Part shown: positions 1 to 64,000 of the stretch, piece by piece
Layout of the letters: each line of letters starts with the position of its first letter
Numbering within the stretch: position 1 is the first letter of the stretch
Source of the DNA: Clytia hemisphaerica
Taxonomy: Eukaryota > Cnidaria > Hydrozoa > Leptothecata > Clytiidae
Length of the DNA: 64,000 bases
Direction: 5' to 3'
Assembly (NCBI GenBank): GCA_902728285.1
Contig: CACVBU010000918.1
Coordinates: 267,086-331,085, forward strand
Notes under the pieces: generated by a model
The model's database searches: none
Told to the model about the DNA's origin: nothing
What the model saw: only the letters and a program-made list of their open reading frames with translations
Made by a program: the position numbers and the translations under genes

Positions 1-335
1 TACTTAGTCAGAATCACAGACCTCTACAATAAAAAAGGATCACGAATCCCTTAGTTGATGCCAGTAGCCTAGCATACTTTTTGATTTCAGTATCATCAGA
101 AATTCAAGGCTCTTTTTATAAGAACTTTCGTACCTCCATCATTTAACGACCAGATCCATATATAAATTTAGGTCAAATTTCATTAATAGCATACCCTTAG
201 TTAAAGTATTTGAGCTGCTACACGCTTACTTAGAATCACAATATAAGCATTTGCATATCAAGTTATTTATGTAACCTATAAAGGCCGTTTGACGCGAAAT
301 TGGCACATGTTAAAGATTCAAACAAATTTACAAAA
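1..335. other. 5' flank of SIAE-1
   Basis: AT-rich, with no reading frame I can support. A stretch at about 8-75 (AATCACAGACCTCTACAA... CAGTAGCCTAG) recurs in degenerate form at about 5075-5155, inside intron 2, so it is repetitive. Promoter elements cannot be fixed from sequence alone. Confidence 0.5.
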
Positions 336-339
336 ATGA
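307..339 (+). promoter_or_regulatory. Upstream ORF overlapping the SIAE-1 start
   Basis: An ATG at 307 opens a ten-codon frame that stops at TGA 337-339. The stop overlaps the SIAE-1 start codon in an ATGA arrangement. SIAE-2 has an analogous overlapping upstream ORF. Whether it is in the mRNA depends on the unknown transcription start. Confidence 0.4.
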
Positions 340-552
340 CGATGTATCTGGCTTTAGTATTGATTGTTCTGAACTCACCTGTAGTTTTTAGTCAGTTTCG
401 ATTTGCCAATAACTATGGCTCAAATATGGTGTTACAAAGAGCACCTTTGAGTGCAAATGTATGGGGATTTGGTGAGGAAGGCCAAAAAGTTCAGTTGACT
501 GTCGTTGAAGGGAGCAATACAAGGTTTAAATACGAGACGATAGTTTACGAAA
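336..552 (+). CDS. SIAE: SIAE-1 exon 1 (signal peptide, N-terminal beta domain)
   Basis: Starts at ATG 336 and ends at a strong donor GTAAGAAC (553). It ends in phase 1 after 72 codons. It carries the signal peptide and the FRFANNYGSNMVLQRAP block, which is almost identical to exon 1 of SIAE-2. Confidence 0.88.
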
Positions 553-3500
553 GTAAGAACTGATTGCTTTTTCTTCTGCTCTTGACTTGACTATAACCCC
601 ATTTATCAAAGACTCACCGATGAGACTTTGACTTAGGAACAAGAATTTTTCATCCCAATTGGTGAATTTTGATGGAACATTTTATCCCCGCTGTAAGGAA
701 AAACTTTCACCGGGGCTGTGAGACAGGGGTGTCCAAACAGGGAAGAGAATTTTTCAAAATTTTACTTCAAAGGTCATCCAAACAAACCTTTACACCTTGA
801 CTGTATATTTATCCCCGTTTGCCTAAACAAAAATGCAAGATAAACTTTACAAATCAAATATACTTTTATCTATAGGTTTGACTGGGGAATCAGTATGGAA
901 GATTAAATTAGACCCGTTAGAGCCACCTATCAACAAATCAAATCAACCTTATGAAATTATTGCCAGATCTAAATGGAAAGGAGAAGAGATCGAGATCAAG
1001 TTGGAAGATGTATTGTTTGGAGATGTTTGGTTGTGTAGTGGACAAAGCAATATGGCGTTCACTGTTGGTATGGTAAGTAGACCCGTTACGATCATCGCAC
1101 TACCGGGAAATTTGACTTTTTTTGGCTTTATATGTAGATATTGAAATTTTCATTATCATTTGAGATGAATCACTCCAATTCAAATCCACTTATAGGCTGG
1201 TAAGTAGACTCAACACACCTGCCTCTTGTGTACCAGGGGGTATTGAAAACTAAGTAGAATTACTTTCCCCAGAAGACGTAATGGTAAATTAAGTGAGGAA
1301 TAAAATTTTGAATCAGATTAGTCTGTTTGGAATAGGGACAATTTCAGATTTCAAAGATTTCGTCGAGGTACAGATGGGCCATTTTTAGAATCAATTTCTA
1401 TTTTTGTGGCCAGTGGGGTGAATTCCATTAGAGATGCGGGATTGCAGCACTTTGCGACTTTGCAAATTGAGTTTAGAACTGTTTAGAACTTAGACTGGGA
1501 ATCCAGTCGTTTATAACGTTTTTGTTGAAAGCGGGAAATTTTTATGTCGGGATATGGTTAAAATAAACGACTGGGCTAAGGTGGTTTCCGTAGCTTACGG
1601 GAGTTCCAGCAGGGCCCGCAGATTTCTGCGGGGTGAGAAAACAATCATATACAACAAAATATATAAACAAATAAAAATTTCAGCCAATGAGAATTTCTAA
1701 GTGAAAGAAAAAAAAAACAAACCAAAACAAACCAACAAGACCCCCTGAAAATGTTATCCAAAAACATGAAAAAAGAGAATTTTTATGAAAAGTTTGTTGT
1801 GCACAAAATATTCTAGACGACTATATTGATGCTCCTGTCAAGTTTTCTACTTCCTATTTTTTACTGAGTTAAGTCGTCTAGCATGCTAGACTATTTAGAA
1901 CTACACTCTAGCTGGAATAAAAATCACCCTCTAATCATGATTGACAACAAAACAGGGATATGCGATTTTATGATAACTTTTTTGGCCCATTACAATTTCT
2001 TTAAACAGTACTGTAGATACTGGAGTGAAATCAAGTGACGTCAATCTCCCCTCGCGATCGGGGGTCGCGAAAAAGTTAAGAAAAAGCCGTATGATGCAGG
2101 TAGAGCCTTCTGCTCCCCCTGAAATATATTTAATCAATGTTTACCCCCAAAGTCATACTGATATCCAAACCGAGGAGAAAGTTACTGATACTCAATTTTT
2201 AATATCTTGTTATGATTTTAACTTAATTTTGACATTAGATCAGAGACATTGTTTTGACATTTTAAGCCAGCAGGGCGCGAGTAAAATGTACAGGTAGCAT
2301 AAATTAAAACATTACATTTGATTTTCATCGTTTCTCTTCGTTGCCAGGGATACGTTCAAATTTATTCTGAGTATCACAGTGTATGCATTACCGTTTTTTT
2401 ATAAGAACAAACTATATAAGAACATGCTTCCCAAAAATTTAAGAACAATATGATCATGCTGTGAAGAACTGAATCCCACGTGTATATCATGCTGTGAAGA
2501 CAAATTCCAATTTCATTCAACGTGCACTCAGTGGGAAAAAAGTAACCATGACAATCATCCAGATCTTGGAGGAAGCCCGTTTGCGATAAATTCTTACAGT
2601 TTGTCTCCACAGCTTAATTTCAAGTAGCAAATGACCTTTCAGACGTTCAGCGGTATGATATTATGTTAAAATAAGTTTTTCCTGTCTGCTTTTTTTGGTG
2701 GATAAAGTGCACCAGTCAAAGGGTCCTCAAAATTAGGAAATTTACAAAACTGCACTGAACTGCACTGTAAGTTTATTACAATTGACAATCCAGTCCAGAA
2801 ACTGAGATTACTCAAAATTATGGATGTTTGTCAGAAGTTTGCCATTGAATATTGACAGAAATTTGACTCAGAACACCAGGAAAAATATTTTAGCTAAATG
2901 TAGAAATTCTGGTAAACATTTTGACATCTACTTGCCCAGACATTTTATTGAGGTTAAAAAAAGATTGTCAAAACCTTTAATGCATAATTAATGGTAAAAT
3001 ACAGTTTAAAAACAACCTTTTTTGGTAAACTTAATTGCAAAAGGAAAGATTTCTCGAGAAAGCAAGTGAAAGGTTTTTACCGAAGACAAACATTCGATAA
3101 TGCTGATGATGATATCAATCATACTTAATCTTTTGCAAGTCTCCATGGTCTTTGGGATTTCAACGGACCAAGAATGTGAGCCTAGTGATGTATTTTATGA
3201 TAGAATCACTATCGGTATTGAAACATTCTCCATTTTCGCATCAGATTTCGAAAAAGAGGAAAATCAACCTAAAATGGTTTCGTGTTTATCATCTTGTAAA
3301 AGACACGAAAGATGCTTTTCTTTAACATATTACCACAATACCAAAACTTGTAGGATGATTAACCATAATACATATGGGATTTTTGTACGTTACCGAATTG
3401 TTCCCAATGCTGAATATTTTATAAAAACTGGCGCATGTAGCTCACTCGATCAAAAGCTAAAGTTTATATCCATCATTGAAGATGCCTCAGATTGCAAAGA

Positions 3501-6500
3501 TATCTACAGTATGGGTTGGAGAAGTGATGGTATCTATGGAATTCAAGTGCCGGGTAATTTAGGAATTTTTCGATCCATCCATTGTAAATTGTCTCTTCTC
3601 GGAGGTGGCTGGACTGTCATTCTAAGGCAGATCTTTAACAGTAGTTTTGGAAAAAGCTGGGATCAATATAAAAAAGGATTCGGTAATCTCCGTGGTAACT
3701 TTTGGTATGGTAATGATATCATCCATAACCTCACAAAACCTGGTACAGAAAATGAAGTATTATTCATTCTACAAAACGAAGATAACCAGTTTTATTATCC
3801 TTATTATGATCAATTCAATGTTGGTGATGAAGATTCAAAATACCAACTCAATATTGGTACATACAAACATGTATATGGTCAACCTTTACCAGCTAGACTA
3901 GCCATCCCTGGAGGTCTTCCAGTTAGACTTAATGGAGACGATTTTAATGACTTAGATGGAATGAAGTTCTCGACAAAAGATCAAGATAATGATGATTTGT
4001 ATGGATTAAAATGCAGCAATCACTTTGGAGACGCTGGTTGGTGGTAACAAGAGTGTGTGGGGATGTTGTTTTAACAGGAAAGATAGGGGAAAAAGCAGTC
4101 CCGGGTCTACGGTGGAAACAGATTACAAAAGAAGACGACACTGGGAAATTGTTATCAGTAGAAATGCTTGTCCGGAAGAAATCGAATTAACCTTTAATAT
4201 ATACCTTTAAAGAATTTGTGTACCTTAGGGGGTACATTTTAAGTCAACTCTGGACCCAGTTTGTGTTTTTATGCCTCCAAATTTCACTTCGTGACTGACT
4301 ACGACGTGCGGTGGGCGACCAGTTTTTTCTCAACCTATACCCAATTCGATTGACTTCAAAATATGCCATTTTTGCCCTGATTGCCAAATATTTTTGCATA
4401 TTCGATTGACAAAAATTTGGCAAATGTGGCAAAATTTGAGTGCCATAAATGCCAAATAAAAAAGATGTGGTAAGTCTGGCATTCTTGGCATTTTTGGAAC
4501 TTACCTCCATACAAAACACTGTTCCCACGAGACCTATGTTCTTTTCACTCCAATTTTGCCACTTTTGCCAAAGATTTTGAAAAATAGAAGACCTTCCAAT
4601 GCTAAAGCAAAACAATGCCGATCGGAAATTTGATTGGTTAAAAAAATCGTTCGCTTTATAAACGCCGACAGAAAACCACTGACGAAGCATCACAAAACCG
4701 AAATCATAATGGCGGTGTAGCGATGTACAAATTTGCCATGAAGCGGTGATCTTTTGACATTGAAATTGTGGATTTGGCAAAGTTGGTGAGTATGGCAAAT
4801 TTGGAAGTCAATCGAAATGGCTGCTAGTTTGCCTAAACAAAAGATTACGTCATAAAAAAAAGTTTTGCGCGAACAAAAAAAAGTTGAAGGAAGTTCAACT
4901 TTTTTCAACCGTTTCGTCAATTTTGACCAATGGAATTGCTTCAATTTTTTCAACCGACCAATGACCTTACAAAAACGTTAAAAATTTTTCGCTCATTTCG
5001 CGCGAAAGTGGAGACCGGCCTTAAGTTACGTAACTTCTATCATTACGAAACAAGCGTTCGATTTACATTAGTCTGAAGTCTGAACTGCAGACCCCTACAA
5101 AACCCCAAGTAGTATAGCAGCACGAATCCGTTAGTGGATGTCAGCAGCCTAGATTTGCACGGGGAAATAATTTTCAACGTTTTATTCGATAATGGCGGAT
5201 TTTCTCCAAAAAGTTTTAGTATGGAAGAATCATTTAAAATAACCAAAATTGGGAAAATCAAAAAAAAAGTGAACGAGTGAGTGAGTGAGTGAGTGAGTGA
5301 GTGAGTGAGTGAGTGAGTGAGTGAGTGAGTGAGTGAAAAGTGAGTGTGAGTGACAGTGTGAGTGAGTGAGTGAGTGAGTGAGTGAGTGAGTGAGTGAGTG
5401 AGTGAGTGAGTGAGTGAGTGAGTGAGTGAGTGAGTGAGTGAGTGAGTGAGTGAGTGAGTGAGTGAGTGAGTGAGTGAGTGCGTGAGTGAGTGAGTGAGTG
5501 AGTGAGTGAGTGAGTGCGTGCGTGAGTGAGTGAGTGAGTGAGTGGAGTGAGTGAGTGAGTGAGTGAGTGAGTGCGTGAGTGCGTGAGTGAGTGAGTGATG
5601 TGAGTGAGTGAGTGAGTGAGTGAGTGAGTGAGTGAGTGAGTGAGTGAGTGAGTGCGTGAGTGCGTGAGTGAGTGCGTGAGTGAGTGAGTGAGTGAGTGAG
5701 TGATCGTTGAGTGAGTGAGTGAGTGAGTGAGTGAGTGAGTGAGTGAGTGAGTGAGTGAGTGAGTGAGTGAGTGAGTGAGTGAGTGAGTGAGTGAGTGCGT
5801 GAGGTGAGTGAGGAGTGAGTGAGTGAGTGAGTGAGTGAGTGAGTGAGTGAGTGCGTGAGTGAGTGAGTGAGTGAGTGAGTGAGTGAGTGAAGAGTGAGTG
5901 AGTGAGTGAGTGAGTGAGTGCGTGATGTGATTGCGTGAGGCGTTTAGTGCGTTGAGTGAATTGAAAGCGGATGCGAGTTATAGTGAAAGGGGTATAGAGT
6001 TATGAGAACCGTCGAGGAAGTTGTTTAAAATATTAATTTTAATTTCATAATTTTTATTGTAACTTATTCTGTAAAATTTCAGGTCTTAATTTTGTAAAAT
6101 TTTTTCTTGATGCATTTTGAATTAATGTTGCTACGATAATAACTGATTTCAAGCAGAGAATTTAACTTCTTGAAAAACCAGTAATGGAGTCAAAATTTTA
6201 GAAAATTTACATTCATGTTTACAACTCTATTTTCTTCTATCTGCCGAGAGTGCTCGATGATATCAGAGCTTGTTCAAATTAAAATTTTCATATTTATATT
6301 ATTGTCTTGTACTTGTTTTAAAATTTGAAATTAAAGTTTTGTAAGGTATGGTTAAGCGGAAATAATTATTGTAAATTACTAAACAATGAATTCTTCTGTT
6401 ACTCTTCTCCTTCGTCTCTCCGATTTAGTCTTATCAAATTCACAAAGCTTCTTTTCCAAGGAGGATGAAATCCCAGGGAGTTTTATTTCCTCACCGTTGG

Positions 6501-9500
6501 CCGATATTTTAGCCGATATCTGTTGAGTAGGAGGTCCCAATGGGTCGGTCATACGGGGATGCACCTATGATGTGTTATAATAAACCTCAAAGCCACGTAA
6601 AAATGGAAAATTTACCTCAACTTTTTCCCAGTGTAACCAAAGCTTTATTTACGTTACTGATGGACACCAGAGAATTATTGGACGTTTAAGTAAGCACCAA
6701 AAAGTGGATACTACTCAAGGAACGATGTTGGATCAACGATGTAAAAATAATAGATAACCAACTATGTACCTCTAGAAGTTACTTCTCCCAAGAGAACAAC
6801 CATTGTTTTCCTATTGAAATGAGCACTCTATTAAAAAGCTCTGTGTGCAGTGCGTGTTATGCTTTTAGTTAGATTTTGACACACTTTTTGACATCCACTG
6901 AATTGATAGAAAATTGAATTGTTATTTACTGCAAATTTTGGAATTCTTTTCAAAAGATAAAGGTACCAATCTTTAGACAAATTGACTACGGATTGGCCTG
7001 ATACCACTTAATCTTCAAATGGATAAATAAACGCTCATAAAATGCTGTTATCTGAAAAATATATGTGTGATTTGAAATGCGATATCTCACGTATGAAAAG
7101 TGCATGAAGGTTGCTTGATACAAAATAAACAGATGAATGTTTATAGAGCAATAATATTTAATTAAATTTTTTTTTCTGTGAGGCTGCCTATAGGAAAATA
7201 CACTTTTTCTAAAACAAAATTTGGAAAAATATACATCTCCATCTCTTTCAGTCATCAACAAGTGAAGAAGAGCTGGCTGCAGCAGACGAAAGACCAGACA
7301 TACGTTTATTCACTGTCAAAAGAAATTATTCCGAAATTGCCGTGAATGACCTCCAATATGTTAATATATGGCAGAATTGGACTAAAGCATCACGAGGTTT
7401 GTATAGTTCCCCCCGAAGGGGAGGTACTAGGGTTGCAAGCTGACGGGGGTGCCGCCCGACTTTCGACCCTTTTGACCCTTACCGGGACTAAAAAGGAGAA
7501 AACAAAGGAAAACTTTGTGAATTTTACGACCCTTAGTGGGACTGAAGTTTGATTTACGGATTTTTCCGACCATTAGCGGGACTTTGGAAATCTAAAAAAG
7601 GTACCCCTAAGGGCTGCACGTACCTTACCCTTCATTTGCTTGAGTACCCCTTACCTGGGTGTAGTTCGCCCATCCATAATACTTGTCTTCTTCTTTCTAG
7701 TTAGAGATTCCAAGATTCCAAAGGGAATTTAGGTCTATAGGTTATATGCAATGCTGATGTAATTTATGACAAATCTTTATTGAAATATTACAATCAATGT
7801 TGGACTTTTGCCCAATGAGGGTTGTTTTCGAGTCTATTTTTACGGTGAATATGAGGGTTCTAACTAAAACTCTACAAAGGGTAACCATGTTCTTTGTTTG
7901 AATAAACATCCCAGGTTAACGTTTATTAACCCCTTTTTCACGGATCAGGTAGGATTTTTCGGTCAGTGGAGTATAAATAACTGACTGAAGCTCGATTGGG
8001 ATTGATATTCCCCTGTTTTTTATGGCTCTGGAATTTGAACTCTATTGTGTTCAGAGTCAGAAGATTCGGTGGGAATAGAGAAATAGCGGGGACAAAAATC
8101 GGGGTAAAGTCTTCCATTGTGAACTATATACTTTGGCAAATTTGGCCAGTGGAAGGTAGTGGTTTATCCAGTGATTTATTTAACGCTATAGTCGTAAGAT
8201 AGTCACTGTTATGAGATTTGTGCTGACTGGAATTTTAATTTTAATTTTAATTGTCAACGTTTCTTTCATGTAGAATCTGTTGGTGGACCAAATTTCAAGT
8301 ATTTTTCTGCAGTATGTTGGATGTTCGGACGTCGATTGTATGACCAATATAAAATACCAATCGGTTTGATCGCCACCAGTTGGGGTGGTACTAGAATCGA
8401 AGCCTGGTCTTCACCAACAGCTCTGGCAAAATGTAAATTAAAGCACCATGAGGAACCAAAAAGTCCTCAAAACTCATATTCAGTATTATGGAATGCTATG
8501 ATTTATCCTTTTTTGAATATGACCATCAAAGGTGCAATTTGGTATCAAGGTGAAGCAAATAGTTTGTACAATTCAGAGATATACGCATGTACTTTCCCAG
8601 AGATGATTAATGATTGGAGAAAAAAATGGTTTGAAGGAACTGATGGCTCCACGGATCAAATGTTACCTTTTGGTTTTGTGCAGGTATGTGATTTTTCAGT
8701 GACGGAGTACCTTAAGTAACACATGTTAGGTTTTCTTCGAAATACAACCTAGGATTGCAAATGCATAAAGATTTTTCACATTGACTATCGCAGCGATAAC
8801 AAATAGTTTATGATGTAACTATCGGAAATACATTGAAAAGAATCTAAGATGATCAAGACCTATAAACAAAGCGTATATCATCGCAAATCTTACATTTTCG
8901 TCAAGGTGTTTTGGGAGCTAAAAACTGTATTTACATTTACTTTAAGACGAAATCCTAGTAGTTCTCAAATTTTTAAAAACTCTTGTACCAGCATGACCCA
9001 GGGGGAGGGTACTTGAGCAAAATGGATGCTGGGTACGTGCAAGCCATAAGGGTCCCTTTTTTAAATGCTCGGAAGTCTAACAAAGGGGTAAATAAGCAAT
9101 TAATAGTAATACAAATAAGCAATTATAGTCCGGTAATACCTTTTTAGCGCGGTCCACTTTATTATTCAATTTACCACCCTAAGCTCGGTTTTAATAATTT
9201 TTTCTATTGTCTTTAGGCGCGAAAAAAAGTGCGGTAAAAGGGACAAAAAATCCCCTTGCGGCAATTGGCGGCTACGGTCGAAAAGGTGTATTGACTCTCT
9301 GAAAGGGTCCCAAAATTATTGAATATTAAAAATCCACTCCCTCAAACGGTCATAAATTTGGTAATTTTGAGCTAACAATTGGAAAAACAGTCTCTCAAAG
9401 GTTAGCAAAAACGTCAAAGTCGTCAAATGGATCGATTTTCGGCAACATGATTATGAGTAAGATGCTTGTATTATATAAAGGCGGATCAATAAAAAAGAAA

Positions 9501-10672
9501 AACACAAAAATATTTTTTCTCGTTTATAGCTGGCTACGATTGACCCAAAGATTCCCGAACAAAGGTTCCCTCGCATCCGTTACGAGCAGACAGCAAATTA
9601 TGGCTACGTCCCAAACCCTAAACAACAAAACGTCTTTATGGCTGTTGCTATGGATCTCCCTGACGACAACTCACCTTACGGCGCTGTTCATCCACGTGAC
9701 AAAAATACTGTTGCCTATAGACTATCATTGGGAGCACGTGCTATGGTTTACGGCGAAATAAATATCACATTTCAAGGGGCCATTATGGACAGCTGCAAGA
9801 TTATGAGTTTGGAAGGTAAAAGCTATGTACGAGTCAGTTTTAGAGGAGCAGATGAAGAGGGACTTTTGATTAAAAGTCATGATGGTTTCGAGGTATGTAA
9901 ATGAGTTACTCTCTCTGTGAATTATTTTTATCAGAATTGATAAGATCTTGTATAACTTCTTTACAGTGTGTCCGGTAAAAGCAGAATTATTAACATCATT
10001 TATTTTGCCTTGCTAGGTTAGTAAATCTATAATAAGCAAAACAAACAGTATGGTTAACCCTTTCCGTGCCGATGTCGGGATTGCCAACATCGGCACTTTC
10101 CATTTTTTTGCCGCAAAATTTAACACTTCTACAAAGATTTTGTATTAGATGGTTTGAAATGAAAAAAAATGAATAGCTAAAAAACTTTTCTATGTTGAAA
10201 AATAACTATTCTACAACGTTCAACTCAAAATTATAGTCCTTGGCTAATACTTCATATATTATTCAGAAAATGAAGTGAAAACCCTAAAAATACAAGGGGG
10301 GAGTTAAAGGGTTTAAGTATAGTGGGAAACACACTTTACGGTAGTCGGTAGTAAATTTTTTTTGTCAAATTAAGCCCCAAGCAATGGTCAATGCACACAT
10401 AAATTTTCCCCCTTTTTACTAAAGATTTAACTTTTCATATTTTTTTATCATCACAGGTTCAGATCAAAGGAACGGGGCAATGGACTGCAACAAATATGAT
10501 TTTTAGTCCATCATCTGATCCTGTTGGAATATATCTCACCATACCAAGTAATCAGAATGTAACGGCTGTCCGCTATGTATGGTCAAACAGACCTTGTGAT
10601 TACCAAAGATGTGCTATCTATTCATTAGACTATGGATTACCTAGTCCACCAGGACTTTGCTTTATCCCTTAG
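336..10672 (+). CDS. SIAE: Sialate O-acetylesterase-like gene SIAE-1 (six exons)
   Basis: Removes O-acetyl esters from sialic acids (family knowledge); secreted or lysosomal. Exons are 336-552, 876-1072, 7252-7396, 8274-8683, 9530-9892 and 10457-10672. All junctions are GT/AG and the frame stays open for 515 aa, close to the roughly 520 aa of vertebrate SIAE. Residues about 3-19 are a hydrophobic signal peptide, so I start at ATG 336; the longer frame upstream opens with TTG. SGNH/SASA blocks are intact: LCSGQSNM with the nucleophile at Ser127, SWGGT at 222-226, WYQGEAN at 276-282 and the SPYGAVHPRDK block with His377. These numbers equal those I recall for human Ser127/His377. The gene encloses a lectin-like gene in intron 2 and several transposons. 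A paralogue with the same intron phases lies at 30184-39100. Exon borders were assigned by eye and by comparison with that paralogue. Confidence 0.93.
636..733. repeat. ACACCCC-type inverted-repeat element, right-end fragment
   Basis: Lies in SIAE-1 intron 1. The right end GGGCTGTGAGACAGGGGTGT, with preceding ATCCCCGCTG and TTTCACC blocks, matches the complete copy at 38295-38558. Confidence 0.6.
876..1072 (+). CDS. SIAE: SIAE-1 exon 2 (catalytic serine)
   Basis: The acceptor is CTATAG at 870-875 and the donor GTAAGT at 1073. The exon encodes GDVWLCSGQSNM with the nucleophilic serine and ends after a complete ATG codon (phase 0). It is nine codons longer than exon 2 of SIAE-2; the extra residues lie before the catalytic block. 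Confidence 0.9.
3100..4047 (+). CDS. Secreted PAN/apple-like plus fibrinogen-related domain protein (lectin-like), intronless
   Basis: A 315-residue frame from a true ATG. Residues 1-19 are a signal peptide. Residues about 26-113 hold six cysteines (C26, C62, C66, C72, C84, C113) in a PAN/apple-like arrangement. From about 130 onwards is a fibrinogen-related domain: the DCKDIYSMGWRSDGIYGIQ start, GGGWTVILRQ, FWYGND, then NGMKFST-type residues DGMKFSTKDQDND (calcium-binding acidic loop) and HFGDAGWW. The frame stops right after GWW, about 45 residues before the normal domain end. The rest continues out of frame to 4190. Family members bind acetylated glycans in innate immunity or cell recognition. 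It sits on the same strand inside SIAE-1 intron 2 and has no introns, which suggests a retrocopy or late insertion. A decayed gene, an assembly indel or a genuinely truncated protein are all possible. Confidence 0.75.
   Translation: MLMMISIILNLLQVSMVFGISTDQECEPSDVFYDRITIGIETFSIFASDFEKEENQPKMVSCLSSCKRHERCFSLTYYHNTKTCRMINHNTYGIFVRYRIVPNAEYFIKTGACSSLDQKLKFISIIEDASDCKDIYSMGWRSDGIYGIQVPGNLGIFRSIHCKLSLLGGGWTVILRQIFNSSFGKSWDQYKKGFGNLRGNFWYGNDIIHNLTKPGTENEVLFILQNEDNQFYYPYYDQFNVGDEDSKYQLNIGTYKHVYGQPLPARLAIPGGLPVRLNGDDFNDLDGMKFSTKDQDNDDLYGLKCSNHFGDAGWW
4048..4190 (+). pseudogene. Out-of-frame C-terminal remainder of the fibrinogen-related domain
   Basis: After the stop at 4045-4047 a different frame (4068-4190) reads GEKAVPGLRWKQITK then LLSVEMLVRKKS, the expected fibrinogen-domain ending (G-hydrophobic-x-W ... 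S-V-E-M). At least one indel of one or two bases separates it from the upstream frame. A third frame (4025-4210) is open across the same stretch but does not match the family. Confidence 0.65.
4344..4817. repeat. Degenerate fold-back rich in TTTTGCCA/TGGCAAAA
   Basis: ATTCGATTGACTTC...TGCCA at the left pairs with TGGCAAATTTGGAAGTCAAT at the right. The interior repeats short TTTGCCA and TGGCAAA motifs. Minus-strand frames here are by-products of this repeat. Confidence 0.45.
5269..5940. repeat. (GTGA)n microsatellite, about 670 bp
   Basis: More than 150 GTGA units, with scattered GTGC variants, single-base slips and one GTGTGAGTGACA interruption near the left end. It lies in SIAE-1 intron 2, 1.1 kb past the lectin-like gene. 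All units read the same way, so a transcript would carry a long purine-rich GUGA run. Confidence 0.97.
7252..7396 (+). CDS. SIAE: SIAE-1 exon 3
   Basis: The acceptor is CTCTTTCAG and the donor GTTTGT at 7397, which is weak. It is 145 nt long, exactly as in SIAE-2, but the protein (DIRLF..., WTKAS) is poorly conserved between the copies. A transposable element begins only 12 bases past the exon end. Confidence 0.86.
7409..7658. mobile_element. G-run element with 8-bp target duplication in SIAE-1 intron 3
   Basis: Begins CCCCCCGAAGGGGAGGTACT and carries internal GACCCTTA..GGGACT repeats. It is flanked by GTATAGTT (7401-7408) and GTGTAGTT (7659-7666), an 8-bp duplication with one mismatch, typical of hAT-type insertion. 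It shares GGTACTAGGGTTG with the element at 17896-18884. No coding capacity. Confidence 0.7.
8274..8683 (+). CDS. SIAE: SIAE-1 exon 4 (SGNH core)
   Basis: The acceptor is CATGTAG and the donor GTATGT. The exon carries CWMFGRRLYDQYKIPIG, SWGGT and GAIWYQGEAN, the oxyanion-hole blocks of the SASA/SGNH fold. It ends in PFGFVQ, in phase 0. Confidence 0.92.
8989..9420. mobile_element. Degraded G-run element in SIAE-1 intron 4
   Basis: GGGGGAGGGTACTTGAGCAAA at 9001 is the reverse complement of the right end of the 7409-7658 element. GGGTCCC blocks follow. The right boundary is not clear, and a secondary insertion about 9065-9300 probably interrupts it. Confidence 0.45.
9530..9892 (+). CDS. SIAE: SIAE-1 exon 5 (catalytic histidine)
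   Basis: The acceptor is TTTATAG and the donor GTATGT. It encodes QTANYGYVPN, then VFMAVAMDLPDD and the His377-containing HPRDK block. It is the exon most similar to its SIAE-2 counterpart. Confidence 0.92.
10058..10312. mobile_element. Possible piggyBac-like short element in SIAE-1 intron 5
   Basis: TTAA (10054-10057) precedes CCCTTTCCGTGCCGATG, and the far side ends AGTTAAAGGGT before TTAA (10313-10316). TTAA on both sides and CCCTTT/AAAGGG ends suit a piggyBac-type non-autonomous copy. The inner ends are imperfect. Confidence 0.45.
10457..10672 (+). CDS. SIAE: SIAE-1 exon 6 (C-terminus)
   Basis: The acceptor is ATCACAG. It encodes the C-terminal beta domain ending YVWSNRPCDYQRCAIYS...PSPPGLCFIP and stop TAG. 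The PxC...C spacing and the PSPPG(L/V)CFIP ending are kept in SIAE-2, which suggests structural cysteines. Confidence 0.9.
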   Translation, partial: VQIKGTGQWTATNMIFSPSSDPVGIYLTIPSNQNVTAVRYVWSNRPCDYQRCAIYSLDYGLPSPPGLCFIP

Positions 10673-10794
10673 AAAATCGGATTTTGAAATTAGTTATTAA
10701 CTTTTGATATATTTACTTTTTGATACTTTTTGAAGGCTTCTTTTTTCGTCTCAACGATCATCCAATTTGAGAAATCCGATGATGGACCATGACT

Positions 10795-11250
10795 TTGATG
10801 CTATTTGAATCAGCTCTCCTAAGAGGAAAGTAATTCGGCAGCAGTGGCTCGTCCGGTAGTGAATTGAGAAAATGGTCCAATTGATGTTTAAAATTAGTTT
10901 TGGAGCAGTTTTTGAGCTTACGGATGAATTGTGGGAGGGCGTTAAATAGTCTGGGACCTTCTTCTGACAGGGAGATATATATTTTTGAATGTTCTAGAGT
11001 TTTTTTAAGAGTGCTTGATAAATTAATAGAGCGTTGCTATATTAAAGAGTTGAAACTTAGATATTGTGTCAACTCTTTATTATATTTTTGAATGTTCTTC
11101 ATTTTTTCCAAAATTATAGTGCTCTGTATTATCTTTTCAACGGTATATAATGTGTTAGAATTGAAGCACCGGCTCTTTTTTGTTTCTCGATGTACATTTT
11201 TTGAATTCTGCCGGGAATGCTGCTATAGCTTATAGACGAGTCAGAGCCAG
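10795..11250 (-). mobile_element. Non-LTR retrotransposon ORF2 tail relic (LINE)
   Basis: On the minus strand one frame reads SEEGPRLFNALPQFIRKL, then FKHQLDHFLNSLPDEP, the typical end of LINE reverse-transcriptase proteins. An upstream frame near 11130-11220 reads EKQKRAGASILTHYT, also from that region, so frameshifts separate the parts. It lies 120 bases past the SIAE-1 stop. Inactive. Confidence 0.75.
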
Positions 11251-11939
11251 ATCCTTTGACTATTTTAGGACTGATACAGTAGAATCTCCATATCTTGAAC
11301 GGCCAAAGACAAATTTTCACGGGGGCAATGAATTTGTTCGATTTAAGGAGGTGGTACAGTGGACGATTAACTTGGCGTAAGATGGAGATAATCGTACTTG
11401 TTGAGTTAATCGATATAGTTCGAAGGGTTAAATATGTGGACACCTTTTGTTACAAATTCGCTTTTGATGAGCAACAATTTTTTATATTACAAAATAAAAG
11501 TACATATTTTCTATATATGCTAATAAAAAATTTCCTATCTAATCGTATAACTTTAAATGTAAAAACTGGATCGTATAGCTTTAAATGCAAAAACTGGATA
11601 ATATCAATATTTTAATCATTTGACCGTTACCAACCCTACGGTTCTTCTTTTATAAAATCCCTTTAGGCTCTGAAACACATCACATATATCAATTAACCAT
11701 TCCATTTTATATCCATACAAGGGGTAGGGGCGAATATTTCCAGGGGTTAACTTTGAGTTTTAAAAGTGATTTTAGTTGGGTTTTATGTAATGTTTCACAA
11801 TAAAGTCATAAAACCGACCTAAGACCCTAAAATTTTGCATAAGTACTCTTTATAAGATTATATTAAAAGTCAGAAAGTTTCAAATTGCTTAAAAAAATTT
11901 TCTCTGAGATATACATAAAAGAACTCCACTGTGGTAGAT

Positions 11940-12259
11940 GGGGGCAGTGGGTTTACCAACTGACGGTATGTGCGGCGAAAAAATTGGCTTTTAGAATCGC
12001 ACCCTTACAGTGCAGAAAAAAATCGGTGAAATTCATACCCTTACAGTGCATTTTTTCAAATTTTAAAACTCTTTTAGAGCAAAAAAAATCAAGATTTTCG
12101 AGCAAAAATTTGCAATTTTTCCCAGATTTGCTGAAATTTCCACCCTTACAGTGCATTTATCAAAAGTACACCCTTACAGTGCATTCCTGATGTTTTGAAA
12201 AACATACCCTTAACCGCCGCACATGCCCGTCGGTCAATTTGCCTGACTGCCCCCCCCCC
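11940..12259. mobile_element. G-run element with CCCTTACAGTGCA repeats
   Basis: Terminal GGGGGCAGTGGGTTTACC pairs with a C-run preceded by CAATTTGCCTGACTG. Subterminal CTGACGG..TGTGCGGC pairs with GCCGCACATGCCCGTCGG. Four internal ACCCTTACAGTGCA copies. The target duplication is not clear. Related to 31046-31500. Confidence 0.65.
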
Positions 12260-13209
12260 GGGGTTAATCGGAGAAAAATTTCCAAGGGGTATAATGTATA
12301 GTATCTTTCATTTTTCCTGGGTGTAAAAAATTATTCTAAAAGTTCCACTTTATTTCGTCCATCCTCACTTTTGAAGTATACATAATTTTTCCAAGGGTTG
12401 CTTTAGCAAATTTTTCCATTTCTAAAAATCTTTTTTTTGCATCCCCCTGTATGGAAATTCAATGGAACAAATGTTACAAATTTTCATTAAATTCTTGCAC
12501 CTAAGTAATAGCACAAGGAGTGTTTGCCTTTCAAAATCTTTGAAAAATTTTGATGAAGTCAGCTGAAATTTTGAAAAAAATCGATTTTGTGATATTTATG
12601 CTGACCTCATCAAAAACTTCAGAATACTCCTCGTGGTAATGTTTATCATACGTGAAAATTTTAGGTTGACTAGTTCTCGAGTTGAGATATCTATTTTTTT
12701 GGTTTTATGACGTCATCACAGATGGCCTGAAAAACAAGATTTTAGCCTAAATCTCAAAAGAGGCGAAATTTAAATCACAGCGTTTTTCACTTTCCGCATC
12801 GGAATACGCTTCTTTTGATGAATGACTCATATCAAATAATCAAATCATACAAAGAGGGGTAATAGGTGCGAAAGAACTATTGAAAATTTGAACATGCATT
12901 AATGCACCTGAAATAATGACGCACACAATACTATAGGAAATCTGTCTATCAATCAACGATGAACAGAATTTCAGAGGAATTCTGGGGAAAGAATGATATT
13001 TGAGATCTGCATGTGAAAGAGTTAGATAATCCGCTTTAAAGTTTTTTCAATGGCCAAAATCTCATTAAAGTGAATACCTTCACTTTGCTACCACAAAGAA
13101 GAGCTTTGTAAGACTGATGTATATTATAATATGCATCTTTTGAGGGAATGAAAACAATTTCCCAGAATGGGGGTCAGGTCTCCAAGGAACAGGAAAAATA
13201 TTTAGCTGG
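12260..13209. other. Intergenic sequence downstream of GT31-1
   Basis: AT-rich, no supportable gene. Contains a GACGTCATCACA stretch near 12710 also seen at 40017 inside another element, so part is repetitive. Confidence 0.5.
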
Positions 13210-14253
13210 TTATGATATAAGGCTTTGAGCAGTTAGTCTTTCCATACACCATTTTTTAATAACTCTATGTTGAGTAACCGATTGTCGTAGATAAAAGCAT
13301 TTTTTAGCCGAGCCTTTTCCATAAAATTCCTCATTCATGACTTTTATTTTCCGAATCCCCATACGGGGAACATCAGCCCTATTTACTAACATTCCTATGT
13401 AAACGTCATCTAATCGGAATGGGTTCACCCAGTCAAAGTGTGGACGCATTCTCTCAACAACTAAACGTGATAAAATATTTGCCATTCCAGTTGCAAAATA
13501 TGGGTATTCGTCAGCCGGCCATTCCTCTTTTGGCACATACCATTTTGAAAATAAGTCTCTGCTTGATCTACGCGTTGTTTGGTAAATAGATCCGGCAAAA
13601 ACACGATCCTTGTGTGCTAATATAAATGGGTCTTCATAAATGAGCTGGAAAAGATTCGGTATATTATAGAAAACATCATCATCGGTTTTGATAAGGTATT
13701 CAAAACTACAATGCTCCAGTGACCAAATAAATCCAAGCATCACTCTCCTGGATAGGTCCCAATAATCCTCAGTCCTATTACTAATCAACATATCCCTGTG
13801 AATTTTAGATTCAAGTTTAGCTGCTTTAAAAGCACCATCGAGGTAACCAGTCTGAAAATATACCTTGTAATTGACACCATTATATTTTAGACGATGTTTA
13901 GTAAACCGTGAAGCGTCACCCCAACTACTACGTATAGAATCTCTCCTGATTTGAAAACGGATATGCGATGTAACCAAAAACATAATGTCTCCATGGAAAG
14001 GATCGATATCGTCGTAATTCAAAAGCTTGATGTTTGGTGTATGGTTTTCAGGCATCACAAATGGGTGTTTTTTAGAACCTCTGAGCATGTTTTGTCCGAA
14101 ATTTTTCAAAGGTGATATGATTTTATTGTCCACGTCGATGAACAAATTCATATTGAAGCAAAGCAAGGATACCAGAATGAGACATGCGAATAAAACTTTA
14201 CGCCTTCGTCTTCGCCTATACATGTCCTTCCAAACACTGAAGTCATATACCAT
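13210..14253 (-). CDS. GT31 beta-1,3-glycosyltransferase GT31-1
   Basis: An intronless 347-residue type II Golgi enzyme. A short cytosolic tail with RRRRRRK (13-19) precedes one membrane span (about 20-39) and a stem; the catalytic domain starts near 85. Family marks: RRDSIRSSWG (103-112), TDDDVF with the metal-binding DDD at 191-193, the FATGMAN block (253-259) and LDDVYIGML (281-289), the GT31 E/D-D-V motif. It transfers galactose or GlcNAc from UDP-sugar in beta-1,3 linkage; the exact substrate cannot be told. The length suits B3GALT/B3GNT proteins. The start is the first ATG; an alternative is codon 11. The core is nearly identical in DNA and protein to GT31-2 in opposite orientation, while both ends differ. 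Confidence 0.92.
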   Translation of the reverse strand: MVYDFSVWKDMYRRRRRRKVLFACLILVSLLCFNMNLFIDVDNKIISPLKNFGQNMLRGSKKHPFVMPENHTPNIKLLNYDDIDPFHGDIMFLVTSHIRFQIRRDSIRSSWGDASRFTKHRLKYNGVNYKVYFQTGYLDGAFKAAKLESKIHRDMLISNRTEDYWDLSRRVMLGFIWSLEHCSFEYLIKTDDDVFYNIPNLFQLIYEDPFILAHKDRVFAGSIYQTTRRSSRDLFSKWYVPKEEWPADEYPYFATGMANILSRLVVERMRPHFDWVNPFRLDDVYIGMLVNRADVPRMGIRKIKVMNEEFYGKGSAKKCFYLRQSVTQHRVIKKWCMERLTAQSLIS

Positions 14254-16915
14254 ATACCAATGTTTTCATGAAAATTTCTCTTTTTCGATTTTACTCATAG
14301 CTTGACCCCAGCATGACCATGTGTGAGTAATTTCTCTTTTCTGTTTTTAAAAATTTCCTCTCGATAGCTCTTACCATTACAAACGTGTTTAAATATGAAT
14401 GTTGAATTTTTTCATCAATACATTATCAATCAAGTTAATACCTATCTGTAATTGCCATATCATTATAGTATTGTTCATCCTATTTCTTAATGAGTTGCTA
14501 AAAGTTGTATCTATGCCCCGCAGCTAAGTGCGCATTGAATGTATTTCCTTCTTAGAAGCAAGAACAGCTACACGTTTTTTATAAGGGCATCTAGATACAA
14601 GCCACCCTCGGATGTTCTTAACTTTAAGTTTTAAGCCTAAAAATGTTTTTAGAATGTTCTAACTTTCACCATTTCGTGAGTATTTTTCAGTTATTTCTAA
14701 GAAATTGGATGTTTTAGGGCTGTGAAAACTTAAAAAGCTCTCTACTTGTTTTTAGTATTTTGGCCATCTGTATGTTTTCAATTAATATGTTCTTATAAAA
14801 GAACATGTAATTTCAATTTTGATTCTGTTTAACCTGTGTAGAAATTAAATGTTTTTAAACCAGTGGTTAACTCCTTTTAAACTTTGGGCTAGTAAATAAA
14901 AAGCGCGAAGTTGAGTACAATAGATAGGTAAAAGAAACATGTACACTTAAAAACTTTAAATTTTGGTTAGAACACGGCTCGTCAACTGAACTTTATATAT
15001 CCATGGACAATCCATATCCATTTTAGGTTGGAGTTTTTTTTTTAAGTTGTACCTGCAAAGAAACTAAATTAAAGTTTAACGGTGCTACATCATCAAAAGT
15101 CAAAAGTATTCCAGAAAACGTAGATCTAGCGCTCTCGAAGCATTTACACCGCTATATTGAGTAGTACTATCATAAGGGTTTATCACTTTAAAAAAAACTT
15201 GCGGTGAGCGGCGCATCCGGACGCGGATATCTTATGAACTTTTTGTACATATTTATTTGGATTTTATAGTTGGTATCGTGTTTTAATATTGAGTACTTAT
15301 TATGAGCTAAATTCGTGTCCACTCTGTTGACTCTTGACCCAGAAACTACAAAGGGTACCAACCCGTCTCCTTACCTTCCAGCGGTAAGTAAGGCCGATAT
15401 CTGGGAAAAAACTTTTAAATATAGATTTTGTTGTCATTAGCTCAGGCATAGCCAGCCTCGGGCACCACGACAGTTTACTAGTTCTAGATGACTAAGTCTA
15501 GGCTAGATGTCGTGCTTTAAGCTCTTCCAAGCAAAAAACTGACTATCGCAAAAAAATTTTGCTGCTATTGTTTTCGAAAACCTGCAAAGCTTCTAATTGG
15601 TCAAGCGTTGAAATTCTATTGTAATGTAACGTTGACCACCTAGGTAGGATTTCCTACCTAACCACGGTACACTTTTCAGCCAAAGCACATCATCTAGCCC
15701 TTCGGTAGTCTCAGCGGGGCATTTTACGACTACAAAATTAGTTGCCACTAATTAGCCGTTACCATGACATATCTTAGGACATCTTCTTTGTTTGTTTTTC
15801 GTGTGGTGTCTAGGGTTTGACTATGCCAGCTCCGGAAAAAAACGAAGTAAAAAAGCCCACAATCTTGTTGTCAAAGACTTGCTTTATTGGAACGCAAAAT
15901 CACACTGTCCAGAAAAATGTTATATCGCATGCTAGGTTGAAATGCCTTCAGCTAGCCTTAAAGTGAAGGTGAATGAATAGTTGGATGTTTTTCTGCAGAA
16001 AATACTACACAGCCTTCGAATATTCTTTCCTTTTTTAGCTTAAGCCTAAGATGTTCTTAACAAGTTCTAATTTTCACCATTTGTGGGCATTTTTGTCCAT
16101 TTTCCTAACAAATCGGGTGTTACAGAGTCTGCAAAGCCTCAAAATGTTCTTAATTTGTTCTTAATATTTTGGCCATCGAAGCCTTGTGTGATTGTTGTTA
16201 TGATTGAATGTTAGTTACGTACTGAATGTTACAAGCGGCCGTTTCTTCCAAAATTAAACTTGAATTGACGAAGCGCTACGTCTTCAAGAGGTGACATATA
16301 TACAACATCAAAGGACAGAAACATGTGACGGGCGAAATACCCGTTGTTGGGTCAAAAATTATTTTTAGAATACATAGGTTTGCAGCTTATTGACACTTTA
16401 AAATCAGATTTTAGCCTGGAAGAAGTTTTTCTTTTTTGAAGCACCTCAAAATTCTATGGAGATTCTATTTTCATTCAAAGGTTTTAGCCCTCGCTCAGAC
16501 AAGTGCACAAAAATATACGGTTCGCTTTAGTCCTTAATACACTTTGTCTCACAGCCCAGATGGAACTTTTTCCCACAAACGGGGATAAATAATATCTACT
16601 GAAATTCCAACCAGGATGAAATTTCTATTGTGCCAAAGTTAAAAATCCAGCGGGATGGTTTTGAAGTGCAATATCTAAACATTTAATTTCGAATGGGGGA
16701 TGAAATTGAGTTAAGATGAAATTAAGTTAATTTTCCTACTGAGGCTAAAATTTTAGGGTATTTTTCCCACCGGGGATGAAATTTTTGCCAAATCTTCCAG
16801 TGGCCTGGGGTTGTTTTAATAAAATGTTGAAGACAGTATACCAGGCTGAACCCTGATCGGAAAGTAAATTTTCCTCCTGAAGAATTACCTTCTCCAAGTA
16901 ATAATATTCCATAAA
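14254..16915. other. Intergenic, transposon remnants
   Basis: No gene. About 14568-14830 and 16020-16200 share a diverged block (TAAGCCTAA..., CTAATTTTCACCATTT, ATTTTGGCCATC) of the TACACGTTTTT/ATAAGAAC repeat family. 16545-16800 resembles the ACACCCC-type element (CTCACAGCCC, GGGGATGAAATT). Confidence 0.5.
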
Positions 16916-16918
16916 CAT

Positions 16919-17016
16919 CCCAGCTAGCGCACAACGTTTTTTCAATGTTTATCTAACGTTCACAACATCCATGTAACGTTAGACGAACGTTGAAGCAATG
17001 TTATGTGCTAGCTGGG
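16919..17016. repeat. CCCAGCTGGC palindromic element, copy 1
   Basis: A 98-bp near-perfect palindrome: CCCAGCTAGCGCACAACGTT at the left, AACGTTgaagcaATGTTATGTGCTAGCTGGG at the right. Three more copies lie at 29489, 30903 and 38723. Confidence 0.85.
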
Positions 17017-17174
17017 TCAAGAGACTACACCTTTTTAAAATAAGAACCAATAAATTTTTTCTGAGGCTTGGTTGTTCTTTTTTTTGGCACTTTGAGCCTC
17101 TTATCCTGTTCTTATATATAGGGTGTAATTGAGGTATTTTAGATGTTATACCCAATTTTTCATCCTAGACCATA

Positions 17175-17520
17175 TGCTGTTCTCAGGAATTGAAGAGTGA
17201 CATGCAGAAGATAAGTGAGTGGGCTCATCAACGGAAAGTGTCCTTCAACCCTGATCCCTTTAAAGAGGCAGTTGAAGTGTTCTTTACCCAAAGGTTAAAT
17301 CCACCTGTTTTTACCCCTCAGAAATTACTTTTAATAATGCAGCCATCACAGTTCAGGATCATCAAAAACATCTTGTTCTCATACTTTGATGAAAAAATAA
17401 AAAAATATAATCAAATGTATTGGTCTTATTCGCAGATTTCGTATGTTTCTAACCAGGGTTTCTCTTGCCACTATATACAAAACCTATGTTAGACCACACC
17501 TAGATTATGGAGATAATCGT
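17175..17520 (+). mobile_element. LINE reverse-transcriptase relic, part 1
   Basis: One frame reads LKSDMQKISEWAHQRKVSFN, followed by PDPFKEAVEVFF. After a frame change another reads TIYKTYVRPHLDYGD (about 17470-17515). Both are hallmark late-RT/thumb sequences of non-LTR retrotransposons. Frameshifts make it inactive. Probably the same insertion as the tail pieces at 17700-17887 and 18893-19015. Confidence 0.8.
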
Positions 17521-17699
17521 ATATAGTGTATAAGTGAACAAAAAAGTAAAATCAACACAGTTTGTTTTTTACGATATTTCGTACTATTTTCAGAACTTCA
17601 TCAGGTATAGTATATAGTGTATATATAATCGTCCTGGCGATTTCACGCACGCTCTGAAAAAGTCGAGTCTGTTTAATATGATGCTTATCTTGTAATAAC

Positions 17700-17887
17700 T
17701 TGATGCTTCAGAGGAACATTAAAAGAAAATTTTACCTTGAGTTAGGCTTTGAAAGCCTATCAGACAGGTGGTTAACTAGAAGGCTTTGCTCCTACTTATC
17801 TTACGAATATTCTTCTTCCCCCGAGAGGAGAGGAAGAACGCAATGGAGGGCGAAGGATAAAACCACCACTCGAGGCATCTTTCTGTA
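17700..17887 (+). mobile_element. LINE relic, part 2 (5' of a nested insertion)
   Basis: Encodes FYLELGFESLSDRWLTRRLC, a motif common to the C-terminal part of LINE ORF2. It is broken off at 17887 by the insertion of the 17896-18884 element. Confidence 0.75.
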
Positions 17888-17895
17888 GAACCGAG

Positions 17896-18884
17896 TCCCT
17901 GGGGGGGGGGGGTACTAGGGTTGGCGAATGAGGGGTATGTGCAGACGGGACCTCCAAAAACCGACCCTTAGAGAGACTAATTTTTGCAGAAAAGGTGACC
18001 CTTAGAGAGACTCTAATTTTTTTTTTCGATTTTTGAAAACAGTCAAACCCTTACTTTAATGGGATAAATTTTCGCGGGGATTAAATTTCGCGGTTGAGCT
18101 CATCCGCGAAATTTTAAGATTTCGCGGGAATTAATTTTCGCGGATGAGGGATTTCCTGATTTTTCGCGGGGATTTAATTTCGCGGATTGGGGTACAAATT
18201 AAAATTTTTTAAAAGGGTCAAAACATTGAAATTAAATTTTTCCAGGAAAATTAAGAATTTTTTTTTCAAGTAATAAGAGGGTGTTTTGGAATAGGGCGAG
18301 GAGATATGTATTACAACTATCAAAAGTTGAATTTGAACTTCTATTGTGCGAAGCTAAATTTTCACAGCCAATTTGGGAAAAAATATTACATATCCTTTTT
18401 TGTGAAGAAAATTTTGAGGAAAACGATTTTTTGCTAACAAGCATATTGAGGATTGACCTTTCCCGAGGGTTGCCTCATGTAGAAAAAAAAATAAAGAACG
18501 ATAAAAATAGAAATTTCGCGGATTGCAAAAAAATTCTAATTTTTCGCGGAAACTAATTTTCGCGGATGGGCCTTTTTCAAATTTCCAATGGGACTTATTT
18601 TCGCGGATGACACCCAAATCCGCGAAATCCGCGAAAATTAATCCCCGCGAAAATTTATCCCATTAAAGTAGTAGATAGACTTTATTACAATTTTTTTTTT
18701 GATTTTTGAAAAAAGTCATACCCTTCGAGAGACTTAATTACAATTTTTTCTCTGGAAATCGAAAAATTTCCTAAAAATCCGGAATTTTGATTTTTTCGAC
18801 CCTTAGAGAGACTTTGAAAGATGAAAAAACCGACCCTTACCGTCCGCACATACCCATCATCCATTTTTGTACCCCCCCCCCCCG
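17896..18884. mobile_element. G-run element inserted in the LINE, perfect 8-bp duplication
   Basis: Flanked by GAACCGAG at 17888-17895 and 18885-18892. G-rich left end with GGTACTAGGGTTGG, C-rich right end. Internal repeats GACCCTTAGAGAGACT. It is itself interrupted by the 18054-18668 element. hAT-like by duplication length; no transposase. Confidence 0.85.
18054..18668. mobile_element. TA-target fold-back CTTTAATGGGATAAATTTTCGCGG
   Basis: Inverted termini of about 30 bp (CTTTAATGGGATAAATTTTC...) flanked by TA on each side (18052-18053, 18669-18670), as for Tc1/mariner-type elements. Subterminal TTCGCGGA repeats. It sits inside the 17896-18884 element. Confidence 0.85.
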
Positions 18885-18892
18885 GAACCGAG

Positions 18893-19015
18893 CGTTATCG
18901 TGCCTCTTTCTTTCTTTTTTGCATAAATAACCTCGGAGATCACGTACGGAATCTTCCCACAATTAAGTCTTTCAAGCAGACAATTCTCCGATTTCTCAGA
19001 CCCAGTTTTCAGAGC
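18893..19015 (+). mobile_element. LINE relic, part 3 (3' of the nested insertion)
   Basis: TERYRASFFLFCINNLGDHV then SFKQTILRFLRP continues the LINE tail across the nested insertion. Removing one copy of GAACCGAG together with the insert restores the (R)TERYRASFF reading. Confidence 0.78.
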
Positions 19016-19384
19016 TACACGTTTTTTCTTTTATTAGAACCCAGTTTATAAGAACATTGTGGCTGAAATTCGTCGAAAAATTAAGAACATCGTAAGAACA
19101 TGCCCAGCCTCAGTTTGGAAAAAAATGACAAGAAACTACAATTTTTTCCTCTTTTCAAGCAGTTTTAAACAAACTTAGGAATGGATTTTCTAAATCGAGG
19201 GTCAAATATTGTCCAAATTTTACCAATTTTAAGTGCCCTTTATTTTGCATGATATTGTCGATTTAGAGTAGTCTGAAAATTTAAGAACGCATCTAAGAAC
19301 ATTTCAGGCTGAAAATTGCTAAAAAAAATAAGCACATCCAGGCTCAGCCAAATTTTAGGTGTTCTAATAAAAAAAAAACGTGTA
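19016..19384. mobile_element. TACACGTTTTTT element, complete copy (369 bp)
   Basis: Ends are TACACGTTTTTTC...TTAGAAC and GTTCTAAT...ACGTGTA. Internal TTAAGAACAT repeats. Inserted immediately after the LINE relic. Related copies at 39767-40589 and 50663-51034. Confidence 0.7.
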
Positions 19385-20270
19385 GTGACAACGATGGCGT
19401 TGTTCTTCTTAACCGATTGAGGATTGGTTGCAGTAATCTTCATAAGCTCAGGCATAATTTTGCAGACACAGTTGACCCTTTCTGCAACTGTCGACCAAAT
19501 TCAGTGGAAACAATTCTTCACAGTATTTTTTTGGTGCACTGCACTGATTACTCTAACGACAGACTTGTGATGTTTGGACAGCCTTCTTCAACTTGACATA
19601 ACCTTTTTTCTATTTAATCCCAGAATATTGTGTAGAATACTTCTTTATGGCGACCCCAATTTTAGTATTGTCCAAAATCACAATATATGATATACTCATT
19701 GGCTAAATAACTTATTTTTTAATTATAAATTACATTTATTTATTAAATAAATTATTCTTAATTGTTTTTCTCCGAATCCCGTATTGGAAATCCATTAATT
19801 ATTGATTAGTGATAAAAATAATGTTACTTATTTATCCGATTTTCAATTGTTTGACATAGTTTATGATGTTTGACTGATTGACTAAATAAACTTAAAATGA
19901 ATACTTCCCGTCCCCAAGATGATTTTCTTGTTTTAATTCCAAGTGTTGTTTATAGCTTGTCATTTTTAAATGTTTACGATTGGATATTGTTTACAGGGAT
20001 ACATAATCGCACGATGATTTATTTTTTCTTATTTGGCGCCCCTTCAAAGAGAGCAATTAAATCGTTAATTACATCCTGTAGAGAACAATTAATCATTAAT
20101 CACACTCTTCGATGCAACGCCAATGTTTACAAAATTGATTTTGATGTTTTTTCTTACATTTATTTCATCGAACGTTTTAATTGCATTCGAAATTCAACAA
20201 TGAAAGAAAAACATAGAGAGAAGAGAAAAATACAAAACATTCAGTGTAATTTACTTCCCTAATGGGGCAA
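19385..20270. other. Intergenic stretch without a supported gene
   Basis: AT-rich. A 121-codon frame at 19897-20262 has a real ATG but no recognisable domain; see rejected items. Confidence 0.45.
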
Positions 20271-20286
20271 AAGTAGTGAAACAAGC

Positions 20287-20470
20287 TGTGCGATTAGCTT
20301 GTAATCACATGATAACTCGTAAAATTCGAAAATTACACTCGTGATTTTTTTGTTTCGAATTTTCCTCGTCCTTTCAGACTCAGAAAATTAATAACAAAAA
20401 AACACTCGTGCAATTATATTCGAATTGCACTCGTTATCATGTGATTACATATACTAATCGTCAGCCGTGC
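20287..20470. repeat. Inverted repeat with TAATCACATGATAAC arms
   Basis: TGTAATCACATGATAAC.. at about 20299 pairs with GTTATCATGTGATTACA at about 20434. The arms are about 58 nt. Confidence 0.7.
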
Positions 20471-20862
20471 AAAATTACTCGAACCTGATTGGTTTAGAGG
20501 AGTGCGATTAATCGTTAATTGCACTATTACCACTTTTTGCACTCTTCGGCGGGGGGACACTTTTGTCCCCTTATTCTTTTCTCTCCCAAGTCCCAGTCAG
20601 AGACTTTTTTTACTATATAATAAAAAACAAAGACAATTTTTTTTCTTCAATATAAAAAAGGACAAAGAAATTTTACGTTACAATAGCTTCTTTTAATTGA
20701 AAACAAAGAAATTACACTGCAATGTTTTCTTTTTAAACAAAAGAAAAAAAGGAGGTTTTCGAATGTTTACAAAAAGAAACTATGATTTTCTAATGATTAT
20801 TTACTGACGATTACCTCGGAATCGTATGTTTTGTCGTGTAATTAACGATTAATCACGAGTAA

Positions 20863-20938
20863 CAAAGGAGAAAATAGTAATTTGCGCGAGTCCGAAGGAC
20901 GAGTGTAAATTACGGTATTTTCTCCTTTGTTACGAGAT
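20863..20938. repeat. Short hairpin AACAAAGGAGAAAATA
   Basis: GAGTAACAAAGGAGAAAATA pairs with TATTTTCTCCTTTGTTAC around a GCGCGAGTCCGAAGGACGAG core. Confidence 0.7.
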
Positions 20939-21024
20939 TACTAGTACTAATGTTTATAGCAAACTCCCCCTGACGACATAATTAAGGTTTTTTGCTAATA
21001 ACTTTTGTGTGTTTGAAATATCAA

Positions 21025-21236
21025 TGTATATTGTGGGAGGGGGGAGTATTTGGTATATTTCATCTCGGGACCTTGAGAACTTCGGGGCCTAGGCGGTACA
21101 TGTATATTGTAGGGGTATTTGGCATAGTATCATATCGGGACCTTGGAACCTTTTTGACCTAGGGGTAACATGTATATTGTGGGGGTATTTCATATATTCT
21201 CATCTCAGGACCTTGGGACCTTCCCTATTGTAGAGG
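21025..21236. repeat. Three-copy tandem repeat of 70-76 bp
   Basis: Units start TGTATATTGT at 21025, 21101 and 21171 and share GGGGTATTT and CGGGACCTTG blocks. Confidence 0.85.
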
Positions 21237-21973
21237 GAATAGTGTTTCTATATCTTACATTACATTTCCTATTTTTGCCAAACCAAAGTCTTTAGTTTAA
21301 AATTAATTTTGGGGTGAGCAAGTAAATGCTTTCTGCTTTTCTGTAAAATTCAGAAGCTTAGACCCCACACTGACCCGTAATTTCAGGCTCAGGTTTGTTC
21401 TTAAATTATTCTTATTTTTTTGGCGATTTTGAGCCTCATTGTTTTAGGGCCAACTATTCCTGAATCTGAAAATTAAAAAATTGCCTTGAAAAATTTTATG
21501 AAGAAGAGAATGAAGACATTTGCAAAGACAAGTATTTTAACCTTGAGGACCTTGTTTTCGGCGAAAAAATAAAATATTTTGAAAAAAATTTTGCACTAGA
21601 TATTGTATTGTACAGACATCTTTAACCAAACTAAAAATAGTTTTTTGAAAGATTTTTGTAAAACAAAGACAAAGAATTGCCTCAAAATCGCTTTTGTAAA
21701 AAAATTTCACCCACCATGGTTGGGCGTCGATTTTTTTTTTCATTTTCGGGGATACCTTCAGTTGGGAAATATTTTATCCCCAAAATTATTTGTATAGGAG
21801 TGTTTAGCCAATAAACAAATATGCCAAAACTTAATACACTGGTTTTCCTTATCGTTCACCCACTTCTGGGCTATCCGTTCTGCTCACAGCACCCTTTCCA
21901 GCAGTAAACAAATAGAAAGTTAAAACGAGAAAATTTAAGAATATCATTCTAAACGAAAAGATAAAAAAGTCTA

Positions 21974-23196
21974 CAGTATATGGCCCCCAAAACGGAGACG
22001 GCCCCCAAAACGGAGGTCGTCATTAAAATGAAGATTCTGACTTGTAGATTTATCAGAATTAAACAATTTTTGTTTATTTTGAAAGAATGATGGTTATACT
22101 TAAAAATGAGCATGTCTTTGCTGGTTTGAGACAGATTCAAAATAACATATTTGCGTCTAAAGGAAATATTTTAACACCAAAATTAGATAAAAATTGCATA
22201 TAACTCACTCTAGCTCCTTGGATATTGAAAATAAGTTATGAAAAGGTAAGGAAACTTTCTACACCTAAGCCGTTCAGAAATCAAATACATCTGTGACTTT
22301 AGAGGCTGGGTAAAAGATATAGCATCTTGAAGGTCAACCAGTATTTTGGAGCCCTAGAATCAGCATTGATAAAATTCTAAATATGAGAAAAAGCAAAAAA
22401 TCTTGGAATTCTAGTCCTATCACCTTGAGTTAATAGTTTATAACAAAAAATTAAAATTACATATAAAATTTTTCGCTGAATCAGCAAAAACGGCAATTCT
22501 GTATTTTTTTTCAAAATATAGGAAAATATTTAAAGCTTAATATTTTCAGTTTCAGTTAACTTTTTTTCTAAAATTTTTCACAGCTTATTCCATACATGAA
22601 TGGAACTATTTTCAGAAGAATTTGTTTTCAAAAATTGATTAAGACGTTGGTTAAATCAAATTGTCATTTTGAAAATTTCTAAATTTCCGTTTGGACTTTG
22701 CAATACGAAAATTGATATTTCATAAAATCATAAATTTTACATCCATCGGGTCGTAAATTTAAGAGAAAACACAAATTTCATAGTTTTTCCCCTATTACCA
22801 CTGGGTATATTTGATTTAATACAACCGTTTTGGGGGCCCCAAACCTGCATTTTGACAACCAGGGTATACTTGTAAAATTTTTATCAAATAAATTTATGCC
22901 CAAAACCCTCTAATCATATTTCAAAAACTATGTTAAAATTTTGTATTCATATCTTAAAGATTATTCGAGAAATCGCTAAATTCAACCTCCGTTTTTGGGG
23001 GGCCATTAGAAAAAAGCTACCTATCTTTATGCGATTGAAAAATATTGTTGAAATTGAAAATTTTGAAAAAGAAGTTCCAGGAAATAAAGTAGAGATGTTA
23101 AAGGTTTTCATGCAGCAAAAATTTTTGTAAAATCTCTTTTCCTCTAGATTTGAGAGAAATTTCAAATTTGATCGCCGTTTTGGGGGCCACATACTG
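21974..23196. mobile_element. Tc1/mariner-like non-autonomous element (1.2 kb)
   Basis: Begins CAGTATATGGCCCCCAAAAC and ends GTTTTGGGGGCCACATACTG, with TA directly outside each end (21972-21973, 23197-23198). Extra GGCCCCCAAAACGG motifs lie subterminally. No transposase frame. Confidence 0.82.
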
Positions 23197-23724
23197 TAGG
23201 TTGATTCGAGATTTTATATAGAGATTCTTATAAAAGGAGATATTGTATTTTTTACTTCAGATTACAGTGTGTGCATCTTGCAATTCCTGCATCAATAACA
23301 CGAATGCGTAATTTGGCGTTATTTTAAACCACATGTAGTTAATTCCCGTGATAAACAAAGAGAAATTAATCACTAGTGGTGTTACAGGCACTTTCGGTCG
23401 GGGTTGTGGATGGCAAAATATGAAATTTGTCGCTCTTTTTTGCCGTTTTTTATGAAATTTGTCGTTCTTTTTATCTATGTTTAGTAATGCAGGAATTGTA
23501 AGATAGAGCTTCTCTTATAATCTCATAAACGATATATCCATAAAGATCATGTATAATAATTTACATACCCTTTTTTAAATCTTTTACTTTTTCACAGTGT
23601 GGAAATTTCATCAATGAAAAATATCATGCCAGGACAAAAATACACTTAATGAAAATACGCATCCTATTAAGGCGTGTTGTATGATGATATGGCATTGGAA
23701 ATTCGTAGAGTGTAAAGTGTGATT

Positions 23725-24735
23725 AAAGTCTGTCCAGATATAATTGGCAGTGGAAACAAAAATGTCTCTAACTTTTGATAGTCAAATATAATTATAGACA
23801 TTTTTTTGGCTTGTTTTAGAGAATGAAAAGCGCTATATTTGAATGTATTTTTGGTTGAAAAATTCGCAATTTTTAGCGGTTAAATTTGCGATTGCAAAAA
23901 TTGAGCTTTTTTTCTACTTATACTATAACGTTCATTTTTACACCAGTGGTGGTTCAACCTTAGGTTAAGAAGTTTGACAAATTTCAAGGCAAACAGAAAA
24001 GTCCTTCGGAAGTATTGGGACCCGAAATACCCCTTGGTAGCACTTTTCTGTGAAATATCAAATCTCTAACTTATTACTATAAACGGGGGTTATGTTATCT
24101 TTTTTGAACAGTGCAATTAAAAGTTGGAAAATGTTAAGTGTTGGTGCATTAGTATTATTGGTATCATTGATTATTTCGAAACGAAGTGAAATCACAGTAT
24201 AATTGTTTTTATTGAAAAGATAAGCATGAACTTATATTACCTTTTTGTTATTTTTAAGTCATTAAAGAACTTTGCTAATTCCCAAAACACTAAACACAGT
24301 TTGGCTATGAGGTCAAAGAGATCGTAAAATGTGTTATGATCGAAAAACTGTTTTATCAATCATATCACTACCCCCGTTTTTAGTAATAAGTTGGAGATTT
24401 GATATTTCACAGAAAAGTGCTACCAAGGGGTATTTCGGGTCCCAATACTTCCGAAGGACTTTTTTGTTTGCCTTGAAATTTAACAAACTTCCTAACCTAA
24501 GGTTGAACCACCACTGGTGTAAAAATGAACGTTATAGCATAAGTAGAAAAAAAGCTCAATTTTTGCAATCGCAAATTTAACCGCTAAAAATTGCGAATTT
24601 TTCAACCAAAAATACATTCAAATATAGCGCTTTTCATTCTCTAAAACAAGCAAAAAAAAATTCTATAATTATATTTGACTATCAAAAGTTAGAGACATTC
24701 TTGTTTCCACTGCCAATTATATCTGGACAGACTTT
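23725..24735. mobile_element. Fold-back element with AAAGTCTGTCCA ends
   Basis: Arms 23725-24095 and 24372-24735 are near-perfect reverse complements (AAAGTCTGTCCAGATATAAT at the tip), with a loop of about 280 bp. It ends 260 bases before the GT31-2 start codon. It shares its tip with the larger element at 41138-43993 and a fragment at 62580. Confidence 0.9.
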
Positions 24736-24994
24736 TTTTTTAGTATCCGTCTAGACAATTTCTAGATAATGTCAGAAAGTCACATCGATACATTATCATA
24801 AGCATCAGTGATTTACGATAAGTCAGCACGATTAACTTGTATTTGAACAAAGACATATGATTTGAATTTAGAGATTTTATGAGTAGCTGGAAATTTACAA
24901 CCGTATAAAAATTGCAGATCATCACATGAGAAAAATCAAGAAGTATCAAAATTTAAAAATACATAGGTGATCGTTGTATGACGTTCCGAGAGGT

Positions 24995-26017
24995 ATGTTG
25001 TTACGAAGACGAAGGCGTAAAGTTTTATTGATATATGCTGGCTGTTTCATTTTGGTTATCTTAGTTTTTCTGAAAACAGACTCAATCCTTAACATAATTG
25101 AAAAGAAAATTATATCTTGCGAGAATTTCCGTCAAAATATACATCGAGATTATAAACTAGTACAATTGGTAATTCCTGAGAACAACACACCGAATATCAA
25201 GCTTTTAAATTACGACGATATCGATCCTTTCCATGGAGACATTATGTTTTTGGTTACATCGCATATCCGTTTTCAAATCAGGAGAGATTCTATACGTAGT
25301 AGTTGGGGTGACGCTTCACGGTTTACTAAACATCGTCTAAAATACAATGGTGTCAATTACAAGGTATATTTTCAGACTGGTTACCTCGATGGTGCTTTTA
25401 AAGCAGCTAAACTTGAATCTAAAATTCACAGGGATATGTTGATTAGTAATAGAACTGAGGATTATTGGGACCTATCCAGGAGAGTGATGCTTGGATTTAT
25501 TTGGTCACTGGGGCATTGTAGTTTTGAATACCTTATTAAAACCGATGATGATGTTTTCTATAATATACCGAATCTTTTCCAGCTCATTTATGAAGATCCG
25601 TTTATATTAGCACACAAGGATCGTGTTTTTGCCGGATCTATTTACCAAATAACGCGTAGATCAAGCAGAGACTTATTTTCAAAATGGTATGTGCCAAAAG
25701 AGGAATGGCCGGCTGACGAATACCCATATTTTGCAACTGGAATGGCAAATATTTTATCTCGTTTAGTTGTTGAGAGAATGCGTCCACACTTTGACTGGGT
25801 GAACCCATTCCGATTAGATGACGTTTACATAGGAATGTTAGTAAATCGGGCTAATGTTCCCCGTATGGGGATTCGAAAAATAAAAGTCATGAATGAGGAA
25901 TTTTATGGAAGGGGTTCGGCTAAAAAATGCTTTTATCTCAAACACTCAATAACTCAACATCAAGTGACTAAAGGCTGGTGTATGGAAGGACTTACAGCAA
26001 AAAGTGTAATAACATAG
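24995..26017 (+). CDS. GT31 beta-1,3-glycosyltransferase GT31-2
   Basis: Intronless, 340 residues from the first ATG at 24995; the open frame extends 21 bases upstream only through a TTG. An RRRRRK tail precedes a membrane span (about residues 9-27). The catalytic motifs are RRDSIRSSWG, TDDDVF (DDD 184-186), FATGMAN and LDDVYIGML, as in GT31-1, with only four residue differences across about 240 core residues. The stem before PNIKLLNYDD and the last 25 residues differ. Type II Golgi enzyme; acceptor unknown. It lies just after a fold-back element, which could influence its promoter. Confidence 0.92.
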   Translation: MLLRRRRRKVLLIYAGCFILVILVFLKTDSILNIIEKKIISCENFRQNIHRDYKLVQLVIPENNTPNIKLLNYDDIDPFHGDIMFLVTSHIRFQIRRDSIRSSWGDASRFTKHRLKYNGVNYKVYFQTGYLDGAFKAAKLESKIHRDMLISNRTEDYWDLSRRVMLGFIWSLGHCSFEYLIKTDDDVFYNIPNLFQLIYEDPFILAHKDRVFAGSIYQITRRSSRDLFSKWYVPKEEWPADEYPYFATGMANILSRLVVERMRPHFDWVNPFRLDDVYIGMLVNRANVPRMGIRKIKVMNEEFYGRGSAKKCFYLKHSITQHQVTKGWCMEGLTAKSVIT

Positions 26018-26049
26018 CACAAAGTAGCATTTTTATACCTATATGCTGG

Positions 26050-26140
26050 AAATTACACCCCTGTAGCACAGACCCGGTGGGAACCTCGCCCCAACTATAC
26101 TGAAAATTTGGACCAAAATTTCGTCCCTAATTGAACTAGT
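26050..26140. repeat. ACACCCC-type element, left-end fragment
   Basis: TTACACCCCTGTAGCACAGA and CCGGTGGGAACC match the left end of the copies at 35851 and 38295. Confidence 0.6.
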
Positions 26141-26556
26141 CATAGCTTTCACTAAATGCCCACGCAGAAGATCATGTCATGCACTTATAAAGCTTTTAAT
26201 GCTTTAAAGATTAAAGCATTAAAAATAATCAGGAATAATTGATTGATTTAATTATTGAATGATTGATTAATTGATTGAGGCATATGCTTGAAAAAAAAAT
26301 TATATTCCATTAACACAATACTTGAAGAATTCATGCAGCTTGATAATTTGATAAAATTTAAGGAAAAGCTTCTCAAAAATTTATTTCAAAAATTATGGTA
26401 TCATTACTTTACTGGTTTTCAGATCTCCTGTTTGTTTTTTTCTCCCAGTTTCTTTCTTACAACAATATATTATGTCATGATTATTATTCACAATAGACCT
26501 TTTCTGATAATGCCGCAGACATCTTAGATTGTAGGCAAAATATATAGCGGTGAATA

Positions 26557-26736
26557 GACCTTTTTTTAACAAGAGGCAGCCATTTTGAATAATTATGTAC
26601 TCCAGCATAAAAACAATCATACAGCCATGCATAATTTTTAAAATATGCATAATACAGTAATTATGCATGGCTGTGTCACTGTTTTTATGCTGGAGTACAT
26701 AATTATTCAACATGGCTGCCTCTTTAAAAAAAGGTC
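26557..26736. mobile_element. Palindromic TA element (180 bp)
   Basis: GACCTTTTTTTAACAAGAGG...TATGTACTCCAGCATAAAAAC pairs along its full length with the right half. TA flanks both ends (26555-26556, 26737-26738). Confidence 0.88.
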
Positions 26737-26814
26737 TATAAATCAACAAGGCAACCAATCAGAAATAGCTTGCTTTTTTCATTGGCTGCTATATTTCAAC
26801 AATTCTCTATTGCT

Positions 26815-26966
26815 CAGGGCCGGCGAAACTGGGGGGGGGGGGGGGCCGGGGGGCATGGCCCCCTACTTTTTTGCTAAGAAAGGCCCGTCGGCGCCAACCA
26901 TGGTGGCGCCTCCTTAGACACTTACTATTTGGCACCTCCACTTTCATAATTGATTCGCCGGCCCTG
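26815..26966. mobile_element. CAGGGCCGGCGAA short inverted-repeat element
   Basis: Termini CAGGGCCGGCGAA and TTCGCCGGCCCTG are perfect inverted repeats around a long G run. CAGGG ends suggest a hAT-type element, but no clean 8-bp duplication is seen. Confidence 0.78.
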
Positions 26967-28569
26967 TATGCTACTTTGCCTAATAAACAATAGTCAAGAA
27001 AATACTACGTATAAAATTTATCAAAAAGTTCTGCGCCATCTTAAATTGGGTGAAATAGAAACCAATCCTAGTTAAGGCCCGGGCTCCTCTTGTGTACGCT
27101 GTGATTGCACTTCTCAAGCAAAATCTTCTATGTTGTTGGTCAAAAGAAAAATAAAGGAATGCCATTGTGGTCTATTCAGACTTACAGTCGAGAAAAGTTG
27201 AAATGCGCTTTAATTTTTTTTCAAATGCATAGTACTTTTTCATGATGTGATGCAATCTTTTCTCCAAGCTGAAAGGATCGAAGCCATTAAGATGATCGCA
27301 GCGCAGACAATGAAGAGACGTGCCTCCAGGAAGCTAGACTTTTTGAGTTTATAGCTATATACTTTCACTTTATTCTATTGTGTTTCCGTATGACTGTCTG
27401 TGTATCTAGTCTAACCACCGTTAAATGCCTTCGGGAAGGTCCCTCCTAACTTGGAAAGCCAGAATTGGAGCTATTTCACCAAACCACTGGAGCATAGGTT
27501 ATTTAGAAAAAGTTGAATATGCGCATGTAAAGTTAAACGAATGTTAAAACAGTGAATACACTCTAAGCACTAAGTGAGGTAAATCCAAAAGAAATTCAAC
27601 ATTCAACATTCATTCAACCACTTTTGGATTCAACTTTACATATGGCCATATGCATACATTCAACATTTTTGAACTTTGCCGGTATCTTGTTTTACTAAGT
27701 TAAGAAGGACTTTCTCGAGTTACGACCATATTATGGTATTTAAAGCTCAAGAAGCTCTATAAACAATAAAGCTAGTTATTAATATAATAACAGACAGTTT
27801 ACAGTTTGAACAAAAAATATCAAATATCAAATGTACGTACATTAAAAAACTTGAGCAAATTTCTTTAAAGATTCCAGAAAAAGAATTGAAATCATTGCTG
27901 AAATGAACTTCTGACTAAATTACAGTATTTAGTATTCAGTTTCAAAGACAAGAAACAAAACTTGACATACAAAACACTTTTTCCAGTCAATGAATCAGCT
28001 CATCATCATAACCAGTCTGCCATTTTGTTTGTTTTGATTTGCACAAGTAATATTGTAATTCGTGTTATATCATACACTGTTATAAATAATTTGCATTTAT
28101 AACACTCGCTTCAGCTTTTCAAAGCTAAATCAAAACTAATAAATTGTAATACGTAATAATGGTAATAGCATATAACGTAATATGAAAATACGCATACTAC
28201 TAAAAACCGAACATTTACGGAAGAGACTAACTACGGGGATGCTTGCGCGACAAAACAAAAAAACAACAAAATTTCGAGATTCCAGTCCAATATCTATGCG
28301 TGAAACTATGAGTGCCTCCTCGTCGCTGCGCTCCTGCGGGGGCAAAAATATACCCTTTAATTTCAGCCCCATTAAAAAATTGACTTTATTTTCATCCCCA
28401 TTAAAAATGTGGCGAAAAAAATATCCCCACTGTGGGAACGCTGCTTGATTACTTTTAAGGAACTTTTTATAATTTTTTTTATATCTAATAAATAGAATTT
28501 ATTATGAAAGATAATTTTTAAAGAATTTAGTTAATTTTAAAATACTCGATCAAGAGATTGTTTATTGTA
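26967..28569. other. Intergenic, nothing recognised
   Basis: No supportable gene. A block near 28345-28435 (TTTCAGCCCCATTAAAAA, TATCCCCACTG) is a degraded ACACCCC-type fragment. Confidence 0.5.
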
Positions 28570-29401
28570 CCGGGTGCGCCACAAAAAAGTTTCTCTCTTT
28601 GAAACTGATTTGCTTGAAATATAAAATTTTTAAAAGAACCTTGCCTATTCCATTGGAAAGAAGAAATATAAACTTAAATTTTGATGGGTCATTTATCTAA
28701 TTCAGTTCTTTAGATCAAAAGTTATGCTCAATTGAATAAAAAAGTTACTTTCAGAAAGTGCCCGAAAACGTTACAAATCGACCTATCAAATTTTTATTTT
28801 AAATTTGGCAATCGCAATAGCCTTTATACGATCAAGAGCATTTTTCAGTAATTAAACACTTAAATTTTGAAACTGATGGGTCGAAAGGGTTTTAAATCTT
28901 CATCAAAATCATTTTAATTTACTTTTTACCCAAATTTTTCACAGATTTTTGGTTCTAGACTGGATAAAGTCTATGTAAGGCTGGATGTACCTCGAAACCC
29001 ATATTTGATGTATTTTTATGAATTTTACCAAATTTTTTTGGCTTTTTTCGACGAATTTTCTTCCTTTTAATGTAATTCAACCTTCCTTTATACAACAAAA
29101 GGTCATTTAGACAGCTAATTATCATTTTTGATGGCTGAAGCAAAAAAACTGGTGCATCGTGTAATTATGCTTCTGTTTAATTTGATAGGTCAATTTTTAA
29201 CGTTTTTAAGCACTTTCAGAAAGTAACTTTTTTATTCAATTGAGCATAACTTTCGATCTAATGTACCGAATTCATTAAATGACCCATCAAAATTTAAGTC
29301 TATCCTTCTTCGTTCCAATGGAGTAGGAATGGTTCTTTTAAAATTTTTACATTTCGAGAAAATTAGTTTTAAAGAGAGAAACTTTTTTGTGGCGCACCCG
29401 G
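28570..29401. mobile_element. Fold-back CCGGGTGCGCCAC with TA duplication
   Basis: The tip CCGGGTGCGCCACAAAAAAG pairs with the right end. The arms extend about 215 nt (they include TTACTTTCAGAAAGTGC and AATTTTGATGGGTCATTTA). TA flanks both ends (28568-28569, 29402-29403). The loop is about 400 bp. Confidence 0.9.
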
Positions 29402-29488
29402 TATATCTGTTTATATGGAGATGACATGAGAATCATGAGAATCTCATTTCTGAAAAGAAAACTGTTTTCTTCTGGTTGTAAGTCTCTT

Positions 29489-29582
29489 CCCAGTTGACAG
29501 ACAACGTTCTATCAACCTTTAATGTTCCCAACGTCCATATAACGTTAGACGAACGTTGAAACAACATTGTGTGCCAGCTGGG
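29489..29582. repeat. CCCAGCTGGC palindromic element, copy 2
   Basis: CCCAGTTGACAGACAACGTT ... AACATTGTGTGCCAGCTGGG. Confidence 0.85.
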
Positions 29583-30005
29583 TTAGTGTTACTTATCACG
29601 ATCTTCATTCTTCTTAAATCAACGAGTTAACTTTCTAATTATACATCAATTCTTAAGGATCATGAAGTAGACATCAAAGAATGACAAGACGAAGTAAGCC
29701 CACAAAGTCTAGATATAAGCATTTTGTGTTAATTTGTTTTGCAAACAGATTGATTAAATTAATTTATATAAATTAAATCAATAATACTCGTGGGTTATTT
29801 CGTGGAGAATTGGAGAATTCTTTCTTGGATTTTAACCGATTCAGAGGAATAAAGAAAAATCTAAAATGACGCATGTTTCGTAACTTGAGCTTTCAGATTT
29901 AACCTATAGAAATTTACACCTTCGGTCGTTTTGAAGTATAAACCGAGATATAAACAACTTTTTATTTATGCAAGTCATATAATAACAAATCATCGTTCGA
30001 TGCAA

Positions 30006-30177
30006 AACGCTTTAAAGCAAAACTCGTGTCAACAAAAATTGGTTTTTATAATTTATTTGAAAAATAGGCGTTTGCTTTGTGTGTCGATGGTAACGCTTTG
30101 AAGCAAAACTCATGTCAGCAAAAATTGGTTTTTATAATTTACTTAAAAAATAAGCATTTGTTTTGTGTGTCAATGGT
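30006..30177 (+). repeat. Tandem duplication in the SIAE-2 5' region (2 x 86 bp)
   Basis: Units 30006-30091 and 30092-30177 share AACGCTTT(A/G)AAGCAAAACT and AAAAATTGGTTTTTATAATT. The second unit runs to within 7 bases of the SIAE-2 start codon. Confidence 0.85.
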
Positions 30178-30193
30178 TTTGCGATGCAACTAA
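30173..30193 (+). promoter_or_regulatory. Upstream ORF overlapping the SIAE-2 start
   Basis: ATG at 30173 opens a six-codon frame stopping at TAA 30191-30193, past the SIAE-2 ATG at 30184 and in another frame. The first 86-bp unit carries a matching ATGG, so the duplication added upstream ATGs. Confidence 0.4.
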
Positions 30194-30403
30194 TACTGAT
30201 TATAACAGCATTGGCTCTTAAAAGTCAACTTATATCTTGCGAGTTTCGATTTGCCAATAGCTATGGCTCAAATATGGTATTGCAAAGAGCACCCTTGAGT
30301 GCAAATGTTTGGGGATTTGGCGAGGAAGGTCAGAAAGTTGAAGTGACTGTCACTAATGCCCAACACGAGGTCCAACAAACTAAAGATACAACAGTCAAGA
30401 AAG
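30184..30403 (+). CDS. SIAE: SIAE-2 exon 1
   Basis: Signal peptide then FRFANSYGSNMVLQRAPLSA. The donor is GTAGGG at 30404, phase 1. In DNA the mature N-terminal block differs from SIAE-1 exon 1 mostly at third positions. Confidence 0.88.
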
Positions 30404-33400
30404 GTAGGGTTTTTGAACTGAACTGTCATCCCAACCCATTCCCACTTATGAATAAATATCGTCCCGTAATATCGTGCATGAATATTACATTGTGATAAAC
30501 AGGCAGGAGCATACACTAAACAAAAGCAAAATAGTAATCTGATCGAGAAATGCGACATTAAAATTCTTATAGTCCATCTCACAGATTAAATTTCAGATAA
30601 AGCTAAAACTATGATTCTAACGGTAATCCCAACCAAGAGAATCACGCTGAAATGAGAAACTCATCCTATCAAAATCAAGCAGTTTTCAATCCCTTATTGA
30701 ATTTCATCTCCTTGACTTTAATCTAGTCACTTTTTATTCCAGAGTCCTAACCTAAATGTTTGGAAAATAAAGGATAAAGTTTTTAGAATTGGTTTGAATA
30801 ATTTTTTTATCAGTCCTTATTTTAGGATTACCTATCACGAAGTCTTATAAAAGTCTCTTAAATGGAATACTCTCAAAGTGTCAAAAAAATCGTTGATGCA
30901 GACCCAGTTGGCACGCTGGCACACAACGTTGTTTCAACGTTTATCTAATGCTCACAACGCCTATATAACGTTAGATGAACGTTGAAACAACGTTGTGTGC
31001 CAGCTGGGGAGACGATTGACTACCGATTTCTGTCTAATGCCGTCCCCGGGGGGCACCCATATGGTCCGACCCACGGCATGTGCCGCCCTTAAGGGTAAGT
31101 TTTTTTGAGACCCTCCAAATGCACTGTAAGGATGTACTTTTGATAGAGTGCACTACAAAGGTCTTCTTTTAGCTGAATATACTGTAAGGGTGTGTTCGGG
31201 GACTGCTGAATTGCGAGTAATCTGACAGTAAAAATACCTCATCTTTGTGGTTTTAACTCGTACCCATATTGGTTTATTTTGCACATTGAGTCGACATCTC
31301 ACACTCATTTTCAGGTGGCTTCAGCAAAATAGGATATGAAATCGAACTACACTGTAAACTGTAAGGGTCAGAATCGTTCGGTAAAATGCACTTTAAGGGT
31401 ATCTTTTCACTACCCAAGGGCTGCACTGTAAGGGTCGGATTTTGATAGCCATTTTTTGGTGGCAAATGCCGTCGTTTCAAAATCGACTGCCCCTCCGGTA
31501 TGCCGTCCAAAAGATTAAGGTACTATATAGTGGTAGTGATAGTTACGCTTTCAGTTTCTATTGGTTGAGCACTCTACTGATAAATAAAAGCATCCCATTA
31601 TTTTTGTTCAATTATTCTAATAGACTGGAACGGGAATGCTGTTTGGTCTGTAAAATTATCACCTATGAAAGCAGGAGGTCCTTACAATGTCACTGCAAAG
31701 TCCAACAATGTACAAATCGTTCTATCCAATCTATTATTCGGAGATGTATGGCTGTGTAGTGGACAGAGCAACATGCAATTTACTGTCGGCATGGTGAGAA
31801 AATTTATAACTGAAATTATCAACGTTTTAATGTGTGTGATATTTATAGTCTGAATTGCAGACTTCTATGGATTTTTTTCCTATAAGACACTCTAGAAGTT
31901 CAGTTAGAAACATTTGGTGAGTTCCTGTACGCAGCTGCAATCAAAAGAATCATAACCCAACTCATAAAAAAGATACGTTTGTGTCTTTTTACCATTTTTT
32001 TGCCTAAACAATATAGCAAACACAGTAAGTATAAGCAGACTGTGCTTTTAATTGGCTGTAAAAACTTTTTGCATCGGTAGAAATCTTCTCCAACTTACAA
32101 CAATGATAGAACGCACCTATTTAAACAAAATTAAGCAGCGCTTTTTTTATCTTTCTACTTCTTCATCTTCAATGAAGCTCTCAAAGTCAAATAGAATTAA
32201 GCACATAAGATATTCTTATATTTGTGAAATGCCGCTCGCGCCTTCGCTACGGTGGAGTGCGTGACGTAACTCACGCGGCAAAAAACTTGCCTATAGACGA
32301 TATCGGCTTTCCGAATTCTCCCCGTATGATTACCCATGATGCATTGTTAGGGTTAGGGTTATCGTCCGTGAATTTTTTTGAGCAATGCATCATGGGTAAT
32401 CATTCGGGGAGAATTCGTTAAAGCCGATATCGTCTATTGTTGGCTGATTATATTGGCCATTTTGGCGTTACCACCCTCGAAGCAGCGGGTGCCTTTATCA
32501 TTCCGCAACTCTGTCCACCATTTTAAATGAGTTAACAATAGTTCAAAAGGGCGCCCTCATCAAGGAAGATCATTTGCTTTGGTCTCCGGCTTTGGGAAGT
32601 AGTAATGTTTTTGTTTGTTTTTGATGGAAAATAGTAAGAAACTTAAGTTTACAAGTGTCATTTAGGTTTTGTTGGCTGATAGAATGGCAGGATCCTGGAT
32701 GGCTTCCCTAACTGAAGTTGAGCAGAAGCCTATGATACTTATGTGCGTCTGTATACTTTAAAGGCAAATATCTCTCGATCGAACTTTGAAACCTTACCTA
32801 GAAAGTGTAAGCTGGATGACGTCATATAAAAATCTGACGGATTTTGGGCCATTATGGACTCTTTCAGGTAGCATGACTGAAAATCTTTTACAAAGGTCCT
32901 TATTTTCGTTATCTGTTTTCATGATATTAGACCAGTGGCCGAGGTAGTGAATTATGTCACTTCGTAGGTCAGGGCAAATTTTCGATATTATGCCCCTAAT
33001 AGGCAGTAAAGACCTAACTCTTCGTACAAAAAATATGGGAAACGCAAGTTTGGACTTTGTACCCTATGCTGCACGCAAGCACGCAAGCACGCAAGCTAAA
33101 GTCCTGCAAAAGCGGGACAAAAATCAGTTTTTTAAGTTTTCAAAAAAACGCCAGATAGAGTAAAAAAAACAATTTTTCTATTTTTCCTTTTTTTTGCAAA
33201 AGTTTTAGAAATGAAAATAAAGGGATAATGATAATTGAATACTATTAACTGATGATCCGCAGCACTATTGTAAAGCTAGAATCCCTTCGCGTCTTTTTGC
33301 TTGAGAATATGATTGACAGATTAAAGTTTTTCACCCGCGCGGGAGCTGGCGGGTGTTCTGAGGGCGTTCTGCAAGCGTTCTCGGCTCAATCCTTGGACTG

Positions 33401-36400
33401 TGCGCTAAAATGGTAGACAAAGCTGTGGCTGATCTTTTCGATGGAAGTTGTTGGAATGTTTACAAGGCTCTTGACAGAATATCGTTTGTTTGATTCTCAA
33501 TGATGACAGTGCTGTTATTAATTTTGTTAGATCTGACAAATTGATGTTTGTAAGTGCACTTTACAGTTTTGATTCCCATTGAAAAATCATATTCTGATTT
33601 TCATGTTATTGGATGCTGTTTTAGAGCTTTAGAGCTAGCCTGATAGGATGCAGAATTGACAAAAAAAATTTGCCCTTCGAATCTCTTGCAGTTTTTGAGT
33701 GAATCGATTTTTAGTTAATCAAAAATTTGCCCTGATCTAAGGGGTGCCCCACGAAAACCATTCTTAAGGCATTTTCTGAATCTCGGACGCTGGTCTATAT
33801 TTCGAATAAAATAGTCAAATATTTTTTTTAAAATCTTGTTTGCAGAGAAATCTGACGTCAGCAAAAAATGCTAAAATGAACCTGTGTGGTATGAGAAGGG
33901 CGACGGGAGAACAACAAAAATGTGCCTGTTTGGAACGATCTTTGCAGTGGTTTAAACTAAATAATTGAATACAAAAGAAACTATCAAATAGCGAAAAATT
34001 GATTAATGCATAAACAGGCAAAAAGAACTAACTTAAAAAGGCCAAGCCGTGTAGTGAAAGGGCACAAGGAAAAAGCAAAGAAACAAACAAAGGATAGAAG
34101 CTTACCAGCATGCACAACCAGAGTTGTTATTGTTAGGAGAAACTTGAGTTATGCTTTACCAAGCACGACGATCTTTAGAGTAATGTTTAAAAATCGGGAA
34201 ACCAAAAGTTTATTTTTGTAATAAGTGCAGTACTGTTTTTTAAAACGGCCCCATTTTTTGAGTCAATAAAGCCCATACGTGTAATATTTGAAAACAAAAT
34301 TTCTTTTTGATAAAAACTTTTCAAAATCGGGAATTTCTCGAAAAATTTGATTTTAGATCCCTCAAAATCCCGCTTCATCCCGCTTTAGATCCCTCAAAAT
34401 CGGAATCGAATTAACTTCCGATTGGGAAGGGCTAGAGTTCTCAATTTTTCACTGGATATTCGTTTTCATCTTCCTTATCGGATGAAAGAAAGATCCTGTC
34501 GTTAAATATCGTCAATTTTATTTTACGACCAAAAATAGTCATTATTTTAATCCGATAATTCCGATTACAGATCGCCGTGAAGCGACCAAGTTTCCTTACG
34601 CAGGAAAAAGGCGTTGAAAATGTGTCAACACATACATAACCTTTCTTATACGTCTCTTATTCAAAACTGATTTAGTAAAGCAAGAAAATTTCACTGTAAT
34701 CGCTTTTACCAAAAAAAAATTACCTTAGAGACATAAAAATAAAGCTAAACTGAGATGACGTCATAATTGCTAAACATAAAATCAAAACAAAACGCGTACG
34801 TAATAAAATTGATAATTGCTTTAGTGAAAAGAATAGTTATAATAATTTCACATGATGATTTTCATGGTTCTAGTACATTGAGTTTCAAGCCCGAAGGGCT
34901 AGAGGCGAGACTCCTGGATGGGAAATGAAACCCACTTATTTCCCATCTAGAAAGCCCGTGCGTAGTTTTTACACAAATGCTGGATTAAAACTAAAATCGA
35001 TCGCTAGATTTCAAAAAAATTTAGTCCTCAAAAACAAAGAAACCGCTAGATACAGTCCGTCGTCATGATTATGGCGCGTTCTACGCGCTTTTTGGATGGG
35101 AAATAAGTAGCTTCAATTTCTCTTGCCTGGGTTAAAGTTTCGCCTTCCCTTCGGGCTTGAAACTCAATGTTCTAGTACCCATTTACTTTGACATATTACT
35201 TCCTCTTCGTATATGTATTGTATTCTCTAGTAAGCCGCACAGTCGCTTTATAAATCATACTTCTCACTTTTTTTGGTTACAGAGCACAACAGCAGATGAA
35301 GAAATAGCGTCGGCACAAAACCATTCCGATATAAGACTTTTCTCTCTCAACCAATTTGCATCTGAGAAACCATTACAAGATTTTGACCTCAACAATGTCC
35401 TCTTGAAATGGTCTGTAGCTTCAAAAGGTAATATTTAAGTATAATTTTAATATTTAGTCCTCATATCCCAAATGTCGGGTATTGTTGTACATTTTTCATG
35501 GATAATACTTGGCGAGCGTCACATTATAGCCAACACCTGTGTCACATGCCCGATAAAATCTCCTACCCTTTCTGGAAAAACCGGCAAAAATAGCCCTTTT
35601 GAGAAAAGTCCTTAAATTTCAGATTCAGTTTGAAACTGCACTGAAATCACATTTTGAAACACATTGTAATTGTAAAGTTCAATTTCTCCATTAGTATATA
35701 TTCAGCTGCTCTATTTTTATTCCAACCGGTGAAAACTTTCAAATGCATACAAGTAGAAGAAATTTCTCGTATACACTCCTGGAAAATTGAAACGATTTAA
35801 CAGATACTCACGAAATAAACTCCAAAGTTGCCAGAGACAACTACGCTGTTACATCCCCTTCTCACAGACCCACTGGAACCCCTTCCCACTGGAGAAATTG
35901 GCCAAAATATCGTCCCCGGTGGAAAATGATTCTCTAGTTTTTTGTCCCCACTGAAAAAAATTAACTAGACAAATCCTCACTGCAAAATATTTTGCTATTT
36001 TTGCCATCCCCACTGAATTTTCTGACTATAAAACAAAAGAATTGAAATTCCCAGGCATGAAAAATATGGGAATATTGATATCCATCGAGTTTCAGTCCGT
36101 TTTTTTATCCTCACTGATTGAATAAATCCGACCGGGTCTGTGAGAAGGGGGTGTACTGTTGAATTTAAAATAAAATTCACCCGATAAAATAAGATTCCAA
36201 TAAAAGTCTCTCATACTGTCTTTCTAGATACCGTTGGAGGTCCTGCTTGGAAATATTTCTCAGCATTGTGTTGGATGTATGGTCGACGATTATATGATCA
36301 ATACAAAATCCCTATTGGTTTAGTTGATAGTGATTGGGGAGGTACCTGTGCTGAGGCTTGGTCATCACCGGAGGCTCTGGCGAAGTGTGGTTTGAAGAAG

Positions 36401-39100
36401 AACTCTGTTCAAACTAGAGGGGATAGGGTACGCTTGAAACGAGACGTACTGGTTGAACGAACAGTTTATGAAGATTCTAATGTTGATCCAAACTCATATT
36501 CAGTATTATGGAATTCTATGATTCGTCCTTTTTTGAATATGACAATCAAAGGTGCTATTTGGTACCAAGGTGAACATAATACGATTGTGAATAAAGATTA
36601 TTACGCATGCGTATTCCCAGAGATGATCAATAATTGGAGAAAGAAATGGTTTGAGGGAACTGATGGTTCAACGGATCAGATGTTTCCTTTTGGTTTTGCT
36701 CAGGTGAGAAAATATAGATAAGAAATTTATTTTCCAGGTTTATTAGCTATGTTACATAGTTTTTACCATTATGGAAGAAAAACATTCGATTTCAAAGAGT
36801 AGATTCCTTAAAGCCCTTAAATGAAAATATGTTGGGAAGGTAGCTTTAGACCAATTCTGTGTGACGTCGTTTTCACTGGCACCATCAGACATTTTCCTAA
36901 GAAATGGTAGAAAGAATATGTGAAGAATGATTTAGTAACACATTGAGAGCTCAAAGTCATCAAATATTTCTCGTTTGGACTTGCACATAATTTTCTGTTT
37001 GTTTTTTGTTTCTTGGGTAAAGTTTATGTCAGTTAGAAACAGGCAGTCTTTGAGGGTTGCTTGAAGTTAATTTGATTTCGCCGAATCGATTTACAATGAA
37101 AAGTATGTCTCACTTATAACGGATAGAAGACCCTTTCCAAATCAATCTGCTCTTTAAGAAAAGTTAATCGTTTTTTCGTAGATTGGCTTGGAATTCTGAT
37201 CGTCTTTCAAACACTTCTGATTGGTTGTTTTATATCACAAAGATTTAACTTTTTTCATATTTTGACAGGCCCGGCGGAACAACCGTAAAAGTGGAAGGGC
37301 AAAGGCTCAAAATGAGATAGAACTTGCCAGGAATTGGAGAAAGAAAATCTTATTCAGCCTCCCCGCTTTCACCGGGCCTGTTTGAGAGCCAAGTGGAATC
37401 TTGGAAATCTAACCTACATCATGGACAATAAAATTTCTGTCTGCCTTTAAAGTCGGTTTCTAATTTGTTTCCAATATGTAGATAGTCTAACTAATTTTAC
37501 TCTTCAATTTTCAGCTAGCAACAGTCGGGGCTGATTTTTCATCAAAAAGGCCCGACTTTGCAAAGATCCGATACGAACAGACAGCAAATTACGGTTATGT
37601 TCCAAACCAGCAACAACAAAACGTCTTTATGGCCGTTGCTATGGATCTCCCTGACGACAAATCACCATTCGGCTCTATCCACCCACGTGATAAAGCAACA
37701 GTCGCTGATAGGCTAGTATTGGGAGCACGTGCTTTAGTTTATGGCGAGTCTAGTATCAATTTTCAAGGACCAATTATGGATACATGTTCTTTGTTTAATT
37801 ATGGGGGGAATTTTGGAATCAAAGTTGCGTTTAGGAATGCTGAAAAAGGAATACAAGTTAAGGGTCCGACTGGTTTTGAGGTACGTATATTTTAAAATTA
37901 AACATAGGCGTGTGTGACTTGTTGAAATTATGACAGATACTCTAGTAGCTATGAGGAACCTCCACCTTTTTATAAACTCCGACACCTTTTTCATCCAGAT
38001 TTTCAAAATTGCAAAAACATGGGACAAATTTGCAAAAAGATTTAACGTTTCATGCTATATTGCGTTAAAAATTTGCATTTCATTGAGGCTATCCTTGAAC
38101 TAATACCCCTGTCTCCGCACTGCAACAAAATTCAATAATAGCCAATCGAAATGGACAACCGCTCTTGCTTTTAATGGATGGAGATTTAAAATTTGATTAT
38201 TTATATTATATCTAAAAAGTCTAATGGGGAAACTTTAGTGCTATTCCCAATGGGAATGAGGATTCATGTATTTCCTGTCAGGTGAAATATTAGGACACCC
38301 CTGTGTCACAGACCTGAAAATTTGGCTAAAATGTCCTCCCCGGTGGGAAAATACCCTGCAATTTCAGCCCCACTTGGAAATTGACTTTCATTTCATCCCC
38401 ATTCGAAATTCAATGTTTAAAAATTGCACTCCAAAACCATCCTCACTTGTTTTTTCTTACCTTGGAACAACAGAATTCCTATCTTCTTTGGAATTTCGAT
38501 ATAAATTTTAATCCCCACTGAGGAAAAAGGTTCCACTAGGGCTGTGAGACAGGGGTGTATTAGGGTTTGTTTCTCATATGGGTATAATTTTAGTGATCAA
38601 AGAGAGGTCAAACCGGGTTTACGACGTACGGCATATTTCATAACTTATAAGTCACCAACTTACCAATCTCGTTCACAGAGCCACTTACACCACTTTGCGA
38701 TTCTACTGATGGACGTGAGAAACACAGCTGGCGCACAAAGTTCTTTCAACGTCAATTTAATGTTCACAACGTCCATTAAACGTTAGATGAATGTTAAAAC
38801 AACGTTGTGTGTCAGCCAAGAAGTGAACAAAGGGACTGCCACCATTTTTATCATTTCACCGCATTTTTATTTTCGTTTTAGGTCAAGGCATCTGGTTCAA
38901 CAGAATGGACACCTGCCGAGATAATTTCACCATCTGATGATCACCAAAGTATTTTACTATCTCTTCCTTTTGAACCTTCATTAAACGTCACAATGGTTCG
39001 ATACGCTTGGTCCCAGACTCCTTGCGAGTACAAGAAATGTGCTGTTTACTCTATTGAAAATGATTTACCAAGCCCACCCGGAGTTTGCTTCATTCCTTGA
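30184..39100 (+). CDS. SIAE: Sialate O-acetylesterase-like gene SIAE-2 (six exons)
   Basis: Paralogue of SIAE-1. Exons are 30184-30403, 31624-31793, 35283-35427, 36228-36703, 37515-37880 and 38882-39100. The junctions are GT/AG with phases identical to SIAE-1, giving 531 aa with a signal peptide (about 1-20). The catalytic blocks are complete: LCSGQSNM (Ser119), WYQGEHN and the SPFGSIHPRDK block with His392. In the SWGGT block the serine is Asp (SDWGGT). Exon 4 carries a 22-residue insert relative to SIAE-1, including an RGD and the basic RLKR at 247-250, a possible proprotein-convertase site; mammalian lysosomal SIAE is known to be cleaved into two subunits. The start ATG 30184 is chosen because the longer frame opens with TTG and the ATG at 30173 is in another frame. 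Confidence 0.93.
30903..31008. repeat. CCCAGCTGGC palindromic element, copy 3 (SIAE-2 intron 1)
   Basis: CCCAGTTGGCACGCTGGCAC ... AACGTTGTGTGCCAGCTGGG. The left end has an extra partial repeat of GCTGGC. Confidence 0.87.
31046..31500. mobile_element. G-run element with 9-bp direct repeat in SIAE-2 intron 1
   Basis: Flanked by ATGCCGTCC at 31037-31045 and 31501-31509 (8 or 9 bp duplication). Inside are CCGGGGGGCACCC, CACTGTAAGGGT repeats and ACTGCCCCTCCGG. It shares the CACTGTAAGGG motif with 11940-12259, in reverse. It ends 123 bases before exon 2. Confidence 0.82.
31624..31793 (+). CDS. SIAE: SIAE-2 exon 2 (catalytic serine)
   Basis: The acceptor is TTCTAATAG and the donor GTGAGA. Encodes DWNGNAVWSVKLSP... 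GDVWLCSGQSNMQFTVGM. Phase 0 at its end. Confidence 0.9.
32296..32434. mobile_element. Palindromic TA element with telomere-like loop
   Basis: GACGATATCGGCTTTCCGAA.. pairs with ..AAAGCCGATATCGTC. TA flanks both sides. The loop contains GTTAGGGTTAGGGTTA, 2.5 units of the animal telomere repeat. Lies in SIAE-2 intron 2. Confidence 0.85.
33069..33096. repeat. Short tandem (CGCAAGCA)3
   Basis: Three head-to-tail CGCAAGCA units in SIAE-2 intron 2. Confidence 0.8.
34872..35178. repeat. Fold-back repeat TTTCAAGCCCGAAGGG
   Basis: AGTACATTGAGTTTCAAGCC...GAAGGG pairs with CCCTTC..GGCTTGAAACTCAATG near 35150-35178. Interior ATGGGAAAT blocks are also inverted. It lies about 105 bases before SIAE-2 exon 3. 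Confidence 0.8.
35283..35427 (+). CDS. SIAE: SIAE-2 exon 3
   Basis: The acceptor is TTGGTTACAG and the donor GTAATA. 145 nt, the same length as in SIAE-1, but strongly diverged in sequence; only the DIRLF core is plain. Confidence 0.87.
35851..36154. mobile_element. ACACCCC-type inverted-repeat element (SIAE-2 intron 3)
   Basis: ACATCCCCTTCTCACAGACC at the left, GGTCTGTGAGAAGGGGGTGT at the right. CTGTT lies on both sides. Ends 73 bases before exon 4. Confidence 0.82.
36228..36703 (+). CDS. SIAE: SIAE-2 exon 4 (core with 22-residue insert)
   Basis: The acceptor is TTTCTAG and the donor GTGAGA. The SGNH core blocks are present. The insert after ALAKCGLKK contains RGDRVRLKRDV. The exon is 66 nt longer than exon 4 of SIAE-1, exactly 22 codons. 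Confidence 0.92.
37515..37880 (+). CDS. SIAE: SIAE-2 exon 5 (catalytic histidine)
   Basis: The acceptor is TTTTCAG and the donor GTACGT. Encodes YEQTANYGYVPN, VFMAVAMDLPDD and IHPRDK. Very similar to SIAE-1 exon 5. Confidence 0.92.
38295..38558. mobile_element. ACACCCC-type inverted-repeat element, complete copy with duplication
   Basis: ACACCCCTGTGTCACAGACC / GGGCTGTGAGACAGGGGTGT, directly flanked by ATTAGG at 38289-38294 and 38559-38564. In SIAE-2 intron 5. Fragments occur at 636, 16545, 26050, 28345 and 45478. Confidence 0.85.
38723..38817. repeat. CCCAGCTGGC palindromic element, copy 4 (SIAE-2 intron 5)
   Basis: CACAGCTGGCGCACAAAGTT ... AACAACGTTGTGTGTCAGCC. The terminal bases have decayed. 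Confidence 0.82.
38882..39100 (+). CDS. SIAE: SIAE-2 exon 6 (C-terminus)
   Basis: The acceptor is CGTTTTAG. Ends YAWSQTPCEYKKCAVYS...LPSPPGVCFIP with stop TGA. The paired-cysteine pattern is conserved with SIAE-1. Confidence 0.9.
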   Translation, partial: VKASGSTEWTPAEIISPSDDHQSILLSLPFEPSLNVTMVRYAWSQTPCEYKKCAVYSIENDLPSPPGVCFIP

Positions 39101-39766
39101 TTTCTTTAGAAAAATAGTAGTGGTGAAAGATTTCTTTAAACTGATTTTATAACATTTTCATAAATGTTAGACCTACTAATTTATATTAATCGAGACTTTA
39201 AAACCTCCGGTAAATTTGATAATTTTTATGGTAAGATTTAACATATGAATATTAATTTTTATAGATCTTTCTTTTTTACAATGATCAATTCACGACAAAA
39301 ATTGTAAATATCATTTGATATTTTGTTGTTTTTAGTCACCTTCTTGAAATCTGTAATCCGAGTGAATTTAAACATCAAACTAAGGTATCTGGCCTCGATA
39401 AATTTCCTGTTTTTTCAAATTTACTCTAAGCAGCATACAGACGAAGGCTCAATCATTTAAAATATAGGTCTAAAGTAAAATAAGTTGTCATGATATGTAT
39501 AAAAATCACAGGTATAATAGAAAATAAGTACTCCCGATACTTTTTTCTGGGAAATTTGTGCCTTACTCTGGTATTTCCTGTGACACCTGTCTAGAAGGCT
39601 TTTGTTCCTTTCTATTGTTTATAAGTTGAACTTGCGTTGAGAAATTTGTTTCTTCGTTTGTTTTTTTTTCTCACTTTTTGACCATGTGACTAAATTTTAA
39701 ATCCAACCCAAGAGGAGAGAGTATCTTTATAACAGACAATCATCATCATCGGGAATTCAGCAAGTG
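39101..39766. other. 3' flank of SIAE-2
   Basis: AT-rich, no gene. No canonical AATAAA in the first 200 bases after the stop, so the poly(A) site cannot be placed. Confidence 0.5.
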
Positions 39767-40589
39767 TACACGTTTTTCATATATAAGAACAAACTATATA
39801 AGAACTTCGGCTTCGTTGGCCGAAGAGTTAAGAACAAGTTAAGATCATTTTTAAACTAATTATTATCAAGCTTTTTGGGGGCTCCTAATCTCAAAAGGGG
39901 GAGGGTATTTTCAACCACCCTTGCATAACTTCTGATCTAGGAAAACTATGGACTTGAAACTTGGCAGTAATGTTCTCTACCATAAAATAAATTAATAGGA
40001 AAAAATTTGAGTTGATGACGTCATCACAAAGTTTCATAATTACCGCTGACCAGTGAAAATGTAATCTCAACTAAAATTGCATTTAAAGTTGAACAAATAA
40101 AGATTTTTGAATTCAGTTTTGATTTTATGAAAGCCAAACAGAATATCTTTAACGTAATTGCAGGTTTTTAATGTACTAATAAAATTGACGTTTAAAATCT
40201 ACGCAGTAGATGAAAAGATTTATATACTAAGAAGTATTAAAAGCTAAAACTTGTCAAAGTTTGAAGTTAAATGTATGCCAATATCAAAAGTTATGCTAAA
40301 TTTAAGATTTTGTGATTTTACAGGGTTTTAGCTGATTATATAACATGCCTGAACTTTAAGAGTGTTAAAATTTATCCATCAGCAAAAAAGTGCCAGGGTG
40401 GTGGAAAACAACCCCCTCATAAAAATAGGGTTAAGGCTTTGCTGGGGATCCGATTTATTAGGAAAATGGACAAAAATACTCACAATATACCTTCATCTTA
40501 AGAACAATTTAAGGCTTAAAACTCAACAAAGTTAAGAAATATCCTAAGGTTTCAAACTTTTTGGATCTGTTCTTATAAAAAAAAGTGTA
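39767..40589. mobile_element. TACACGTTTTT element, long copy (about 820 bp)
   Basis: Left end TACACGTTTTTCATATATAA then GAACAAACTATATAAGAAC. Right end GTTCTTATAAAAAAAAGTGTA. The same termini occur on 369- to 372-bp copies at 19016 and 50663. Confidence 0.72.
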
Positions 40590-41137
40590 CACAAGAATGC
40601 CAATTTTAGAGCAATTTAAATTACCCAATATCCCCCCCCCCGTAATACTAAAATGTTTCTCAAAAATGCCATAAAATTTTAAAATGAAAGTGTGGCTAAT
40701 TGCTGGCCACAGCAATAGTATGTATTGGAATAAAAAACTGTTTCGTGCACAGTTTTTTTTTTGCTTTTCTACAGTATTATTACCTTATTAAATGAAAATA
40801 AATATGGAAGTATTTAACGGCCTTGAAATTAACACGCAAAAAAATCAACACGAATTTTATTTGCTTTTTCAATGATACCACGGCTGGTTGCATGTAGCAA
40901 TAGAAAAATCTATATATTCTATATATTTTTGACAATGAATAAGCCACTGCAATCCTTACAACGAAATTATTTGTTCACTTACAAAATGAATTCCCTGCAA
41001 ATTGTCATTTCTTTAGAGTGAAATATTAAGTGGTTGTTGTTTGCAAAGAGTTTGGGCTTGAAAATCTAGACATATATTTTTTTCTCATAAAATGTTGAGG
41101 ATAATTTGATTCAAAATTACGTGGTTGACTATAACTT

Positions 41138-43993
41138 AAAGTCTGTTCACGATAAGTGTGCACTCTTTTTTCTTTTACCTATAATTTTTGAAGGGATTCT
41201 TCAATCTTTATAAATTTGGTATCGTTGGAGAGATATTTGTGAGTATAACAATTTGAAATAACAAAGTCTTTGAAAAAGTTCTAAAAACGAAGATGAAAAT
41301 AAAGAAGAAAAAAATGAAGATCTTGTTAGTCCAGGAGCCAAATCCTATATCTCCTTAAATAAGTACTTTTGCTTAACCCAAGATTCTACAGAACAAACTA
41401 TATATTTTTGAAATCCTCAATTATCCTAGTTTAAGAAATGGTCCGTCCCCAAAGCTAACTCCTTGTCAATTTTTCATACTGGGCCCAAATTTAGGGGGTA
41501 CTTTTTACCCTTTGTAAGGATTTGTTAAGGAAAATATCTTTCCATGTATGATATAATTTGCTACACCTCGTGAATAAATTGACCAATTACTTTGAAACTT
41601 TGCCAAAACAGTTTTAAGATAGATTGGTGATCATCATTTGCAAAATAATTTAGCGAAAAATTATTTTGGGGGGTTTACCTGGGTGAAAATAGGGAAAATT
41701 TGGGTATTTTCACTGAATTTTGACCCTTTATAAGACTGGGACCTACCAATACAACTTTTAATGAGGCATAAACTTTGTGTTATGATAAAATTTGATGCGA
41801 TACACCAGCAAAATTTCTTGTCAACTGTATTTGGTATCATTTTGACGCTTCAGGGGGTAAGAATGCCCATTTTATTGATTTTCTGCATAATTTGAGCAAT
41901 ATTCACTGCTTATTATCTCGCCTAAAATATCTTCGAAAATAGTTTTAACTTGATCTTTGTGTAATATACACTAGAAAGTTGCAATTCTGAATCGAAACTA
42001 TCACATTCTGAGTGCAACTGGACAAACCAGGGGGTAAAATTGCCCATTTTAGTGGATTTTTATTCATTTTTGGGCCCATTGGACCCATAAAACAGTATTA
42101 AGGTGTACAAAATTTGATTTCTAACTACTGGAAACATTGATACTTTCTGATAGACAATAGAGGAAAGCAGTCTGTGGTTTTCCATTATCTGGCATCAGGG
42201 ATACAGGTGGCAAATCAGGGTGTAGATATGCCAATTTCTAGTTCGCAGTCGTCTGAGTTTTTCTTTTGAGAAGTTTCCTCAAAAACCTAAATTTTTAGGA
42301 TGGAAACCAGCTCTAACAAACTTTAAATTACCATTTAATCATTTGTTAGTCCTTTTAAAGACAACTACACAACATTTCGATGCTTTTAACTGAAGTTATG
42401 GCTACATAATTACAGTGATTTAGCGTAAATTTATCAGCTTTTTCTTCCCAAAACCGTCACTACTGCCGGCTTTTAAGTAGAACTTCTTATTTTGAGGCAA
42501 GCTACTGTTACTGTTAGGAAAGTAAAATAGCGGAAAAAAGAGAGAAGTCACCTCAAAGCATGACCTTATAGAGGACATCAAGTTCTACTTTCATCGAAGA
42601 TGATTTGGCTTTCTTCGTCAGGAAGGCCGTATATCCCCCTTAACCCGCAATATACTACTTTTATTTATACGCCTTTTAGCAATTATTTATCAAGTACCAG
42701 ACTCCAGATAATAATTGAACTGCTAGTAGGAACCATTTCGGGAGGTGCAACCTAAATACTGTTCTATGGGTCAAATGGGCCCAAAAATTTATAATAAAAT
42801 CGTTTAAAATTGGCAATTTTGCCCCCTGGTTTCTCCAACTGCACCCTGTATGCAGAGTTTCAAGTCAGCATCGTAATTTTCTAGTGTATCTAGTTTACAC
42901 AAAGATCAAGTTAAAACTATTTTCGAAGATATTTTAGACGACATAAGCAATGAAAATTGCTCAAATTATGTAAAAATTAAATAAAATGGGCATTTATGTA
43001 CCCCCTGAAGCGTTGAAAATGATACTAAATACAGTTGAAAAGAAATTTTACTGGTGTATCGCATCAAATTTTATCATGACACAAAGTTTGTGCCTCATTA
43101 AAAGTTGTTTTGGTAGGTCTCAGTCTTATAAAGTGTCAAAACTCAGTGAAAATACCCAAATTTTCCCTATTTTCCCCCAGGTAAACCCTCAAAAATAATT
43201 TTTCGCTAAATTGTTTTGCCAATGATGATCACCAATCTATCTTGAAACTCTTGGCAAAGTTTCAAAGCAATTGTTTAATTTATTCATGAGATATAACAAA
43301 TTATATCATACATGGAAAGATATTTTCCTTAACAAATCCATACAAAGGGTAAAAAGTACCCCCTAAACTCGGGCCCAGTATGAAAAATTGACCAGGAATT
43401 AGCTTTGGGGACGGACCATTTCTTAAACTAGGATAATTGAGGATTCTTAAAATGTATGGTTTATCCTGTAGAATTATGGGATAAGCAAAATGCTATTTTT
43501 CAGGTTTGGCTCCCGGACTATGTAAAAAAGTGCTATAACTTTCATTATCACTGGAAAGATTCTTTGATCTTGGGAGGTCATCACTGTCAAGAATTTTCGC
43601 CAAAATATTTATTCAATATAAAGCTATGATACAAAGTAAATAAGAGATTGACCCAAAAAAACAGCAGAGAACAGCGTTTTTAGACGTCAATTAGCTTATA
43701 GCTTTGTTTGATATCTTTTGACTGAATGATTATTTTTGAGAAATTCTTTCACAGTGATGACGCTCGATGATCAAGGACTCACTTCAGAGAAAACTTTTCT
43801 ACAAGATCTTCATTTTTTTCTTCTTCATTTTCATCTTCATTTTTATAATTTTTTTAAATTGTTTTTTTATTTTAAATTGTTTCACTCATTAATAATATCT
43901 TTCCAATGATATCAAATTTATAAAGATTGAAGAATTGCTTCAAAAGGTATAGGTAAAAGAAAAAAGAGTGCACACTTATCGTGAATAGACTTT
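41138..43993. mobile_element. Giant fold-back element with AAAGTCTGTTCA ends (2.9 kb)
   Basis: The tips AAAGTCTGTTCACGATAAGT and its complement frame two arms (about 41138-42110 and 42745-43993) that pair over most of their length (e.g. CAAACTTTGTGTC, TTCTTAAACTAGGATAATTG). The right arm has extra sequence near 43540-43880. The loop is about 630 bp. The frames inside are repeat by-products. Confidence 0.9.
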
Positions 43994-46276
43994 AGATTTA
44001 GATCCCTGTTTGAGGGGAGATACATTAGATACCGGGGGGGACCCAAGATGAATGACCTACCGTACGTGTGGTGCTTTTTCCAACCTTCCCAAAGTGAACT
44101 ACTGTAAGAGTCGAAAAGAGGAGATGAGAAAAAATGCACTCTAAAGGGTGTAAAATTTGAAAAATCTTAACCATATTTTGCCTTATTATCAGTTAGTTAC
44201 ACTAGGAAATCAAGCTTTCAGAAAAAAACAACATCAGTCATCTACATGATGTATTTGCAACAACAAGGATGAGAGTTACCTGAATCAAGTTAAAACTTGA
44301 AAACTTAAAATAAGACAAAATGACAGATTGCGAACGTGCAGCAGCCAGAATATCAACTAACCAAATTTTGTCATTCAATTCCCGGGACAGCGCTTCGATT
44401 TCTAAGGCCTTGTTTATACGTTAAAGTAAAAATAATTCCACACATGTAAATGGGTCAGTGTTTGAGGTCCGGCAAAGTTTCCGGGAAAACGCCTATCCGG
44501 CGGTGTGCGGATCTAGGTGGGCTCCGTCTCCCCGTAGATCTTTTTCTTGGGAAGTTGATCTTCAAACTAGTTTTTAAGGTTGGCTTGGCTCGAATTTTTT
44601 CATCTATGGCCCAAATTTTCGAAAATGTTAATTTCATTAAAAAGCAATGGGTTGGTTTTTCATGAATCCCTTTAGAAGTTTTGCGGCGCATTTCTTTTCT
44701 TGCGAGTCAAGTAAACGATATAGCGCTTTCGCAGTATTAATCTTTAATACGCATTTCGGCGGGACGCTAGTGTGACTAATCAATTATGGTAAAAGCTTTT
44801 CAAGAAAATCCACCACAAGGGTCCATTTTTTACTCAAAATTGACTAAATTCTCTCTGCACTGCAAGGATTCAATTTTAAAGGTCTTATTTTGGGCCACAT
44901 GGACGGTCGTTTTTTGAATCGAGTGCCCTCCTTGGGGGATTAGACAATTATAGAATAATTGCGTTTTGAAAGCAATTTTCGGATACTTGTATATAAGCTA
45001 GCAAGGAGCTATATTATCAATCTATATTACCAATTCAGTTTTAACCTTTTTTCGACTTTCACAAAAGTTATTTTACGGGTGAACGGTTCAAATGGACTTC
45101 CAAACCAGTTTTTGACCAAGTTCGCAAAGCTGGGTACAATCTTTGATGGGTAGGGCAAGTAGAGATGAGAGATCCTTAGAAGGTTCCTATTCGACAAAAA
45201 TTTGATTTTATCATTTGATAGGGCTTGAAGAATACGTTCCAAATGAGGCTATTTTTCCAATTTGGTCGACCAATTTGGCCCCTAGGAAATGGCAGATAGA
45301 AAGGTTTATTGGTTAGGTTTTTATCATCCAAGCCAAGTACAATTTGAAAAGAAAAGTTCGTTTTGATTGGCAAATTCTCAAAACTGATTTAGTCGAGATT
45401 TAGTCATCGAAACTAGAGTCTCTTTTCCATTCAGCAGTTACGAAAAATTGCAAAGTTAATGGGTTGATTGATGCCTATAGACTTTCTCCCAGACCCACGT
45501 GGAACCTTTCCCACTGGAATAATTGGCCAGAATATTGTCCCCGGTGGAAAATTATCCTCCAATTTTTGTCCCTACTGGACATAATCAAATAGACCAATCC
45601 TCCTCAGGTTGGCGCACCCTCATCCAGATTTGAGGAAATATAAAATGAGTGCTGGAGCAAAGCAATCAAAACAAAATTGAAAACCAATCATAAAAATAGA
45701 CATTAAAATTCAGGCACTTTCACTTTCGTCTTCAAGCAAAAAGTAACGTGGTTTGAATGTTTCGGCTAAACAACCAGGTCAGATCGTCACATTCGCCATA
45801 TCCCTTTAGAACAGAGCGTGGTATTCGCTTACGAGGACCCCCAGAATGTAGGTCAACTACCCCCCCCCCAAAAAAAAATGAAGGCTCAAATTTGTTGTCA
45901 AAATATCTAACTTAGGACAATGAAGCTTAAAATAGACTACTTTTCCCGTTTTTGCCACCGGAGGAAGCCTAAAGCTTCTGAGGATGGCATTCATAGCTTC
46001 AGGCATAAGGAAGTTGGGAAAACATCTCATAATTTTGCGCGCTTTTCAGTATTTTGGTTCAACTTAACAGTAGCATTCTTATCTTACGGTCTCTCTATTG
46101 CTTTATCATCATCAAAAAGACTTTTCCGGAGTTATTTTGATCTGATTACTCATTTTGAAATGTCAGTTTGTCTTTTCTTATCCCTGGAGAGTTAAATGAA
46201 TCTAAGGAAATTCTCTTTTCTGTATAGTTATTAAGCGCTCTTCATAGGTTAAAAATATTACTCTACTCAAAGTACT
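43994..46276. other. Intergenic, element fragments
   Basis: No gene. 44025-44150 has CCGGGGGGGGACCC and CACTCTAAAGGGTG, a G-run element fragment. 45478-45612 is an ACACCCC-type fragment (CCAGACCCACGTGGAACC, CCCCGGTGGAAAATT). Confidence 0.5.
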
Positions 46277-46284
46277 ACTAAACG

Positions 46285-48341
46285 GGGGGGGCGGTAAATC
46301 GGTATTAGAGGAAAAAATTGATCGGTAATCGGTATTCTAAGGCCATCTCGGTATCGGTAAAAGACCCTTTTTTATGTCGGTATTTCGGTATTTTTGGTCA
46401 ACTATCGGTATCGACCACCTCCTTGGTATCGAAGATCATGAGCCATATTGCACTCCAAAACCAATTTTGGTGGGATAAATTTTAAAATCTTGCAATTTTT
46501 TTCGCTCGCTTCGCTCGCAATACACAACTTGTGTTCACCAATTAAAAACAAAATATCTCAATTTTTTTGCTCGCTTCGCTCGCATTAGCCTCTTTGAATT
46601 CTTCTTCATAAGTATCAAATTCTCATCGCTTTTTTAGGGTTTTTACTATATGGTTGCGGAAGACTTTCAAAAATTTCCATATCGCCAAAGCCTCCGTTTC
46701 CATGGGAATATATGAACGATATGTTCTAAGCACACACTCACACGTAAATTAGTACAAATTATGGGGGACGCCAATTTTAAGAATCATGGCTGCAATTTTG
46801 ATAAGGCAAGAGTCTCAGCCAGTGGTCTGCTTGACACATTTTCCTGCCGTGAATACAGTTGACGCTCTCTAAACGATCCATTTTGGCGTTTTGGCAGGGG
46901 GCCACGCCTCCCCAAGTGGAGTTTTGAACGCCCAACTCTTAAAATTACCCTAAAATGCGCTTTAAATTGCGCCCAAAGACCAGAAATAACTTGAAAAGTC
47001 ATGAAATTTTTTTTTGCTCCCTTCGCTCGCAATTAAGTTATAAGACGATTTTTGAAGGGAGATCTAACTGCGCCCCACGACCAATTTGGCGAAAACAATA
47101 TTCAAAACAAAAACTCACTATTTTTTTCTTGCTTCATTCGCACGCACTAGCTTCCTTCAATTTTTTGATCTAGAGATAGTATTAAATTTATATCTTTATC
47201 CGTTACTTTCTACTATTCGACATTCTATCACACGATAAGCTCCCATTTTCGATGAAAGTTCGAGGTTCCTTGATGGTTTTCCTTCTCTTATTCAATTTTT
47301 AGCATCTTGCTATACTTTTGGTCAAATTTAAGCTCTGTTTTGGAAAAAAATTTGGCTCGCGTCAAACAGAGTTAACTTTTTCCACTGACTAATACAGAAG
47401 CATGACCATGGTTGTGTTTTTTGTTCTTTTTTTGTCAAAAATTTAGTTCAATGTTATTATACTGTAATTGGCTTTACTCAATCCATCTCGATGAGCAATG
47501 TCGCATTTTTTTCTTGCTCGCTTCGCTCGCATTTCCTAAATGTTTCTAAAATGAACTGAATTTTAACTTCAATTTTTGGTATACGAATACAACCAAAAAA
47601 TGGGCGCCAGAATACTCATTTTGTTTTATAAGCATAACGTTTATAAGCACACTGAAGCTCAAATTTCCAGAAAAATTAAGCATATGCTAAGCATACCTTG
47701 AGGCTCAGCCAAAGAAATTTTTAGAATTATAATTTCCAAAACTTCAGAAAATAACAGAAGAATGAAGAAGAGAATTACAAACAAAATTGGTGATTTTATT
47801 TTTGTTTAATTTCTTATAAATAACACAACTTATAATAACAACAACATTCGAAAACAATAGAATGTCTTCATTTCTCTCAAGATTAAAGATAGGGGAAAAT
47901 GCGCGAGATTTTTTACCCCCCTTCATAATTTTTTTACCAAGCATAGGGTTAAGCATAGTCGAGGCTCAAACTTGAGCTTTATACTTAAGCATAGTGAGCT
48001 TCAGCCGAAATTTACCGTATGTTTATAAAACGAAATGAGTGTAAGCCTGCAAGGCGCCTTAAGCCAAAATTCTACTTTTGCCTGCCCATCCTTGATCTAC
48101 CCACCACGCTACTGTTTGGTTTGGTAATCGTCATAGAGACTTTGGATGGTGACAAACCCAACCTTTATCGTCCAGAAAATACCCAGCACCCATATTTGGG
48201 GTACCCTCCGGGAGATAAGTACCTGAAAAATTGGGAAAAATTTATCGGTATTGGTATTTGAACGAAAGATTTATCGGTATATCGGTAATTGAGAGAAAAA
48301 GTGATAGGTATATCGGTATTACGAAGGCCCGTACGCCCCCC
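46285..48341. mobile_element. 2.1-kb element with perfect 8-bp ACTAAACG duplication
   Basis: ACTAAACG at 46277-46284 and 48342-48349 flanks GGGGGGGCGGTA at the left and a right end that reads GGGGGGCGTAC in reverse complement. Both ends carry clusters of ATCGGTAT/ATCGGTAA repeats. Internally several TCGCTTCGCTCGCA motifs. hAT-like by duplication size; no transposase frame of note. Confidence 0.82.
47622..48031. mobile_element. TTATAAGCATAACG element nested in the 2.1-kb element
   Basis: The left end TTTTATAAGCATAACGTTTA pairs loosely with the right end TACCGTATGTTTATAAAA. Internal TAAGCATA and GAGGCTCA repeats. A relative lies at about 63802-63935. Confidence 0.55.
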
Positions 48342-48395
48342 ACTAAACGTGTACATTAGTAAAATAACATATGAAGAGCAGTATCTTCAGATATA

Positions 48396-48604
48396 TACGC
48401 TTTTTATAGGAAAAACCAGTAAGTCATATGATTCTGGCTGGGCTGCTCTTAAATTTATATGTGTTTTTCAGCCTTAAATGTCAATATTAATTAAAATGCA
48501 GTAATTTCTGAAATCTGAGGTTTGGATTCTTCTTAATTTGTTCTTAGGTTTTGGCCAAATTTCAGCCTCGTATTCTTATGAAATTGTTCTTATAAAAACG
48601 TGTA
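48396..48604. repeat. Short TACACGTTTTT-family copy
   Basis: TACGCTTTTTATAGGAA at the left and TTCTTATAAAAACGTGTA at the right, with GTTCTTAGG and AGCCTCG inside. The left end is degraded. Confidence 0.45.
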
Positions 48605-49890
48605 AGACAAGCCACGGATTTCACTCTAAGTAGACTGTAAATCACTCCCTTGACACATTTGTTAGCATTTGAAAGAATTTTGACTCAGATGAGAGGTCAC
48701 TCTTAACAAAAATTACTGTAGGGCTAAGATCATTCCTTTTGAACGCAAATTCAACTCTATGTGTTCTTTTTGCTGCGGTGGCACCTTAATGAAAGTTAAG
48801 GCTTGTCTTAGTTTAAGTAAGAAAATACCCTACTATTATAAATTAATTCCAATAGATTTCGATTTAGAGAGGATTTATTTAAAAAGTATCTAGATTCGGT
48901 TGTATCCTGTCAACTTCGATTCAGATTTTCATTTTAAGAAAATTATTTTAAGCTAAAATTTAATGTCTAGAAATAATAAGTAATATATAATGGTATGCTT
49001 TGAAACAACTTTTTATAAAGTTGTATGATCATTTTGGCTAAAATGCTAATAAATGAGAAACCTACATTCTCGGGGTTTACGACAATCTTGGGGTCAGGTG
49101 CTGACCATAGAGGTAATAAATGTTAGATGGAGTAACAACTTTTTTGTAATAGCCAAAGAAGTCATAAAACTCTTTAGAAATTTCTTTCAAATCGGCCTCA
49201 TTTGTTTACCAATCATTAATAGCAAAAATCAGTCAAGCTATAGATTATAAGAACTAAAGTAAAGTTCCAACGAAACCTCCTATTTTTAGGTAAAATGAGA
49301 ATTTTTTTCGAGTATAGATCTCCTTATAGTTTTAAAAGAAGTTTTTCATCTTATCGGGAAATTTTCGAGAGGTAAACTTTTCAAATTTTGCGAATTCTTC
49401 GTTGTTTGTGGAAGTTTCTTTGCTATAAATATTTTTTTTGATCTAAAATAGCAGCTACCTCAAAACTTTGATGGAATATAGCTGAAAGGTTGTCATTAGT
49501 AAATATGTAAAAATTAATAAAATTTGCCGACGATTCCCTGAGCAGCGAACATTTCGAATACGATGTTTTGTGCTTATTCTTCTTGCAAGGTTTTCTTATG
49601 TTTTATCAACAAACCTGTGATCACACGATGAAAAAATCAAAAATGTAGCAAAATTTTATTCAAATTTTCTCCGACTCGTATTTCCATAAGTGGAATCAAA
49701 ATTTATGGTTTTCTCCCAAAGCAACAAAGTAGCAGTTTGCTATCAATGATATAATACAAAATAGAGTAGTAGGAGTGGTATCTCCATCTATATTTTTATT
49801 ATTGCCTCCATTATTTGACACTACACAAAAATCTAATTTCAGTTTAAGTGTCTGTATCTGAGAAAGCGTCTTTAAATAAAGCATCAATTT
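48605..49890. other. Intergenic, nothing recognised
   Basis: AT-rich; no domain in any frame, no clear repeat. Confidence 0.5.
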
Positions 49891-49893
49891 TTG

Positions 49894-49991
49894 TTCACGC
49901 AAAGCTTTCCAATTCACGCATTCACGCAGTTTTTCTTTAATTTTCACGCATTCACGCAAGTGAAAAAGCCCATATTCACGCATTCACGCAA
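49894..49991. repeat. CACGCATTCACGCA repeats
   Basis: Seven TTCACGCA units, irregularly spaced, some paired as TTCACGCATTCACGCA. The minus-strand frame across them is a by-product. Confidence 0.75.
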
Positions 49992-50074
49992 ACCGCTGGG
50001 GGGCATCAGGGGGTTCCTCAATAAGAATAATTAATTTCTTATGAAAATTGATTGTAGTGTCGACACGTTCTTTT

Positions 50075-50610
50075 GTATGTCAACTTTGGCTGCGTCTAGA
50101 CCAGCCTGGCATTTGTAATTGCTTGCAGTATTCTTTTGATTCTATTGTTCTGTGCAATTGTTCGGTTTGTCAAATGCCTAATGGTGCCAGCGTGTTGGCA
50201 TTTCGTTGGTATTTGAAAAGGAATTCCCTTTTCTTGCATTTCAAATCAAACAAAGGAACCAAAACAAAGAGAAAAAATGACATTTTTGATTTTTTAAAGT
50301 ATTTGCACGTTTTTTATTCAGTTCTTTCTATAGATTGTAAAATTTGCAAGATTTGGCATAGCCTAGCCCTACGGCAAAAAGTTTCAGTCTTAATGACTGC
50401 AGTTTGTGAGAAATTCCATGCTTTTCATTGTTTGATCTGTCAAAATTGAACTTGAGGGAATCACCTTTTCAGTAATGACTCTAAAAAGACGATTCCTTAA
50501 ATGCCATGACAGAAAATACAATGGAAAAGCTAATAAAACCGAATCCCTCATGAGCAAATGCCAAATTACAAATGCCAGTTGGTCTAAACGCAGCCTTTGC
50601 TTATTTGAAA
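50075..50610. repeat. Fold-back repeat around 50.3 kb
   Basis: GGCTGCGTCTAGACCAGCCT and GGCATTTGTAATT at the left pair with AATTACAAATGCCAGTTGGT and AAACGCAGCC at the right. Overlapping frames of 133, 116 and 138 codons on both strands arise from it. Confidence 0.7.
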
Positions 50611-50662
50611 AATGTATCATTTCATACAAAATGTTTAAAAGATTGATAACGTTCTCTTTTGT

Positions 50663-51034
50663 TACACGTTTTTTAATAAGGAACCTTAACTTGGCTCCGA
50701 GCCTGGAGTTCCTTATTTTTCGAGAGAATTTCAGCTTCAAAGTTCCTTATCCAGTTTCCTTATTTAAAAAGCTGCTAAGATTGGATTTGCTAAGTATGTG
50801 GCTTATGTATAAGTATAACAATGGACTAAAATGTAAAAAGAGACGTTTATTGAACGTTGTTTCGTCAACATTTGTTTATCTTTGTGTTTAGACTTTGTAA
50901 ATGTGTGAAAATTCAAGTTTAACTCTCTGAGACTTGACTTGTTTTGTTATTCTCAGCCTGAGCAGTTCCTTAACAATTCCTAGTTTTTCGGACCATTTTG
51001 AGCCTCAAGTTCCTTATAAAGAAAAAAACGTGTA
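50663..51034. mobile_element. TACACGTTTTTT element (372 bp)
   Basis: TACACGTTTTTTAATAAGGA / TTCCTTATAAAG...ACGTGTA. In this copy the internal repeat reads GTTCCTTA rather than GTTCTTA. Confidence 0.72.
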
Positions 51035-51063
51035 CATGCTACGCGGAGAGACTTTTATAGGTA

Positions 51064-51976
51064 TAGTCCGGGAGCTGGGGGAGGTCAACTATGACAGTCA
51101 TAGAGGCACGTGCAAACATATATCATCATGTAGCACTATGTCTGAAGTTTCCGAATTTACTTGTTTGCCGTCCGAAATTTTCTTATAGGTGTCTATTTTA
51201 CGGACCAGAATGCAAAAATAGCGAGATTTTTTGACGTCAATTGTGTTTACTAAATTATATCTAACTTCTAAACGGTTTATAGAATTCAAACGAAACTGTG
51301 CCAATCTGTTACTGATAAATAGCGCTAACTTTCAATAGCAAAAACATTGCTGTGTCCCTACCAGTTTTTTTCATTTCCTGGTGATTGTGCAAAAGTTTCA
51401 CCTTTTTTTCCACTTCTACCGACAAACGTTTTCAAAAAAACATGTTTTAAACTTAATTTTTTGACGTATTTTTACATCGAATTATTCCTTAGCATATTAG
51501 TAAGCGCTGTTGAAAGTTTTGTTACAAAAGTGAAACTCAAGATATTCAATTTTAAAGACCACCATGTATAAAAAATAATCAAAAACATAACAAAATGATA
51601 AAACTGACGTCGAAAAACGAAAATGAAAAATACAGACCTAGACGTCAAAATTGTTCAAAAATTGTTCAACAAACAGTATCCAGCTTTCGTTTTTTATATT
51701 CGGAGAATTCCAAAACGCAGTACAATGTAATGCATTACTAAACAATTTTCCCCCAAATATGCTTTTGCGCAGTAATAAGACAACTTTAGGGAATTGGGCT
51801 ATGGATTGAATAAGTCTAGTGGTAGAAAATTTCCTAGGGGTAGGATATCTGCATGAGGTGCAAAAAGACGATGGTTCAACGCCGTGAAGGGGAGGCTTTG
51901 TAGAGCTTTGTTAGATTTTTTGTTTACAGAACGTTGTAAACTCACGTTTTAGCGTATTAATATATAGAATATAATA
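51064..51976. repeat. Left arm of 8.7-kb inverted-repeat structure
   Basis: About 910 bp, near-perfect reverse complement of 58820-59735. The outer tip is AGTCCGGGAGCTGGGGGAGG, the inner end GCGTATTAATATATAG. Confidence 0.92.
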
Positions 51977-52314
51977 TATAGATTAGAGAGACAATTTCAA
52001 AGTGGAAGTTTAAAAGGCCCTCTCGCCATACCCTTGAATAAGAAAAACTAAATTTACGCATGCCACAGTTGGCTTGCTGGTTCAAAAGAATGTACATTCT
52101 TCATGTAGATCAGAGTTCAAACCGGGACAAAGTAGAAAATAAAGATGTTTTAAAAAGTTTTGAAATTTATGGGGAACCGCTATTGTAAACAGAAAGTTTT
52201 AAAGAGCATCTGAATAAGAATTCTTCGAAAGCATAAATTATATTTGGGGTGAAGTTTAATTTTAACCCATCCAGCTGGAGCTCCAATGTTCCTGTATAGA
52301 AAATAGTGTCTTGG

Positions 52315-52480
52315 CGTCTCAAAGTTAGTCTCGTGGTAGGTAATCTGCATGAGGTGCAAAAAGACGATGGTTCAACGCCGTGAAGAGGAGGCTTTGTAGA
52401 GCTTTGTTAGATTTTCGAAAACTGTTTAAAGAACGTTGTAAACACACACGTTTTAGCGTATTAATATATAGATTTTTCGC
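52315..52480. repeat. Partial third copy of the 51-kb arm
   Basis: GCATGAGGTGCAAAAAGACG...GTTCAACGCCGTGAAG...ACGTTTTAGCGTATTAATAT repeats the inner 150 bp of the left arm in direct orientation. Confidence 0.88.
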
Positions 52481-53410
52481 CCGACTCGAGTCTATACATT
52501 GAAAAAATTCGCTCTTGTTGTATGGCGATTCTGCAACGGAAAAATATGTTGACAGTGTGCCAACACTGCTGGGCCTTTACGCCGCTTAGGCTTTCTTGTC
52601 TTATTAAAAAAGTCGTCATCTAATTGAGGAAAAAGTGCATAAATCTCATTTAAAAGGATTACTTGCAATTAAGATATATCCAGCCTTGTAGAAGCTAGCT
52701 TGATCCTATTTCCTTAATCCATTCAAGTCTGATTTTCACAATATATAAAAGGATGGAATTAGCTAACCTTCCATAGGGCTTATTGCATATAAATAGAAAA
52801 TTTAATCCCATAATACAAAACCTTAGAATAACCCTGTTCTTTAAGGACTGTATCTTAAACAACTTCAACCTTTTCTCACGCAGAAAAGTGGAACGTTGTC
52901 GTCTTTTAAGACGAGTTAATCTCAATCATCTCTACCCTAATGGAAATGATCTCAAATTTTTAGGCTCCTCTTACCTTAATTCTCTTTCAACTTCTGTTCC
53001 GATAATCTATTTGATCTGTGATTTCTAGGTATTTTAACGTTTTTCATAATTTTAAGTTCGGGCGAGAATGGCAATTTCAGGCTTTCCACTTTTTCTAATC
53101 GAGCATTTCTATTTGACGGGGGTTTATTGGCTTCTAGACTATATTTGGAGCCTTGCTGGAGTATTTTTGAGCATTTGGATCCTCAGATCATAAGCTCCTA
53201 AGTCTTAAAGAGACATAAAAGTAGTAAAATGTAAACATTGCGCGAACCACGTGTCGTTAAAGAGAACAATTAAAATCACGTGTCCAAAACAAACTTGTAA
53301 AACAATTGAAACAATCAAAATCATCCATATTTGTTTTTATTTTTTATTTTGACATGTGGCATTTGTTTTGATTTTGTATCCCGCTGCGTACAGTTTGTTT
53401 ACTAAAAAGT

Positions 53411-55222
53411 ACGTTTCAAATTAGCTGGCAGTAAATTTTCAATTGCGTATTACTTTTGATAGATTTCGAATTAGATAGCAAAGTTAAACTTTTTGGAAAG
53501 GCAATCTGGAGTGGAATATTAAGGTCATTAAGCGTATAAAATTTTTCTAAAATTTTCAAACACGAAGGTGAAAAACGAAAAAGAAAAAAATCAGCTTTTT
53601 ATCTAGCGATGCTATAACCACCATTTTTGGACTTGAGAAACTTCAATCTTTGCCCATGTCAACTGTGAAATTATTTTTCGTAATTATTCAGTCGTATGAT
53701 ATTGGACACGGAAGGAGGCTAGGTAGGCTTTTCCAACGTGTTTTAGTTTTACAAGAAAAGACGAAACGACGGGGGTTAACGAATGAGTTACAATTTGTTA
53801 ATTACCAAGTGGCTTGTGATAAATTGAATGTTCAAAGTTTGATGCCTTTTCCCTCGCATGGGCCCCGTCAACGGGGGGGCCGGGGCGTCCATGACCCCCC
53901 CACTTTTTGGTAGACCATGTCATACGTTTTTAAGAGTTACTATTTTAAGCTGGTTTGAGACCAAATCAAGCCACAAAAACTATTATTCTCCCCAATTAGA
54001 TAATCGTTTTAAGGTGTTTTGAGGGTCTAAAAAGTCAAAAATTTTCTTCGTCGCCCAACCATGGTGGGCAACATTTCTTTCGAAAATGTTGGCCCCCTCA
54101 CTCAAAATGGCTTGCCGGGGCCCATGCCTCGAGGGCAAAATTTTATTCACAATTGAAAAGTCTTAATTACCTAACATGTACAACTCGTTTTATTGTATAC
54201 GATAAATAAATGTTTCTACGGGCGTGTTCACACTGGAAAGTTTACTTAATTAAATCTATCAAAGTTAAACAAAGAGATTTATGATGGATGAATACACTGG
54301 TTTATTACAGTTCTTTGTAGGTTCACGAGATCTATTATAACACGGTAATTGATTTTGCTTAAGGCTTCTCATTGGTTGATTTTGTATTGAGAGTTTCGAT
54401 TTCACCTGTGATTGGTTGATATTGGTATCCATACATCACTTGAAATCCGCAAACATATTTGTTCTAATGGTTTTACTCAATAACTGCATTCATCTTACAC
54501 ATCAACAACACCGTTTGCACTATTTCTAATTTTTTCCTCAGTTCGTTCGTTTTTGAAATCGTAAAACTTTTTGTTCACTGCACGCATTCTTTGTTTATGC
54601 TTCCTTAATAAAATCTTTTGTTTTAAGGGAAGCCTCTACCCTACCCTTAAGACAATAGAGCTTACGACTCTAAATTAAGGAAGATCGATTAAAAATTACA
54701 ATACTACGCGTTCGACTCTTTGTTAAATGCACGTTCTGTATTGTAGTCAACAAAAGATTCTCCTAACTACATTTTTATTAAGGAAGGTCTGTAGTGTGAA
54801 CACGACCTACATCTCATGAGAAATACATTATATGTTAATTACGCCTTACACTATCAGAAATTTACCCCCGTATTTTTCAAAGAAACGGAAAATTTACTTT
54901 GTGGTGAAAAGCCTACCTAGCCTCCTTTCGTGTCCAATATCATTCGACTGAATTGTTTTTTTCCAAAAAAAAGTTCACAGCTGGATGGGCAAAGATTGAA
55001 GTTTCTCAAGTCCAAAAAAGGTGGTTATAGCATTTCTAGATAAAAAGCTGATTTTTTTCTTTTTCGTTTTTCATCTTCGTGTTTGAAAATTTTGAAACAA
55101 TTTTATACGCATAATATTCCACTCCGGATTGCCTTTCCAAAACGTATAAAATCGCTATCTAATTCGAAATCTATCAAAAATAATACGCAATTGAAAATTT
55201 ACTGCCAGCTAATTTGAAATAT
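53411..55222. repeat. Inner fold-back (1.8 kb) with ATTAGCTGGCAG arms
   Basis: CGTTTCAAATTAGCTGGCAG...GGAGGCTAGGTAGGCTTTTC pairs with GAAAAGCCTACCTAGCCTCC...CTGCCAGCTAATTTGAAAT. The arms are about 350 bp, and pairing weakens beyond that. It lies inside the 8.7-kb structure. Confidence 0.87.
53857..54126. mobile_element. CATGGGCCCCG short inverted-repeat element
   Basis: CATGGGCCCCG / CGGGGCCCATG ends with CCTCG directly on both sides (53852-53856, 54127-54131). Interior GGGGGGCCGGGG and AACCATGGTGGG blocks. It lies between the arms of the inner fold-back. Confidence 0.75.
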
Positions 55223-56799
55223 ACTTTAATTTCGTCAGTTTTTTTATGTCCTTTCAAGTCTCATGTTAAAACTCTACCCTTCTAACATTAGAGCGCTTCA
55301 AAAATATTTATGGTTTTCAAATTTTGCTGGGAATTTCCCTTTTGTCTCAAATATTTCGACCATGATTGTACAGTGAAAGACTTTGGATAGATTGCAATAT
55401 TTTGCTTGTTGCAAAGATATGGAGAAGTAGAATTATCTTGTAAGAAAAGGCCTAAAGTTTTTTATAAACCATTAGCTTAAGCATTAGCGAGTCTGCGTAG
55501 ATTTTGCATGAACTCAAACTACTCATTTTTTAATAAGCAACTCCAATTTTCAGGTCAGGGCTGGGGTTGCTAAGCATTCAAGCTCATTTTTACTTAAACA
55601 TCTGCTTTGACCACCCCTGATATTATACCATATTTATGCTATCGGGCTAATCGTTTGCAACCATCCTCTAGAGGAAATTTATTGTTTAAAACTGTTTTTG
55701 GAGCTTTGGACTGTGGTATGTTTTTATTAGACTAATCATATGATTTTACTCGGCTGGGTGCAAAGTTTTTCAGTATCAAAGCAATTCCAAAATATACTAT
55801 ACCGGTATATACTATCGAGGCAATGCTAGCATGCGAAATTCGTCCGTTGATTGAATAATGGGTGATTAGATCTTTTATGAACTCGAGGAAAATAATAATT
55901 AAGAAACTCTTTTGAAGGGCACAACTGCTTTCAAGGTATTTTTGCCACGACCCTAAGTTGTTTTTATGCTGACGTGACTTATTCGCATACAAAAGCTATT
56001 ATAGTATTCATTTAATTTCATAATTTTATTTGTAAAAGTAAAAAACATACACTACTGTTTGTTTCACGTTGAGCGATTGTCAAGCATAGTTACCAAGTGA
56101 CATGTACGCAAATTGACCTTTTGTCCCGCTGAACGCCCGCATCCTCTGTTTGTCCTGCATTTTAAAATATTCAGTACAATTACGCTCAAAGTCACACAAA
56201 AATGACAAAAATGAAGAATCACAGCCAATACACCTTTCCCGAATTGTTATTTAGGCTTTTTGACTTTTTTGTTTTAATGTTTGAATGTTTCTATTTAGTT
56301 TCATAAAATTGTATGTCGCAAAACTAAACAAATAAAAAAAGAATTATGAAAAAAGCACTTCCGGTTTTTGAGTTATTTTGATTTGAAATTTCTTTATAAA
56401 CAATAGAATTACATGGAAACGAGGCCGGGCTGTATGTTTTAGTTTTTATAAGGGATTTCACCTTGAACAAAAACAGTCATAAAAATTGATAGAAAAAAGC
56501 TTTTGAGCTCAAATTTTCAGCATGCACTTGTCTTTATAGGAGGAATACAAATATATAGTTTTCAATATGGTTTGAAGACCTTCGAAAAAAACCAAACAAT
56601 TCGGGAAAGGTGTACTGGGTGTATAACGAGGAAGAAGATTGATTAATGATAAAAAGTTGAAAATTAGACATGTTTTGTAATTTTCTCTGGGCTCTCTGCC
56701 CCCAAAACCCCATTGGAAATGTTTAGCTCAATTTTGCACTCGTTTCATTCGCACACCTTGTCCCGCATTCAGAATATTGAAACTTGGCAACTATGGTCA
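55223..56799. other. Interior of the 8.7-kb structure, nothing recognised
   Basis: AT-rich; no transposase, polymerase or other domain seen in six frames. Confidence 0.5.
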
Positions 56800-56810
56800 A
56801 GTGTAAAACT

Positions 56811-57374
56811 AGCCTGGGTATCCAGACCCAAAATTTTAGAAAGAAAAACTCTAACCTCAACATACAAAGATTCTAAAATTTTAGAGTCTGGTGCAACTAA
56901 AAAAGTTGGGTACAGTTTTGAATGACACAGTCTGTGAGTGAACCCTTGTTGACAGAGTCTCAAAACTTTGGAAACCCAGGCAGACACACATAATTACTTA
57001 CCATAAAACCTCTTTTACAAACTCAAAAGCCTTTCAAAACTAATTCAAACCACATCCAAACGTCAGCCACATTCATAAAGGATCCTTTCCATCAGCCATT
57101 TTGTTTAAAAATGAACCTGTGTTTTCATTTTCATTTGTTTATCTTTTTTTGCAATGTCAGCTTTTTCCATAAATTATGCGCGCGCATCGAAAAATATCGA
57201 AACCCCCGCGAAAATTATACTCAGTGACTGGGCGCGTACTGACCAATTAGAGACACTCCATATGCAGGGACAGATATCCCTGCCAGAGGAGTTAGTTGGA
57301 CCAGACACGTAAACCAGAGACAAGATTATAAAAAACTAGACGGTGAAATAGTTTACGGTCTGGATATCCAGGCT
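56811..57374. mobile_element. AGCCTGGGTATCCAGACC element with 11-bp duplication
   Basis: Flanked by AGTGTAAAACT at 56800-56810 and 57375-57385. Inverted ends AGCCTGGGTATCCAGACC / GGTCTGGATATCCAGGCT. A 9-11 bp duplication fits Mutator-like insertion. 564 bp, non-coding. Confidence 0.85.
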
Positions 57375-57385
57375 AGTGTAAAACT

Positions 57386-58819
57386 ACTTCGAAAAAATCT
57401 CAACAAAATGTACAAAAAGTTGTTTTTGTTTGTTTCCATAGGGAACATAAAAATTCATTATAGAGATAATAAAAGATAATAAAATGCTAAAAAGACCGTT
57501 GTAAAATGTAAAAAGTTTTAATCTTCCGGAGGGACTGCTTTAAAGCTATTAAAATAGAATCTGTTGCTATGGCGACATTTACATATTAATTCAGTTCTTT
57601 TGTTGTTTTGTTAATCAACTTTAAGTTCGAGTTAATCAAGTTAATATGGTACTTTTCAGTCAAGCATAAATTACAATTCATTTATCAAAATATATAGCAA
57701 ATCAACAAGGCGGAATGATTTTAAGCATTTTTTTAAGCAGGCATTGTCCATTGTGCTTTTGTTTTATGCTTTGAAATATTTTTTGTTTTTCAAAACAATC
57801 TCTAATGAGTAATCACTTTTAATAAAGAGATGCGTACTGGAAAGTTTGTTAAATGAGTATGAGGTTGCATGGTGGCATGGTTGCTAAATGATTTCTAGCG
57901 TGTGAGATTGAAAGTCACTGTGGCTTCACGAATATATACTCGAAAGTATTTCTTTTGTATGTCCGTTTATTTTTTGTTTATTGCCGAGTTTACTTATTTG
58001 ATATTCTAATGGTAGATTGGCGGCCGACCAGGCTAAAGCTCAAAGGAGGGAGCCATTTTCCCATCGGAGATGATTGATAGTCGCTCTTTGATGTGCCGTA
58101 CCCCCAGTCGCATTCAACTGCCCTTGCGCGTAAACTTAAGAATATTTCGGTTAGACCAGCCAATCCCCGAAAACGAGGGCTTTCTTACTTAGTCTCCGGC
58201 TGGAAAACCCTTGACAGGGTCTTGCGAAATTCCGTAATCTAAACCTTTCAGTTGTTGAAAATTTTCCAGGTCTTTAGAGCTTTAGCGAGTCGGATGAGAT
58301 TTTGTACATCTAGTACCAGATAACCAGTTTAACTTTTCAATAACTGTTGATAGACGTGTATATTCCTTTTTAAAATTAGTTCTTACAATGTAAACCAAGT
58401 ATGGCAGAAAATAAGCATCTACTTTATGAGACTGGAATAAATAACTCTGGATAGACGGTGGTATACTTTTCAATAAGTTCTTACAGTGAAATAGACCGAT
58501 TCCGTGTGATTTTTCTAAGAAATGGCAGAAACAATAGGTACAGGATGATTTAGTAACACCTTGTTTAGCTCCAAGGCTTATATATTGTACCCGTTTGGAC
58601 CTGCGCATAGTTTCTTGTTTGCTTTTATTTCATTGGCGAAAATTAGTCAGTTAGGAACAGGCAGCTTGCTTGAGATTTGGTTAGAGATAGTGCCTAATTG
58701 GATATTGCCGAATCAGTCTATTTATAAATAGATAATCACAAAGTGCCCAAGAAAATTTGAAACAATTTGTCATGGATGGCGGTAAATATATGAGCTTATT
58801 TTTTTTTCTTAAGCATCTA
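57386..58819. other. Interior of the 8.7-kb structure, no gene
   Basis: A frame at 58282-58608 (minus) lacks recognisable features. 58490-58650 resembles 36840-37030 in SIAE-2 intron 4 (ACCAATTCTGTGTGA/GACCGATTCCGTGTGA, AGAAATGG(T/C)AGAAA, GATGATTTAGTAACAC), an unclassified dispersed repeat. Confidence 0.5.
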
Positions 58820-59735
58820 TATATTAATACGCTAAAACGTGTGTGTTTACAACGTTCTGTAAACAGTTTTCGAAAATCTAACAAAGCTCTACAAAGCTTC
58901 CTCTTCACGGCGTTGAACCATCGTCTTTTTGCACCTCATGCAGATTTCCTACCCCTAGGAAATTTCCTACCACTAGACTTTCAATCCATAGCCCAATTTC
59001 CCTAAAGTTGTCTTTTTAATGCGGAAAAGCATATTTGGGGGAAAATTGTTTAGTAATACATTACATTGTACGGCGTTTTGGAATTCTCCAAATATTAGAA
59101 TATAAAAAACGAAAGCTGGATATTGTTTGTTGAACAATTTTTGAACAATTTTGACGTCTAGGTCTGTATTTTTTATTTTTCGTTTTTCGACGTCAGTTTT
59201 ATCATTTTATTATGTTTTTGATTATTTTTTATACATGGTGGTCTTTAAAATTGAATATCTTGAGTTTCACTTTTGTAACAAAACTTTCAACAGCGCTTAC
59301 TTATATGCTAAGGATTAATTCGATGTAAAAATACGTCACAAAATTAAGTTTAAAACATGTTTTTTTGAAAACGTTTGTCGGTAGAAGTGGAAAAAAGGTG
59401 AAACTTTTGCACAATCACCAGGAAATGAAAAAACTGGTAGGGACACAGCAATGTTTTTGCTATTGAAAGTTAGCGCTATTTATCAGTAACAGATTGGCAA
59501 AGTTTCGTTTGAATTCTATAAACCGTTTAGAAGTTAGATCCAATTTAGTAAACACAATTGACGTCAAAAAATCTCGCTATTTTTGCATTCTGGTCCGTAA
59601 AATAGACACCTACAAGAAAATTTCGGACAGCAAACAAGTAAATTCGGAAACTTCAGACATAGTGCTACATGATGATATATGTTTGCACGTGCCTCTATGA
59701 CTGTCATAGTTGACCTCCCCCAGCTCCTGGACTAG
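58820..59735. repeat. Right arm of 8.7-kb inverted-repeat structure
   Basis: Reverse complement of 51064-51976 with few differences. It ends AGCTCCTGGACT about 108 bases before the GT31-3 start codon. Confidence 0.92.
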
Positions 59736-59842
59736 TATGACATTAATCTTCTTAGTTGATAAGATTATGAAAAATATTATGTATCTCTGTTTTTTTTTCA
59801 TCAGACAGGCGTTTAGTAGAAGTTTAGGTGACAAATAAAAAA

Positions 59843-60871
59843 ATGCAGATCATGATACCAATATTGAATAAATTGCCAAAAGTGAGACGTATTTCCCAAA
59901 AGAAGGTCGCTGTAATGGTTGTTCTGTTTTTTGGTTTCGTTTGGATGGCCACCAACTTTGAAATTACTATCCGGAGAAGTAAAGTACCAATTACAATACA
60001 AACAACAACAATAACACTAACAACAAAACGAAAAATTCCACAATTAAACCCAAAAGCAAATATTAAGTTGTTGAATGCTGAGGATATTGAAAGATTTACT
60101 GGCAACATATTAGTTTTGACGACGTCTGGAATTCAGAATCAAAATAAAAGAGATTCGATTCGAACAACGTGGGGGAACTCAACCAAATTTATTGAATATC
60201 GTAAAAAATACAATCATATCACATACAAAGTTTACTTTAACACTGGTTTTCGTAGTGACACTATCAAAGCAGCTAAACTGGAATCATCAAATTTTAAAGA
60301 TATGTTGATTACAAATCGAACTGAAGGTTATTGGGACCTATCTAGAAGAGTTATGCTTGGTTTTTTATGGTCATTGGAGTATTGTTCTTATGATTACCTC
60401 TTGAAGGGAGATGATGATGTCTTTACTAATATACCAAATTTATTTCAAATCATTTATACAGACCCTTTCGTATTAGAGCATAAAGATCGAATCTATGCTG
60501 GATTAATTTATCCAAAGACTCTCCCTAACCGTAATCGGAGATCTAAGTGGTATATTTCTAAGAAGGAATACGCGCCAGACACGTATCCACCATTCGCAAC
60601 AGGTTTAGGTTTCATATTAACCAGATTGATCGTTGAAAGAATTCGTCCACACTTTGACTGGGTGAACCCATTTCGGATGGATGATGTTTACGTTGGAATG
60701 TTAATAAATCGAGCAAATATAACTGGACTAGGGATTCGTTATACAAAAGATGAAAAACAATTTTCAGGATTTAATTCACCTAAGCAATGTAAATATCAAA
60801 AAAATGCAGTTGTTTATCATAAAGTTGGTTCTCACTCGTGTATGAAAAGTTTAACAGATAAGAGTATCTGA
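59843..60871 (+). CDS. GT31 beta-1,3-glycosyltransferase GT31-3
   Basis: Intronless, 342 residues from ATG 59843 (the longer frame opens with GTG). Basic tail, membrane span about residues 22-38, then a Thr-rich stem (TIQTTTITLTT, likely O-glycosylated). The catalytic domain has KRDSIRTTWG, GDDDVF (DDD 190-192), FATGLGF and MDDVYVGML. It is clearly related to GT31-1 and GT31-2 but diverged, with a matching domain plan. A 29-bp stretch encoding RPHFDWVNPF is identical in DNA to the other two copies although neighbouring codons differ. Golgi enzyme, acceptor unknown. The promoter region abuts an inverted-repeat arm, and a tandem array follows the gene. Confidence 0.92.
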   Translation: MQIMIPILNKLPKVRRISQKKVAVMVVLFFGFVWMATNFEITIRRSKVPITIQTTTITLTTKRKIPQLNPKANIKLLNAEDIERFTGNILVLTTSGIQNQNKRDSIRTTWGNSTKFIEYRKKYNHITYKVYFNTGFRSDTIKAAKLESSNFKDMLITNRTEGYWDLSRRVMLGFLWSLEYCSYDYLLKGDDDVFTNIPNLFQIIYTDPFVLEHKDRIYAGLIYPKTLPNRNRRSKWYISKKEYAPDTYPPFATGLGFILTRLIVERIRPHFDWVNPFRMDDVYVGMLINRANITGLGIRYTKDEKQFSGFNSPKQCKYQKNAVVYHKVGSHSCMKSLTDKSI

Positions 60872-61080
60872 AAGATTTCGTTTATTCTATATGACTTTGA
60901 GAGTACTTTAATCTATCATAAGGTAATCACCTATACTTATCAAATAATTACCTATACTTCGAGTAAATGGTATTTTAATCAACAAAAGCCACCGATGCTA
61001 CAATTTCAAATTCTAGAATATCTATGCGACTTAGTGTTACTTGTTTGGCTAATAGTTTACTATAAAAATGAACTACTTAA

Positions 61081-61420
61081 TGTATTTTATAGGAAAATTA
61101 AGTCCTGTCATTGGTTTACAGGGAAAATAAAGTGCTCGGTACCATGTATTTTGCAAGGAAAATGAAGTGTTCTGTATGTATTTTACAAGGAAAATCGAGT
61201 GTTGTGTATATCTTTTACAAGGAAAATGAAGTGCTCAAGTCTGTATGTATTTTGCAAGGAAAATGAACTGCTCAAAATGTAATTTTCGAGGAAATTAAGT
61301 GCTCTCGTGTATTTTACAAGGAAAATTAAGTGCCTTTGGACTTTACTCAACGTTATTTTATGAGCAAAATGGCAAAATGAAGCACTTTCTATGTATTTTA
61401 CGAGGAAATGAAATGCTTCT
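61081..61420 (+). repeat. Diverged tandem array, unit about 31-38 bp
   Basis: About nine units of TGTATTTTACAAGGAAAATGAAGTGCTC type, starting near 61081, 61113, 61144, 61176, 61207, 61245, 61278, 61308 and 61390. It begins 210 bases past the GT31-3 stop and may lie in its 3'UTR; an AATAAA falls inside it near 61125. Confidence 0.85.
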
Positions 61421-62159
61421 TAGTTGTCAATTATTTCATCATCATTCGAACGATTATTATTTTTCATATTTATATAGTAAAGTTTTGTATAGGACAGTCT
61501 TTGAAAATTAATTGTCAAATTAAAACATCTTTGTGTTGTATTTCTTGTGTGTGGTAAACTAATAATAATGCCTGGAGTTATGATATTTAGTGTACAAACT
61601 TTTAAGTCACAAAAGTAAATTTTACTAATATTCCACAAGTCTCTAAGAAAACCAAAAAAGGGTCGTTGATATGTACAAATCAGTAAGCAATGAATATACT
61701 TACTAAACTATGTTTCAAATCTTTAAGCCACTGGAGCGAGCGCAGCGAGTGAGTAACTTTTTCCTCTTTGTCTCTAAGTACAACAAAACATTGATATATA
61801 TCAGTATATTATAGAAGCTAATGTATACAACAACAATAAACAAGGCCTGTAAACAACTGGTAAAGCAGGGCGTTATATTCAGTGGACCAGGTCTTCACGG
61901 TAATTTGACGTTACAATACAGACTTGAGCACGCATTAATTTACCCGAGCACCTAAAGTCTCTTCGCCTCTACGAAAAGTCTTTCACAAAAAGCCAGCTTA
62001 ATTTCGTCTTCTTTCAAAGTCGTTGTACTTCGTCACTATCCTCCGGGAACACTATCCTCATCTAAATGTTGTCATTTTGGCGCGTCTGGTATTGAACGAA
62101 CGTTTGGATTGTTAGCGGTTACAAAGGTGAAAATTCGAACACTTTTTACGTCTGATGGT
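61421..62159. other. Intergenic, nothing recognised
   Basis: No gene. Contains GAGCGAGCGCAGCGAGTGAG near 61736, similar in style to the CGCTTCGCTCGC motifs at 46.5-47.5 kb. Confidence 0.5.
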
Positions 62160-62561
62160 CCGTAATTTTTCTAATTTAATGCGTACTCTAATTTAACGCG
62201 TACCCTGTTTTTGGCGAAAAGTCGTAACTAATTTTACTCTAATTATCAACGCGTAGCCGAAATTCCAAGTAATTAATTTTACTCTAATTATTACGCGTGG
62301 TCAAAACTTGGAAATGAAAACTTAGACAAAAATACAATACAATATACGATACATACTATGTAATATATACTGTACAATCCTGACTAAATAAAGATTTCTA
62401 CGTGATATCTACCTCCAATCTAGCGCGTCCAATTCAATTTCCCCTAATTATTAACGCGTACTCAGCACACTCGGATAGCGTAATTAATTATTCTCTAATT
62501 TTTCACGCGTAGCGTCCAAAATAATTATTTATCTTCACGCGTTAAATTAGAAAAATTACGG
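62160..62561. mobile_element. Fold-back CCGTAATTTTTCTAATTTAA with ACGCGT repeats
   Basis: CCGTAATTTTTCTAATTTAA / TTAAATTAGAAAAATTACGG ends. Internal ACGCGTA and TACTCTAATT repeats in both orientations. Right after it, at 62580-62600, stands an AAAGTCTGTCCAC tip of the 23.7/41-kb fold-back family. Confidence 0.85.
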
Positions 62562-62835
62562 TAGCCGGTATATGGCGATTAAAGTCTGTCCACAAAAAAT
62601 GGAACAGGTTGTTGAAAAGTAAAAGTTTAAATTTCAATGAAGATAATAATCAATGGCGGATCCTAGTGCACAAAATGTTAAATTAAAATTATTAAATATT
62701 TATATACAAATTTTTACAAATATAGTTTCAGTTCCTCTTTTTTGAGTACGGCTCTACAACAAGAAGAAATATCTTTAACAAAGAATTTAGTTTTTTTCTC
62801 GACTCCACAAAAAACCCAATGGTCTATGTTTCTAA

Positions 62836-62992
62836 TTAATTTTCTCCATATTCTACATCTTTGACCAGTGTATTTGTAGCCGCAGGGTAAAAACCATCAG
62901 CACTAGCATCATAGGATGCAAAGATTTCAACATTATCCTTTTGTAGAAGTTCACTAGAATATTCTCTAACCATTTGTCCATTAAAGTAAACG
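62836..62992 (-). pseudogene. Partial duplicate of the lectin-like terminal exon
   Basis: On the minus strand reads VYFNGQMVREYSSELLQKDN, VEIFASYDASADGFYP, ending YGEN and stop. It matches the last 51 residues of the exon at 63291-63768, but lacks everything before. At its broken 5' edge lies a (TCATTGG)4 tract (62994-63020). Truncated copy, probably not expressed. Confidence 0.8.
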
Positions 62993-62993
62993 T

Positions 62994-63020
62994 GTCATTG
63001 GTCATTGGTCATTGGTCATT
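62994..63020. repeat. (TCATTGG)4 microsatellite at the duplicate's breakpoint
   Basis: Four TCATTGG units directly abut the truncated exon copy. Confidence 0.85.
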
Positions 63021-63290
63021 CTTACCTATATCAAGGGCCATCGGTCAAATCTATTTACCATATCAAAAAGCTTCAGACTTTTGCGCTGTGTTGCAACTGT
63101 CACATCGCGCAAAATCTCTGAGGAAAAAGTCCATAAGTAACTTTTTAATTATTTCTGCAAGTTTTCTATAGCTTTTGGGAGTGAAATGCCATAGGTTCGG
63201 TTTTCACAGACCGTTCTTAGTGTTTACCCATTAAATTAAGGTTTCAGATAACTTTTATATAAAAATGAAAAAAAAGGAGAATATGTTCAT

Positions 63291-63768
63291 TCAATTTTCT
63301 CCATATTCTAAATCTTTGACCAGCATATTTGTAGCTGGAGGGTAATAACCATCAACACTGCCATCATAGGATGCAAAGATTTCAACATTATCCTTTTGTA
63401 GAAGTTCACCAGAATATTCTCTAACCATTTGTCCATCGAAATAAACCTGCAGGGTCGTCTCTGTATCGTCCACAGCATCCTTATAGATAAACTCAAAACT
63501 ATGGTAAGTGTTATGATTGAGCATGTAGCTTCCAAGTAATTTCTCATCCTGTTTAGCATTCGATGTGGTGAGCTGAACTCTTTTCTCATTGACTCTGGTT
63601 CTCGATAGGAAGAGGTTGGTAGACCGAAACAAAGAACATCAGAACGAATTGTAAATTTATCATCATCAAGCTTCATGATTTTGACTTTCAAATAACCGTT
63701 TTTCGGTGGCCATTTGAAAGGTACGTAGCCAAGGAAGTTATTTGCTGACACTTGAGTTTCGTAGAGAC
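63291..63768 (-). CDS. Terminal exon of a lectin-like beta-sandwich protein (partial gene, one frame change)
   Basis: An acceptor (TTATTTATAG) on the minus strand precedes the exon. It opens in one frame (LYETQVSANNFLGYVPFKWP, then GYLKVKIMKLDDDKFTIRSD). Between about 63641 and 63622 the frame must change, and it then continues to the stop: RTRVNEKRVQLTTS, YHSFEFIYKD, TTLQVYFDGQMVREYSGELL, VEIFASYDGSVDGYYPP, ending YGEN. Alternating strands and a Y-F-D-G turn recall laminin-G/ConA-like sugar-binding folds, but I cannot name the family. Upstream exons lie outside the window. The frame change could be a real mutation or an assembly base error. The truncated duplicate at 62836 keeps the second frame, which supports that as the true C-terminus. 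Confidence 0.65.
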
Positions 63769-63801
63769 CTATAAATAATAAGTACATATATCAATACATC
63801 T

Positions 63802-63935
63802 TTTTTATAAGCAGGCTGTATTAGGCTCGCATTATGCTTAGCATTCTATTGTTCTCAAACAAAAGAACCATTGTTTAGGTACCAAGAGGCTAAGCATACA
63901 TCTGCTTCTAAACGTTATGCTTATAGAAAAACATG
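63802..63935. repeat. ATAAGCA-type inverted repeat fragment
   Basis: TTTTTATAAGCAGGCTG at the left, AACGTTATGCTTATAGAAA at the right, with ATGCTTAGCAT inside. Related to the element at 47622-48031. Confidence 0.5.
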
Positions 63936-64000
63936 CATCATTATTAGCATTTCTTAAATAGCCACTATAGTGGAACTCTTAGATATCCATCACCTTAAAA

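Follow-up and report, generated by a model that had tools for sequence, protein, structure and literature searches.

Probable gene conversion confined to the catalytic core of two inverted GT31 glycosyltransferase genes in Clytia hemisphaerica

Paralogous blood-group glycosyltransferases such as FUT2/SEC1, which belong to glycosyltransferase (GT) families and hosts other than those described here, exchange sequence. For the amylase paralogues of Drosophila, the excerpted account describes concerted evolution restricted to the coding sequence, with the flanks evolving apart (PMC3924832). In Caenorhabditis, inverted adjacent paralogues, including the hsp16 modules and the hsp70 pair, undergo conversion, and the sections of the review drawn upon give the relative conversion rate for inverted pairs as not determined; a study cited in those sections reported that conversion declines over 1–8 kb and suggested that the same orientation is likelier (PMC3966223). 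At the Daphnia magna resistance locus, a repeat-rich glycosyltransferase cluster, the authors suggest recurrent gene conversion in the excerpt used here (PMC5340410). Our literature search returned no title describing conversion between animal GT31 genes; a trypanosomatid paper contains both terms (PMC5853035).

Here we analysed a 64,000-nt stretch of the C. hemisphaerica genome (the window), in which two genes, A and B, lie inverted and head to head (Table 1). Both ORFs had been claimed in an earlier reading made from the letters alone (the sequence-only reading), and their positions were confirmed. The Pfam PF01762 Galactosyl_T profile scored 107.7 bits for A and 103.8 bits for B against a curated cut-off of 23, and the catalytic domain of both proteins was similar to chain 8zwp_A (Beta-1,3-galactosyltransferase 5; E 2.7e-19 for A and 8.4e-20 for B), with the acidic DDD of B aligned to the DSD of this chain. 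These similarities place A and B as paralogues in the GT31 galactosyltransferase family. In the translated ORFs of both, a hydrophobic stretch comes after an Arg run, and the start codon of A may be Met11 at 14223, as judged by alignment to B. Searches of viral and prokaryotic collections, made with peptide patterns from one protein, confirmed no relative.

Similar to the Drosophila amylase genes, A and B appear homogenised in their coding sequence with diverging flanks; unlike the amylase case, in which the excerpt confines concerted evolution to the coding sequence, the A/B tract stops within the ORF and both ORF ends appear old (PMC3924832). The opposing orientation resembles that of the Caenorhabditis hsp16 and hsp70 genes, where head-to-head or tail-to-tail placement permits conversion. 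However, the Caenorhabditis pairs in the excerpted sections are adjacent, with hsp16 modules 416 bp apart, whereas A and B are 10.7 kb apart, and an inverted pair at this distance runs against the distance and orientation trend cited there (PMC3966223). The Daphnia magna locus likewise carries glycosyltransferase copies with suggested conversion, but its genes are those of fucosyl- and alpha-1,4-glycosyltransferases and are present or absent depending on the haplotype, and the excerpt contains no comparable internal tract (PMC5340410).

Table 1. Coordinates of the GT31 genes and of the predicted tract and ends of A and B (positions in the window)
Feature	Position	Strand	Remarks
Gene A, predicted GT31	13210..14253	-	single ORF, 347 aa; Pfam Galactosyl_T E 8.2e-31
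Gene B, predicted GT31	24995..26017	+	single ORF, 340 aa; Pfam Galactosyl_T E 1.3e-29
Gene C, third predicted GT31 gene in the window	59843..60871	+	outgroup and rate control
Probable conversion tract in A	13289..14031	-	743 bp; change-point and silent-only change-point
Probable conversion tract in B	25196..25938	+	743 bp; 15 differences from A; change-point and silent-only change-point
Apparently old 5' end of A	14032..14253	-	Arg run, hydrophobic stretch, stem; compared with B over 64 codons
Apparently old 5' end of B	24995..25195	+	divergence from A
Apparently old 3' end of A	13210..13288	-	last 25 codons and stop; divergence from B
Apparently old 3' end of B	25939..26017	+	divergence from A
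Exact match at Arg-codon run, A	14189..14214	-	26 bp; reached in 2/5000 shuffles
Exact match at Arg-codon run, B	25004..25029	+	26 bp; reached in 2/5000 shuffles

A two-rate change-point model delimited a tract in which A and B were 98.0% identical, while 94 of 268 aligned positions differed outside it (lnL gain 98.7). On a coarser grid the gain was 97.4, against a maximum of 11.6 among 300 column shuffles, and a change-point restricted to silent codons gained 21.1, a value that none of 2000 shuffles reached. The borders were as sharp as the sequence-only reading had described them, with the start at 14031–14018 and the end at 13319–13289 within 2 lnL units (A coordinates). Over the 248 core codons we counted 12 silent and 4 replacement changes (dS 0.084, dN 0.007), which bore out the proposed near-identical core with about four residue differences; silent divergence was low, as proposed, but stayed above zero. 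Because the A/B differences were scattered through the tract, a GENECONV-like test of the longest zero-mismatch run, performed alongside the change-point tests that tolerate later mutations, was not significant for A/B (884/10000 shuffles). A zero-mismatch run is a criterion of some detection programs and is dispensable once a tract has mutated.

The ends of the two genes behaved differently from the core. Silent divergence between A and B reached dS 1.24 over 64 codons at the 5' end (dN 0.39) and 1.13 over 25 codons at the 3' end (dN 0.25), rough values for such short stretches, and the dS comparison along the gene that had been set as a test thus came out as predicted, 0.084 in the core versus more than 1 in both ends. 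The strong difference previously noted in the presumed membrane span and stem (dN 0.39) was upheld; the last 25 residues were diverged, as also noted, yet clearly homologous, with 15 of 25 identical. A tree of the ends of 21 sequences placed A and B as sisters with support of 0.914. A neighbouring pair of SASA (esterase) genes in the same window showed dS of 1.19 and 1.31, which suggests that the A/B ends are about as old silently as the SASA pair, in a rough comparison near saturation. By these silent-site values the A/B pair appears old and only its core young. The Arg-codon run, singled out earlier as the exception within the diverged 5' end, was a genuine one, exact over 26 bp, and is a possible second micro-tract. 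Beyond the ORFs, the 300 bp upstream of A and B showed marginal likeness (score matched in 9/500 shuffles), and the 300 bp downstream showed none (437/500).

We consider it highly probable (about 0.92) that interlocus gene conversion between old A and B duplicates overwrote the catalytic core, as the homologous, old ends and the young core argue. Recombination between the inverted copies was offered before as an alternative, but crossover alone would not homogenise the core. In the proposed course of events, a single-ORF GT31 gene duplicated long ago to give A and B, now head to head; a broken copy would later have been repaired from the other one, the simplest route being synthesis-dependent repair that involved no crossover, with ~743 bp of catalytic-domain sequence copied, presumably in a single event. 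The exchange would have ended where A and B were too unlike to pair, leaving the ends with their old divergence, and the copied core would since have gained new point mutations. The single assembly of the B locus, the shortness of the ends and the distance and orientation trend cited for Caenorhabditis were counted against this account, as were the non-significant zero-mismatch run, the lack of a GC3 rise and the marginal or missing likeness of the adjoining 300-bp stretches. GC-biased conversion was rejected, as GC3 of the core (0.32–0.34) showed no rise and thus no mark of it. Taken with the core value, GC3 of 0.47 in the 5' end of A and 0.33 in that of B would hint at B as donor, but the value of 0.19 in the 3' end of A deprives this hint of weight.

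The same genome contains a 99% copy of A on another contig (C743:254751-255794), hereafter A2, with the window gene as A1. This contig was collinear with the window both before and beyond A (blocks from 746 to 16585), indicating no inversion through A between these two; it probably represents the other haplotype and A2 the second allele. A1 and A2 differed at 9 tract positions, and a three-way count over the 743 bp assigned 4 private differences to A1, 5 to A2 and 11 to B, with no three-way site among the 20 variable ones. These counts give the tract an age of at most about twice that of the A alleles, and the conversion would accordingly be no older than about twice the split between A1 and A2. 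The 11 differences private to B further indicated that the B core is a copy of neither A sequence. At 4 tract sites A2 agrees with B; continuing exchange was considered as the cause and rejected, since the three-way count resolves these sites into A1-private changes. A tree of the core placed B beside A2, a weak placement with support of 0.186.

Conversion may also have been recurrent, a sub-form of the interlocus reading and compatible with it, in which repeatedly homogenised cores alone stayed similar enough to pair and the tract sums several events. We regard this as possible but doubtful. It is favoured by a second inverted cluster, where the tail-to-tail genes G and E on contig C313 share a core patch that is weaker and older than the A/B tract (20 of 132 silent codons differ inside the patch and 47 of 104 outside), and by the Arg-run match, which could be a separate small event. 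Against it, the 15 tract differences showed no detectable unevenness (KS p 0.16), a result that fits the pattern left by one event, and all 20 variable tract sites were private, although a comparison of three sequences tests the point weakly. In a family-wide silent change-point scan (210 pairs of 21 sequences), A/B was the strongest outlier, with gains of 22.0 for B–A2 and 21.1 for B–A1 compared with 13.0 for the next best pair.

The B locus was present on one contig only, which would suit an assembly artefact in which A-haplotype reads were built into the B core. A second B allele was found in the assembly neither by gene DNA or protein nor with the neighbouring stretches 19000–22500 (40 of 6265 candidates scored) and 26100–30000 (40 of 5727 scored), and the assembly searches found neither A nor B in a form from before the conversion. 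However, a pasted core should match A1, A2 or a mosaic of them rather than carry 11 differences of its own, and the B ORF is open across both borders, making such an artefact very improbable. About equally improbable is a chimera, in which the whole gene duplicated recently and its ends were afterwards swapped for those of other family members. A young core would follow from recent duplication, and this is a large family, with 56 matches to the B protein in the assembly. Yet the ends of A1 and B are mutual closest relatives, with dN of 0.38 (5') and 0.18 (3') between them, compared with at least 0.87 and at least 0.54, respectively, between A1, A2 or B and the paralogues C, D, E, F and G; their sister position in the flank tree points the same way, and the scheme requires two replacements from near relatives that did not turn up in this assembly. 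Preservation of the core by silent-site selection or a low mutation rate, for which its conserved protein might speak, has a probability close to nil: against C, silent divergence over these core sites approaches saturation (dS 2.55 for A and 2.16 for B), and between D, E, F or G and A1, A2 or B it ranges from 1.41 to saturated, so that the core mutates normally and is no slow region.

The probable conversion between A and B is ordinary in kind and illustrates a familiar process cleanly. As a speculative and rather unlikely extension, the single-ORF GT31 family might consist of genes with interchangeable catalytic cores, in which conversion between inverted or nearby copies repeatedly resets the core while the targeting ends diversify; A/B would then be the young case, G/E the older one, and members of the cluster on contig C666 perhaps further older cases. 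As dS in the core of this pair is less than a tenth of that in its ends, trees or dates based on catalytic domains can mislead badly in such families. The predicted products of A and B would be enzymes whose catalytic domains are almost alike and whose membrane anchors, stems and tails differ. Because their catalytic domains are nearly equalised, A and B offer a tractable pair for testing the role of the glycosyltransferase N-terminal anchor and stem.

Alignment of the DNA of the GT31 paralogues A and B, which lie in divergent orientation with a 10,741-bp spacer, returned a single 828-bp block at 95.4% identity and a 26-bp exact match close to the gene start. Change-point analysis reduced the block to a 743-bp tract (A 14031-13289, B 25196-25938) carrying 15 differences (98.0% identity); outside this tract, 94 of 268 aligned positions differed. 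Codon-wise Nei-Gojobori estimates with Jukes-Cantor correction, obtained with our own script, gave dS 0.084 and dN 0.007 for the core (248 codons), compared with dS 1.24 and dN 0.39 for the 5′ part (64 codons) and dS 1.13 and dN 0.25 for the last 25 codons. Codons for the same residue were spelled differently at 9 of 217 positions in the core and at 19 of 54 outside it (Fisher p 4.8e-9), and a change-point restricted to silent sites had a gain of 21.1, the maximum among 2000 shuffles being 11.7. A test for runs of zero mismatches between A and B did not reach significance (884 of 10000 shuffles). Three of the 15 tract differences were clustered within 5 bp by the 3′ border, suggesting that the true end of the tract may be at ~13317. 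On this sequence evidence, we regard as certain the conversion that the sequence-only reading had proposed for the A and B cores.

Features in the window
Feature	Position	Strand	Description
First SASA-domain gene	336-10672	+	several exons
Gene A	13210-14253	-	single ORF, 347 aa; Pfam Galactosyl_T
Fold-back element	23725-24735		366-bp arms, 97% alike; terminates ~260 bp upstream of B
Gene B	24995-26017	+	single ORF, 340 aa; Pfam Galactosyl_T
2.2-kb repeat	~26134-28348		onset ~110-120 bp past the stop of B
Inverted-repeat element	28568-29404		arms 88% alike
Second SASA-domain gene	30184-39100	+	several exons
Inverted repeat, ~920 bp	51064-51968 and 58816-59734		95% alike; stops ~110 bp upstream of gene C
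Gene C	start 59843		third Galactosyl_T member

The window is C635:267086-331085 of a 417-Mb assembly, and a search of the whole assembly with A recovered a 99% copy, A2, on another contig, C743. The terminal 33.6 kb of that contig match the window as a series of blocks that starts at 746 and stops at 16585, where C743 runs out. Over 11 blocks, excluding the A gene and a GAGT array, 297 of 11406 positions differed (2.6%); the array itself (5275-5939, ~166 copies) could be aligned to C743 only with gaps. We read C743 as the other haplotype of the A locus from these alignments, and it may instead represent a recent segmental duplication. C743 ran parallel to the window on both flanks of A, and therefore no inversion passes through A between the two. 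Queries with the DNA of A, the DNA of B and the B protein recovered no second B copy in the genome, and no second copy of the whole of 19000-22500 or 26100-30000 was found either (40 candidates scored for each).

Within the tract, the window's copy A1 differed from A2 at 9 positions (5 silent), and the two differed from B at 15 and 16 (10 and 9 silent). Private differences numbered 4 in A1, 5 in A2 and 11 in B, with no three-way sites, so the A and B cores are scarcely more different than A1 and A2; the event would accordingly date to at most about twice the age of the A1/A2 split. The 11 private differences of B against both A1 and A2 also count against an assembly artefact in which A reads were pasted into the core of B.

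In a tree of the ends (21 sequences), A and B grouped together with support 0.914 on long branches, which disfavours a chimera with foreign ends. The core tree of the same size joined A1, A2 and B in one clade (support 1.000) of near-zero branch length; B stood next to A2 with support 0.186, leaving the order within the clade unresolved. Together, the trees identify A and B as sisters with a reset core. Neither silent constraint nor a mutational cold spot accounts for the A/B core, since its dS was near saturation against C (2.55 for A, 2.16 for B) and ranged from 1.41 up to saturated for A1, A2 or B against D, E, F and G, further GT31 members of the genome.

Two exons of the SASA-domain (sialic-acid esterase-like) gene pair gave dS 1.19 (138 codons) and 1.31 (123 codons), about the values of the A/B ends, in a rough comparison of values near saturation. 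A 40-codon stretch of this pair at 0.29, flanked by one saturated and one 0.79 stretch, may be another, older conversion patch. An ORF with PAN and Fibrinogen_C domains (3070-4044) sits inside the first SASA gene, with matched exons of that gene on either side. The PAN plus Fibrinogen_C, Galactosyl_T and SASA domains of the window are suggestive of an animal source.

The A/B pattern fits crossover-free repair from a paralogue, in which one copy would be repaired from the other and copying would halt where similarity runs out. A Caenorhabditis review describes conversion in both direct and opposing orientation, so the inverted arrangement of A and B is no obstacle; it also cites a study suggesting that copies of like orientation convert more readily and that conversion declines over 1-8 kb (PMC3966223). 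A Drosophila review describes concerted evolution confined to coding sequence and an inverse relation to distance (PMC3924832).

Repeat-rich DNA borders B, so that lost homology outside the genes is expected and little informative. The 2.2-kb repeat matches at least 20 further loci in the genome over 1 kb or more (88-98% identity); its segment 26815-26968, with a long G run, is absent from the other matches listed. The element at 28568-29404 has at least 13 other near-full copies (94-98%), and 21972-22500 is a portion of a high-copy repeat with at least 38 other places at ~94-95%. The termini of the fold-back element (AAAGTCTGTCCA...) resemble those of inverted repeats at 41137-43994 and 53406-55227, and the three are possibly a single transposon family.

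B protein matched the genome at 56 places. Loci were cut for 30 of these and 21 sequences were used, A2 among them; the nine left out comprised two with stops, the two halves of a match that had been split, and five remote or incomplete loci. The top silent change-point gains among the 210 pairs were B/A2 (22.0), B/A1 (21.1), G/E (13.0) and C666_721k/803k (12.3), and none of these four gains was reached in the 100 shuffles run for each of the 24 leading pairs. The same held for three further pairs on contig C666 (10.4, 10.2 and 9.8) and the far-apart pair C63/C666_771k (9.2); since far-apart pairs reached up to 9.6, a gain of ~10 is unsafe evidence at 210 pairs. G/D (10.9) was reached by 2 of 100 shuffles, and by 0 of 300 under a different alignment. 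G and E, inverted and tail to tail on contig C313, showed silent differences in 20 of 132 codons within the low segment and 47 of 104 outside, making conversion likely there as well. The C666_721k/803k pair, in the same orientation and with a short low segment (0 of 48 silent differences), is unlike A/B. Two other copies, L034 and L035 (G000:C79, 125k and 26k), which share an orientation and are separated by ~99 kb, differ at only 3 of 327 silent codons and would reflect either very recent duplication or assembly duplication.

By sequence comparison, the solved structure closest to A and B is beta-1,3-galactosyltransferase 5. The functional consequence that follows as a prediction from gene anatomy is that A and B would carry a near-equal catalytic domain under unlike anchors and stems.
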